This document shows, one piece after another, positions 1 to 64,000 of a stretch of DNA of 64,000 bases. The notes beneath the pieces are model-generated. The model saw only the letters and a list, made by a program, of their open reading frames with translations. It was not told where the DNA came from and searched no databases. How positions within the stretch are numbered: the stretch's first letter is position 1; each line of letters opens with the position of its first letter. This DNA is from Ehretia macrophylla (taxonomy: Eukaryota; Streptophyta; Magnoliopsida; Boraginales; Ehretiaceae), in NCBI GenBank assembly GCA_037974665.1, contig CM075772.1:35007052-35071051 (forward strand). The letters run 5' to 3'. The translations under genes and the position numbers were made by a program.

Positions 1-3000
1 GGGAGCCATACCTATAGTAGATTGATAACTATTGTTGTAGGCGAACTCCGCTAAAGGCAAAAACTTCTCCCAATTCTTCCCAAAGTCAAGCACACATGCC
101 CGAAGCATGTCTTCCAAGATCCTGATGGTTCTCTCAGACTGGCCATCAGTTTGCGGATGATATGCAGTACTGAAGCTCAACTTAGTTCCCATGGCCTCTT
201 GCAACTTCTGCCAAAAACGAGATCTGAATCTAGGATCCCTATCTGACACTATACTCTGTGGTACTCCATGCAATCTCACAATATTAGCAACATACAATTC
301 AGCTAGCTTATCAAGGCTATCCTGTTTGTTCACGGGAATAAAATGTGTAACTTTAGTCAAGCGGTCCACAACAACCCAAACAGAATCACATCCTCTCGGA
401 GATCTAGGAAGATCGGTCACAAGGTCCATTGTAATATGTACCCACTTCCATTGCGGAATCGATAACGGCTGTAGAAGTCCGGCTGGCCTCTGATGCTCAA
501 CTTTAACCCTCTGACAAGTCAAACATCTGGATACATACCCAGCAATCTCCCTCTTCATATTGTTCCACCAGAAGTGTTGCTTCAAATCTCTATACATCTT
601 AGTACTGCCCGGGTGAATCGTGTACCTCGAATTATGTGCCTCGGACAGGATCTCATTCTTCAAAGTCGGATCATCAGGAACACATACTCTATCCCTGAAC
701 CTGAAAATGCCATCAGCATGTAATTTAAACTCCGACTCTCCCCCTTTAGCTTTTTCTTGGATCTTCAAGATGTGAGGATCAGTCTTCTGAGCCTCTCTGA
801 TCTGTGCTAGCAACCCTGACTGAATCTGTAAACTAGCAAACCGAATCCCTACCTCAGTAGCTTCTGGTTTCCATGAACAAATTTCTTCCAAAGTCTCCCA
901 GTCCTTGATAATCAAGCTTGCAACAGTAGCCTTTCGGCTCAAAGCATCAGCAACAACATTTGCCTTACCTGGCACATAGTTAATGGAACAGTTATAACCA
1001 CCCAATAGCTCTAGCCATCTCCGCTGCCTCATATTCAGATCCTTCTGTGAAAACAAATACTTGAGACTCTTGTGGTCAGTAAATATTTCAAATCTGCAAC
1101 CCCACAAGTAATGACGCCACTTATTCAATGCAAACACAACTGCAGCTAACTCGAGATCATGTGTAGGGTAATTGACTTCATAAAGTTTCAATTTCCTAGA
1201 AGCATAGGCAATCACCTTACCATTCTGCATTAAAACACAGCCCAATCCTTCTTTAGATGCATCACTGTAGACAACGAAGTTCTCTGTTCCCTCAGGTAAA
1301 GCTAGTATAGGAGCTGTAGTTAGTCTCTTCTTCAATTCTTGGAAACTGGATTCACACTTGGCATCCCAATTGTAAGCAACTTTCTTCCGAGTTAACTGGC
1401 TCAAAGGTCCAGAAATTTTTGAAAAGTCTTTAACAAATCTCCGGTAGTAACCTGCCAATCCAAGAAAACTCCGAATCTCTGGCACCGTCTCAGGTCTCTT
1501 CCAAGCTGAAACAACTTCAATCTTAGCTGGGTCCACTGAAATTCCTCGGTCTGAAATGATATGGCCTAGAAAAGATATCTGGTTCAACCAGAACTCACAC
1601 TTGCTGAATTTAGCAAAAAGTTTGTTTTCCTGCAAAGTCTGAAGCACAATCCTCAAGTGTTGCTCATGTTCAGCCTCGTTCTTCGAATACACTAAAATGT
1701 CGTCAATGAAGATCACGACAAACTGATCAAGGTAAGGCCGAAAAACCCTCTGCATCAAGTCCATGAATGCGGCTGGTGCATTCGTCAATCCAAACGGCAA
1801 AACAACAAATTCATAGTGGCCATATCTAGTCCTGAATGCCGTCTTTGGTATATCGTCACTCCGAATTCTAAGTTGATAGTAACCCTGCCTCAAGTCAAAT
1901 TTGGAGTAAACACTCGCACCCTGCAACTGGTCAAACAATTCTTCAATCAACGGCAAGGGGTATTTATTCTTAATCGTGACTTGATTAAGTCCCCTGTAAT
2001 CAATGCATAACCGTAGCGTGCCATCTTTCTTTCTCACAAACAACACAGGTGCGCCCCACGGTGAAGAACTAGGTTGTATAAACCCTTTCTCAAGCAAGTT
2101 CTGAAGCTGAATTTTTAACTCCTGAAGTTCAGCCGATGCCATCCTATAAGGACTCCTAGAAATTGGCGCAGTGCCTGGCACAAGATCAATCACGAACTCA
2201 ATCTCCCTATCCGGTGGTAAACCCGGTAATTCCTCAGGAAATACACCAGGGAAGTCTCTAACAATCGGAACTTCATTCAAACTCAACTTATCAGCAGGCT
2301 GATTGATCAAATAGGCTAAGTAGGCTTCACAACCCCTATTCAACAACTTAGAAGTCTTGATCGCTGATAAAAGTGGAATGCGGGCAGCCTTGCAGTTCCC
2401 AATAATCTCTAGTACCGGTAGGTCAGGAACTTTAAGATAAACGATCTTTGTTCTACAATCCAACTGAGCATAATACTTTCCCAACCAGTCCATTCCCAAA
2501 ATGATTTCAAAGTCACGGAATGGTAATATAAATAAATCAGCAGGAAATTTACGGTTCTCTATACATATATCACAAGATTTGCAAATAGATTCAGCAACAA
2601 ATTTTGCACCCAAAGGAGTACTAACTTCAACTTCATGAGGCAAATTATCAATGCAAACATTCACAGATCGTGCACATGCAGGAGTTATAAACGAATGTGT
2701 AGCTCCAGGATCAATCAAAACTTTAACTGGCTGAGTATTGAGAAGAAAGGTACCTTCCACTATAGCTGTATTATCGGGCAGCTCCTCTGCATCCAGTGCA
2801 AAGACCTTAGCCTGAACTCTCTGTGCTGGTCGTGCACCTGCAGCCCTATTCTGAACACCTCGGCCTCCACCACGGCCCTGAACATTATTAAATTTAGGGC
2901 AATCCTTCACCCTATGCTCATCACTGCCACAACCCGTACATTTTCCACTCTTCCTCCAGCAGTTAGCCTCAATATGCCCTGGTCGATTACAATAATCACA

Positions 3001-3963
3001 CTGCTGATTTTGCCTAACCGCAGTGTTTCCTGTAGGTGCTGGGGCTCTGGCAGGGGTAGGGACTGTACCTCCCTGCTGAGGTCTAGTCACAGCTGGTCTA
3101 GCCTGAATCTGCTGCTGTGGCTGATACGAACGCTGCTGAGGACCCTGTGCAGAAGCCTGATACTGCCTCGGCTGACTCTGGCTGCTCTGGCCCAAAAACT
3201 GCTTCTTACTCGGCTGACTGCTCTCGGCTAACATCTCAGCCTTCCGTTTCTCAAACTTCGAGGCTGCCTGAAATGCCTCGGGAAAAGTAGTGTAGGTCTG
3301 TCCAGTCAAATGCAACTGTATGTCCATTCTCAACCCACGGACAAACCTATGTATCATCCTCCTAGCTGGCCGTACCAACTCGGGCATATACCTCGACAGG
3401 CTAACAAATCTAGCCTCATATTGTGCAACAGTCATATTTCCCTGCTTTAGGGCCACAAACTCATCTTCCCGTCTCTCCATTGCCATCTCGGGAATATATT
3501 TGTCCCGAAACTCACTTACAAAATCATCCCATAAGTGTGGAACATCCTCACAATCCCACCTCAGCCTAACAGTATTCCACCACTGCTCTGCATCACCCTC
3601 AAATAAAAATGATGCATAGTCTATTCTTGCCTCATCGGTATACCTCAAAGCAGTGAAAATTTTCTCAACTCGATTAATCCATCTCTCGGCCGCCTCATCA
3701 TCCGGCTCCCCGAAAAACTTTCCTGGCTCGTGCCTCAGAAATTTCTCAAGCTGGTTATTCTCAACTCTGTACCCCTGTCCACCAGGATTAGCTTGATTAC
3801 CCTGGGGATTAATCCGGTCCTGCCTCTGCTCATGTAGTACCTGTGTGATCCGGTCTACTGCAGTAGTCATGGTAGCCATAAACTGCTCAGGCAATGGCTG
3901 CTGACCCTGTTCTGCTGCCTCTTCATCTGATCCTATACCTTGAGTACCACGACGTGGCGGCAT
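1..3963 (-). CDS. Ty3/gypsy gag-pol polyprotein of element H (C-terminus beyond window)
   Basis: One open frame of 1321 codons runs from the ATG at 3963 to base 1; reading every codon I found no stop. Domains in order: Gag with a QWWNT-type retrotransposon motif (about residues 120-230), a Gln/Pro-rich linker, two CCHC zinc knuckles (C322-C335 and C342-C355), aspartic protease with DPGATHSF (D418) and ILGMDW (D492), reverse transcriptase with FIDD at 752-755, RNase H (D901 in [15 protein letters not shown]), then integrase with H1110, H1117, C1147, C1150 and catalytic D1180, D1241 and E1277 (exact D-35-E spacing). The last codons read GMAP, so the end of integrase and any chromodomain lie outside. 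Gag, protease and pol are in one frame without frameshift. It copies the element RNA and inserts the cDNA. All catalytic residues checked are present, so it may be active. The Tekay/Del chromovirus lineage is my inference from family resemblance. Confidence 0.95.
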
Positions 3964-4275
3964 AGTTGCAACTCACAATAGCTGGCAACATTTAAAAGCA
4001 GTTTATAGACAGAAATATAACACATAAGATTAGATAACACTCAAGTCAATAACAATCCAATATTCTATCACACAATTCACATAAGACAAGTTTAACTTGC
4101 CAAACTATTTCACTTAAACACATAAACATTCCAAGTTCACAAAATCATGCTAGAACATTTTCTTTTCACTTAGCAATCATTCATAAACACTTTAGCATTT
4201 TAGACCTTTACCCCACAGACCGAGAATCATATCCCGGCTCATGCAAGACTATCATGCTCTGATACCACCTAAAGA
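3964..4275 (-). promoter_or_regulatory. Element H leader between 5' LTR and gag
   Basis: Untranslated leader, 312 bp, left-pointing. It holds the primer site next to the LTR, then a short hairpin (4220-4237; sense CCGGGA, six-base loop, TCTCGG) followed by a conserved GTGGGTA-like tail. The rest is AT-rich with no reading frame of note. The hairpin and tail recur after the primer sites of F and all C elements. Confidence 0.75.
4256..4267 (-). promoter_or_regulatory. Primer binding site, initiator tRNA-Met type (H)
   Basis: The sense strand reads TGGTATCAGAGC, the standard plant gypsy site complementary to the 3' end of initiator tRNA-Met. It starts 8 nt inside the LTR end at 4276. This fixes the left-pointing orientation of the element. 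Confidence 0.9.
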
Positions 4276-6569
4276 TGTCACGCCCCGACCCAACCCCGCA
4301 AAAGGCCAAGCCCGGACCCGACACACGGACGGAGTCTCCTCTGTACCGCGGACAATCCGAAAACCCTAAAAACAATATAACACTTGCGAAAGCTATAAAA
4401 TAATCAAAACAAGCCAACTTTCTATAAAACATACATTTCTTATTATCCAACTTTCCAAACCAAAAATGATATGCATACTACACAAGTACTTATGCCACTA
4501 AACCATTAGCCATTAGCATGCAATCTTCACTAGTCATCCGAGTATAAGTTTACATCTTACAAACTTTAATCCATTTCAACATAAAACTAATAAAGATCTC
4601 AACTAGAAAATATATATACAAGGCTACAAGCCTCAAAATTAAGCTTCCTTCACGCAATATACATAACATCAAGGTTTGCACAAAACTGGTAACCAACCAC
4701 CAGCAAAGCAGGTAAGTGCTATCACGGAAACACCTCCACCTGCTCCTCCTCCTCAATTACCTCGAGAGGGTCTGCCTCAACTACTCCTGTAAAAACATAG
4801 TATAGAGAGGAATGAGCAAAAACTATTGCTCAGCGAGGGCAATTGGTCTCAAGGACGGAGATGAGAGGAGTATGCAATGCAATTAGACAAGCAATACATA
4901 CAAAACATATAAAGATACATCCAAAGCCAACAATAAAGCAAGGCAAGTATTTAAAGCTGCAAACACTCAATCGAAGGATACGATACTCTTTTCACGAACC
5001 ACTTTCAAACTCGGATTCGATGACGACGCGCCGGCCCAAAACAACCTTATAACACCAGTTTGGAATACTCCGGAAGTATCCATCAATCCTACGACCCAAA
5101 TCTCCCTGGGAGGCAACCCAAGCGAGAAAGGGAATAGCAACGGAGCTAGAGAAACCAACACTGGCAACCCAAGGCTACCCAGAGAGGCCCATCACTCACG
5201 TGCGAGACACTATGCCATGCAAGACTCGATACAAGACAATAAACAAGCTATAAACAAGCGATAAACCACACGTGGGAGAATAACAAAGTAGGTTACTCTC
5301 GCACGCAATAGCAGCAATTTGATAAGCAATTCAATCCAAAACAACTCAAACAAACAATTCAAGTAATTCTAAGCATTCTATAAGCATAAAGACAAGTAAA
5401 CACACAAAAACACAAATCGGCCCCAACTGACAAAATGCTACCATTTCCAAACGAGCCACGAGTTCTGGAAACCGACTTCGCCAACCCTCCTAGGTCACCA
5501 TAAGGCACGTCTAAAGACCCCGAAACCTTACTTCACCCTAGAACTCGCGCAAAGCCCCGATTTCCCCCTTTCTCGTTTGAACTACAACTACAACAACCAA
5601 ACACCCAACCAACGCCATATTCGCACCAAAAGTGCTTCCATGGGTTCCCGGAGCAATGCCAACATGCAAAACGAGAAAACGCAAAAGTCGACCTAAACGA
5701 CCCCGACTTTCCCAAAGGCTTAATTCTCGTTTTTTCCACTACGCAACCCAAACAAACCACACATTTTAGCATTCTAGCATACCTAGCACGTTTCTACATC
5801 AACGGAAAGCATAACGGCGCAATTTTAACGTTTCAAGGTTTTACTATTCACAAAGTACTATTCATATCACAATTCAAGTTGCAATCACAACATTTAACCG
5901 CAGAAAATGTTACAAAGCCATAAATACATGTTCTACCAATGCTAAGGAACATTTTAGAAGCATCAATTCGCTTTAAATAACGATCTACGGATAAATCTAA
6001 AAACTGATAAAGTTAACTAACACAACGTATAAATGCGCAAATAACATGCTTCCCTCACCTTAGGTACTCCTAGTCGCTAGGAAAACAACGTTGGTTGCCT
6101 CGGTAATCACCCCGCACGAGCTCTCGCGAAGATTGAACGTATAGAAGTTGAAAGGTTTTTTTTTTTTCTCTATGGAGACTCACGGCCTGCTGCTGCTGGT
6201 TGCTTCTGTTTTTTTTTTTATTTTGCTTAATAAATTGCTTAATTAAAGGTCAAAAGGTCAAAGGGTCAAAGGCTAAGGTCAAACTACTTAAAACTTGGTC
6301 AAAGGGCCCTATTTCGCGCGTTTTAAAGCCGTTTCAGCTATGGTAAGTTCAAATAAAGCTAGCAATATTTAAAATATAAAATTTAAGTCATCTAAATACT
6401 AGTTTCACTATTTGCTGAGGACTGGAAATCGTTATCTAGCTATCGCTCCTTAAATGCAATGCACGTTGCGTCGACTAGAAAGTAACAGTTAATTCACAAA
6501 GAATTTAAGGAAATAAAAATTTCAAAATAATAAACAAAGAAAATTAATATTCCGGGCTCGGGTATTACA
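4276..6569 (-). mobile_element. 5' LTR of gypsy element H (family A)
   Basis: 2294 bp, starting TGTCACGCCC and ending GGGTATTACA on the plus strand, so TG...CA ended. It abuts the primer site and leader of H. A close relative is the solo LTR at 50134-52410. It contains a cluster of GGTCAA boxes (6248-6302), AT-rich promoter-like DNA at about 6215-6245, and a splice-donor-like TAAGGTGAG (plus 6054-6062). Blocks at about 5090-5130 and 5440-5520 are shared with family C LTRs. The outer flank is tgaac at 6570; the matching target duplication would lie outside the window. Confidence 0.9.
6248..6302 (-). promoter_or_regulatory. Five TTGACC (W-box) elements in the H LTR promoter
   Basis: GGTCAA on the plus strand (TTGACC in sense) occurs at 6248, 6256, 6264, 6277 and 6297, five copies in 55 bp. 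They sit just upstream, in sense, of the AT-rich promoter-like stretch. TTGAC(C/T) is the known WRKY factor site; a stress-inducible promoter is inferred. Confidence 0.6.
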
Positions 6570-7762
6570 TGAACTATTCTAATTTGAGAATGATACCTAG
6601 TTTTACCGTTCAAAGTTTATAAGTAACTTAGATAGACCTTGGAGTATGGTAGTTTGATATAAATTAAATAAAGTATTACTGTAACTTTGTTGAATACTTT
6701 CATTGAGGGATTAGCTTAGTTTAGCAAAAAGGAATTATAATGCTAGTTAAACTTATTAAGATAAAGTTTTCTTTTAAAATGTCATTAGGAATTCAGTTGT
6801 CTTCTATAAGATGGTATAGGATACTAGTTATCTTGAGGAATGTTTACAGACCTTAGAATTGGTATTAGAGTAAAGATGGGTGAGTATCATCTTGGGTAGC
6901 TTCGGTTATAGAATTAAATTATTACAAGAAAATGGTATAGTTATAATTGGACCTACTACCAAGTAGTATAAAAATTTAGGAATTAGAATTGATTAGTACA
7001 GGCTAAATAGGGGCACCAACTTCTAGCAGGGTGATGATATAACACCCACTTGAATAAGTAGGGGATCCGATCAGTAAATGTGGGATAAGATGGATTTAGC
7101 TTAATTTATTAGTCTTCTTTATTTTACTTATGCAGCTATCATAACCAGCTTTGTTGAGTAAAGCTATAGAAATATAAACGTTGAGCAAGGTGTTAGCTAG
7201 GGATTAACATAGCCGACCGTTAATTTGGTGGTCAGGGTTAATTAATTAATTGTTTACTATAGGAATATACTTTGAAGTTGCTAACACATGGGTTTAAATT
7301 AAGTAAAGGATATTACCGGGCATAAATGGATTAGAAGTTTTAACGCTAGGGGTTAAACAAAATATTGTTATCCGCCTACATAGGCGTTATACTAAGTTGG
7401 GCTTGGAGAGGTGTAGTATTAGTACACTTAACAGGTTACTAGGAAAAGTATTAGCTTGAGGATGGTAATCTGTAAAGTTAATTGATTTGATTGAAATTAA
7501 GGAATAAAAGCCTAAATAATACCCGAGTGTTGAGTGCCTTTATTTGTGACAATTATGGACTTAACAAATCATATGAAATTAAGACAAGGAGAGGCTACGA
7601 TAATTGAGTATTTCCATTGCCTACTATAATTTAGAAGCTTTGACTTTTGATAAACATAAGATTTCTTAGAAACTATTAATCTAACTATAGTTTATACCTA
7701 CCACGAATTAATAGGTGTTCTTATAACATTAATTAAAATAAAGCTTTCGGTCATTACAGGGA
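6570..7762. other. Unassigned AT-rich intergenic DNA
   Basis: About 1.2 kb between the H LTR and the family B LTR. There is no long frame, no primer site and no recognisable protein. Composition resembles the interiors of the non-autonomous elements here, so it may be the interior of a right-pointing element whose 3' LTR is family B. No polypurine tract is evident before 7763, so this stays open. Confidence 0.4.
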
Positions 7763-8186
7763 TGTAAAACACCATATCGTGACTAAGTAAAACATTTTAG
7801 CTGCTTACAAGAGTATGGGTGATTTCCTTTAACTTTTTGAGCTATTTCGGCTGTTTTTCTAAATTTATGGGTTTTTGGTTCGGAAAAGGGGGTTTTACTT
7901 CGGGCCCAATTATAGGAAAATCGGGATTCCATCGCGAAAAACAGGTATACGCCATTGAGTTTCTTTTAACTTGTACTACTTAACGGTGAAGTTTGGCTAA
8001 ATTGTATCCCGGCCCGAAAATACGATAATCGGGACACCTACGCGCGAAACGGCTAAAAAATGGAATGTTGGTGTCACTCTCGGGGAGTGACACGTGTTTA
8101 AGGACACCTGTCACACATGCATGGACATGCCACGCATGTGAGACACCTGGCGGGACGTGTGTTCCGCATGCATTGGTTTGGAAAAC

Positions 8187-8196
8187 CTATATAATG
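8187..8196 (+). promoter_or_regulatory. TATA box of LTR B
   Basis: CTATATAATG lies about 425 bp inside the LTR, the usual U3 position. It is about 140 bp before the TAAGGTGAG motif, an order also seen in the C, E and F LTRs. Confidence 0.6.
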
Positions 8197-8809
8197 GGGT
8201 CACTTGACCCCCTGAAATCAAACAGGCAGACATTTTTCTCTGACCCGATTTCACTAAATTATATCGATTCAGTTAGTTAACGTTCTGAAAGTTTCAAAAT
8301 GGATCCAAATCTTCTCCAATTTTCAGCATTTTAAGGTGAGGAGATTTTATTAAAAACAACATCTTATATGTTTATATGATTATTATATGATTTTAATATT
8401 ATAGCTTGAGATAAATATCATGCTTATTAATATTCTTTATTTATTTGAATTAGAGTTGACTTAGATAACATTTACTGCTCGATTTATTTGATTGTTTTAG
8501 CATAAGATAAGCAGAGATGTTGCCCAAATATTTACATAAATGTTATACATGTTATTTGCATGCCGTCATAATGCCTATTTATACTTGAAAATTGCTTTAT
8601 TATAGCCGTTATTCTATTGCCAAGAAAATATTAATTACTTGCCCGGGACAACCACTTTAGTTGATCCCCATATGATTTGTTGTGTGTTCTATGACTACTT
8701 GTGCATGTTGTGTGTACTTGGGGGTTGCAACCTCAGGCCCGATAGCTTGCACGAACGCTGGGCGGCATAGGGCTTGCCGGTGCTCCCGTGTCTATCGTGG
8801 ACCTATTCC

Positions 8810-9015
8810 CTCTCTCGCTTGGTACCACCCTTGGAGAGTTGGGTCGTAGATTTTGGATACAATCCGAAGTATCCTCTTGGAAGAGATAAGAAGTTGAAAT
8901 TCTGATCAAAGGCTGGCTACCTCATGAAATACTTGACTTGTTCCTACTCTCACTTGGTACCACCCTTGGAGAGTAGTGTTCTACTCTCGCTTGGAATTCC
9001 ACCCTCGGAGAGTAG
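8810..9015 (+). repeat. Three copies of a palindromic hairpin motif in LTR B
   Basis: Copies lie at 8810-8840, 8944-8976 and 8981-9015. The last two have perfect 8-bp outer stems CTACTCTC/GAGAGTAG. The centres are different palindromes (TGGTACCA and TGGAATTCCA), so sequence changed while pairing stayed. A single copy of a related block occurs in the A, C and E LTRs beside a GGGTCGTAG segment. Confidence 0.7.
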
Positions 9016-9610
9016 GTTGATATCTGTTGTGGATATATGCCACTATTGTTTACCTGAATGTCATTTCTGATATTATATATGACTCAAAAGTGATAATAAT
9101 TTACTACTAGTTATCATATGCTATTATATCTTATAAGGACAATTTGTTATACTACCATACGTGAATTGCATCATGATTTACAAAAGAGACCGACCAAAAA
9201 TGTTTTCAAAACTCTTCTATTCTATCCTCACTGAGCTTCCCCAGAGCTCACCGTTTTTTTCTCCCCCCAGTGAAGGTGCAGCTTAGCTTGAAATGGAAAT
9301 AGAATTTGAATGTTTACATGCTCGAATCCTCTTGCTGTCATAGTTGGATCCAAGTTGTAAAAGTTAGAGTTTGTTGTACTAATTTCGGGAAGAAGGGTAG
9401 CTGTGTTGAAACCTCAGTTTGTATAATAGCCGAGTAGTTATCAGATTTTAGAAGTTGTAACACCTTTTTGTATTTAAATTATTATATAAAGGCTTGTTAT
9501 TAAGTAATTCTTTATTTACTGTTCGTTTTAATAGAAAGTTATGAACTCATAATGACGATAAACGCAGACTTTGATCTAGTCTTGAGAAGGGCCGGGTTGG
9601 GGTCGTTACA

Positions 9611-10199
9611 AGGGTTGTTGAGTCAAGTCAAGAAGAAGAAAAAGAAAGTCCCACAAAGGAATCTTGAACAACGGGCGCAAGTCATTATTTAAGTTATTAT
9701 TAGCATCTCCATTATAATTAGCATTTCTATCATCTCTGCTCTTTTGTCTCCTTAATATCATCTCGAAACCCAAACAACGAGATCCGGATTGGAACCAACG
9801 CATATTGATTCAAAGCTTATGGCCCTTCAATGCAACTCCCTTTGTATAAAACCGTAAGTGAGTGGTGCTAGTCTACAAAGAATACTTGTTCCTTATTTGG
9901 CTCTGCTGGAGATGCCCCACAAGGCCTTCTTTCTCAAGATTCAATTATTCGCGATGAACAAAAAGAAGCAATGCCGCTACAAGAAATAGAAGGCAACATT
10001 TATTAATCCATTTTTGTAGGTGGCGGTGCACACTAGGTATCAACAAAGGACGCTTTCTCTCACCCAGCCCTTGGGAGGTGTTAACTCTTCGCCTTTGGCT
10101 TTCCGAAGAATGATCCATCCGATGTGCTATTTGTAGTGAAGGCTTCTCCCTTTTCAATCTACATGGCATACGTACACGAATATTAAAACTCATCGACTC
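9611..10199. other. Unassigned sequence left of the LINE remnant
   Basis: Two short minus-strand frames (9606-9803 and 9945-10193) have no recognisable domain. It may be intergenic mitochondrial DNA or a degraded LINE 3' region. No other signal is seen. Confidence 0.4.
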
Positions 10200-11700
10200 G
10201 GCTCAAAGCATATGATCAAAGTTCTAGTGGCGCACATAGCAAGGGGGATAGTGGGTCCCCTTGTTGAAGACCCCGGAGCTGTGGAAGAAGCCCGTGGGGG
10301 CGCCATTCATGAGGCCCCATGGAGTAAGGGGAAGGATGTCGTCGTTATACACACCTTTATCCACTTTACCCCGGATCCCATTCTTCTAAGCAAATATTCC
10401 AGAAACCTCTAGTTGACATGGTCGTAAGCCTTTTCTATGTCAATTTTGCATAGAACTCCCGATTCCCCGCTTCTAATTCTTGAGTCAATGCACTCGTTCG
10501 CTTTAGATTTTTATTCCAAGATTTGCCGTCTTTGAACAAAGGCGCTCTGATGGGGCGATATGATCAAACTCATCGCCTTCTTCATTCTGGATGCTAACAC
10601 TTTTGCAATTCTTTATTATAAGCTACCCACCAGGCAACTCGGGCAGAAATCTCGAATATCAACGTCTTCACCTTTATTTGGGATCAAGGCAATGAAAGTG
10701 GCGTTGGTTTGAAGACGCTCGACCAACGGGAAAGGTTTCAAGATGCTCGACCGATAAGGAGAGGAATGGAGTTGGCTCCAGTCAGGCATCATTGTAGAAC
10801 TCCAAAAGCACCTTCATGAAGTCATCCTTGACCACCCCTCCCATCATTTTTTATAAAAGGCAATGGTGAATCTGTTCGGACCTGGGGCCTTGTCTCTACA
10901 CATCTCCCACAAAGTCTTGAAAACCTCATATTCCTCAAAAGGCCTTTCCAACCAATCACACATCTCCATAAGGATGCGAGACCCCGTGACACATCGGTCG
11001 AAATGAATGCGGTTCTACATAAAGCTCTTTGTAGAACTTTATGACCGCTAATCGAATCGCTTCTTCCTCCTCCAGAACACCCCCTTCTACCTCCAGTCTA
11101 GATATGGTGTTTACTAAATTTATCACGTTCGCTACTCAATGGAAAAACTTTTTGTTCTTATCCCCCTTCCTTAACCACGTAATTCTCTACTTTTGCCGCC
11201 AACTAATCTTTGCCAACCTGGTTAGCCTCATTCATTCTTCTTTGGCTGATACTATCAGAGCTATTTCTGCTGATGATAGAGGTCTTGATTCTTCTGTGTG
11301 GTCTAGGTACGCAATTTCCTCCAAAGCTTCCATTTTCTTCAAGTCCACCCTCCCAAACTGTTCCTTATTCTACTTCCTCTTTCAGGGCTTTAACCTTCAA
11401 CCAAAAGACGTGGCTTGATTTCTCTTGAAACGAAAAGGAAGAACCACCAAGAAGCTACTTTTTATAGAAAAAAATCCTTTCTCCTATTCCTTCTAAAGCC
11501 GAGAGTTAGAACTTGTCCAATTTAGAAAGAGTTAGGCATTCCTAGTTGTTTGTGCAAGTGAACGTTGCCCTATTTAGAGGTAAATCCACCAACAAATTTC
11601 TCCCTACAAATTCAAAAAAACGCCTCATGTTTGCTGTAATTCGGCTTCCTCCTAACTTCTCAGCCGAGAATCTAAAACCATTGAAATCACCTCATTCGAA
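10200..11700 (-). pseudogene. LINE (non-LTR) ORF2 remnant: endonuclease end plus reverse transcriptase
   Basis: Minus-strand translation in shifting frames shows L1-type ORF2 landmarks in the right order. An endonuclease segment (about 11690-11500) reads DFNGFRFSAEKLGGSRI and then DLPLNRATFTC. A linker (about 11200-11050) resembles W-QK-RITWLRKGDKN. Reverse transcriptase landmarks are KAPGPNRFTIAFYKK (about 10890-10848) and NGAPTGFFHSS (about 10320-10280). Many stops and frameshifts make it a dead fragment, 5'-truncated within the endonuclease domain and lacking the catalytic FADD region. It lies collinear with the mitochondrial genes, so it either predates transfer (plant mitochondrial genomes can hold nuclear LINE pieces) or landed later. 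Confidence 0.8.
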
Positions 11701-12435
11701 TTAAAGAACTTGAGGGGGTACACAAGGTAAAGCAGCTTCCTTCGTGCCTTCACCTCGTAAACTCAGTAAAGCTTTACTAAACAAGCGAGAAAGTTGACTT
11801 TGAGAAAGAAGGGGGACGCACTACGGCATATTAAATAAAATCAGTCTCGAATGAATAAGTATATAACTAACAGACTTTGATTCTTTCTTTTACAACTTGA
11901 TTGGTTGGAACAACGATATCTTGCAAGGCTCAATCAACTAATACGCTTTGTCGCCTCCCTTCGGACGTACCCTAGAAAAGAACAACAAGAGTCGCTTTCC
12001 CCGAAAACAACTCGAAAGCAACAAGCCCTTCCTATTCTAATAAGTGGGATTGCTTTTCCCTGAGAGACAACTTCCCAAACCATAAAGAACTGGATGCCTC
12101 TACCCTATCTGTTTAAGGCTAAAGGTGAATTGCTTTGGGTTGTATTGATTTGTGTTCACTTGAGTTACCTAAGCTAAGTCAGGCACATTTTCCATTACCG
12201 AATAATGCCTGCAGTACGAGTACCTGTGCAACAAGTCAGATAGATATTGACATGGCGAGTACATATATTGATCCATAAAAAAGACTAGCGGGAAAACACA
12301 CAAAGCCAAGAGCACTCAACATATAGCTGTCACCTTGTTGAGCTAGAAGCCTTTTTTCGAATCCTAAAGCAGCATGTGCGGAAGGATTTATCTCCAACCT
12401 TTTCTATCTAAGTTAAGAAGTAGGTTCAGAGAAAG
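11701..12435. other. Mitochondrial-like intergenic DNA
   Basis: No reading frame or RNA gene is recognised. Composition, purine-rich and moderate GC, resembles plant mitochondrial spacer. It lies immediately 3' of sdh4. Confidence 0.45.
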
Positions 12436-12878
12436 TCAATATGATATTTGCCTTGGTTTTTCCAACGAAACCAAGTCACCTGGAGTTAAAGTTCGATCCA
12501 TTAGGTTCTTCGATTTGTTCAGACAAGAAACGAGAGACAAGAAAACGTCTTTGATTACGATTAAAATGAACAATCTCAAATAGACCAAGATCAATTTCGG
12601 GTCATTTCTTGGTAAACATGATCTGCCATAATCTCTTCGATCCCTTCATTTATGTGCCAGAATAGAGAGAGATTTAGCAAGAAAATGGAAGAGGCTTTTT
12701 TGTATATGATAATCAAAGGGAGTGGGAAAGCTGCAGTAATTCTTTGGAAAAGCCCGGTTCTCTTTGTCTTCGAGCTTTCATTCCTCAATCCACTGATTCC
12801 TTTCTTCATACACCTCCCCACCAATAGATAGAGACAAATAGGAATAAACGAACCACGTCTACAAAATGCCAGTACCAT
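12436..12878 (-). pseudogene. sdh4: sdh4 pseudogene (succinate dehydrogenase subunit 4, mitochondrial type)
   Basis: The 95-codon frame from 12878 ends with [20 protein letters not shown] and then EMTRN, the conserved C-terminal half of the plant mitochondrial membrane-anchor subunit of complex II. At about 12600 a Trp codon has lost one base, giving TGA; the next frame continues as ILVYLRLFILIVIKDVF, the expected last membrane helix, and runs to a stop at 12436. So one single-base deletion truncates it. Its start overlaps the 3' end of cox3 by 73 bp, a linkage known in angiosperm mitochondria. No function is expected in the nucleus. Confidence 0.85.
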
Positions 12879-13602
12879 GCAGTTGCTTCAAAGCCAACGC
12901 GATGCTCCTTGGTCAGATGACCAATATATTGGCGAATACTATATATGATCGAGAAAAGAGTACCTATAATCACATGAAAACCATGAAAGTCGGTTGCTAA
13001 GAAAAATGTAGAACCATAAATACTATCTGAAATAGTGGAGGGTGCTTGATAATATTCCATTCCTTGAAAGCCTGTGAATACTAGAGCCAGTGAAATGGTA
13101 GCTACGAAAGCATAAACTGCTCATTTTTCCTTCCCCACGGGTATAGCATGATGAGCCCAAGTTATGGCAGCTTCAGATGAAATGAGAATAAGGGTACTAA
13201 GATAAGGGATTTCCCAAGGATCTAAAATCGCAATCCCTTTTGGGGGCCAAATACCTTTGATCTCTACCGTAGGTGCTAGAGAAGAATGAGAAGAAGCCCA
13301 AAAAAAGCAAAAAATAACATAACCTCCAATACGATAAACATAATAAAACCATATCGAGGTCCTAATTGTACGACTTTGGTATGATGTCCTTCCAACGTGG
13401 ATTCACATAGAACATCGCGCTACCATACAAACATGGTATATAGGATAAATATGAGGCCCAAATTGAGAAGTGTTGCACCCCCTTGAAATCAGTGCATGTA
13501 TATCACACCTCCTACGGTTGTTGCCAAAGCTCTGAGTGATCCTGAAATAGGTCATGGACTTGGATCTACCAAATGATAAGAATGCCTCTGAGATTCAATC
13601 AT
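12806..13602 (-). pseudogene. cox3: cox3 pseudogene (cytochrome c oxidase subunit III)
   Basis: ATG at 13602 begins MIESQRHSYHLVDPSP; the end reads [18 protein letters not shown] and stops at 12806. The span is 797 bp, one base short of the normal 265-codon gene: a T is missing from a T run inside the segment for the FFFAFF helix (about 13300). In-frame stops replace Trp in SPWPIS (TGA) and in the VWWRDV region (TAG), and Arg in a KEKRA-like segment (TGA). These G-to-A and C-to-T changes fit methylation-driven decay in nuclear DNA. The last 85 codons (13060-12806) are still open. In mitochondria this is a core membrane subunit of complex IV. Confidence 0.93.
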
Positions 13603-13935
13603 AAACCACTTTGCCTTGGTTGTATGTAAACCCCCCCTTCATCCCCACCCTCAAAAGTAGTAAAGAAGGGCTCTTTGGGGTCTAAATTTCTTTCTATCCG
13701 ACAGGACAAACAAATAGGAGGGGATGGTTCTTTCATTCCATTGATAGAAGTCTAACTAGAAAAATATATCTCTATTACTTTGAGAAGAGAATCGTTGGTT
13801 TGACTGACGGAAAGCATGGAAAAAAAGAAGTCGTCTACAATTTGTCTACTTGCCTCCTACTTTCGAATTTTTCCCCATAGAGGTGGGGGTGTTCTTAGGC
13901 AACTCAGGTGGGATAGGTGTTAACCTAACTCCGCC
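13603..13935 (-). other. Spacer upstream of cox3 with degenerate mitochondrial leader
   Basis: Non-coding. A motif at 13795-13817 (TTGGTTTGACTGACGGAAAG) resembles the better preserved leaders upstream of atp8 and of the 221-codon ORF. Nothing else is recognised. Confidence 0.5.
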
Positions 13936-14115
13936 CTACCCAAACTCAAAGCGCATCTCCCAGCCGACTGCTTTATTCCACGCAATCACCCCCTTCAAAA
14001 TAAGGTAATTGCGAAGAGTTGTTATAGTTAGGAATGCTATGCTTAAAGCAAGTAAGAAAAAAATGAAGAGTGGATATATTTCGATAAACTCCAAGAATTT
14101 ATCCAGTTGAAGCAT
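13936..14115 (-). CDS. Small chimeric mitochondrial-type ORF with an atp8-like start (59 codons)
   Basis: From the ATG at 14115 the first 21 bases match the start of the neighbouring atp8 at 20 of 21 positions (MLQLDKF against MPQLDKF). The sequence then becomes unrelated: an acidic stretch, one strongly hydrophobic segment (about residues 14-34), and a short tail. Upstream in-frame ATGs at 14130 and 14172 could extend it to 78 codons; I prefer 14115 because homology with atp8 begins there. It lies between atp8 and cox3 on the same strand and has no internal stop. Fusions headed by atp8 are a known class of rearranged mitochondrial ORF, some linked to cytoplasmic male sterility. No such role can be claimed for this nuclear copy, and the rest of the protein is not recognised. 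Confidence 0.55.
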   Translation of the reverse strand: MLQLDKFLEFIEIYPLFIFFLLALSIAFLTITTLRNYLILKGVIAWNKAVGWEMRFEFG

Positions 14116-14326
14116 TGTTGATTTATTCATCTTGGCACGTAGGAAGGTCCTAGTGGCTCGGCTTGGTCTCACTCCCTTCCCGCACTATTCCTTCCCACTA
14201 AAAAGAGTGATTGAGAATCTCGAGAACCTTTCTGAATGTTTGTCTTCATGGAGTGATTGGAAAAGGAGTCTAAAATGGCTTTTTATGCCTTCCATTCTGA
14301 TCGAGAAAAATTATCATAAGGATGAT

Positions 14327-14819
14327 CTAGTCATAATGACATTCAAAACCGATGCTTTCTTGGTCATGTGGAACATGGATTAGCATTATGTCATTCTTAC
14401 AAGCGATCCCTCATCCAGGATTGGAAGAAGTGCTATATGAGGACTTCGAGATCAAATATAATATGTTTCTTTCCATTCCTCATGAGCCACTTATTTCTTT
14501 GAAACAAGAGATCAAAGTGATCTTCCACCTTTTTCCAATAAGTCAACGGCATTACACCATTGGGATACTTCAAATAAACTTGAGTACATATAGGATATAC
14601 TAGTGCTAAAACCTTTTCTGAAGATATCTTCCAAATAGTTGGGTCAGTGCTTCGGATGTTTTTCTCCCAGTGTCAAAGCAATTGGTTCCATAGTTTTAGA
14701 ATTCTTCTGATCCCAAGTATTCCATTTCCATCATTGCATATGGGAATATAGAAAGTAAAAAGGAAAAGGCATGAGCAGAAGAATTGTGTGAAATAAGTGA
14801 ATTTATCCAGTTGAGGCAT
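14327..14819 (-). pseudogene. atp8: atp8 (orfB) pseudogene, ATP synthase subunit 8
   Basis: ATG at 14819 starts [14 protein letters not shown], followed by [15 protein letters not shown] and [14 protein letters not shown], the typical plant mitochondrial subunit 8 N-terminus with its membrane helix. An in-frame TGA follows NQLL, where the family usually has Ser. Downstream the frame is shifted relative to the family; the end resembles NDIMLIHVPHDQ and stops at 14327. Span is 493 bp, close to the normal gene length. In mitochondria it is a small Fo-sector subunit. It lies upstream of cox3, as in many eudicots. A CAACCAAC-type leader lies about 85-100 bp upstream (14903-14920). Confidence 0.9.
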
Positions 14820-14902
14820 GATTGATTGATAAAAGATGATTCCCTCTAGACAGAAAGAGAGTCATTTCTGTACGAGTAGTGAATAAGTTTAGAGAACTTT
14901 TC

Positions 14903-14920
14903 TTGGTTGTTGACCAACGA
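14903..14920 (-). promoter_or_regulatory. Mitochondrial leader motif upstream of atp8
   Basis: TTGGTTGTTGACCAACGA on the plus strand. Near-identical bases occur at 38787-38804 upstream of the 221-codon ORF, and a degenerate form upstream of cox3. A shared 5' leader of the three genes is inferred. The core is an inverted repeat, TTGGT/ACCAA. Confidence 0.5.
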
Positions 14921-15073
14921 AAAGCATAGGAGAAAGAAAGACTCCACCTTATTAGCAGAGCGGCATACCAAAAAAAAAGGAATCCAGAACCAGCATCTCC
15001 TCCCACACCAAGGAAAGTCTCCTAGTCTAAACTAGGAAGAGATCATAGCTTTGAAGGGCTCTCAGAATCTGGC
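14921..15073. other. Mitochondrial spacer up to the C1 insertion
   Basis: Short spacer between the atp8 leader and the C1 insertion point. The frame of the 221-codon ORF on the far side (38599-37939) would end within about ten codons here if the two sides are joined. Confidence 0.45.
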
Positions 15074-17771
15074 TGTAACACCCCGATCCCTCTCAAGACC
15101 GGAAGTTCTATTAATCAATCTAATCGCAACCCAATTCCAAACCCGTACATAATATTTAGGGAAAAACGGACGGAGTCTCTCATGTTTCTAGGCAAAATAC
15201 AAAACCTGTAACAGCATATAAGTGGACCAGCACAGTGTCCAACCATACAAACACCTCAAGGCCATCCGAGCCTTGTTTCTCAACAAATAAACCCAACAAT
15301 TATATATATACATTTCCAGTTTAAAAGGTAACCTATCTCTTTTCATCCTTGACAAGAACATTCATGCTAGGCAATTAAACTATACTAATCCATTGCATAA
15401 AATAGACTATCATACCATTCAAATTCTTTTCCTTTGGACAATACAAACATGTAATGAAGTTAAACTATACTAACTGAATACATAAACTAGCTTATCATTC
15501 TACCTCAATTACCTAATTAAATTTAAATTACAATCTTCTAATATTAAATACATACATTACATAAAAGCATACATCTTTACAACTTCGACAACTCAAGCCA
15601 CATAGGCATGCAAGACAACTCTTCAAGCACGAACTTTCACGAAATCACGAACTTTCCAGCCAACATGGCAATTTCCTGAAATGTGGTGGTGAGGAGTGAT
15701 TAATCTCAACACGTATACTCAGTGAGGGCGAGACAGGTATCGAGGTGGAGAGAAAGAAAGTCGTGCAATGCAAATAGGGTAGATAAGCAATATAACTGAC
15801 AAGTAAGCAATCAATATAGACAATCAATACAATAAACACTTAATAAAAGAATTAACACAACCATTCAAAGCTATACTACACTCTGAAGGCTATGGTTCAC
15901 TCAAACGAGCAATGTACCGATCATGATTTCGATGACTTTAACGATGACGCACCGGCTCACCCACCTTATAACTTCCGTTAGAGTACTCCGAACATACTCT
16001 GTCAATTCTACGACCCAAAACTCCCTGGGCGGCAACCCAAGCGAGAAAGGGAATAGGACACGGAGCTAGAGCAACCAACACTGGCAACCCGAGGCTACCC
16101 AGAGAGGCTTCTCTCTCACGCGCCTGACACAATGCAATGCAATACAAGGAATATAACAATAATCGAGCAAGGCACTGAAATGCAAGTTAGTAACAACATG
16201 CGATACAATAAACATTTACAATCTATAAAGTAACAAGAACAACACTAACAAACATTATCAACAATTGATATACAATGCAATCATAACCAACTTTAACAAG
16301 CATAACAAACAACATTAAGCATTATATAGGCATTACACTATGAAAAACAAACAAAATCGCAAAATCTCCTCAACTTTTAAAACGTTACTACTTTCAAACG
16401 AGCCACGAGTTTTGGAATCCAACTTCACCAATCCTCCTAGGTCACCATAAGGCACGTCTAAAGACCCCGAAACCCTACTTAACCCTAGAATTCACGCAAA
16501 GCCTTATTTTCCCATTTGCTCGTTTGAACTACCGCTACCCTAACCAAACACCTAACCAATGTCATAACCACACCAAAAGTGCTTCCATGGCTTCCTAAGA
16601 CAATGCCATCACGCAAATCGAGGAAACGCTAAACTCGACCTAAACGATCCTGACTTGTACCAAGGCATTTTTCCTCATTTTTCCATTACACAATCCAAAC
16701 AAATCATGCCTTTAGGAATTCTAGCATATCTAGCATCTTTTCACATCAACAGAACGCATAACGAAGCAACTTCATCGAAACGGGGGTTTACTATTGATAA
16801 TTTACTATTCAATTATCAATTTAAATTTTAATTTCGATATTCAATAGCAGAAAATGTTAAAAAGCTATAAATACATGTTCTACAGTTGCTATGGAACATT
16901 TTTCAAGCATCAAAATGAATTAAATAACAATCTACGGCTAAAATCCAAAAATTAAAGTTTAAAAACAATTATTTCAAATGCGCAAATAACGAAGAAACCC
17001 TCACCTTAGACGCTTCTAGATGCTAGGAAAACCACGCTGGATGCCCCGGAAACCACCCCGTGCAAGCTCACGCGATGATTTGAAGATTGGATGTTGAAAA
17101 TCTTTTTTTTTTCTTCTCCTCTATGTTTCGGCCTGCCTTTGTTTTTATTTTCAGCTTTTGTTTCTTTTATTTTTTCTATTTCATGCTATTTTAAAAGATG
17201 ACACAAGTTCAATGGTCAAGCCTTGGTCAAACTACTTAAAAATTGGTCAAATAGGCTTATTTTAGTGATTTTAAAGGTAAAACAACCAACACAAATCGAT
17301 TTTTAGTTAAATACAACTAAAATACCAAAATTAAAATACTAAATACTAGTTTTCACTATTTGCTGAGGACTAGAAATCATTTCCTAACTATCGCTCTCGA
17401 TATGCTATGCACTTTGCGACAATAAAAGAATAACAATTAAATCTCAAAGAATTTAAGAAAATATAATTTTTGAAAAGTAACATAGTTCAAAATTTACTCC
17501 GGCTCGGAGCTACTTTTCATTTTATTGAAAATCGAGCATTAAGGTGCAAGAAAAATAAAACCGATTAACATAAATATGAAAGTAGTGGATATTCCGTTAA
17601 AATAATTAACTCAAGTATTATTTAATTACTTCTAAAAGAAATATGAAAATAATGCTAGAAATGAATGTTTAACTTAAAAATAAACACGAAATTCAATGCT
17701 AACATTTAAGATGTCACTTAATTAATTGCAATTAAATGCCATTAAATGCATGCCGGGTTCGGGTTATCACA
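15074..17771 (-). mobile_element. 3' LTR of non-autonomous element C1 (family C)
   Basis: 2698 bp from TGTAACACCCCG to GGGTTATCACA (plus strand), next to a polypurine tract. It inserted in the mitochondrial block. The splice-donor-like motif is at 17000-17008. The C1 5' LTR, once two nested insertions and their target duplications are removed, adds up to 2697 bp, which confirms the pairing. The first 260 bp differ from that copy by roughly 6-7 percent, so C1 is one of the older insertions. The outer flanks are ctggc and tttgc, only 3 of 5 matching. Confidence 0.9.
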
Positions 17772-17807
17772 TCCTTCACCCCTTAAAACAATTGCGTCCT
17801 CGCAATT
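17772..17807 (-). promoter_or_regulatory. Polypurine tract and preceding hairpin (C1)
   Basis: The sense strand reads AATTGCG, loop AGGA, CGCAATT, then GTTTTAAGGGGTGAAGGA directly before the LTR. The tract primes plus-strand DNA synthesis in LTR elements. The hairpin is conserved in other families here with compensatory changes. Confidence 0.75.
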
Positions 17808-19613
17808 CTTCTTCCAAGAGAACTCTGCATCCACTGACATTCAACTCTGACTAATCTTCATCAGCTGCTGAGCAAGTATATTAATCAAGATAACCAATAG
17901 GGAAGTTTAAGAAGAAATTCCAAGTAGTAATGCCGAATATAGGCTCAAATGTAGATACCGCACATGAATCCCGTTAACACGAATACCGAAGAAGAATAAA
18001 ATTCCAACCAAAAGCGCCGAGATAACACCAATAAAGACTAAAGCAAAGATATTGTAGATAAAAACACATCACGTATTAATGATAAGAGGAATACCGAATG
18101 AATACCCCATACACGAATCTCTAGTAGAAGTTCAACTATTATCGCCCGAGAATACCCAAGCAAGAAGCCAAATAAAGGCTCAAACAAAGGTTCCATCCAG
18201 AGGTCCAAAGAAGTACTCGCTGGTCATGAATTTCATAGAAGAATTCCTTTTTAAGAGTGCTGAAGAAAATACTAAGAAACCCAATCAAATATACTTCAAA
18301 AGTTCCAAAGAAGCCTTCCAAATAATAACCCCATAGGATAACCAATTAGATCCCGAGTATCGCTATCAAATGCTAAGAAGAATGTCAACAAAAATAGCAA
18401 AGAAAATATAATGTGCCCAATAAGACAACCATGTTGAATAACAAACATAGTTTCCCAGCTAGATCAAAACCTAAGGAAAAAAAAAATACCGAACTGGTGC
18501 ACAATATACAAAACAAAACTCCGAGGCCTCTTCACTTTTGCCAAGTGAGGACAACTTACCACCAAGAAAGCCCAAGTTATCCCACAGCATACCGTAAGCA
18601 ATATGAGATAATAAGTCTGATGAAATTCCAATTACCAACCAACTGAGGGATGCCGAAGAAAATACCCGGACAATGCTCCAGTAAAAAAGTACCAAGAATT
18701 GCCCAATAAGTAATACTAAATAAATGGCCACTAAGAATCCTAGAGAATGCCATTGAAGAATTTCCATTAAGGAATGCCGGTAGCACTCCAATAAAGACCG
18801 AGACACATATACCATAAATAATACCATGCAGTAAGTCCGATTGAAAACCCAATAACCAAGTCCACCGAGAAGTGCCAACAAAAGTTCCAAAGAATACCCA
18901 ATAAGAAAGCCAAAGAATGCTCCAGAGAACAACCAAATAGAATTCTCAAAAGAAGGCTACTCTTTCACAACTGTTAAGCATAGAGGAGGACCCTAGAGAC
19001 TCGCCAATAACCGAGCTCCAAAAGCAAATACCAACTCCCAATTCAAGGCTAGTTAAATGCCATTCATTTCCTGCTAATCCATACACCTTGAAAGGCCAGC
19101 TGTGAACCACTTTCTTCAGGGGAGGAAGAAGTCTTCCTTACCATTCAACAGGACATGTATGAATGCCAAGATATCACATTTATACACATGCCTTAAACTA
19201 TTATGCAAGCAAGTTTACAAAAGAGTTTATAAAACAATTTATTCAACAAAGTCACTAAAGCACGACAATCAAGTCAAGCACAACATAATCAATTCAAATC
19301 ACGGCATAACCAATTCAAGACATTTCAATACACACATTACAAGCAATACTTCAAGCAAATAACAATTCACGAGGTCGATTCGATTCACGATGCTAATTCA
19401 ATAGGTCAATTCAATGCACAACTAGACATTTTACTTCACTTAGCACACACTTAACACATAACACATAACTATATCACATAGGAGCACACATTCAGGTCAA
19501 GACACACAATCTCACATACAAGCATACACTTTCAAGACACACTTAACAAGCACACATTCAAGGATCACTACCCACCAGACCGAGGACCCTGTCCTGGCTT
19601 ATGAGCTAGACAA

Positions 19614-19627
19614 GGTCTGATACCTCC
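19614..19627 (-). promoter_or_regulatory. Degenerate primer binding site of C1
   Basis: The plus strand has tctgatacctcc where the intact sites have ctctgataccacc, so at least two substitutions have occurred. It directly abuts the 5' LTR at 19628. Confidence 0.75.
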
Positions 19628-19891
19628 TGTAACACCCCTATCCTTCTCGAGACCGGGAGTTCTATCAATCAATCTAATCGCAACCCAATTCCAAACCCGA
19701 GCAAAATTTTTAGGGAAAGACAGACGGAGTCTGCCCTGTTTCTCGGCAAAACGCAAAACCTGTAACAGCATATAAGTGGACCAGCACCGTGTCCAACCAT
19801 ACAAACACCTCAAGGCCATCCGAGCCTTGTTTCTCAACAAATAAACACAACAATTATATATATACATTTCTAGTTTAAAAGGTAACCTATC
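19628..19891 (-). mobile_element. C1 5' LTR, segment 1
   Basis: First 264 bp (plus order) of the C1 5' LTR, matching 15074 onward. Interrupted after ctatc (19887-19891) by element F; that pentamer is repeated at 27570-27574. Confidence 0.9.
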
Positions 19892-22337
19892 TGTGAAACC
19901 CCACTTTATTGCTTATCTCGATTTACGTGCTTTGTCTCGTTTTGCGTGCATATGACCTGTTTATGTGCTATAGGACCTAGAAAGTTATAATTTTGATGTC
20001 AATACTTCTAATACGTGCTAAATGTGCATTCATGAAATTTTCATCAAAAACGGGATCAGAAATTTTATCGTCGATTTTCAGTGAATAGTGTTTTCGAAAC
20101 ACGTCCGCTATAATTTTGAAACTGGTCTTTTTAACCCTTCTAGACCTAGTCCACGGACTTTAATAGACCTGTGTTTGATGAAAATGGTTTTAAAATCGGC
20201 TTAAGAATTTATTAGGGTTTTTACACCGACTTTTGCGAAAATCGAGTTTTAAGCCGACTCGGGTGGAATTCTTTGAATGTAAAACTTCTTGTCACCTAAA
20301 AATAATCCACTTAAGATATTTTGGGGGTTGCATAATTATTTTTAACTTGGTGAGCACTAAAATGCAATTAAAGTCATTAAAAATACAAAAATACCTATTA
20401 AAACTAACTTTGACTTTGCATTTTTTTAATTGACCAAGCTTTTTATTATATAATGTCATCAACACACACTCACACAACACAAAACACACTCCACAAACAC
20501 ACACATGGCCGAGAGAAAGAGGAGAGAAAAAGAAAGAGAATTTCAAAGCTTTTCAATCCAATTTTTCAAAGAAAAACCTAGTTTTTGTCCGTGAAACTTC
20601 GCACCGAGTTGGATTCTGCTTGTTGGGCACGCATAGCACGGATTCCTAGGCTTATCTCGCATATAAGGTGAGAGAAAAATTCTAGATCTCAAAATGTCAT
20701 TTTTGTGTTTTTGCGTATAAATGAAGATTGAACCGTTAGAATTGTAATCTGATGTTAGATTATTGCTCCTTGCATGCTAGGGATCATTATATACTAATAC
20801 TACGAATTTCTGTCGGATGTAGCATAATTTTTATTTTCCGGGTATTTAATTTTGATTAAAATGTTCAAAGTTGAATTAAATGAGTTGTGTTGATCGAAAT
20901 CGATTGCCGTCGATTTCTAAATACTTGATAATTATGTGTTAGCGCTGTTGTAATGCCGAATTTTCGATTACATTGTTCGTGTGAAAATCCGGAAAATCCA
21001 GCCAAGATATCTTAGGGTTTTAGGGTTATCGGGCATGATTTGGAGGTGTTATGGTGGATTTCCGAGAGGGCTAATGTAGTAGGTTGAATGGGTGAGTGAT
21101 AGGAACTGATTTGGCAATGTTTGGATTAGTAGATTGTAAGTTATGAATTTTAGAAGTTTAGGTTGTCATTCTTTAATTTCTTGAACGATGCCTTAGATGG
21201 TTGGGTAGTGTTCGAGTGATGAATGGTGAGTCGTTGTTGAGTAATTTAGGGTTTAATTATGTATATTATGCATGTCCGGTTAGATGGCCTACTTTGTCAT
21301 CTAACTACGTTGTTTGTTGTTTAATTTAATATTGATGTTATATTGATGTTATTGATTGATTATTATTGAATGCGGGAATCGGGCACTCTTGTTGCTGATC
21401 TCCCAATTGATTGATTGATTTATGCTTGCATGATGATTGATGAATATGGAGTCTTGGTATGTGTGTGCCACCTCTCGGGCAGCGTCGGGCTGTCGGGTTG
21501 ATAACGGCATGACTGCCATAGGCTACCCCCAGCTCGCATGACGGAGATGTCATGGAGGGAAGGGGCTAGTGAGGTACCTCGGGTGCGTGAGTAATGGAGA
21601 GTTATAAGAAGAACGGTTGAGATCGTGATGGCGTTTGGAGCTACACCAAATAGAGTATCCTTATTGATTGGTTATATAGTTATGTGATGATAGCTTTATT
21701 TATGTTATTATTGTTGTTGTGTGTTTACTTGCTCAAAGGACTAAATCCAAGGAGCATAGTGAATACTGTCGAGATCTATCGGATCCTCACTGGGCTTATT
21801 TATATAAGCTCACTCTCTATTAATGCATGCTTACAGGTGTTGCAGAGCCGGATTACGGGTATGTGCCTCCTGAAGAGGAGAATGTGGAAAATGTGCTTTA
21901 CGTGGACGAGTCATATGTTCCCGAGTCTTATCCATGATTATATGTTGTTTAATGTCATGTATATTAGCTTAATAGACTTTTATATGCTTTGTGGTTCTTA
22001 TTGTAATAGATGTTGGAAGATGATGATCCAAATGGTGTTAACTTAGTGGCTTTCTTTTGTCTACGGTTAAGTTGTAAATATGTCTCAACTTATTTTTGAA
22101 ATGTATGATAAGGTTGAGGTATTGTATGTTATGTTGGAACGGAGGCGTATAACGAGGATGGTTTATTGTATATTATGATTGTGTTGTATGTTGTTGTTTA
22201 AATTAAGGAGTTGCTGGATGTTTAATGTTATTAATGAGGTTGGTTTGGAACCTCGGTGTCCTATTTACTGTCGTTATACTGCCGAAATCCCGTTGCGTCC
22301 TGACTGATTGTAAGAGGGGTCGAGTTGGGGCGTGACA
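19892..22337 (+). mobile_element. F 5' LTR
   Basis: TGTGAAACCCC...GGGGCGTGACA. Promoter: TTGACC at about 20431 and TATTATATAATG at 20443-20454. A purine-rich tract follows (20508-20541). Splice-donor-like TAAGGTGAG is at 20664-20672. The open frames at 20233, 20292, 21338 and 21684 recur in the other LTR only because the LTRs are duplicates. Confidence 0.92.
20443..20454 (+). promoter_or_regulatory. TATA box of the F LTR
   Basis: TATTATATAATG follows a single TTGACC and precedes the CA-rich and GA-rich probable transcript start region. The second copy lies at about 25675-25686 in the 3' LTR. Confidence 0.6.
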
Positions 22338-22344
22338 GTTTAAG

Positions 22345-22356
22345 TGGTATCAGAGC
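22345..22356 (+). promoter_or_regulatory. Primer binding site of F
   Basis: TGGTATCAGAGC, initiator tRNA-Met type, 7 nt after the LTR end. Confidence 0.92.
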
Positions 22357-22439
22357 GCATGTTAGCTGTCAGCCGGGGTATCCTCGGAATGTGGGTAGTG
22401 GTCTAAGCATGCAAGTACGTATTAAGTGAAAGAAAAGTG

Positions 22440-22900
22440 AAACAATTGTTAATATGTTTATGTGATTAATTTACTTATGTGTCTAACTTTCTATGTGACC
22501 AGTATGCCTTGTGTGTTAAGTGAACTAATGTGGTCAATATGTTTTATGTGATAACGTGTTATACGTACTCAATGTGTTGTAATTAATGTGCATTATGTGA
22601 TTAATGTGTATTATGTGACAATTGTGTTTTATGTGATTTTGTGCCTTGTGTGAAGTTAGTTGTTTATGTGCTTTTAATTGTTTATAACTAGCTTATGTGA
22701 AACAACGTGCTTTAGGTGGTCAATATACTTTAAGTGACCAATGTGAGTTACGTGATCAACTTGTCTTATGTGAAGTTTGTTGCTTATGTGACTTTAATTG
22801 TTTATAACTTACTTCTGTTATATAACCTGTTTATGTGATGTTGGCTTCTTATATGTTGAATTGTGTGTTATGTGATAATGTTGCATTGTATGATAATTGC
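22440..22900 (+). repeat. Degenerate TG-rich tandem repeats in F
   Basis: About 20 irregular units of roughly 20-25 bp with a core like TTATGTGATTAATGTG. Units differ by substitutions and small indels. A similar but weaker array (GTGTGCTTGTTAAGTGTG-like) occupies the same place after the primer site in C elements. Confidence 0.7.
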
Positions 22901-25087
22901 GCATTACGTTGTACTTGTCTTTCATATGATATAGTTGCATACATGTTTTAACTCGTGAGTGACCTTTTAATGTCTAGGGTGGTTGTAAGAATTTTCGGAA
23001 ATAGAGATAGGCCATGATTTTGAATTATTATTATTCTAGAAGTTTATCAGTTAGATTTTAATTGTTATGTTTATGGATTTTAGTTTCGGCTTAGTGGAAT
23101 GATCTTGATGTTCCTTTAGCGAGAATGAAGTTGTTCGAGGAAAATAGCAATGTATCTTGATGATTATAATTACTTTTGTTGCCATGTTTAACTTGTTATT
23201 ACTTGGAGATGAATCATAAGTTGAGGTTTCCGTGAGGCTGTGATTAGACACTTTTGGAGTCTCAACTCAGATTATACTTTCTTGAGGTTATTTTAGAATG
23301 AATTTATTTGAGGAATTAGTGATGTATATTTGTGAATGGAATGAAGTGTGGTATAACATGTGAATATTTCTACTATTTGGGATTGCTATATTATTAATGG
23401 ATATTTTGGAGTTTTGATCTTTAAACCTTGGAGACAATTGGAGTGATTCCTGACTAAAGTTACTTTATTCGAGGATGTAATTGTTGGGAGATAGAATTAT
23501 TTGAGGAAATAAGAATGCATTTTGGTGACTGAACATTTACTTGCCTACATCAAGCTTTTGAGTTCTAGGTGGTATGACTTTCTAAATTGTTGATTGAGGA
23601 TTCACTAGTGTTATAATGGGTTAGTATGAATCTGTATTGTGTTATCAGATTTTGGAGTCCTCATTAGTTAATCTGGTTGGGTAATCAGTGATTTATCTTG
23701 TTTAGTGATTGGTCTAGTACGGAATGTAAAATTTTGGAGTGATTTATCTTGTTTGGTGATTGTTATGACTCCTTAGGTTCTCTAGATCTCCTTAGTGTCT
23801 TGTTTTGGAGGAAGATAGATTGTAGGATTTGATTTGTTGGTGTTTAAGTGTGTAGGTGGGACACCCTTCTTGTACTTCATAATTCTATCAGTCTTATTAT
23901 TATCTTTTACTCTATTCTCACTTATTTGAGAGAGAGTTACACTTTTCTAGCATATCAATTGTTTCTTGAAAGTTTTGCTTATTGGATTAATGGATCCTAT
24001 ACTCATTTGACATTGTTTCCATTCTTAACATTCATATTTGCTTCTTATAGCAATGTCGCTTATTGGAGTTAAGGTTTGAGACTTCTATATTTCATTCTAT
24101 ATCTCTAGCCATTCGTTTCAATATTTCATTTCATCCTATTACTATTCATTTGAAAGTAATTTTTCCTTTGGTATACCATTTTACTTATTCGAATTTCACT
24201 TGCTTGATGTACTCCCTACCTAAGTACATCATTGTCATTCTTGTTGATCCTTGTTAATCCTATTGTTTCATTATTAAATCTTGAGTCATTACTTTGCTTG
24301 TAATTGCTCATTCAATATACTCGGCATTGTCCTTCTTATTAATACTTCTTTGGTTATTGCGTGCTAAGATACTCATTATCTTGACACTCATATTTTATAT
24401 TGAATTAATCATCTCTTATCTCTTAATTTTATTTCACCTCAAGTACAACTTACTTGTTGGTTCTTTGAACAATCATCGAGAATTGAAATATCTACTTGTT
24501 CAGGAATTTTTGTTCAACATACTCAGCACTGTTTTGACTCGCCATTATCCTTTGTTCGTACTTATTTAACTAAAAGGTGCTGAGACATTTCTTATCTTAG
24601 TTATCATGCTTTCTTATTAAACTATTAGTCTCTTGATTCTCTAACTTGTTTGACATCTTGCACCTTGATTGTTGGCTCAAATATGACTTTCCATATTCTT
24701 AATTCCTTGTAAATTTCATAAGAGCCATATTCTGACCAATGTCACTTTTGAGATATTTCCTTGATCAGTAATCATTCATGTTATCGTGATTGAGTTTTTA
24801 AACCCTCGGGGTGTTCATAGAGCTCTTTAGTGTAGTAGGGGATGATTGATAATTAGTGGTGTCATGCTAAGACTTTGGAGTTGTGATTCATTTCATATGC
24901 AATATGATATTAGGTGGGAGAGAATTATGAATTGAAGATTGTCTTGGAATTATGATCATCAACTTGCAGTCAACAGAGGTTGTTCTTTTGAGGTCTTTGG
25001 TTAGGTGTCATCCTAGGAGATAAATAAGAACTAAGAGAAGTATTATTAAGTGTAACGATTGAGGATTTAATTGTCTATCAGTTCGAG

Positions 25088-25123
25088 AATTGCGCGGACG
25101 CAATTGTTTTAAGGAGGGGAGAA
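25088..25123 (+). promoter_or_regulatory. Hairpin and polypurine tract of F
   Basis: AATTGCG, loop CGGA, CGCAATT, then GTTTTAAGGAGGGGAGAA, immediately followed by the 3' LTR. Confidence 0.8.
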
Positions 25124-27569
25124 TGTGAAACCCCACTTTCTTGCTTATCTCGATTTACGTGCTTTGTCTCGTTTTGCGTGCATATGACCTGTTTATGTGC
25201 TATAGGACCTAGAAAGTTATAATTTTGATGTCAATACTTCTAATACGTGCTAAATGTGCATTCATGAAATTTTCATCAAAAACGGGATCAGAAATTTTAT
25301 CGTCGATTTTCAGTGAATAGTGTTTTCGAAACACGTCCGCTATAATTTTGAAACTGGTCTTTTTAACCCTTCTAGACCTAGTCCACGGACTTTAATAGAC
25401 CTGTGTTTGATGAAAATGGTTTTAAAATCGGCTTAAGAATTTATTAGGGTTTTTACACCGACTTTTGCGAAAATCGAGTTTTAAGCCGACTCGGGTGGAA
25501 TTCTTTGAATGTAAAACTTCTTGTCACCTAAAAATAATCCACTTAAGATATTTTGGGGGTTGCATAATTATTTTTAACTTGGTGAGCACTAAAATGCAAT
25601 TAAAGTCATTAAAAACACAAAAATACCTATTAAAACTAACTTTGACTTTGCATTTTTTTAATTGACCAAGCTTTTTATTATATAATGTCATCAACACACA
25701 CTCACACAACACAAAACACACTCCACAAACACACACATGGCCGAGAGAAAGAGGAGAGAAAAAGAAAGAGAATTTCAAAGCTTTTCAATCCAATTTTTCA
25801 AAGAAAAACCTAGTTTTTGTCCGTGAAACTTCGCACCGAGTTGGATTCCGCTTGTTGGGCACGCATAGCACGCATTCCTAGGCTTATATCGCATCTAAGG
25901 TGAGAGAAAAATTCTAGATCTCAAAATGTCATTTTTGTGTTTTTGCGTATAAATGAAGATTGAACCGTTAGAATTGTAATCTGATGTTAGATTATTGCTC
26001 CTTGCATGCTAGGGATCATTATATACTAATACTACGAATTTCTGTCGGATGTAGCATAATTTTTATTTTTCGGGTATTTAATTTTGATTAAAATGTTCAA
26101 AGTTGAATTAAATGAGTTGTGTTGATCGAAATCGATTGCCGTCGATTTCTAAATACTTGATAATTATGTGTTAGCGCTGCTGTAATGCCGAATTTTCGAT
26201 TACATTGTTCGTGTGAAAATCCGGAAAATCCAGCCAAGATATCTTAGGGTTTTAGGGTTATCGGGCATGATTTGGAGGTGTTATGGTGGATTTCCGAGAG
26301 GGCTAATGTAGTAGGTTGAATGGGTGAGTGATAGGAACTGATTTGGCAATGTTTGGATTAGTAGATTGTAAGTTATGAATTTTAGAAGTTTAGGTTGTCA
26401 TTCTTTAATTTCTTGAACGATGCCTTAGATGGTTGGGTAGTGTTCGAGTGATGAATGGTGAGTCGTTGTTGAGTAATTTAGGGTTTAATTATGTATATTA
26501 TGCATGTCCGGTTAGATGACCTACTTTGTCATCTAACTACGTTGTTTGTTGTTTAATTTAATATTGATGTTATATTGATGTTATTGATTGATTATTATTG
26601 AATGCGGGAATCGGGCACTCTTGTTGCTGATCTCCCAATTGATTGATTGATTTATGCTTGCATGATGATTGATGAATATGGAGTCTTGGTATGTGTGTGC
26701 CACCTCTCGGGCAGCGTCGGGCTGTCGGGTTGATAACGGCATGACTGCCATAGGCTACCCCCAGCTCGCATGACGGAGATGTCATGGAGGGAAGGGGCTA
26801 GTGAGGCACCTCGGGGGCGTGAGTAATGGGGAGTTATAAGAAGAACGGTTGAGATCGTGATGGCGTTTGGAGTTACACCAAATAGAGTATCCTTATTGAT
26901 TGGTTATATAGTTATGTGATGATAGCTTTATTTATGTTATTATTGTTGTTGTGTGTTTACTTGCTCAAAGGACTAAATCCAAGGAGCATAGTGAATCCTG
27001 TCGAGATCTCTCGGATCCTCACTGGGCTTATTTATATAAGCTCACTCTCTATTAATGCATGCTTACAGGTGTTGCAGAGCCGGATTACGGGTATGTGCCT
27101 CCTGAAGAGGAGAATGTGGAAAATGTGCTTTACGTGGACGAGTCATATGTTCCCGAGTCTTATCCATGATTATATGTTGTTTAATGTCATGTATATTAGC
27201 TTAATAGACTTTTATATGCTTTGTGGTTCTTATTGTAATAGATGTTGGAAGATGATGATCCAAATGGTGTTAACTTAGTGGCTTTCTTTTGTCTACGGTT
27301 AAGTTGTAAATATGTCTCAACTTATTTTTGAAATGTATGATAAGGTTGAGGTATTGTATGTTATGTTGGAACGGAGGCGTATAACGAGGATGGTTTATTG
27401 TATATTATGATTGTGTTGTATGTTGTTGTTTGAATTAAGGAGTTGCTGGATGTTTAATGTTATTAATGAGGTTGGTTTGGAACCTCGGTGTCCTATTTAC
27501 TGTCGTTATACTGCCGAAATCCCGTTGCGTCCTGACTGATTGTAAGAGGGGTTGAGTTGGGGCGTGACA
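25124..27569 (+). mobile_element. F 3' LTR
   Basis: 2446 bp, same ends as the 5' copy and differing at about 17 sites. It is followed by the second ctatc target copy and the continuation of the C1 LTR. Confidence 0.92.
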
Positions 27570-27940
27570 CTATCTCTTTTCATCCTTGACAAAAACATTC
27601 ATGCTAGGCAATTAAACTATACTAACCCATTGCATAAAATAGACTATCATACCATTCTAATTCTTTTCCTTTGGACAATACAAACATGCAATGAAGTTAA
27701 ACTATACTAACTAAATACATAAACCAGCTTATCATTCTACCTCAATTACCTAATTAAATTTAAGTTACATTATTCTAATATTAAATACATACATTACATG
27801 AAAGCATACATCTTTACAACTTCAACAACTCAAGCCACATAGGCACGCAAGACAACTCTTCAAGCACGAACTTTCACGAAATCACGAACTTTCCAGCCAA
27901 CATAGCAATTTCCTGAAATGTGGTGGTGAGGAGTGAGTAT
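27570..27940 (-). mobile_element. C1 5' LTR, segment 2
   Basis: Continues the LTR after F (matches about 15336-15700 of the 3' LTR) and is cut again after agtat (27936-27940) by TRIM G. Confidence 0.88.
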
Positions 27941-28154
27941 TGTAACGACCCGACTCCCCACGCAAAGTCTCACCGAGCCGCCACTACCCAGGAATTGTCC
28001 GCTATTGGCAGTCCCTGGCCCGCAGGCATAGGTCCCTCACGGTTTTTTCCTCTTGAGAATCTCTTCTCAAAAGGCGCCTGGGCTGATATAAGAGACAAGC
28101 TCTTATATCGAGCTCTCTCACTTCCAAGACTTCCGATGTGGGATTGTGTAACCA
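27941..28154 (-). mobile_element. TRIM G 3' LTR
   Basis: 214 bp from TGTAACGACCC to GTGTAACCA. It differs from the right copy by a 12-bp deletion near the start and by substitutions. It contains a perfect 10-bp inverted repeat, GATATAAGAG/CTCTTATATC, with a 5-nt loop, placing a TATA-like core on each strand. The plus-strand frame covering it (27920-28171) is incidental. Confidence 0.85.
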
Positions 28155-28227
28155 GATTCCACCCCCCTTAAGAGGCCCCGCGCCCTCGCGGGCACGAGCA
28201 CAAGGGAAGACTGGCTCTGATACCACC
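28155..28227 (-). mobile_element. TRIM G interior with polypurine tract and primer site
   Basis: 73 bp. In sense: primer site TGGTATCAGAGC, a GC-rich hairpin GTGCCC-GCGA-GGGCGC with a GNRA-type loop, then AAGGGGGGTGGA as polypurine tract. It cannot code for anything, as expected for a TRIM of about 0.5 kb. Confidence 0.8.
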
Positions 28228-30987
28228 TGTGACACCCCGATCCCTCTCGAGACCGGGAGTTCTAACAATCAATTTATTCACAACCCAAATCCAAACCCGG
28301 GCATAATTTTCAGGGAAAACGGACGGAGTCTCGCTTGTTTCTAGGCGAGATGTAAAACATGCGACAGCATATAAGTGAACCAAAACCATGTCCAAACATT
28401 GAACCACCTCAAGGCCATCTGAGCCTTCGTTCACAACAAGAAAATCCCAAGTAAATATACATTCAAGCTTAGCAATTAAACTACACCAACCTATTTCATA
28501 AGCTAGACTATCATACATTTCTATCTCTTTTCCTTTGTCATCACAAATATACATTGAAGTTAAGCTACATTAACTAAATGCATAATCTAATAAAACTTAA
28601 ATTACATCCCCTTTAACATTAAATACATTTAATACATAAAAACATACAACTTTACAACTTTGACAACTCAAGTCACATAGGCACGCAGGACAACTCTTCA
28701 AGCACTGACTTTCACAAAAACATGAACTTTCCAGCTAACATGGTATTTCCTGAAATGTGGTACATAACACGTATACTCAGTGAGGGCGAGACATATATCG
28801 AATTGGAGAGAAAGAAAGTCGTGCAATGCAAATAAGACATTTAAGCAATATAACTGATAAATAAGCAACCAAGACAAACAATCAATACAATAAGCAATTA
28901 TTGAAAGCATTAACACAACCATTCAAAGCTATACCACACTCTGAAGGCTATGGTTCACTCTTACGAGCAATATACCATTTCACGAGCGATACATCAATCT
29001 CGAGCTTGATGTTGACAACGATGACAATAAGCGCGCATCCACCTTATAACACTAGTTTGGAATACCCCGGAAGTATCCATCAATCTACAACCCAAATCTC
29101 CTTGGGAGGCAACCCAAGCGAGAAAAGGGAATAGCAGCGGAGCTAGAGCAACCAACACTGGCAACCCGAGGCTACCCAGAGAGGCCCATCACTCAAGCGC
29201 GAGATACTATGCAATGCAAGACTTGATACAAGGCAATAAATGAGCGATAGCACAACAATACAAACTAGTGACAACAAACGATATAGCAAGCAATCACAAC
29301 CAATACTAACATTCAACTAACTTTTCAAGCATAACAAGCAATAATAAGCCACAATAACACCAATTAAACAAGTATATCAAGCAACCCTAAGCATTCTATA
29401 GGCATAATATCAAGATAACAAGTAAAATCACAAATCGGCCCCAACTATCAAAACACTACCATTTCCAAACGAGCCACGAGTTCTGGAAACCGACTTCGCC
29501 AATTCTCCTAGGTCACCATAAGGCACGTCTAAGGACCCCGAAATCCTACTTTACACTAGAATTCACGCAAAGTCCCGATTTTCCCCTTTGCTCGTTTGAA
29601 CTACAATTATACCAACCAAACACCCAACCAACGCCATAATTGCACCAAAATTGCTTCCATGGCCTCCCGAAACAATGCCAACACGTAAAACGAGAAAATG
29701 CCAAACTCAACCTAAACGACCCCGACTTTCACTAAGATGTTTTTCTCCATTTTTCCATTACACATTCCAATTAAACCACACATTTAGGCATTCTAGCATA
29801 TCTAGCATCTTCCTACATCAACAAAATGCGAAACCGAGCAACTCCATAGAAGCGGGGCTTTACTATTCACACTTTTCTATTCATTAATCAATTTAAATTG
29901 CAATTTCGATTTTCAACCGCAGAAAATGCTAAAAAACTATAAATACATGTTCTACAATCAACAAGGAACATTCTTTAAGCAACAAAATGATTAAAACAAC
30001 AATCTACGCATAAGTTCTAAAAATTAAAGTTTAGACATACATTTTTCAAATGCGCAAATAACGATGAAACCCTCACCTTAGACGCTCCTAGACGCTAGGA
30101 AAACCTTGTAGGACGCCTCGGAAACCACCCCGTGCAAGCTCACGCGAAGAATCGAAGATTTGAATTTGAAATCTTTTTTTTTCTTCTCCTCCATGTTCGG
30201 CTAGCCCTTGTTCTTTTTTCTGATTTTGTGTTGTTTTGCTTTCTATTTTATGCTTATATAAAAAGATGACAAAGGTCAAATGGTCAAGGCTTGGTCAACC
30301 CACTTAAAAATTGGTCAAATAAGCTTGTTTTATGTGTTTTAAAGCTAAAATAATTAACATAAATCCAATTCTAGTTAAATACAACTTAAAACACTAAAAT
30401 TAAATCACTAAATACTAGTTTTCACTATTTGTTGAGGACTAGAATTCATTTCCTAACTTTCGCTCTCGAAATGCTATGCACGTTGCGACGACAAAGAAGT
30501 AACAATTAAATCTCAAAGAATCTAAGAAATATATCATTTTTTGACAGCATCAAAGTTTAAAATTTACTCTGGCTCGGAGCTACTTTCCTCATTTATTTGA
30601 AAACCGAGTGATTTTAATGCAAGACAACCAAAACCGATTATTAAAATAACCAAAACAATCAAGGTAATCAATATTCATCTAAATTAATTAATTTAACCAT
30701 TTCTAGAACATTTTAAAGAATTATGAAGTCAATATTAAGATACAAATGAAAGTTAATATAACACGTAGTCAAATACAATTAAACACTAACATTTAAGGTA
30801 ACATTTAATTAATCACAAGAAAAGAATTTCAATTACTATAATTATTAGAAATAGGTAATAATTTTTTAATTATTCAATACACAACTACGAAATGTTTCCA
30901 AGAGAAATATTAAAATAGTGCAAATTGGTTGATTTAACTAATTAAACATTTAATCAAATGCAGTCAAGTGCTATTAAATGCATGCCT
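28228..30987 (-). mobile_element. C2 LTR-A (last about 17 bp missing at the LTR-LTR junction)
   Basis: Family C LTR starting TGTGACACCCCG at the first primer site. It stops after GCATGCC plus one extra T, lacking GGGTTCGGGTTATCACA, and joins LTR-B at once. It differs from LTR-B by only a few percent. Splice-donor-like motif at 30072-30080. Confidence 0.85.
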
Positions 30988-33779
30988 TGTAACACCCCAA
31001 TCCTTCTCGAGACCGGGAGTTCTAACAATCAATCTATTCACAACCCAAACCAAAACCCGGGCATAATTTTCAAGGAAAACGGACGGAGTCTCGCTTGTTT
31101 CTAGGCGAAATGTAAAACCTGCGACAGCATATAAGTGGACCAATATATGTCCAAACATTCAACCACCTCAAGGCCATCCGAGCCTTGGTTCACAACAAGC
31201 AAATCACAAGTAAATATACATTCAAGCTTAGCAATTAAACTACACCAACCTATTTCATAAGCTAGACTATCATACCTTTCTATCTCTTTTCCTTTGTCAT
31301 TACAAATATACATTGAAGTTAAGCTACATTAACTAAATGCATAATCTAATAAAACTTAAATTACATCCCCTTTAACATTAAATACATATAATACATAAAA
31401 ACATACAACTTTACAACTTTGACAACTCAAGTCACATAGGCACGCAGGACAACTCTTCAAGCACGGACTTTCACGAAATCACGAACTTTCCAGCTAACAT
31501 GGCATTTCCTGAAATGTGGTGGTGAGGAGTGAGTATACACAACACGTATACTCAGTGAGGGCGAGACAGATATCGAATTGGAGAGAAAGAAAGTCGTGCA
31601 ATGCAAATAAGACAGTTAAGCAATATAACTGATAAATAAGCAACCAAGACAAACAATCAATACAATAAGCAATTATTGAAAGCATTAACACAACCATTCA
31701 AAGCTATACCACACTCTGAAGGCTATGGTTCACTCTTACGAGCAATATACCATTTCACGAGCGATACATCAATCTCGAGCTTGATGTTGACAACGATGAC
31801 AATAAGCGCGCATCCACCTTATAACACCAGTTTGGAATACCCCGGAAGTATCCATCAATCTACAACCCAAATCTCCTTGGGAGGCAACCCAAGCGAGAAA
31901 AGGGAATAGCAGCGGAGCTAGAGCAACCAACACTGGCAACCCGAGTCTACCTAGAGAGGCCCATCACTCACGCGCGAGACACTATGCAATACAAGACTCG
32001 ATACAAGGCAATAAACGAGCGATAGCACAACAATACAAACTAGTGACAACAAACGAGATAACAAGCAATCACAATCAATAATAGCATTCAACTAACTTTT
32101 CAAGCATAACAAGCAATAATAAGCAACAATAACACCAATTAAACAAGTATATCAAGCAACCCTAAGCATTCTATAGGCATAATATCAAGATAACAAGCAA
32201 AATCACAAATCGGCCCCAACTATCAAAACACTACCATTTCCAAACGAGCCACGAGTTCTGGAAACCGACTTCGCCAATCCTTCTAGGTCACCATAAGGCA
32301 CGTCTAAGGACCCCGAAACCCTACTTTACCCTAGAATTCACGCAAAGTCTCGATTTTCCCCTTTGCTCGTTTGAACTACAACTATACCAACCAAACACCC
32401 AACCAACGCCATAATCGCACCAAAAGTGCTTCCATGGCCTCCCGAAACAATGCCAACACGTAAAATGAGAAAATGCCAAACTCAACCTAAACAACCCTGA
32501 CTTTCACTAAGCCTTTTTTCTCCGTTTTTCCATTACACATTCCAATTAAACCACACATTTAGGCATTCTAGCATATCTAGCATCTTCCTAGATCAACAGA
32601 ACGCGAAACGGAGCAACTTCATCGAAACGGGGGTTTACTATTCACAATTTACTATTCATTAATCAATTTAAATTGCAATTTCGATTTTCAACCGCAGAAA
32701 ATGCTAAAAAGCTATAAATACATGTTCTACAATCAACAAGGAACATTCTTTAAGCAACAAAAAGATTAAAACAACAATCTATGCATAAGTTCTAAAAATT
32801 AAAGTTTAGACATACATTTTTCAAATGCGCAAATAACGATAAAACCCTCACCTTAGACGCTCCTAGACACTAGGAAAACCTTGTAGGACGCCTCGGAAAC
32901 CACCCTGTGCAAGCTCAAGCGAAGAATCGAAGATTTGAATTTGAAATCTTTTTTTTTCTTCTCCTCCATGTTCGGCCAGCCCTTGTTCTTTTTTTTCTGA
33001 ATTTGTGTTGTTTTGCTTTCTATTTTATGCTTATATAAAAAGATGACAAAGGTCAAATGGTCAAGGCTTGGTCAACCCACTTAAAAATTGGTCAAATAAG
33101 CTTGTTTTATGTGTTTTAAAGCTAAAATAATTAACATAAATCCAATTCTAGTTAAATACAACTTAAAACACTAAAATTAAATCACTAAATACTAGTTTTC
33201 ACTATTTGTTGAGGACTAGAATTCATTTCCTAACTTTCGCTCTCGAAATGCTATGCATATTGCGACGACAAAGAAGTAACAATTAAATCTTAAAGAATCT
33301 AAGAAATATATCATTTTTTGAAAGCATCATAGTTAAAATTTACTCCGGCTCGGAGCTACTTTCCTCATTTATTTGAAAACCGAGTGATTTTAATGCAAGA
33401 CAACCAAAACCGATTATTAAAATAACCAAAACAATCAAGGTAATCAATATTCATCTAAATTAATTAATTTAACCATTTCTAGAACATTTTAAAGAATTAT
33501 GAAGTCAATATTAAGATACAAATGAAAGTTAATATAACACGTAGTCAAATACAATTAAACACTAACATTTAAGGTAACACTTAATTAATCACAAGAAAAG
33601 AATTTCAATTACTATAATTATTAGAAATAGGTAATAATCTTTTAATTATTCAATACACAACTACGAAATGCTTCCAAGAGAAATATTAAAATAGTGCAAA
33701 TTGGTTGATTTAACTAATTAAACATTTAATCAAATGCAGTCAAGTGCTATTAAATGCATGCCGGGTTCGGGTTATCACA
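30988..33779 (-). mobile_element. C2 LTR-B
   Basis: 2792 bp with both ends intact, TGTAACACCCC to GGTTATCACA, followed by polypurine tract and interior. The 77-codon frame at 31676-31909 is identical to the one at 28901-29134, which reflects LTR duplication and not a gene. Confidence 0.88.
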
Positions 33780-35639
33780 TCCTTCCCCCCTTAAAACAAT
33801 TGCGTCCTCGCAATTCTTCTTCCAATAGAACTCAGCATCATCTGAAATCCAATTCTGACTAATCTTCATTAGCTACTGAACAAGTATTTCATCAAGATGA
33901 CCAATAGGAAAGTTCAAGTAGAAATGCCAAGCGGTAACACCAAATAAAGGCTCAAAGGTAGATACCGTACAAGAATCCCGTTGACACGAATACCGAAGAA
34001 GAATAAATTCCAACCAGAAACGCCGAGATAATACCAATAAAGACTATAGCAAAGATACTGTAGATGTCATTAATACCACACAATAGCGACAAGAAGAATA
34101 CCCCACGCACGAATCTCCAATAGAAGTCTAACTTTTACTGCCCGAGAATCCCCAAGCAAAAAGCCAAATAAAGGCCCAATCAAGGGTTCCATCTAGAGGT
34201 CCAAAGAATTACCCCGCTGGTCATGAATTTCATAGAAGAATTCCCTGTTAAGAGTGCTGAAGAAAAATACTAAGAACCCAATCAAATATATTTCAAAGGT
34301 CCAAAGAAGCCTTCCAAATAAAAACCCCATGGAACAACCAATTAGATTCCGAGTTTTACTATCAAATGCTGAGAGGGATGACAAAGAAAATAACAGAGAA
34401 AATATAATGTGCCCAATAAGACAACCAAGTTGAATAACAAACATAGCTTCCCAGATGGATGAAAACTCCAAGGATAAACACCGAACTGGTGAACAATATA
34501 CCGAAACCAAACTCTGAGGCCTCTTCACTGTTTACCAAGTGAGAACTTCATACAACCTTGCTAATAAGGAAAATACCAATAGAACCCCCAATAAGAATTT
34601 CAAAGAATACCATAAGTAGTATTATACAATAAGTCTGATAGGAACTCCAAGTACCAAACCTACTAAGGAACACTGAAGAAGATATCCGAAACAATGCTCC
34701 AATAAGAAAGTAGCCAAGTTTGCCCAATAAGTAAATACTAAATAATTGGCCACTGAGAATTTCATAAAATACCATTGAAGAATTTCCAATCAGGAATATC
34801 AGTATCACACCATTAAAGACCGAGACACATATGCCATAGATAATACCATACAGTAAGTCCGATTGAGATCCCAATAGCCAAGTCCACCGAGAAGTGCCAA
34901 CAAAAGATTCCAAAAAATACCCAATAAGAAAACCAAATAATGCTCTCCAATGAACAGCCAAATAAAACCTTAAAAGAAAACTACTCTTTCTCAGCTGTTA
35001 AGCACAGAAGAGGACCATACAGATTCGCCAATAACCGAGCTCCAAAAGCAAACACCAATTCCCAAATATAGGCTAGTCAAATGCCATTCATTTCCTACCA
35101 ATCCATACACTTTGAGAGGCTAGCTGTGAACCACTTTCTTCAGGGGAGGAAGAGGACTTATTTACCATTTCCATAGGACATGTATGAATGCCAATAAATC
35201 ACAATTATACACATGCCTTAAACTACTATGCAAGCAAGTTTACAAAAGAGTTTATTCAACAAAGTCACTCAAGCACGGCAATCAAGTCAAGCACAACATA
35301 ATCAATTCAAATCACGGCATAGCTAACTCAAGACATTCTATACACACATTGCAAGTAATACTTCAAACAAATAACAATTCACAAGGTTAATTCAATTCAC
35401 GATGCCAATTCAATAAGTCAATTCGATAGACAACTAGACATTTCACCTTACTTAGCACACAATTAACACATAACACATAACTATATCACATAGGAGCACA
35501 CATTCAAGTCAAGACACACAATCTCACATACAAGCATACACTTTCAAGACACACTTAACAAGCACACATTCAAGGATCACTACCCACCAGACCGAGGACC
35601 CTGTCCCGGCTTATGAGCTAAACACGCTCTGATACCACC
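33780..35639 (-). mobile_element. Interior of C2, non-autonomous
   Basis: 1860 bp, the same layout and nearly the same length as the C1 interior (1856 bp): polypurine tract and hairpin (33798-33815), T-rich zone, TG-rich zone, leader hairpin (35592-35609), primer site. Stop-poor minus frames at 34193-34528 and 34548-34961 correspond to those of C1 but are shifted by indels. Confidence 0.85.
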
Positions 35640-35866
35640 TGTAACGACCCGACTCCCCACGTGGAGCCCACGCAGAGTCTCACCGAGCCGCCACTACCCA
35701 GGAATTGTCCGCTATTGGCAGTCCCTGGCCCGCAGGCACAGGTCCCTCACGGTTTTGTCCTCTCGAGAATCTCTTCTCAAAAGGCGCCTGGGCTGATATA
35801 AGAGACAAGCTCTTATATCCAGCTCTCTCACTTCCAAGACTTCCGATGTGGGATTATGTTAACACA
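35640..35866 (-). mobile_element. TRIM G 5' LTR
   Basis: 227 bp from TGTAACGACC to TTAACACA. It lies directly against the primer site that belongs to the C2 interior, where a C LTR would be expected. It carries the same 10-bp inverted repeat around the TATA-like core. Confidence 0.85.
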
Positions 35867-37938
35867 AGTATACTCAACACGTATTCTCAGTGAGGGCGAG
35901 ACAGATATCGAGGTGGAGAGAAAGAAAGTCGTGCAATGCAAATAGGGCAGATAAGCAATATAACTGACAAGTAAGCATTCAATATAAACAATCAATACAA
36001 TAAACAATTAATAAAAGCATTAACACAATCATTCAAAGCTATACCACACTCTGAAGGATATGGTTCACTCATACGAGCAATGTACCGATCATGATTTCGA
36101 TGACTTTAACGATGACGTGCTGGCTCACCTACCTTATAACTTCCGTTAGAGTACTCTGGACATACTCTGTCAATTCTACGACCCAAAACTCCCTGGGCGG
36201 CAACCCAAGCGGAAAAGGGAATAGGACACGGAGCTAGAGCAACCAACACTGGCAACCCGAGGCTACCCAGAGAGGCCCGTCACTCATGCGCCTGACACAA
36301 TGCAATGCAATACGAGGAATATAACGATAATCGAGCAAGGCACTGAAATGCAGGTTAGTAACAACATGCGATACAATAAGCATTTACAATCTATAAAGTA
36401 ACAAGAACAACACTAACAAGCATTATCAACAATTGATATACAATGCAATCATAACCAACTTTAACAAGCATAACAAACAACATTAAGCATTATATAGGCA
36501 TTACACTATTAAAAACAAACAAAATCGCAAAATGACCTCAACTTTCAAATCGCTACTACTTTCAAACGAGCCACGAGTTTTGGAAACTGACTTCACCAAT
36601 CCTCCTAGGTCACCATAAGGCACGTCTAAAGACCCCGAAACGCTACTTAATCCTAGAATTCACGCAAAGCCCTGATTTTCCCTTTGCTCATTTGAACTAC
36701 CGCTACCCTCACCAAACACCCAACCAATGCCACAACCACACCAAAAGTGCTTCCATGGCCTCCCGAGACAATGCCATCATGCAAATTGAGGAAACGCTAA
36801 ACTCGACCTAAACGACCCCAACTTGTACCAAGGCATTTTTCCTCATTTTTCCATTACACAATCCAAACAAATCATGCCTTTAGGCATTCTAGCATATCTA
36901 GCATCTTTTCACATGAACAGAACGCATAACGGAGCAACTTCATCGAAACGGGGGTTTACTATTGATAATTTACTATTCAATTATCAATTTTAATTTTAAT
37001 TTCGATATTCAACAACAGAAAATGCTAAAAAGCTATAAATACATGTTCTACAATTGCTATGGAACATTCTTCAAGCATCAAAATGAATTAAATAACAATC
37101 TACGGCTAAAACCCAAAAATTAAAGTTTAAACACAATTATTTCAAATGCGAAAAAAATGATGAAACCCTCACCTTAGACGCTCCTAGACGCTAGGAAAAC
37201 CACGCTGGATGCCTCAGAAACCACCCTGTGCAAGCTCACGCGAAGATTTGAATATTGGATGTTGAAAATCTTTTTTTTTCTTCTCCTCTATGTTTCGGCC
37301 TGCCCTTGTTTTTATTTTCAGCTTTTGTTTCTTTTATTTTTGCTATTTCATGCTATTTTAAAAGATGACACAAGTTCAATGGTCAAGCCTTGGTCAAACT
37401 ACTTAAAAATTGGTCAAATAGGCTTATTTTAGGCATTTTAAAGCTAAAACAACCAACACAAATCTAATTCTAGTTAAATACAACTAAAATATCAAAATTA
37501 AAACACTAAATACTAGTTTTCACTATTTGCTGAGGACTAGAAATCATTTCCTAACTATCGCTCTCGATATGCTATGCACTTTGCGACAATAAAAGAACAA
37601 CAATTAAATCTCAAATAATTTAAGAAAATATAATTTTTGAAAAGTAACATAGTTCAAAATTTACTCTGGCTCGGAGCTACTTTTCATTTTATTGAAAACC
37701 GAGCATTAAGGTGCAAGAAAAATAAAACCGATTAACATAAATATGAAAGTAGTGGATATTCCGTTAAAATAATTAACTCAAGTATTATTTAATTACTTCT
37801 AAAAGAAATATGAAAATAATGCTAGAAATGAATGTTTAACTTAAAAATAAACACGAAATTCAATGCTAACATTTAATATGTCACTTAATTAATTACAATT
37901 AAATGCCATTAAATGCATACCGGGTTTGGGTTATCACA
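35867..37938 (-). mobile_element. C1 5' LTR, segment 3
   Basis: Final 2.07 kb of the LTR, ending GGGTTATCACA at 37938. The three segments minus two 5-bp duplications total 2697 bp against 2698 bp for the 3' LTR. The mitochondrial insert resumes directly after it. Confidence 0.88.
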
Positions 37939-38599
37939 TTTGCCTTGTCCCATTTTCTCTTATCTCTCTCAAATAAGAGAGATAAGTAGATTCAAAAAGC
38001 GCCCTCCCCTGCTGGTAAAAGAGAAATCCTCGAATCTGCTGTCTTCGGGCGAAGACAGCATCACAAGAATACCTGATGACCACTAGAGCCGCCTCGACAT
38101 GCTTTTCGATATGGGCTTGGGTCTGCACATACGAGTCCCGAATTCCCGTATTGTAAGAGAGACCTGCCCAATGAATACCCAAGCGATCATTGAGCTCTTC
38201 TTCACGGGTGTGGTCATCGAATAAAGAAGGGTGTAATTCTGGAATCAGCGGGGGGTGATTTACCTTCGCTTCCGAGCCTTTATTCCAACTTTCATTTGAT
38301 CCAGAAGTGACATTCCAAATCAAAGTTGGCACTCCTAAAAATGCCAAAATCTTTTCGGAAATAAAGAAACGAAATAGGGTAGAGAAAAAGAAAAGGAGGA
38401 TATAAATGCTGAATAAGAGAAATTGACTCCTTTTTCTTTTCCAAAGTAGAATGAAAGTGAGAAAAACTATGAAAAATGGAAATATGAATTCTGGCGTGGT
38501 TATTACAGAGGTTCCTTCTGATCCTAGAAAACCCTCAAAAAAAACTGCTACGGAACTACCTAGCAGGGATAAAATGACTCTTTTTAGTCGGGATTTCAT
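37934..38599 (-). CDS. Mitochondrial-type membrane ORF, 3' end cut by C1
   Basis: 221 codons from the ATG at 38599. Three hydrophobic segments (about residues 8-25, 36-55 and 59-80), one Lys/Arg-rich break (WKRKRS), then a charged domain of about 140 residues with EKHVEAALVVIR and FYQQGRALFEST. I do not recognise the family. The last codons and stop lie in the C1 LTR (ATG-TGA at the border), so the native end is lost. Joining the two mitochondrial flanks puts a stop about eight codons further on, so the native protein was probably near 230 residues. Unlike its neighbours it has no internal stop. It lies upstream of atp8 on the same strand, with a shared leader motif about 190 bp before it. 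Confidence 0.6.
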   Translation of the reverse strand: MKSRLKRVILSLLGSSVAVFFEGFLGSEGTSVITTPEFIFPFFIVFLTFILLWKRKRSQFLLFSIYILLFFFSTLFRFFISEKILAFLGVPTLIWNVTSGSNESWNKGSEAKVNHPPLIPELHPSLFDDHTREEELNDRLGIHWAGLSYNTGIRDSYVQTQAHIEKHVEAALVVIRYSCDAVFARRQQIRGFLFYQQGRALFESTYLSYLREIRENGTRQM

Positions 38600-39080
38600 T
38601 TGCTTTCTTTTCCTGTATTTATAGAATAAGCACTGTGAACTATCTAGTTCTAAAAGATAGTTGGTCCTTCTATCACTAATGATACCATTTTAGGACTCAA
38701 GTAGACTTTAATGCACTGAGCACTAAATAAATCTCTTGATAAAGAAAGAGAGAGGTTCTTCCAATACGTACTATAGAGAGCTGTGGTTGGTTGTTGACCA
38801 ACGGAAGACATGGGGCATAAAGAAAAGATTGGCTGCTTCTAAAGCTCTCTTTCTTCTCTTATGAAATTCACGATCTCCGATTGAGAACACACAGAACAGT
38901 TACTAAATCATACCCTTTAGATGTTACATATTTAATACCTTTTGGTACCTCATGGAACACTGGCTATATCATCTAGCCCTATGTCAACCAACCCAACTCC
39001 TCCTGCCGCTATGCATCCTAGTGGGACGCTTCGCATTTTTGTTATGCCAAGGTCTAATCATTCTGACGTAGTCTAAGTCT
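38600..39080. other. Spacer with mitochondrial leader motif
   Basis: Contains TTGGTTGTTGACCAACGG at 38787-38804 followed by GAAGACATGG, matching the atp8 leader. No other feature is recognised. Confidence 0.5.
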
Positions 39081-39452
39081 TTGAGGGGAATGCCGACTGT
39101 CGAAGTTGAAGCTGAAACCGATGATGTTAATTGGCGATGCAGATTCCAAAGTCGTGGAAAAAAATCTTTTCCCTGTAGAAAGAATTATCTCCGAACAATC
39201 TCTGATGAGCTGACCCTATCTATGGTTGTCGACTTAACTGCTCCGAATCTGGAGGTCTGCTTTGATCCGAGTCATCCATGGCTTGATCGTGCTTATATTG
39301 ATCCGGAGGAAAAACCCAACCCCAAAGGCTATTCTCTGCCAAAGCGGTGCCCCTTAAATATGCTCTCATCAGATAGAATTAAAGTAGTGAGAGTGATGGT
39401 AAGCTCGGGGAGCTATAGGGGTCGAAGTGGTCTTTCTAGTCATACCAAGTAG
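39081..39452 (+). CDS. Unrecognised 123-codon ORF in the mitochondrial insert
   Basis: Open from the ATG at 39081 to a stop at 39450-39452. Composition is polar and charged with no membrane segment; DPSHPWLDRAYIDPEEKPNP is the most protein-like stretch. No known domain is recognised. It runs opposite to the mitochondrial genes. It may be a chance frame or part of a rearranged mitochondrial ORF. Confidence 0.3.
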   Translation: MRGMPTVEVEAETDDVNWRCRFQSRGKKSFPCRKNYLRTISDELTLSMVVDLTAPNLEVCFDPSHPWLDRAYIDPEEKPNPKGYSLPKRCPLNMLSSDRIKVVRVMVSSGSYRGRSGLSSHTK

Positions 39453-39866
39453 CTATATGAATTAGGTTCCTTTCTTTCTCCATTCAATCTTTAATTTCAT
39501 TTGATTTTAGGTAGAAAGCCTATGTCATGGCAGTAAAATATCTCTTTTGGAACAGATCTTTAAGCCTTTAGCACATCAATAGCAATAGCAGTCAAATCAA
39601 CCTTTTGATTTGAGCCCACTTCCATACTGATTGGAAAAGCCAAAAATGCACCTTTCCCCACTATCACTTTCTAGAATTCTTTCTGATACATGCTCCGAGA
39701 GGGTTAGCCCCGGCTATCAAGATGAACTAAATGGCTATACCAGTGTACTATGCCAAAAGGAAAGTTTAAAGATCTCGGGATTGCTTCAATGGCAGAAGCC
39801 ATAAGAGTTAATTCAACAATTGCTTTTTGAAATGGTAATTGGAATCTTCCCTCTTACAAGGAGGGA
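39453..39866. other. End of the mitochondrial insert before element E
   Basis: No frame or RNA gene is recognised. The last five bases, aggga, are the left target-site copy of element E. Confidence 0.4.
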
Positions 39867-42800
39867 TGTCACACCCCAACCCGACCTATAGAGGCTAGAC
39901 TAGGGTGTGATCTAATTATTTACACCATTTCACATACTTAACTATTGTTATGATTTAACACTTAAGTTAGCCTAAAACTCCGAAATATTTTTCGAAAAAT
40001 CAGAAGCATAACGGCTGTTTGTAAGACTTTTGGTTGGACCAAATTTTCTAAACGCCTCAAACTTTCAATCATCACTTCAATTCCAACTAAGATTCCTATT
40101 TTATCAATAACCAATATGCCTATTGATCTAACTTGAAATTCTCATTTGGTTAACAAGCCAAACAAGATAACTACGTTTTGTTTATTTGTCAAGTCCTTTT
40201 ACGCGAGTACCTGTTATCCTTTAGCCTATGAATAAGTACCTGGTTAAGATTATATAGGTTAATTTTATTCGTTCCTTCACCTAATCCCTTGGTTGCCTGT
40301 GATAGTTACTTAATCGAAATAGCGATAGCAAACCACTAAAATAGCGTGTTCATCTAGTTATAAGCATTACAAGCCAAAATTAGACCCCAAATTACAACGG
40401 GGGTTATTTACAACAACAACAACAACATAAGAAATAGTCTTCAAAATAAACATAACGTTCACAAAATAGCCACAGTCTAGCAAGGCACATAAGGCATACA
40501 ATCAGTCCAAGGAGTCATCAATAGGCACATTCTCCTCGGGTACCTGTTCCTGATCTTCTTCACCTATGATGATAAAAGAGGGTGAGTCCTTATGAACTCA
40601 GCGAGGGGGAACGAGAGATAATGTTTTGAAACTCTTTTCCGGTTAATCTCATGAAAATACATTTTTGAAAACATGTCACGTATTACAAATAATAAAGTAC
40701 GCAAAGTATAAGAATCAAATTGAACAACAGATACAATTACCAATCATTTCAAGGATACGGTGAGCTTTTACTCTCAAATTCAATCGGTGAGCATTTGCTC
40801 TCAATATCATTTTCGATAACAATTGTTTAAGACCGCTTCAATCATCCACTTATCACTCCCAATTGAGTGTACTCTGGATGTACCCCGAAATCCTATGACC
40901 CAACTCTCCGAGGGTGGAATGCCAAGCGAGAGAGGGAATTGGACCATGGTAGTCACGGGAGCACCGGCAAGCCCTATGCCGCCCGGTATTCGTGTAACGT
41001 TACAATGCCACAATGAAAGGTTGCAACCTTGTATACAATGTACATTTATACCATTTAACAATTCACATTAGGAGGACAACAAAGTAGGTTGCCTCTGAGC
41101 AATTTCAAGATCACATATTGCCAAGTAAACGAACGAGGCATGCTTGACATGAAATTTCACTTTGTAGATCACATAGAGTTATATGAACATTAAACGGGCA
41201 GCAAAGAAACACATATAAATCAAGTCATATAACTCATTTCGGGGTTCACGTATCAAGTATTAAGATTATACAAGCATGCAACGATGCTTACACGAGACCG
41301 GGTGCAAGAATAGCTCACTTATCAACATGCAATAATCGGGAATCATATTTAGAGCTATAAGGACAGTTACGGGCAGCCTATTAACCACACAATTAAACAC
41401 ATTTAACCATAGGATCATCTCTTAGCAGATAGTCATAAGCGCTAGGGCCTCAATTCCGTGCTTACACATGCAATTAAGCAAACCATTCATCAATTATTGA
41501 TCCCAAGCCATGCATCAATCAAATTAAGCAACCTCAACCAACCACAACAGCCCACAAAACTTTTAAGTGCCACAATTCCAAGAATTCAATACCTCAAGCA
41601 AGGTTACAACATGATTCAAAGCATATCACTAAGCAAAAACCTTACTGCAATGGTCTGTTTTTCCACATTCAATTAGCCAACCAATCAGTCTCCAATTTCA
41701 GTGAACCAAATCTCAATTTGAATCTTAATGAGTGATTTAAATCTAGGAACAAACCTCGCTGCATTTGGAGTTCGGACTTAGGAGATACGACCAAAACCGT
41801 GAGACTATGTAAAACTGTTCACTTTTAGACACATTACGATTGTTTCCATTTTTGAGGGTCTTGAATTCCGAATTAGACTTAGCCTATTTCTTTCAAAAAT
41901 GTTCATAACTGCAAAATCTAGTAATCTGCCAATTTTCATGCATTTTTATAAAATTTTACTAGGTAAACAACACTTCGTTCTACAAGGCCAGAAATCTGCC
42001 AGAAAAACGAGTTTGCATATCTCTAAGTTTCTAGCCAAAATCAAGCCATGCATGGGACGATAGGCTCATATACACACATATATATCAACTACAGAGGTAA
42101 ATATAGCCATATGAGAGCATGCATGTAAGCTTTGAAAGCATTTAAAAGAGTTTAACCCTCACCTTAGCCTATTGATGGGTGAAGATGCACAAATGCTATT
42201 GAACATGCACAAAAAGGTCTTATTCCTTGCTTTGGCTGAGAGGTAGCTTGTTTTCCCTTAATTTCTAACTTAGTTAGCTTTTGTAGGAGGTGTGCATGTG
42301 TGTGAAACCAAAAGACAAGGAAGAAAACTAGCAAAACTTACCTTAGGCCGAAAATGAAGAGTTTTGAGAGCTTGTGGGCGTTTTTGATCTAGCTACCTTG
42401 ATTTCCTTGATTTGGACGAAGCTTGTAGAGTTCTTGAGAGCTAAATTTCAGTCTTGGAAGCTCAAGGGAGCCATGGCCGAGAATGAGAGAGAAAGAGAGA
42501 GCTTGAGAGAGAGTTTTTGAGGAAATGAATAAAGTTGAGTGTTTGTTGAGTAAGTGTTTGTGTGCGTCGGCCTTGAGGCTATACAAGGCTGAATTATTTG
42601 TGTCACCAATGCATTTTTTTGAATTGTTTTGGCATGTATATTGCAAGGGCTGAGAATGGTAGCATAGTTGTAAGCAAAATGATGCTTAGGTATAAGGAAA
42701 AGGTATGACAATGTGAAGCTTTTGTCTAGGCATGCATGAATTAAATATTTTGTTCAAATTTTGCTCAAAGACATAGGTATGGCTGGCCATTTTGTGCTCA

Positions 42801-43218
42801 CAAATCTGAATTTTTTGTTTTGTTTAAAGCTTATTTTATTGTGGTATTTGAGGTGCATGGATTTTGTAAATATAATAAGGAATAAAGAATGTTTAGTGTT
42901 TAGTGCTTTTGTTTTGTAGTGAATTGACTTAGGATTAGAATAATAGTTAGTGGAGTTGTAGGATTATTTATAATCTAGTGCTTTGTGTAGGATTTTTTAT
43001 TGATTAGCGTGCAGACACGCTTTCCTAGGTGTAGGGCACACACTACGAGATAAAGCACGAACTACGAGACAAATGCATGTATTCCAAGTAAATGAATGCA
43101 ACTATAAATGAATGCATGTAAATCAAGACACGACTCTTAAACCTAGGTTAAGGCACGCAATTCAATGTTAGGGCACACAAAACGAGGTAACACATACAAT
43201 TCGAGGTCGGGCCTTACA
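39867..43218 (-). mobile_element. 3' LTR of decayed gypsy element E
   Basis: 3352 bp from TGTCACACCCC to GGGCCTTACA, the longest LTR here. In sense it has a TATA-like TTGTATAGC (plus 42579-42587), a TAAGGTGAGGG motif (42158-42166) and a copy of the hairpin and GGGTCATAGG block shared by families A, B and C (about 40889-40940). A GA-rich tract lies at 42478-42515. No insertion inside it is obvious. Confidence 0.85.
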
Positions 43219-43254
43219 TCCTTCCCTCCTTGAAAGAATTTCGTCCCGAAATTC
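43219..43254 (-). promoter_or_regulatory. Hairpin and polypurine tract of E
   Basis: The sense strand reads GAATTTCG-GGA-CGAAATTC, then TTTCAAGGAGGGAAGGA, directly before the LTR. This is the autonomous version of the hairpin that reads AATTGCG/CGCAATT in C and F. Confidence 0.8.
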
Positions 43255-43258
43255 AGTA

Positions 43259-46200
43259 TTACCTTTGGAATAACGTCGGATACTATTGCTCCATCTGGTC
43301 ACGCCTTTCCCACGTTGCTTCTTCAACTCCATGGTGATCCCACAACACTTTCACCATCGGTATTGACTTGTTGCGCAACTCCCGATCTTGTTCATCTAGG
43401 ATCCGACTAGGCTTTTCTTCATAAGACAAGTTCTCCTGAAGCTGCAACGGCTCTGGTTCCAAGATGTGCGATGGATCAGGGTGATACTTCCGTAGCATTG
43501 AGACATGGAAGACATAATGAATATTGGAGAGGTTTTGGGGAAGTTCTAGGTGATACGCCAATTTGCCAACCTTTTCAACTATCTCAAACGGTCCTACAAA
43601 CCTTGGGCTCAACTCTCTACCCTTACCATGTTTAATCAATCCCCTCCGAGGTAATAACTTCAAGAACACCTTGTCGCCGACCTCAAATTCCAAATTTCGT
43701 CTCCGTCGGTCTGCATAACTTTTCTGCCTGCTTTGGGTGGTAAGCATCCGTTTCCGGATGAGATGGACATTTTCAACGGTCTTCATAAGTTCTGGTAGCA
43801 AGGTCGGGTTAAAAGTCTTCGTCTCACATACTTCATCCCAGTATATTGGGGATCGACACTTACGTCCATACAATGCCTCAAATGGGGCCATCCCGATAGT
43901 TTCCTGATAACTGTTATTATAAGCCAACTCCACTAGAGGCAGATACTTCTCCCAACCTTTTCCGAAGTCTAGAACACATGCCCTTAGCATATCCTCCAAT
44001 ATTTGAAAAGTTCTCTCAGATTGTCCGTCCGTCTGAGGGTGATAAGTTGTACTGAAACTCAACTTCATCCCCAAAGCTTCTTGTAATCTCTTCCAAAATT
44101 GGGAGGTAAAACAGGGGTCCCTATCCGACACAATGCTTACAGGCATCCCATGTAGCCTTACAATAACCGCCACATATATATCTCCTAGTTTCTCAGGACT
44201 ATCCTCCTTGTTCATCGGTAAAAAGTGTGCTAACTTAGTCAATCTATCCACTATGACCCAAACGGCATCATGACCCTTTTGTGACCTGGGCAGGTCCATG
44301 ACAAAGTCTATAGTTATATGTTCCCATTTCCATTGGGGAATTTCCAACAGTTGTACTAAACCTGCCGGTCATTGATGTTCTACTTTGACCCTCTGACAAG
44401 TTAAACACCGTGCCACAAACTCTGCAATCTCTCTCTTCATGTTATTCTACCAATAGTGTTGCTTCAAGTCCCGGTACATCTTTGTTCCACCGGGGTATAT
44501 AGTGTATCTTGAGTTATGGGCTTCTTCAAGAATCTTCCTTTTCAACTCTGGGTCATTGGGGATACAAATTCGAATCCTGAACCTCCAAATATCATCATCA
44601 TGAAACTTGAAATCTGTATTGCTTTCCTTAATCTTCTGAAACTACTGGTCCTTCTGTTGGGCCTCTCGAATCTTAGACAACAAGGTCAATAACCTTGTGA
44701 AGTGGCAAATAGTAACCCTTTTTGGGTCAATTGCGGCTTCCACAAAAATGCTTCCTCTAACATCTCCCACACCTTAACCTCCAATTTTGCCATGCTCGCC
44801 TTTCGGCTTAAGGCATCTGCTACTACGTTCGCTTTACCGAGCACATAATTGATTGTGCAATTATAATCATCCAAGAGCTCCATCCACCATCTTTGCCTCA
44901 TATTCAATTCTTTATGTGAGAACAAGTACTTCAAACTCTTGTGATCTGTAAACACCTCAAACTTGTTACCCCACAGATAGTGCCTCTATTTCTTTAGTGC
45001 AAACACAATAGCCGCTTGCTCCAAATCATGCATCGGGTAATTAAATTCATATGGCTTTGTCTTCCTAGAGGCATTTGCAATCATTCTACCATTCTGCATC
45101 AAAACACAACCTAGTCCTTCCTTAGAAGCATCGCTATAGATCACAAAGCCTTGACTTCTTTCAAGAAACGCAAGAATAGGTGCAGTTGTCAATCTTGTCT
45201 TCAACTCCTAAAAGTTGTTCTCACACTTGTCATCCTACACGAACTTTGTTTTCTTCTGAGTGAGCTTTGTAAGTGGTCTGGCAATCTTAGAGAAATCCTT
45301 CACGAACCTCCGATAATAGCCGGCTAAACCAAGAAAACTCCAAACCTCTGTAACATTTTTCGACTTCTTCCAAGATATCACTGCTTCAATCTTTGCTGGT
45401 CTACCGCTATTCCTTCCTGTGATATGATGTGCCCCAAGAATGCAATATGCCGCAACCAAAATTCACATTTGCTAAACTTTGTATACAATTGATGCTCTTG
45501 AAGTTTCTGCAATACCAATCGCAGATGGTGTTCATGCTCAGCCTCGAATTTTGAGTATACCAAAATATTATCAATAAAGATCACCACAAATTGGTCCAAG
45601 TAGGGTTGAAACACCCTGTGCATTAAGTCCACAAAAGCTGCAGGGGCATTAGTTAGCCCAAATGGCATAACCACAAACTCGTAGTGCCTATATCTCGTCC
45701 TGAAAACCGATTTAGGAACATCATCCTTTTTGATCCGCAACTGATAATACCCTTGCCTCAAGTCGAGTTTCGAATACACTTTAGCTCCTTGAAGTTGGTC
45801 AAACAATTCATCAATCAATGGAAGTGGGTATTTATTCTTGATGGTCACTTGGTTCAATCCTCTGTAATCGATGCATAACCTCAATGTTCTATCTTTCTTC
45901 TTTACAAATAGGACTGGTGCACCCCACATAGAAGAACTTGGTTGAACAAACCCCTTCTTCAACAATCCTTGCAATTGGTCCTTCAATTCTTGTAGCTCGA
46001 CTGGTGCCATACGATAGGGAGCTTTAGATATCGGATAGGTGCTAGGTAGTAATTCTATTACAAACTCGATCTCCCGATCCAGAGGTAAACCCGACATTTC
46101 TTCTAGAAACACATCGGTATATTCTTTAATCACCGGCATCTCCTCTAAATTAACTTTGTCCGATGGCTTATTGATGAGGTAAGCTAAGTATCTGCTACAC

Positions 46201-46650
46201 CCTTTTCTCATGGACTTCACTGCTTTCGTGGATGAAATGATGGAACTCCCGGTGAAGTCTCTTCGACCCATTACCTCCAATGTTGGTTGACCAGGTATCT
46301 AGAATGTTACAATCTTCGTTCGGTAATCTAGTTGGGCATGATGCTTTGCCAACCAGTCCATCCCTAAGATGACTTCATAGTCTTGAAAGGGTAACACTAT
46401 AAGATTGGTTGAGAATTCCCTATCCTTAATTTGGATTTTACATGCTTTAGAAGCTAACCTAGTAACAAGTTTAGAACCTATCGGAGTACCAACTTCTACT
46501 TCGTAAGACAAACATTCAACTCGTAATTCCACACGTTGCACACATAATGAAGTAATAAATGAATGAGTATCACTTGGGTCAATTAGCACCCTAACAAGTT
46601 GATTCTGTATCAAGAATGTACCTTCAACAATAGCAGTCTCCTCAGGAAGC
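43259..46650 (-). pseudogene. pol pseudogene of element E (protease, RT, RNase H, integrase)
   Basis: All pol domains are in order but the frame is broken at least seven times. Protease (46613-46299) has DPSDTHSF instead of the active DPGATHSF. Reverse transcriptase (46280-45378) reads FIDN where the catalytic FIDD should be. A frameshift falls near 45400. RNase H pieces (45204-44986, 44955-44686) are split by a Trp-to-TAG change before RHYLW. The integrase core (44347-43283) keeps its D, D and E residues and a chromodomain-like end with VEEATWE; a stop after MEQ precedes YPTLFQR and the native stop at 43259. Arg-to-TGA and Trp-to-stop changes fit C-to-T decay. It cannot supply enzymes. The chromodomain supports chromovirus ancestry. 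Confidence 0.9.
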
Positions 46651-47648
46651 TCTTCGCATTAAATAGTATAAGCTCGGGCCAGAACTCTAGGAACTAGAGT
46701 CTTGCCTCTACCAGCTGGTTTATTCTGATTTTGTTCCCCTTGCCATTTAGGGCAGTCCTTAACCTGGTGTTGATCATTGCCACACCCCACGCATCATCCT
46801 GATTTCCTCCCAGCATTGGGTCTCAGTGTGACCCTTCCTATTACAATAAGAACAATTGACAACCTGAGTACCAGGTGAACTACCTGTGGATCCACGGGTG
46901 GAAGAGGCTAATGGTCGTGACTGCGACTTTGAGTCTGGAAGTTCCTTTATTGTCCTTGAGGCTGGTAAGGTTTCTTATTCGGCTGACTCGAACTGGATCT
47001 ATCAAGTTTTCTCTTCTCAACTCAGGAAGCAGTAGCAAAGAGAGCAGAATATGTAGTAAAGTCATGTGAAGCCAAGTGATCTTGAATTTATGGCCTCAAA
47101 CCATTCATAAATTTCCACATCTTCGCCTCAAGGGTACTGACCATGTATTGTGCATAACGGGATAGTCTCTCGAAGCGGGCCTTATACCGAGCCACTGTCA
47201 TGTTGCCCTGAGTCAAGGTCATAAACTCTTCAATCCGCCTCTGCCTCGAAACTGCAGGTATGTGTTTCTCGTTGAAAGCCTTGACGAAGTTACCCCACAA
47301 GCGAGGTGTATGCTCAGTTTCCCAAAGTGCCTCCACAGTGTGCCACCAATGCTCAGCATCCCCGTGTAACAGGTACACAACAAACTCAATATTTTCTTCA
47401 TCAGTATAGTCAAGTGGCCTGTAAATCCTTCCAATCTCAGACAACCAAGCCTCTGCCGTTTCATCATTAGCTTCCCCAAAGAACTTGGACTGGTGAAAAT
47501 CAAGAAACTCCCACATCCTGCTGTTTCTCCCAATATTACCACCATTCCTGTTGTTGTTACCACCAGCTCCGTAGTTGTTGTTATTATGGGCTGCTTCATG
47601 TGATTCTTGACGTTCCATTACTCTCGACATGCGATCTATAGGACTTGC
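46651..47648 (-). pseudogene. gag pseudogene of element E (5' end separated by C4)
   Basis: Gag core from 47648 to 47088 contains WEFLDFHQSKFFGE, AEHWWHT and LTQGNMTVARYKARF, typical of gypsy Gag. It stops after MNGLRP. Beyond, in shifted frames, come a first zinc knuckle CSYCNRKGHTETQC and a damaged second one. An in-frame TAA precedes the protease. The N-terminus is displaced beyond C4, outside the window, because C4 inserted at 47649. Confidence 0.85.
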
Positions 47649-48616
47649 TGTAACACCCCGATCCCTCTTGAGACTGGGAGTTCTATCAATCAATCTAATC
47701 ACAACCCAATTCCAAACCCGGGCAAAATTTTTAGGGAAAGACGGACGGAGTCTCCCCTGTTTCTAGGCAAAATGTAAAACCTGTAATAGCATATAAGTGG
47801 ACCAGCACCGTGTCCAACCATACAAACAACTCAAGGCCATCCGAGCCTTGGTTCTCAACGAGCGAACACAAGTAAATATACATTTCCAGTTTAAATGCTA
47901 ACATATCTCTTCTCATCTTTGACAAGTACATTCATGCTTGGCAACTAAACTATACTAACTTATTGCATAAAATAGACTATCATACCATTCTAACTCTTTT
48001 CCTTTGGACATTACAAACATGCATTGAAGTTAAACTATACTAACTGAATACATAACCTAGCTTATCATTCTACCTCAATTACCTAGTTAAATTTAAGGTA
48101 CATTCTTTTTAACAATAAATATATACAACACATGAACATACATCTTTGCACAACTCAAGCCACATCGCACGCAAGACAACTCTTCAAGCACGAACTTTCA
48201 CGTAATCCCAAACTTTCCAGCTAACATGGCATTTCCTGAAATGTGGTGGTGAGGAGTGAGTATACTCAACACGTATACTCAGTGAGGGCGAGACAGATAT
48301 CGAGGTGGAGAGAAAGAAGATCATGCAATGCAAATAAGACAGTTAAACCATATATTCAATACGATCAACTATCAATATAAACAACAATACAATAAGCAAC
48401 TGAAGAAAGCATTAACACAACTATTCAAAGCTATACCACACTTTGAAGGTCACGGTTCACTCATACGAACAATGTACCATTCCATGAGCAACACATCAAT
48501 CTCGAGCTTGATGTTGACAGCAATGACAATAAGCGTGCAATCACCTTATAACATCCACTGGGTGTACTCCGGAAGTACCCCGACACATCTACGACTCAAA
48601 TCTCCTAGGGCGGCAC
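47649..48616 (-). mobile_element. C4 3' LTR, segment 1
   Basis: Starts TGTAACACCCCG inside E gag (flank cttgc at 47644-47648). It is broken after ggcac (48612-48616) by element C3 and continues at 57944. Confidence 0.88.
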
Positions 48617-50133
48617 TGTGATAACCCGAACCCGGCATGCATTTTATGGCATTTAATTGCATTTAATTAAGTGTTATCTTAAATGTTAGCATTGAATTTT
48701 GTGTTTTAGTTAAACATTCATTTCTAGCATTATTTTCATATTTCCTTTAGAAGTAATTAAATAATACCTGAGTTAATTATTTTAACGGAGTACCAACTAC
48801 TTTTCATATTTATGTTACCTGGTTTTATTTTCTTGCACCTTAATGCTCGGTTTTCAATTAAATGAAAAGTAGCCCCGAGCCGGAGTAAATTTTGAACTAT
48901 GTTGCTTTTCAAAAATTATATTTTTCTTATATTCCATAATATTTAGGTGTTATTCATTCTTCATCGTTTTGTGCATAGCATATCGAGAGTGGTAGCTAGA
49001 GAGTGTTTTCTAGTCCTCAGTAAATAGTGAAAACTAGTATTTAGTGTTTTAATTTTAGTATTTTAGTTTATTAGAATTAAAATTGTGTTAGTGGTTTTAA
49101 GCTTAAAATGCACAAAATGAACTACCTTGACCAAGTTTAGTTAGCATTGACCAAGGGGCCTTGACCATTTGACTTATTTGTCACCTTATAAGCATAATAC
49201 ATACAAAATAAAACAAGGAAAAGCTGAAAGAAAAGGGCAATGGCCGAAAATACAAGAGGAAAAGAAAAAAAAAACATTTCAACATCAAAACTTCAAATCT
49301 TCGCTAGAGCTTGCACGGGGTTGTTTCCGGGGCTTCCAATGTGGATTTCCTAGCATCTAGTAGCGTCTAAGGTAAGGGTTTCATCATTATTTGCGCATTT
49401 GAAAATGTTGTATATAAACTTTAATTTTTGGGTTTTAGCCGTAGATTGTTATTTAATTCATTTTGATGCTTAAAGAATGTTCCTTGGCAATTGTAGAACA
49501 TGTATTTGTAGCTTTTTAGCATTTTCTACGGTTAAATATAGCGATTGTAATTTAAAATGCCAATTGAATAGTAAATTATGAATAGTAAACCCCCGTTTTG
49601 TAGAAGTTGCTCCGTTATGTGTTCTGTTGATGTTAAAAGATGTTAGATATGCTAGGATGCCTAAATGCATGATTTGTTTGGATTGCGTAATGGAAAAATA
49701 GAGAAAATGACTTGGTACAAGTTGGGGTCGTTTAGGTCGAGTTTAGCGTTTCCTCGTATTGCGTGATGGCATTGTCTCGGGAGGCCATGGAAGCACTTTT
49801 GGTGCGGTTATGGCATTGGTTGGGTGTTTGGTTAGGGTAGCTGTAGTTCAAACGAGCAAAGGGAGAAATCGGGGCTTATCGGGAATTCTAGGGTAAAGTA
49901 GGGTTTCGGGGTCTTTAGACGTGCCTTATGGTGACCTAGGAAGATTGGTGAAGTCGGTTTCCAAAACTCGTGGCTCGTTTGAAAGTAGTAGCGTTTTGAA
50001 AGTTGGGGTCGTTTTGTGTTTTGTTGGTTTTCATAGTGTTATGCTTGTAGAATGCTTATTATTGTTTGTTATGCTTGTTAAAGTTGGTTATGATAGATTT
50101 ATATATCAATTGTTGATAATGCTTGTTAGTGAT
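48617..50133 (+). mobile_element. C3 5' LTR, segment 1
   Basis: Begins TGTGATAACCCG. TTGACC boxes at 49127, 49147 and 49161 and TTGACT at 49169 lie just before CTTATAAG (49186-49193). A short frame starting near an ATGGCC (about 49239) ends in ELARGCFRGFQCGFPSI just before the splice-donor-like site at about 49367. Interrupted at 50133 by a solo family A LTR. Confidence 0.88.
49127..49193 (+). promoter_or_regulatory. C3 LTR promoter: four W-boxes and TATA
   Basis: Four TTGAC(C/T) elements in 48 bp followed 12 bp later by CTTATAAG. Same order as in the H LTR. The corresponding region of the 3' LTR is at about 55520-55590. Confidence 0.6.
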
Positions 50134-52410
50134 TGTCACGCCCTGACCCGACCCCGCAAAAGGCCAAGCCCGGACCCGACACACGGACGGAGTCTCCTCT
50201 GTACCGCGGACGATCCGAAAACCCTAAAATCAATATAACACTTGCGAAAGCCATATAATATTCAAAACAAGCCAACTTTCTTCAAAACATACATTGCTTA
50301 TTATCCAACTTTCCAAGCCAAAAATGATATGCATACTACACAAGTATTTATGCCACTAATCAATTCCATAGCATGCATTTTCTTACTAGTCACAAGAGTG
50401 TAAGTTACAACTTTACATTCTTTCAACTTATACAACATAAGACCATAGAGGCCTCAACCTAGAAAATATATACAAGGCTACAAGCCTCAAAATTAAGCGA
50501 CCTCCACGCAATATACATAACAAGCAAGGTTCGCACAAAAACTGGTAACCAACCACCAGCAAAGCAGAGAAGTGCTATCACGGAAACACCTCCACCTGCT
50601 CCTCCTCCTCTATTACCTCGAGAGGGTCTGCTTCAACTACTCATGTAAAAACATAGTATAGAGAGGAATGAGCAAAAACTATTGCTCAGCGAGGGCAATT
50701 GGTCTCAAGGACGGAGATGAGAGGAGTATGCAATGCAATTAGCCAAGCAATGCATACAATTAACATTTAAAGATACAAACAAGTCAATATCATAACAAGG
50801 CAAGCATTAAAGACTATAACATTCACTCAAAGGATACGGTACTCTTTTCACGAGCAACTTTCATTCAAGAATTCGATGACGACGCGCCGGCCCAAACCAC
50901 CTTATAACACCAGTTTGGAATACCCCGGAAGTATCCATCAACCTACGACCCAAATCTCCCTAGGAGGCAACCCAAGCGAGAGAGAGAATAGTAGCGGAGC
51001 TAGAGCAACCAACACTGGCAACCCAAGGCTACCCAGAGAGGCCCATCACTCACGCGCGAGACACTATGCAATGCAAGACTCGATACAAGGCGATAAACAA
51101 GCGATAAAGCCACACGTGGGAGAATAACAAAGTAGGTTACTCTCGCACGCAATAGCAGCAATTGATAAGCAATTCAATCCAAAACAACTCAAACAAGTAT
51201 TTCAAGTAATTCTAAGCATTCTATAGGCATAAAGACAAGAAAACACACAAAAACACAAATCGGCCCCAACTATCAAAACGCTACCATTTCCAAACGAGCC
51301 ACGAGTTCTGGAAACCGACTTTGCCAACCCTCCTAGGTCACCATAAGGCACGTCTAAAGACCCCGAAACCTTACTTTATCCTAGAACTCGCGCAAAGCCC
51401 CAATTTCCCCCTTTCTCGTTCGAACTACAACTATAACAACCAAACACCCAACCAACGCCATAATCGCACCAAAAGTGCTTCCATGGCTTCCCGAAGCATT
51501 GCCAACACGCAAAATGAGAAAACGCTAAAGTCGACCTAAACGACCCCGACTTTCCCAAAGGCATAATTCTCGTTTTTTCCACTATGCAACCCAAACAAAC
51601 CACACATTTTAGCATTTTAGCGTACCTAGCACATTTCTACATCAACAGAAAACATAATAGCGCAACTTCAACGTTTCAAGGTTTTACTATTCATAAAACA
51701 CTATTCAATTAACAATTTAATTTGCAATCACAACATTTAACCGCAGAAAATGTTACAAAGCTATAAATACATGTTCTACAAATGCCAAGGAACATTCTAG
51801 AAGCATCAAATCGCTTTAAATAACGATTTACGGATAAATCTCAAAATTGACAAAGTTAGCCTACATAACGTTTAAATGCGCAAATAACATGCTTCCCTCA
51901 CCTCAGGTACTCCTAGTCGCTAGGAAAACAACGCTAGTTGCCTCGAAAATCACCCCGCACGAGCTCTCGCGAAGATTGATTGATTGGAAGTTGAAAGGTT
52001 TTTTTTTTTCCTCTTGGAAACTCACGGCCAGCTGCTATGTTTTGCTGCTGTTTTTCTTTTTATTTTGCTTAGTTTTTAGCTTATAAGGTGTTAAATTGGT
52101 CAACAAGTCAAAGGTCCAAGGTCAACTACTTAAGACTTGGTCAAAGGGCCCTTTTTTGTGCGTTTTAAAGCCATTTTAGCTAAGGTAAAATCAATTAAAG
52201 CTAGCAACATTTAAAATATAAAATTTAGTCATCTAAATACTAGTTTCACTATTTGCTGAGGACTAGAAATCGTTATCTAGCTGTCGCTCCTTAAATGCAT
52301 TGCACGTTGCAACGGCGAGAAAGTAACAATTAATTCACAAAGAATTTAAGGAAATATAATTTTCAAAATAATAAACAAAGAATTTTCACATTCCGGGCTC
52401 GGGTATTACA
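50134..52410 (-). mobile_element. Solo LTR of family A (H type)
   Basis: 2277 bp, TGTCACGCCC...GGGTATTACA, same ends and layout as the H LTR and about 94 percent similar over the first 140 bp. There is no interior on either side. Flanks are gtgat (50129-50133) and atgat (52411-52415), a 4/5 duplication; the related uninterrupted sequence at about 56525 supports the site. It formed by LTR-LTR recombination after inserting in C3. Confidence 0.88.
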
Positions 52411-53484
52411 ATGATGTTCTTGTTACTTTATTGATTGTAAATGCTTGTTGTATCGCATGTTGTTACTAACCTGCACTTCAGTGCCTTGCTCGATTATCGT
52501 TATATTCTCCGTATTGCATTGTAATGTGTCAGGCGCGTGAGTGACAGGCCTCTCTGTGTAGTCTCGGGCTGCCAGGGTTGGTTGCTCTAGCTCGTGTCCT
52601 ATTCCCGTTCTCGCTTGGGTTGCCGCACAAGGAGTTTTGGGTCGTAGAACTGACAGAGTATGTCCGGAGTACTCTAAACAGAAGTTATAAGGTGGGTGAG
52701 CCGGCGCGTCATCATTAAAGTCATCGAAATCGTGATCGGTACATTACTCGCTCGAGTGAACCATAGCCTTCAAAGTGTGGTATAGCTTTGAATGGTTGTG
52801 TTAATGCTTTCTTAATTGTTTATTGTATTGTCGTTTACATTGAATGTTTCCTTATTGATTATGTTGCTTAACTGTACCTATTTGCATTGCACGAACTTCT
52901 TTCTCTCCACCTCGATATCCGTCTCGCCCTCACTGACTATACGTGTTGAGTATACTCACTCCTCACCACCACATTTCAGGAAATGCCATGTTAGCTGGAA
53001 AGTTTGTGACTCTATGAAAGTTCGTGCTTGAAGAGTTGTCTTGCGTGCTATGTGGCTTGAGTTGTCAAAGATGCAAAGATGTATGTTCATGTATTGTATG
53101 TATTTAATGTCAAAAGGAATGTAATTTAAGTTTTATTAGATTATTGAAGTGGTTTGACAAATTAGTATATGTATCTAGTTAGTATAACTTAACTTTAATG
53201 CATGCTTGTATTGCTTAAAGAAGAGTTAGAATAGTTTGGGTACTTGGAAATATGTATATTGTTGTGTTTAATTGTTGAGAACCGAGCCTCGGATGGCCTT
53301 GAGGTGTTTGTATGGTTGGACACGGTGCTGGTCCACTTATATGCTATTACAGGTTTTACATTTTGCCTAGAAACAGGGGAGACTCCGTCCGTCTTTCCCT
53401 AAAAATTTTGCCCGGGTTTGGAATTGGGTTGCGATTAGATTGATTGATAGAACTCTTGGTCTTGAGAGGGATCGGGGTGTTACA
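52411..53484 (+). mobile_element. C3 5' LTR, segment 2
   Basis: Continues the LTR to GGGGTGTTACA. Both segments minus the 5-bp duplication total 2586 bp, against 2590 bp for the 3' LTR after removing its extra tandem unit. Confidence 0.88.
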
Positions 53485-55010
53485 GGTGGTATCAGAGCTT
53501 GTTTAGCTCATAAGCCAGGACAGGGTCCTCGGTCTGGTGGGTAGTGATCCTTGAATGTGTGCTTGTTAAGTGTGTTTTGAAAGTGTATGCTTGCATGTGA
53601 GATTGTGTGTCTTGACTTGAATGTATGCACCTATGTGATATAGTTATGTGTTATGTGTTAAATGTTTCTCAAGTGAAGTGAAGTGTCTAGTTGTGTATTG
53701 AATTGACCTATCGAATTGGCATCGTGAATCGAATCGACCTCGTGAATTGTTATTTGCTTGAAGTACTGCTTGTAATGTATGTATTGGAATGTCTTGAATT
53801 AGCTATGCCGTGATTTGAATTGATTATGTTGTGCTTGACTCGATTGTCGTGCTTGAGTGACTTTGTTGAATAAACTGTTTTATAAACTTGCTTGCATAGT
53901 AGTTTAAGGCATGTGTATAAATGTGATATCTTAGCATTCATACATGTCCCGTGGAAATGGTAAGTAAGTCCTCTTTCTCCCCTGAAGAAAGCGGTTCACA
54001 GTTGGCCTTTCAAGGTGTATGGATTGGCAAGAAATGAATGGCATTTAACTAGCCTTGATTTGGGAGTTGGTGATTGTTTTTGGAGCTCAGTTGTTGGCAT
54101 ACTTCTAAGACTCTTCTTTGTGGTTGGCAATCATAAAAAGATAACTTTCATTGGGGTTTCTGTATGATGGCTCTTGGTAGCATTCTTTTGGTATTCTCTT
54201 ATTGGGTTTTCTTATTGGCAAGGATGTACAAAGTTCTCACTTGGCAAACAGTGAAGAGGTCTCGGAGTTTGGTTTTGTATATTGTGCACCAGCTCGGTAT
54301 TTTCCTTAGGGTTTTCGTCTAGCTAGGAAACTATATTTGTTATTCAACTTGGTTGTCTTATTGGGCACATTATATTTTCTTTGCTATTTTCATTGACATT
54401 CTTCTCAGCATTTGATAATGGTACTCGGAATCTAATTGGTTGTTCTATGGGGTTATTACTTGAAAGACTTCTTTGGAACTTTTGAAGTATATTTGATTGG
54501 GTTTCTTAGTATTTTCTTCAGCACTTTTAACAGGGAATTCTTCTATGAAATTCATGACCAGCGGGGTACTTCTTTGGACCTCTGGATGGAACCTTTGTTT
54601 GAGCCTTTATTTGGCTTCTTGCTTGGGAATTCTCAAGCAGTAATAGTTGAACTTCTACTAGAGATTCGTGTATGGGGTATTCATTCAGTATTCTTCTTAT
54701 CATTAATATGTTATGTGATTTTATCTATAGTATCTTTGCTTTAGTCTTTATTGGTATTATCTCGGCGCTTTTGGTTGGAATTTTATTCTTATTCGGTATT
54801 CGTGTCAATGAGATTCTTGTGCGGTATCTACATTTGAGCCTTTATTCGGCATTACTACTTGGAATTTCTTCTTAAACTTCCCTATTGGTTATCTTGATTA
54901 ATATACTTGCTCAGAAGCTGATGAAGATTAGTAAGAATTGGATTTCAGTGGATGCAGAGTTCTATTGGAAGAAGAATTGTGAGGACGCAATTGTTTTAAG
55001 GGGGGAAGGA
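53485..55010 (+). mobile_element. Interior of C3, non-autonomous
   Basis: 1526 bp, about 330 bp shorter than C1 and C2. Primer site TGGTATCAGAGC at 53487-53498, leader hairpin 53515-53532, TG-rich zone to about 53700, T-rich CTTATTGG zone, hairpin 54975-54992 (one G-T pair in the stem) and polypurine tract GGGGGGAAGGA. The 102-codon frame at 54436-54744 is stop-poor T-rich DNA matching C2 34193-34528. Confidence 0.87.
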
Positions 55011-57938
55011 TGTGATAACCCGAACCCGGCATGCATTTAATGGCATTTAATTTCATTTAATTAAGTGTCATCTTAAATGTTAGCATAGAATTTTGTGTTT
55101 ATTTTTAGTTAAACATTCATTTCTAGCATTATTTTCATATTTCCTTTAGAAGTAATTAAATAATACCTGAGTTAATTATTTTAACGGAGTACCAACTACT
55201 TTTCATATTTATGTTACCTGGTTTTATTTTCTTGCACCTTAATGCTCGGTTTTCAATTAAATGAAAAGTAGCTCCGAGCCGGAGTAAATTTTGAACTATG
55301 TTGCTTTTCAAAAATTATATTTTTCTTATATTCCATAATATTTAGTTGTTATTCATTCTTCATCATTTTGTGCATAGCATATCGAGAGTGGCAGCTAGAG
55401 AATGTTTTCTAGTCCTCAGCAAATAGTGAAAACTAGTATTTAGTGTTTTAATTTTAGTATTTTAGTTGATTAGAATTAAAATTGTGTTAGTGGTTTTAAG
55501 CTTAAAATGCACAAAATGAACTACCTTGACCAAGTTTAGTTAGCATTGACCAAGGGGCCTTGACCATTTAACTTAGTTGTCACCTTATAAGCATAATACA
55601 TACAAAATAAAACAAGGAAAAGCTGAAAAAAGGGCAATGGCCGAAAATACAAGAGGAAAAGGAAAAAAAAAAAGATTTCAACATCAAAACTTCAAATCTT
55701 CACGAGAGCTTGCACGGGGTTGTTTCCAGGGCTTCCAACGTGGATTTCCTAGCATCTAGTAGCATCTAAGGTGAGGGTTTCATCATTATATGCGCATCTG
55801 AAAATGTTGTATATAAACTTTAATTTTTGGGTTTTAGCCATAGATTGTTATTTAATTCATTTTGATGCTTAAAGAATGTTCCTTGGCAATTGTAGAACAT
55901 GTATTTGTAGCTTTTTAGCATTTTCTACGGTTAAATATAGCGATTGTAATTTAAAATGCCAATTGAATAGTAAATTATGAATAGTAAACCCCCGTTTCAT
56001 AGAAGTTGCTCCGTAATGCGTTCTGTTGATGTGAAAAGATGCTAGATATGTTAGGATGCCTAAATGCATGATTTGTTTGGATTGCGTAATGGAAAAACGG
56101 AGAAAATGCCTTGGTACAAGTTGGGTTCGTTTAGGTCGAGTTTAGCGTTTCCTCGTATTCCATGATGGCATTGTCTCAGGAGGCCATGGAAGCACTTTTG
56201 GTGCGGTTATGGCGTTGGTTGGGTGTTTGGTTAGGGTAGCTATAGTTCAAATGAGCAAGGGGGGAAATCGGGGCTTTGCGGGAATTCTAGGGTAAAGTAG
56301 GGTTTCGGGGTCTTTAGACGTGCCTTATGGTGACCTAGGAGAATTGGTGAAGTCGGTTTCCAAAACTCGTGGCTCGTTTGAAAGTAGTAGCATTTTGAAA
56401 GTTGGGGTCGTTTTGTGTTTTGTTGGTTTTCATAGTGTTATGCTTGTTGAATGCTTATTATTGCTTGTTATGCTTGTTAAAGTTGGTTATGATTGAATTA
56501 TATATCAATTGTTGATAATGCTTGTTAGTGTTGTTCTTGTTACTTTATTGATTGTAAATGCTTGTTGTATCACATGTTGTTACTAACCTGCACTTCAGTG
56601 CCTTGCTCGATTATCGTTATATTCTCTGTATTGCATTGCATTGTGTCAGGCGCGTGAGTGACGGGCCTTTCTGGGTAGTCTCGGGCTGCCAGGGTTGGTT
56701 GTTCTAGCTCCGTGTCCTATTCCCATTCTCGCTTGGGTTGCTGCCCAGGGAGTTTTGGGTCGTAGAATTGACAGAGTATGTCCGGAGTACTCTAAACGGA
56801 AGTTATAAGGTGGGTGAGCCGGCGCGTCATCGTTAAAATCATTGAAATCGTGATAATGCTTGTTAGTGTTGTTCTTGTTACTTTATTGATTGTAAATGCT
56901 TGTTGTATCACATGTTGTTACTAACCTGCACTTCAGTGCCTTGCTCGATTATCGTTATATTCTCTGTATTGCATTGCATTGTGTCAGGCGCGTGAGTGAC
57001 GGGCCTTTCTGGGTAGTCTCGGGCTGCCAGGGTTGGTTGTTCTAGCTCCGTGTCCTATTCCCATTCTCGCTTGGGTTGCTGCCCAGGGAGTTTTGGGTCG
57101 TAGAATTGACAGAGTATGTCCGGAGTACTCTAAACGGAAGTTATAAGGTGGGTGAGCCGGCGCGTCATCGTTAAAGTCATTGAAATCGTGATCGGTACAT
57201 TACTCGCTCGAGTGAACCATAGCCTTCAAAGTGTGGTATAGCTTTGAATGGTTGTGTTAATGCTTTCTTAATTGTTTATTGTATTGTTGTTTACATTGAA
57301 TGTTTCCTTATTGATTATGTTGTTTAACTGTACCTATTTGCATTGCACAAACTTCTTTCTCTCCACCTCGATATATGTCTCGCCCTCACTGAGTATAGTG
57401 TTGAGTATACTCACTCCTCACCACCACATTTCAGGAAATGCCATGTTAGCTGGAAAGTTCGTGACTGTGTGAAAGTTCGTGCTTGAAGAGTTGCCTTGCG
57501 TGCTATGTGGCTTGAGTTGTCAAAGATGCAAAGATGTATGTTCATGTATTGTATGTATTTAATGTCAAAAGGAATGTAATTTAAGTTTTATTAGATTATT
57601 GAAGTGGTTTGATAAGTTAGTATATGTATCTAGTTAGTATAGCTTAACTTTAATGCATGCTTGTATTGCTTAAAGAATAGTTAGAATAGTTTGGGTACTT
57701 GAAAATATGTATATTGTTGTGTTTAATTGTTGAGAACCGAGGCTCGGATGGCCTTGAGGTGTTTGTATAGTTGGACACGGTGCTGGTCCACTTATATGCT
57801 ATTACAGGTTTTACATTTTGCCTAGAAACAGGGGAGACTCCTTCCGTCTTTCCCTAAAAATTTTGCTCGAGTTTGGAATTGGGTTGCAATTAGATTGATG
57901 ATAGAACTCCCGGTTTCGAGAGGGATCGGGGTGTTACA
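55011..57938 (+). mobile_element. C3 3' LTR
   Basis: 2928 bp, TGTGATAACCCG...GGGGTGTTACA. Longer than the 5' LTR because of an internal 338-bp tandem duplication. Splice-donor-like TAAGGTGAGGG at about 55767. Confidence 0.9.
56513..57188 (+). repeat. 338-bp tandem duplication in the C3 3' LTR
   Basis: Units 56513-56850 and 56851-57188 are almost identical (I saw one difference, GTTAAAATC against GTTAAAGTC). They are absent from the 5' LTR, so the duplication arose after insertion. Confidence 0.88.
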
Positions 57939-59397
57939 GGCACCCCTAGTGAGAATGGGAATAGGACATGGAGCTAGAGCAACCAACCCTAGTAGCCCGA
58001 GACTACCCAGAGAGGCCCATCACTCACACGCCTGAAACTTATACAACATCGCCAAAACTACTTCCATGCCCTCAATAGCAAAACCCCCAACTCAATTCGA
58101 GCATGGTCAACACTTGGTCAAACGGCCCCTTTTCGTTTCATTGTCTAATTTCCAATTTTAACAAAGGCCGGTCCGTTTTTATTGCACATTTTATCTTTCT
58201 ATCCCTAATGGCACTTATCCAAATCAAGCAATCGCAATTCGGTTCAAAATCCCAAATTATAGGGTTTTACTATTCAAAATCACTATTCATTGTTCTTCCC
58301 CAATTTTCAAATACGCAATTTCAGCCGTAAAAATTGCTAAATAACTATCAAACAATGCTCTACGAACTCAAAGGAAGCTATATCCAGCAATTATAGGCAT
58401 TATAACACATTATATATCAAATCTAAAAATTTGAAACAAAAATCAAATTCGACTATAAATGCACAAAGCGTGAAAACCCTCACAGAGATTGAAGACCAAT
58501 ACCCGCAAGGACCCGAGCCACGACCCCCGAGCAATTCCACGCATGATTGTAGAAGAAAATTGAAGCAAAATCCTTCCTATTTTGGCCCTTGAAGCTTCGG
58601 CCAAGGAGGGGACAAGGTGGGCATTTTGCAATTTGTTTTGTTTGAGTTTTGCCTTATTTTATTATTTAAAAGGTGACAAAGGGCATTTTGGTCATTTTGC
58701 AAAGTCAAGCTTAAGTTAAAATTGGTCAAATAAGCTTATTTTGATGCCATTTAATCTAATTCAAGTTCAAACAATACAATTAAATGAAAAACAACTAAAA
58801 CTAGTTAAATTAAGCTAAAAATATTTTTTACTAAGTCCGAAGAATATTTCTCTAACTCTCATTTTTGAAATGCTACGATCGAATGGTCAATAAACGATCG
58901 CTAATCAAATGATGAGCACTAATAGAAAACTATAATTTTTGAAAAGTAGAATAGTGGAATAGTTTAAAATTCACTCCGGCTCAGAGTTACTTTTCTCATT
59001 TATTTGAAAACCGAGTAATTTTAATGCAAGACAATTAAAATCGATTATTAAAATAATCAATATTCATTTAAAAATAATCAATTTAACTATTTCTAGAATA
59101 TTTTAAAGAATTATGAAGTTAATGTTAAGATACAAATGAATAAGTTAATATAAACCCGTAGTCAGATGCAATTAAATACTAACATTTAAAATGACACTTA
59201 ATTAAACACAAGAAAATAAATCTAATTACTATAAACAATAAAAATAGGTGATAATCTTTTAGTTAACCAATATAAAAATTATTGAATGCTTCTAAAAGAA
59301 ATATCAAAATAGTGCAAAATGGTTGATTTAACTAATTAAACATTTAATTAAATGCAGTTAAATGCCATTAAATGCGTGCCGGGTTCGGGTTATCACA
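57939..59397 (-). mobile_element. C4 3' LTR, segment 2
   Basis: Starts with the second ggcac target copy, then resumes the LTR block (cct-agtgagaatggg) and ends GGGTTATCACA. Total C4 LTR is about 2422 bp, shorter than C1 and somewhat diverged. Confidence 0.85.
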
Positions 59398-60897
59398 TTC
59401 TTCTCCCCTTAAACAATTGCGTCCTCGCAATTCTTATTCCAATAGAACTCAGCATCATCTAAAATCCAACTCTGACTAATCTTCATCGGTTGCTGAGCAA
59501 GATAGTGAATAAGGATGCCCGTAGGAAAACCCGAATAGAAATCCCAGCCAAGAATGCTGAGAAAATACCAACTAAAGACTGAAACATAGATACTCATGTA
59601 GTGCTGATTACCGTAAGTAGACCTAGCTGAAAGTTCTGTAAAAGTATATAGAGAAGAATACCAAATGCCAATCTCTAAATGAAATCCTCCAATCACTGAG
59701 TCCCTAACGCAACATCTTAGTAAAACAGCAAGTATAGATTCCCCTGAGTGGAAAGGCCGAAGGAGAAACTCGAGAAGATACAGCATGAACAAGATCAAAC
59801 TCCGAGGCTTCATCACCATTTGCCGAGTGCAAACTTTATACAACTTACCACCAAGAAAGCCCAAAGTATTCCACAGCATACCGTAAGTAGTACTATACAA
59901 AAAGTGTGTTAGGAATTCCAAATACCAAACCTACTGAGGAACACTAAAGAATATACCAGAAACAATGCTCCAGTAAGAAAGTACCAAGGATTGCCCAATA
60001 AGTAAGTACAAGATAAATGACCACTAAGAATTCTATAGAATGCCATTGAAGAATTTCCAATAAGGGATGCCAGTAACACATCAATAAAGATCGAGACATA
60101 TATGCTATAGATAACACCATGCAGTAAGTCCGACTGAAACCCCAATAGCCAAGTCTACCAAGAAGTGCCAGCAGAAGTTCCAAAGAATACCCAATAAGAA
60201 AACCAAAGAATACTCCAGAGAACAGCCAAATAGAACCCCAAAAGAAAGCTACTCTTTTACAACTGTTAAGCACAGAGGAGGACCTTAAAGATTTGCCAAC
60301 AACCGAGCTCCAAAAGCAAACACCAACTCCCAAATCAATGCTAGTCAAATACTGCTCATTCCCGTCAATCCACATAACTTGGAGGGCCTGCTACTAACCA
60401 CTTCTCTTCAGGGGTAGAAGAAGTCTTTCTTACCATTTCAATAGGACTTGTATGAATGCCAAGATATCACATTTATACATATATGCCTTAATCTATTATG
60501 CAAGCATGTTTGTAAAACAGTTTATTCAACAAAGTCACTCACGCACGATAATCAAGTCAAGCACATCATAATCAATTCAAATCACGGCACAACCGATTCA
60601 AGACATTCCAATACACATATTACAAGCAATACTTCAAGCAAATAACAATTCACGAGGTCGATTCGATTCATGATGCCAATTCGATACACGAGTAGTCACT
60701 TCACTTTACTTGAGAAACATTTAACACATAACACATAACTATATCACATAGGTGCATACATTCAAGTCAAGACACACAATCTCACATACAGGCACACACT
60801 TTCAAAACACACTTAACAAGTACACATTCAAGGATCACTACCCACCAGACCGAGGACCCTGTCCTGGCTTATGAGCTAAACAAGCTCTGATACCACC
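59398..60897 (-). mobile_element. Interior of C4, non-autonomous
   Basis: 1500 bp. Polypurine tract and hairpin 59415-59432, T-rich zone, TG-rich zone, leader hairpin 60850-60867, primer site 60884-60897. Stop-poor minus frames at 59409-59921, 59909-60145 and 59944-60375 resemble those of C1 in places but in different frames. Confidence 0.85.
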
Positions 60898-61368
60898 TGT
60901 AACACCCTGATCCCTCTCAAGACCGGGAGTTCTATCAATCAATCTAATCACAACCCGATTCCAAACCCAGGCAAAATTTTTAGGGAAAGACGGACGGAGT
61001 GTCCCCTGTTTCTAGGCAAAATATAAAATCTGTAATAGCATATAAGTGGACCAGCACCATGTCCAACCATACAAACACCTCAAGGCCATCCGAGTCTTGG
61101 TTCTCAACAAGCGAACACAAGTAAATATACATTTCTAGTTTAAATTCTAACCTATCTCTTCTCATCTTTGACAAGTACATTCATGCTTGGCAACTAAATT
61201 ATACTAACTTATTGCATAAAATAGACTGTCATACCAATCTAACTCTTTTCCTTTGGACATTACAAACATGCATTGAAGTTAAACTATACTAACTGAATAC
61301 ATAACCTAGCTTATCATTCTACCTCAATTACCTAGTTAAATTTAAGGTACATTCTTTTTAACAATAAA
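60898..61368 (-). mobile_element. C4 5' LTR, segment 1
   Basis: Starts TGTAACACCCTG next to the primer site and runs 471 bp before element C5 interrupts it after ataaa. Confidence 0.85.
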
Positions 61369-64000
61369 TGTGACACCCCGATCCCTTTCGAGACTGGGAG
61401 TTCTATCAATCAATCTAAACACAACCCAAATCCAAACCCGGGCATAATTTTTAGGAAAAACGGACGGAGTCTCCCCTGTTTCTAGGCAAAAAGCAAACCT
61501 GCGTCAGCATATAAGTGGACCAATACCATGTCCAAACATTCAACCACCTCAAGGCCATCCGAGCCTTGTTCTCAACAAGCAACCACAAGCAAATATACAT
61601 ACATTTGCAAGTACTAGACTATTCTAACTCTTCCTCTTAACAATACAAACATGTTTTGAAGTTAAGCTATACTAACTGATTACATAAACTAGCCTATCAA
61701 TTCACCTCAACTACTTAGCCAGATTTAAATTACATTTCTTTTAACAATAACTACATACAACATATGGAAGCATATATCTTTACAACTTCGACACTCAAGC
61801 CACATAGGCACGCAAGACAACTCTTCAGGCACGAACTTTCATGAAATCACGAACTTCCAGCTAACATGACATTTCCTGAAATGTGGTGGTGAGGAGTGAG
61901 TATACACAACACGTATACTCAGTGAGGGCGAGACAGATATCGAATTGGAGAGAAAGAAAGTCGTGCAATGCAAATGAGACAGTTAAGCAATATAACTGAT
62001 AAATAAGCAATCAAAACAAACAATCAATACAATAAACAATTACTAAAAGCATTAACACAACCATTCAAAGCTATACTACACTTTGAAGGCTATGGTTCAC
62101 TCATACGAGCAATGTACCATTTCACGAGCGATACATCAATCTCGAGCTTGATGTTGACAATGATGACAATAAGCGTGCATCCACCTTATAACACCAGTTT
62201 GGAATACCCCGGAAGTATCCATCAATTCTACGACCCAAATCTCCTTGGGAGGCAACCCAAGCGAGAAAAGGGAATAGCAGCGGAGCTAGAGCAACCAACA
62301 CTGGCAACCCGAGGCTACCCAGAGAGGCCCATCACTCACGCGCGAGACACTATGCAATACAAGACTCGATACAAGGCAATAAACGAGCGATAGCACAACA
62401 ATACAAACTAGTGACAACAAACGAGATAACAAGCAATCACAATCAATACTAACATTCAACTAACTTTTCAAGCATAACAAGCAATAATAAGCAACAATAA
62501 CACCAATTAAACAAGTATATCAAGCAACCCTAAGCATTCTATAGGCATAATATCAAGATAACAAGCAAAATCACAAATCTGCCCGAACTATTCAAACACT
62601 ACCATTTCCAAACGAGCCACGAGTTCTGGAAACCGACTTCGCCAATCCTCCTAGGTCACCATAAGGCACGTCCAAGGACCCCGAAACCCTACTTTACCCT
62701 AGAATTCGCGCAAAGCCCCGATTTCCCCCTTTGCTCGTTTGAACTACAACTATACCAACCAAACACCCAACCAACGCCATAATCGCACCAAAAGTGCTTC
62801 CATGGACTCCCGAAACAATGCCAACACGCAAAACGAGAAAATGCCAAACTCAACCTAAACGACCCCGACTTTCACTAAGTCATTTTTCTCCGTTTTTCCA
62901 TTACACATTCCAATTAAACCACACATTTAGGCATTCTAGCATACCTAGCACCTTTCTACATCAACAGACAACATAACAGTGCAACTTTATCGTTTCAAGG
63001 TTTTACTATTCATGTTTTACTATTCAATTAACAAATTATATTTCAATCTCAATATTCAACTGCAGAAAATGTTAAAAAGCTATAAATACATGTTCTATGA
63101 TTGCTAGAGAATATTCTTTAAGCCTCAAAATGATTAAAATAACAACATACGGATAAAACTCAAAAATTAAAGTTAACACATAAAACGTTCAAATTCGCAA
63201 ATAAACATGAAACTCTCACCTTAGAGGCTCCTAGACGCTAGGAAAACCTCGTAGAACGCCTCAGAAACCACCCCGTGCAAGCCCTCGCGAAGAATCGAAG
63301 ATTTGGCTTGAAATGTTTTTTTTTCTTCTCTTGCAAATTTCGGCCCTTTCATATTTTGTTCAGCCCTTTTTTTTTTGCTATTTTAGGCTATTAAAAAGGG
63401 CACAAGGTCAAAATGGTCAATCCCCATGGTCAAAGCTCACTTAAGTTGGTCAAACTAGCTTATTTTATGCATTTTTAGGCTAAAACAACTAAGGAAACAT
63501 CAATTCTAGCTAACAACAATTAAATTATAAAATTTAAGGCACTAAAATACTAGTTTCACTATTTGCTGAGGACTCGAATTCATTACCTAACTATCGCTCT
63601 CGATATGCAATGCACGTTGCGACAACAAAGAAGTAACAATTAATTCTCAAAGAATCTAAGAAATATATCATTTTTGGAAAGCATCATAGTTTAGAATTTA
63701 CTCCGGCTCGGAGTTAATTTTCTTATTTATTTGAAAACTGAGTGATTTTAACGCAAAACAACCAAAACCGATTTTTAAGATAATCAAAACAATCAAGGTA
63801 ATCAATATTCATTTAAAATAATTAATTTCACTAGTTCTAGAATATTTTAAAGAATTATGAAGTTAATATTAAGCTACAAATAAAGGTTAATATAAACACG
63901 TAGTCAAACACAATTAAACCCTAACATTTAAGATAACACTTAATTAATCACAAGAAAAGAAATTCAATTACTATAATTATTAGGAATATGTAATAATCTT
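61369..64000 (-). mobile_element. C5: family C LTR, running out of the window
   Basis: Starts TGTGACACCCCG, like C2 LTR-A, and is 2632 bp long at the window end without its TTATCACA terminus. It carries the usual block with TCTACGACCCAAATCTCC (about 62227), the CTCACCTTA motif (about 63217) and the TTGACC-containing promoter (about 63410-63455, minus). Whether it is solo or a full element cannot be told. Confidence 0.82.

Follow-up and report, generated by a model that had tools for sequence, protein, structure and literature searches.

A composite of a miniature LTR element and a larger LTR retrotransposon joined at their primer sites in Ehretia macrophylla

In the window, the 64,000 nucleotides of Ehretia macrophylla DNA analyzed here, a miniature element (G) and a larger element (C) form a composite, joined to one another at their primer binding sites (PBS) and enclosed by one outer 5-bp duplication. 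On the plus strand the order is G LTR, G interior, PBS, C LTR-A, C LTR-B, C interior, PBS, and G LTR, with AGTAT on both sides; the sense of the composite element is the minus strand (Table 1). Judged from sequence comparison, joining of the two families seems to have occurred several times in this genome. The composite probably entered the chromosome as one unit, G and C presumably having been joined before integration. An ordinary insertion at a later time accounts for the doubled C LTR better than an inserted DNA circle does.

Table 1. Coordinates of the composite and of the element that carries it (positions in the window).
Feature	Position	Strand	Remark
AGTAT, left copy of the 5-bp target duplication	27936-27940	n/a	
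G (TRIM) LTR1	27941-28154	-	3' LTR in element sense; from alignment to LTR2
G interior	28155-28213	-	polypurine core TTAAGGGGGG
Left joint, G interior/C LTR	28214-28227	-	PBS complement and CC spacer; found elsewhere in the genome too
C LTR-A	28228-30986	-	terminal 16-17 bp missing, at the start of U3 in element sense
Lone T separating LTR-A and LTR-B	30987	n/a	putative nested target base, from the C9 and C19 loci
C LTR-B	30988-33779	-	full-length copy, probably from a nested C element (near LTR)
C interior	33780-35625	-	no open frame of at least 150 aa
Right joint, C interior/G LTR	35626-35639	-	PBS complement and CC spacer; found elsewhere in the genome too
G LTR2	35640-35866	-	5' LTR in element sense
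AGTAT, right copy of the target duplication	35867-35871	n/a	
Host element D	15074-37938	-	its LTR2 carries the composite
Host element D, LTR1	15074-17771	-	
Host element D, LTR2	19628-19891, 27570-27940, 35872-37938	-	in pieces

The layout of G and C with head-to-tail C LTRs, described in a first-pass annotation of this DNA, is real. The primer-site sequence that it had placed at both borders, joining G to C, was likewise confirmed. Element G has the features of a TRIM, i.e., LTRs of 214 and 227 bp, an interior and PBS of together 73 bp, a polypurine tract, no open frame, and a 5-bp target duplication (AGTAT twice). We take its PBS to match initiator-Met tRNA. The two G LTRs differ at six of 214 positions, plus gaps, and with the perfect AGTAT they look like one normal insertion, as had been proposed. 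AGTAT was considered a genuine target duplication because the unbroken site is present in five LTR copies of the window, including LTR-B. An Rfam scan of the window gave nothing at gathering scores, one G motif had no match in a viral collection, and residues 1-380 encoded by the open frame at 1-3972 gave nothing at E up to 1e-30 in a protein search.

The genome of the window (1.58 Gb) was searched three times, with the LTR-LTR joint, the G-PBS-C joint and the C-PBS-G joint. The G-PBS-C joint was found at 24 places among the 44 matches listed and the C-PBS-G joint at 12 places among the 73 matches listed, in both cases with the window included and 40 candidates scored. Twelve of the 24 G-PBS-C places were examined as loci and C3, C15, and C17 in pieces, while C7:16.85 Mb was seen via the C-PBS-G search. 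Besides the window, four G-C-G composites were found by both joints. The distance from joint to joint was 4332 bp in C2, 4361 bp in C15, 4141 bp in C11, and 3924 bp in C16, compared to 7410 bp in the window. Judged by this spacing each of the four has a single C LTR; C2 alone was also read through. Perfect target duplications surround the composites in C2 (ATATC), C11 (CACAA), C16 (GTGAC on both sides), and the window (AGTAT), and four of the five bases match in C15. The order with C outermost (C-G-C) is present at C13. The relationships of G and of C conflict between composites, some tree supports being below 0.95. C11 and C16 are alike in their C LTRs (96.6%) and unlike in their G LTRs (72%); for the window and C2 it is the G LTRs that are alike (94-96%) and the C LTRs that are not (about 80%). 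The G and C partners re-assort, and joining therefore happened repeatedly. The composites thus represent mixed tandem arrays at independent sites, with their own duplications and more than one origin. The two G LTRs of the C2 composite differ at only one of 227 positions.

The longest exact match between G and C is 17 bp and lies at the PBS; the next longest elsewhere is 13 bp (matches of at least 10 bp). The shared sequence of roughly 17 bp assumed in the first-pass annotation was thus seen, but it includes a CC that is the C family's own spacer between PBS and LTR, found in nine of nine C-to-C joints in the loci examined. The G-to-G joints carry TT instead (18 of 18 readable joints, of 20 sampled among the matches listed for the C-PBS-G search; the other two are without an exact primer site). 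Because the C spacer is CC and the G spacer TT, native G and C share less than had been assumed. CC is found at both joints in the window, C2, C11, and C16, while the C15 composite has TT and then CC; the C-to-G joint reads CC in all five. The claim that one crossover gives exactly the observed product does not hold unless the spacer was converted, since a single crossover predicts different spacers at the two joints, CC and TT. In C16 and C18 the G interior ends in GACCC.

LTR-A and LTR-B are 96.9% identical across 2757 aligned bases. The joint between them is located 16 bp from the end of LTR-A. It had been described as a loss of 17 bp plus an extra T, and this fits; however, 16 missing bp followed by a G to T change in the next base, with TGCC(G/T) as target, fit equally well. 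Nested insertions at the same LTR position were found at C9:40.23 Mb, with TGCCG twice, and at C19:40.47 Mb, with TGTCA twice, and both retain the 16-bp remainder. A search for further C LTR-LTR junctions had been suggested as a check; the four others found in the genome, C9 and C19 included, were all ordinary nested insertions. A joint that nested insertion leaves unexplained would point to a circle; the joint in the window has the same position as the nested insertions in C9 and C19. The second C LTR looks like an addition because the four other composites with G outermost have, by spacing, one C LTR. The far side of the proposed nested C element (second LTR, second duplication, and 16-bp remainder) is absent in the window, and the region is, as first noted, not a simple nest. 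No trace was found of the deletion that would have removed this far half; a later deletion is assumed, and the nested step is therefore not filed as a complete nested element.

We lean, with little better than even confidence, toward a history in which G and C cDNAs were joined at the PBS and integrated via the G LTR ends, followed by a nested C insertion that lost its second LTR. The G and C cDNAs would anneal at their common primer site during second-strand transfer, which would give a molecule containing both families, each with a single LTR. If this molecule opened at the G LTR and integrated by way of the G LTR ends, the product would be G-C-G, whereas opening at the C LTR would yield C-G-C, the order also observed at C13. 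After integration, a further C element may have inserted into the C LTR of the composite, 16 bp from the end of that LTR, and the T at 30987 would then be the final base of the nested target TGCC(G/T). The two C interiors would subsequently have recombined, deleting the second LTR of the nested element, the second duplication and the 16-bp remainder, so that the C LTRs touch. That the families meet at the PBS agrees with second-strand transfer, which according to a review proceeds by annealing at the PBS (PMC12786077). With plain strand transfer, TT would be expected at the C-to-G joint; as CC is seen, conversion in the annealed overlap must be added. The sister placement of LTR-A and LTR-B also speaks against this history, as does the absent far half of the nested element, for which a deletion has to be assumed.

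LTR-A and LTR-B carry 51 and 20 private changes, respectively, where a common birth predicts about equal numbers. The control pair D1 and D2 was also uneven (62:43), and the A:B ratio was not significantly worse (p = 0.11). With alternative outgroups the numbers were 48:27 (p = 0.02) and 48:16 (p = 0.00008) for A:B, and 60:38 and 72:49 (p = 0.03 and 0.045) for D1:D2. The tree placed LTR-A and LTR-B as sisters (0.998), which a common birth would produce as well; it omitted L023, L026, and L027, where the C LTR part is short or interrupted, and the incompletely covered C3, C15, and C17. LTR-B is equally near to the free copy L006 (95.8%) and to LTR-A (95.9%). States common to other copies were found at 12 of the 86 A/B sites and 16 of the 134 sites of control pair D with three outgroups, and at 23 of 86 and 50 of 134 with ten. 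The divergence profile along the LTR did not differ between A/B and D1/D2 (p = 0.20). The pairs differ at 6/214 (G), 86/2757 (C), 134/2699 (D), and 17/2446 positions (E), the D pair being more divergent than the C pair (p = 0.0006). Dating of the G and C steps relative to each other by pair divergence was abandoned, as 6/214 and 86/2757 give no order of events.

The same anatomy could have arisen in another order, with C cDNA captured by a resident TRIM G through primer-site annealing without integrase and a nested C insertion later. We consider this unlikely, although a review describes integrase-independent insertion of fission yeast Tf1 at PBS-like and PPT-like sequence (PMC12786077) and the C15 spacers, TT then CC, are what one crossover beyond the spacer would leave. 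Such capture requires a resident G at every composite site and a mirror event for the C-outer order at C13. The nearly identical G pair of C2 (1/227) leaves little time between any two steps there, and CC/CC in the window, C2, C11, and C16 is not explained by one exchange without conversion. Less probable again is that G and C were joined before integration and that this molecule also underwent end joining of its two C LTR ends; LTR-A and LTR-B would then be equally old, with no nested insertion involved. The sister placement agrees with this, the divergence of A from B (3.1%) is, within error, the same as between the G LTRs (2.8%), and small losses at one LTR end are typical of end-joined circles (PMC9324142). 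However, the joint lies exactly where two other loci carry ordinary nested insertions, the private changes are uneven, LTR-B is as near to L006 as to LTR-A, and the four other LTR-LTR joints are of a different kind, namely nested insertions.

The first-pass annotation had explained the region by a two-LTR circle of C and a single crossover between this circle and the primer site of a resident TRIM G. In its favor, a single step would produce the observed order, plants form two-LTR circles (PMC9324142, PMC10959353), and LTR-A and LTR-B are sisters. We nevertheless demoted it to an improbable explanation, since the joint coincides with the position of the nested insertions at C9 and C19, the four other G-outer composites have a single C LTR by spacing, the spacers are CC/CC, the private changes are uneven (51:20, control 62:43), and composites recur with target duplications at other sites. 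What stands is that the primer site is where the two families meet and that the outer G LTRs look like one normal insertion; the circle and the crossover into a resident TRIM are not supported. An assembly artefact is very improbable: the region is dense in repeats, but both PBS joints were found elsewhere with their own target duplications, and the breakpoints are not placed at long identical repeats.

The origin of plant tandem LTR elements has been left open between recombination after insertion and tandem cDNA before it (PMC11899658). In single-family arrays the units are alike and the joint is invisible, whereas in the mixed G/C composites it can be located to the exact base and lies at the primer site. 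The G/C joint recurs with different partners, and the spacer, CC or TT, reports the partner that supplied it. The origin of tandem LTR arrays is thereby testable through mixed-family composites. Tentatively, and with somewhat less than even confidence, we suggest that plant tandem LTR arrays may be built before integration by cDNA annealing at the primer site, regardless of family, and that a TRIM and a long-LTR element unrelated to it may in this way be linked into mixed circles opening at either LTR. If true, mixed composites would mark to the base where array joining happens.

Complex LTR elements attributed to template switching involve related partners and a proposed switch between R regions (Sabot and Schulman, 2007, PMC1950507). 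The composite resembles them in having two elements per insertion, one outer duplication (AGTAT) and like outer LTRs (6/214). It differs in the unlike LTRs of its two families, in the position of the joint at the PBS, and in the occurrence of both outer-family orders; R-region exchange with a chimeric inner LTR was not seen, the joint being at the PBS plus spacer and the inner LTR pure C. As in integrase-independent insertion of Tf1, the PBS is the meeting point of cDNA and element (PMC12786077), while prior residence of an element at the G/C composite belongs to a rival reading only. Plant two-LTR circles share the direct LTR-LTR contact and the small loss at one end (PMC9324142, PMC10959353), but the joint here coincides with a position at which other loci carry ordinary nested insertions. 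Swapping of LTRs between autonomous and non-autonomous elements of soybean (known from a title cited in PMC5668417) is also an exchange between different families, whereas here a whole unit was added, its own LTR included. Tandem LTR retrotransposons of rice and other plants are likewise single insertions with a 5-bp duplication and several units, but their units are of the same family and the joint cannot be placed (PMC11899658); here it can. Tandemly arrayed TRIMs (PMC4717578), with LTR and interior units head to tail, and Cassandra arrays (PMC7215508), with repeated LTR and interior units, both have a shared LTR and one outer duplication, as does the composite, in which, unlike in these arrays, the unit of another family occupies the array place. 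G alone builds arrays of about 297 bp.

Re-mapping of the window sequence confirmed the layout first reported for the composite, in which two directly adjoining LTRs of the larger family C (LTR-A and LTR-B) lie within a miniature element (TRIM) of family G, joined to it at the primer site. The element sense is the minus strand, and the order in the table is that of the plus strand. The whole composite is hosted by LTR2 of the older element D, and its unbroken target is present in five LTR copies within the window, LTR-B included. G and C have the LTR tips (TGTGNTAAC...GTTACA), the polypurine core TTAAGGGGGG and the primer site in common. Exact matches between them reach 17 bp at the primer site and no more than 13 bp elsewhere. 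Since 27941-35866 contains no open frame of at least 150 aa, both G and C look non-autonomous.

Features of the window composite and of related loci in the same genome (window positions, or contig with position in Mb)
Feature	Location	Strand (element sense)	Detail
AGTAT target duplication	outside both G LTRs		both copies perfect
G LTR1	27941-28154	minus	
G interior	between G LTR1 and left primer site	minus	
Primer site + CC, left joint	28214-28227	minus	
C LTR-A	28228-30986	minus	
Single T	between LTR-A and LTR-B		
C LTR-B	30988-33779	minus	
C interior	33780-35625	minus	
Primer site + CC, right joint	35626-35639	minus	
G LTR2	35640-35866	minus	
G-outer composite	window		spacing 7410 bp; AGTAT perfect
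G-outer composite	C2		spacing 4332 bp; ATATC perfect; G pair 1/227
G-outer composite	C15		spacing 4361 bp; CTCTT/CTCCT; G pair 8/230
G-outer composite	C11		spacing 4141 bp; CACAA perfect; G pair 9/226
G-outer composite	C16		spacing 3924 bp; GTGAC perfect; G pair 14/231
G-to-C joint	window, C1, C2, C19:18.098, C11, C5:61.46, C16, C18:74.27		CC
G-to-C joint	C13, C16:75.58, C3, C15, C17		TT
G-to-C joint	C19:18.104		CT
C-to-G joint	window, C2, C15, C11, C16		CC
C-to-G joint	C2:71.94, C18:30.85, C7:16.85		TT
C-to-G joint	C13, C7:0.09		CT
C-to-G joint	C18:74.27		CTT
Nested LTR insertion	C9:40.23		duplication TGCCG
Nested LTR insertion	C19:40.47		duplication TGTCA
Nested LTR insertion	C2:10.72		duplication CCCCG
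Nested LTR insertion	C7:25.98		duplication CCCGG

The composite is real and recurrent, and is more telling than the single fossil that had been proposed. A query running from G interior through the primer site into a C LTR spanned the joint in at least 24 places among 44 matches listed, and the corresponding query from C interior into a G LTR in at least 12 among 73, self included; both counts are lower bounds with 40 candidates scored per query. One further C-to-G match (C5:36.12 Mb) ended 18 bp inside the G LTR. The 12 loci retrieved for the first query contain the joint by construction. Eight places were common to both queries (40 candidates scored each), five of which are G-outer composites by joint spacing. 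The spacing corresponds to one C LTR in C2, C15, C11, and C16 and to two in the window; among the four single-LTR composites, read-through was confined to C2. C13:6.795 Mb has C outermost and runs, in element sense, from a C LTR through G interior and G LTR to C interior, and C7:16.85 Mb holds a short mixed tandem. G by itself is also arrayed in tandem, at a period of about 297 bp.

The C LTRs of eight composites other than that of the window were scattered over several parts of a 26-sequence tree, and several adjoined free copies, some supports being below 0.95. The C LTRs of C11 and C16 are sisters (96.6%), while their G LTRs are just 72% alike; in window and C2 the G LTRs are 94-96% alike and the C LTRs about 80%. 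Such re-assortment of partners indicates that the joining of G and C happened more than once. Simple copying of a single composite could not have given both C11 and C16, unless the G part of one had been replaced.

Further loci were observed. C18:74.27 Mb (L023, L051) is a short mixed tandem in which truncated C and G units repeat about every 801 bp. The two G-C joints L032 (C3:68.887 Mb) and L036 (C17:6.24 Mb) have an identical left flank within a C interior, so that a composite was copied or duplicated together with its surroundings. C1:114.12 Mb (L019/L031) runs from a G LTR through G interior and primer site into a complete C LTR, beyond which unrelated flank, not C interior, follows; it is a composite remnant.

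The first-pass annotation had read the composite as a two-LTR circle of C recombined by one crossover with the primer site of a resident TRIM G. In carrot, end joining is reported to give two-LTR circles that carry small indels (PMC9324142). The bases between primer site and LTR were TT in all 18 readable G-to-G joints (sample of 20) and CC in 9/9 C-to-C joints at the loci at hand. A single crossover between circle and resident element should leave one joint with CC and the other with TT, as found at C15 (TT, CC); the window, with CC at both, does not fit without conversion, and neither do C2, C11, and C16. Under plain strand transfer the spacer should go with the LTR, and CC at C-to-G joints breaks this rule as well. 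Mismatch repair in an annealed overlap of primer site and LTR tip may have produced the observed mix.

The LTR-LTR joint was searched with a 201-bp query against the genome (1.58 Gb, 20 contigs; window at C9:35007052-35071051). Among 41 matches (40 of 3330 candidates scored), five besides the window started well before the joint. One of these (C5:62.87 Mb) had unrelated flank at the joint; the remaining four were nested insertions with perfect duplications, each followed on its opposite side by the remainder of the LTR that it had invaded. Those at C9:40.23 and C19:40.47 Mb lie at an LTR position identical to that of LTR-A, 16 bp from the end, and the joint reads TGCC T in the window and TGCC G at C9:40.23 Mb. 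These loci were retrieved with a joint-derived query and alone are no proof of a hot spot. Because nested insertions occur at the identical position, the joint has an ordinary explanation. LTR-B would be the nearer LTR of a C element that had entered LTR-A, a nested origin that is probable rather than certain. The circle reading is unlikely. LTR-B is 95.8% identical to the free copy L006 and 95.9% to LTR-A, but A and B form a sister pair in the tree (support 0.998), which counts against a later nested insertion. So does the absence from the window of the far half of such an element; this requires the assumption that recombination between two C interiors deleted it.

In an LTR pair from one cDNA, even numbers of private changes are expected. 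LTR-A and LTR-B had 51:20 (outgroups F, D1, D2; p = 0.0003), or 42:20 (p = 0.007) when a cluster of nine changes in 53 bp was left out, which weakly fits a later insertion, with LTR-A older than LTR-B; the control pair D1:D2 had 62:43, a ratio not significantly different (p = 0.11). The cluster, at 29824-29876 in LTR-A (p about 0.0002 by random placement), represents local conversion or clustered mutation. LTR-A also lacks 16 bp relative to LTR-B at 28751-28770, an LTR position matching that of the composite's insertion in D LTR2, possibly by chance. The LTR pairs differed at 134/2699 positions in D (5.0%), 86/2757 between LTR-A and LTR-B of C (3.1%), 6/214 in the window G (2.8%) and 17/2446 in the young element E (0.7%). 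The D pair is more diverged than the C pair (p = 0.0006), while pair differences give no relative order for G and C.

Second-strand transfer links cDNA ends at the primer site into one-LTR circles and, in the animal systems studied, proceeds with alternative end joining, according to the review PMC12786077. Mutual annealing of G and C intermediates would produce a G-C circle with a single LTR from each family; opened at G it would give a G-C-G composite with a G-type insertion, and opened at C a C-G-C composite. Both outer orders were seen, and we infer the steps from cDNA to composite. Alternatively, resident G elements may have captured C cDNA, for which Tf1 is a precedent (PMC12786077). Template-switching complexes between related elements are already known (PMC1950507), as are tandem TRIM arrays (PMC4717578; PMC7215508) and tandem LTR elements (PMC11899658). 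At the level of titles and abstract openings, no mixed TRIM/long-LTR composite joined at the primer site was found described.

Other elements were observed in the window. Element E (19892-27569, duplication CTATC) is, like the composite, inserted in LTR2 of D. Element D is flanked by CTGGC (15069-15073) and TTTGC (37939-37943), alike at only 3/5 positions, and its target duplication has either decayed or is missing. A 251-aa open frame (37937-38689, minus strand), whose sole domain match was to Pfam, below the cut-off, with none in NCBIfam, is similar to a cytochrome c maturation gene of plant mitochondria; the region is perhaps inserted mitochondrial DNA. At 47088-47762 a family LTR starts (47649) directly after the gag of another Ty3-type element, without intervening primer site, and is an LTR inserted in gag. 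A 342-bp tandem duplication (56513-57192, 99.7% identical) lies within a family LTR. A Ty3-type gag-pol frame of 1324 aa (1-3972, minus strand), cut by the window edge, has gag, protease, RT, RNase H, and integrase domains.
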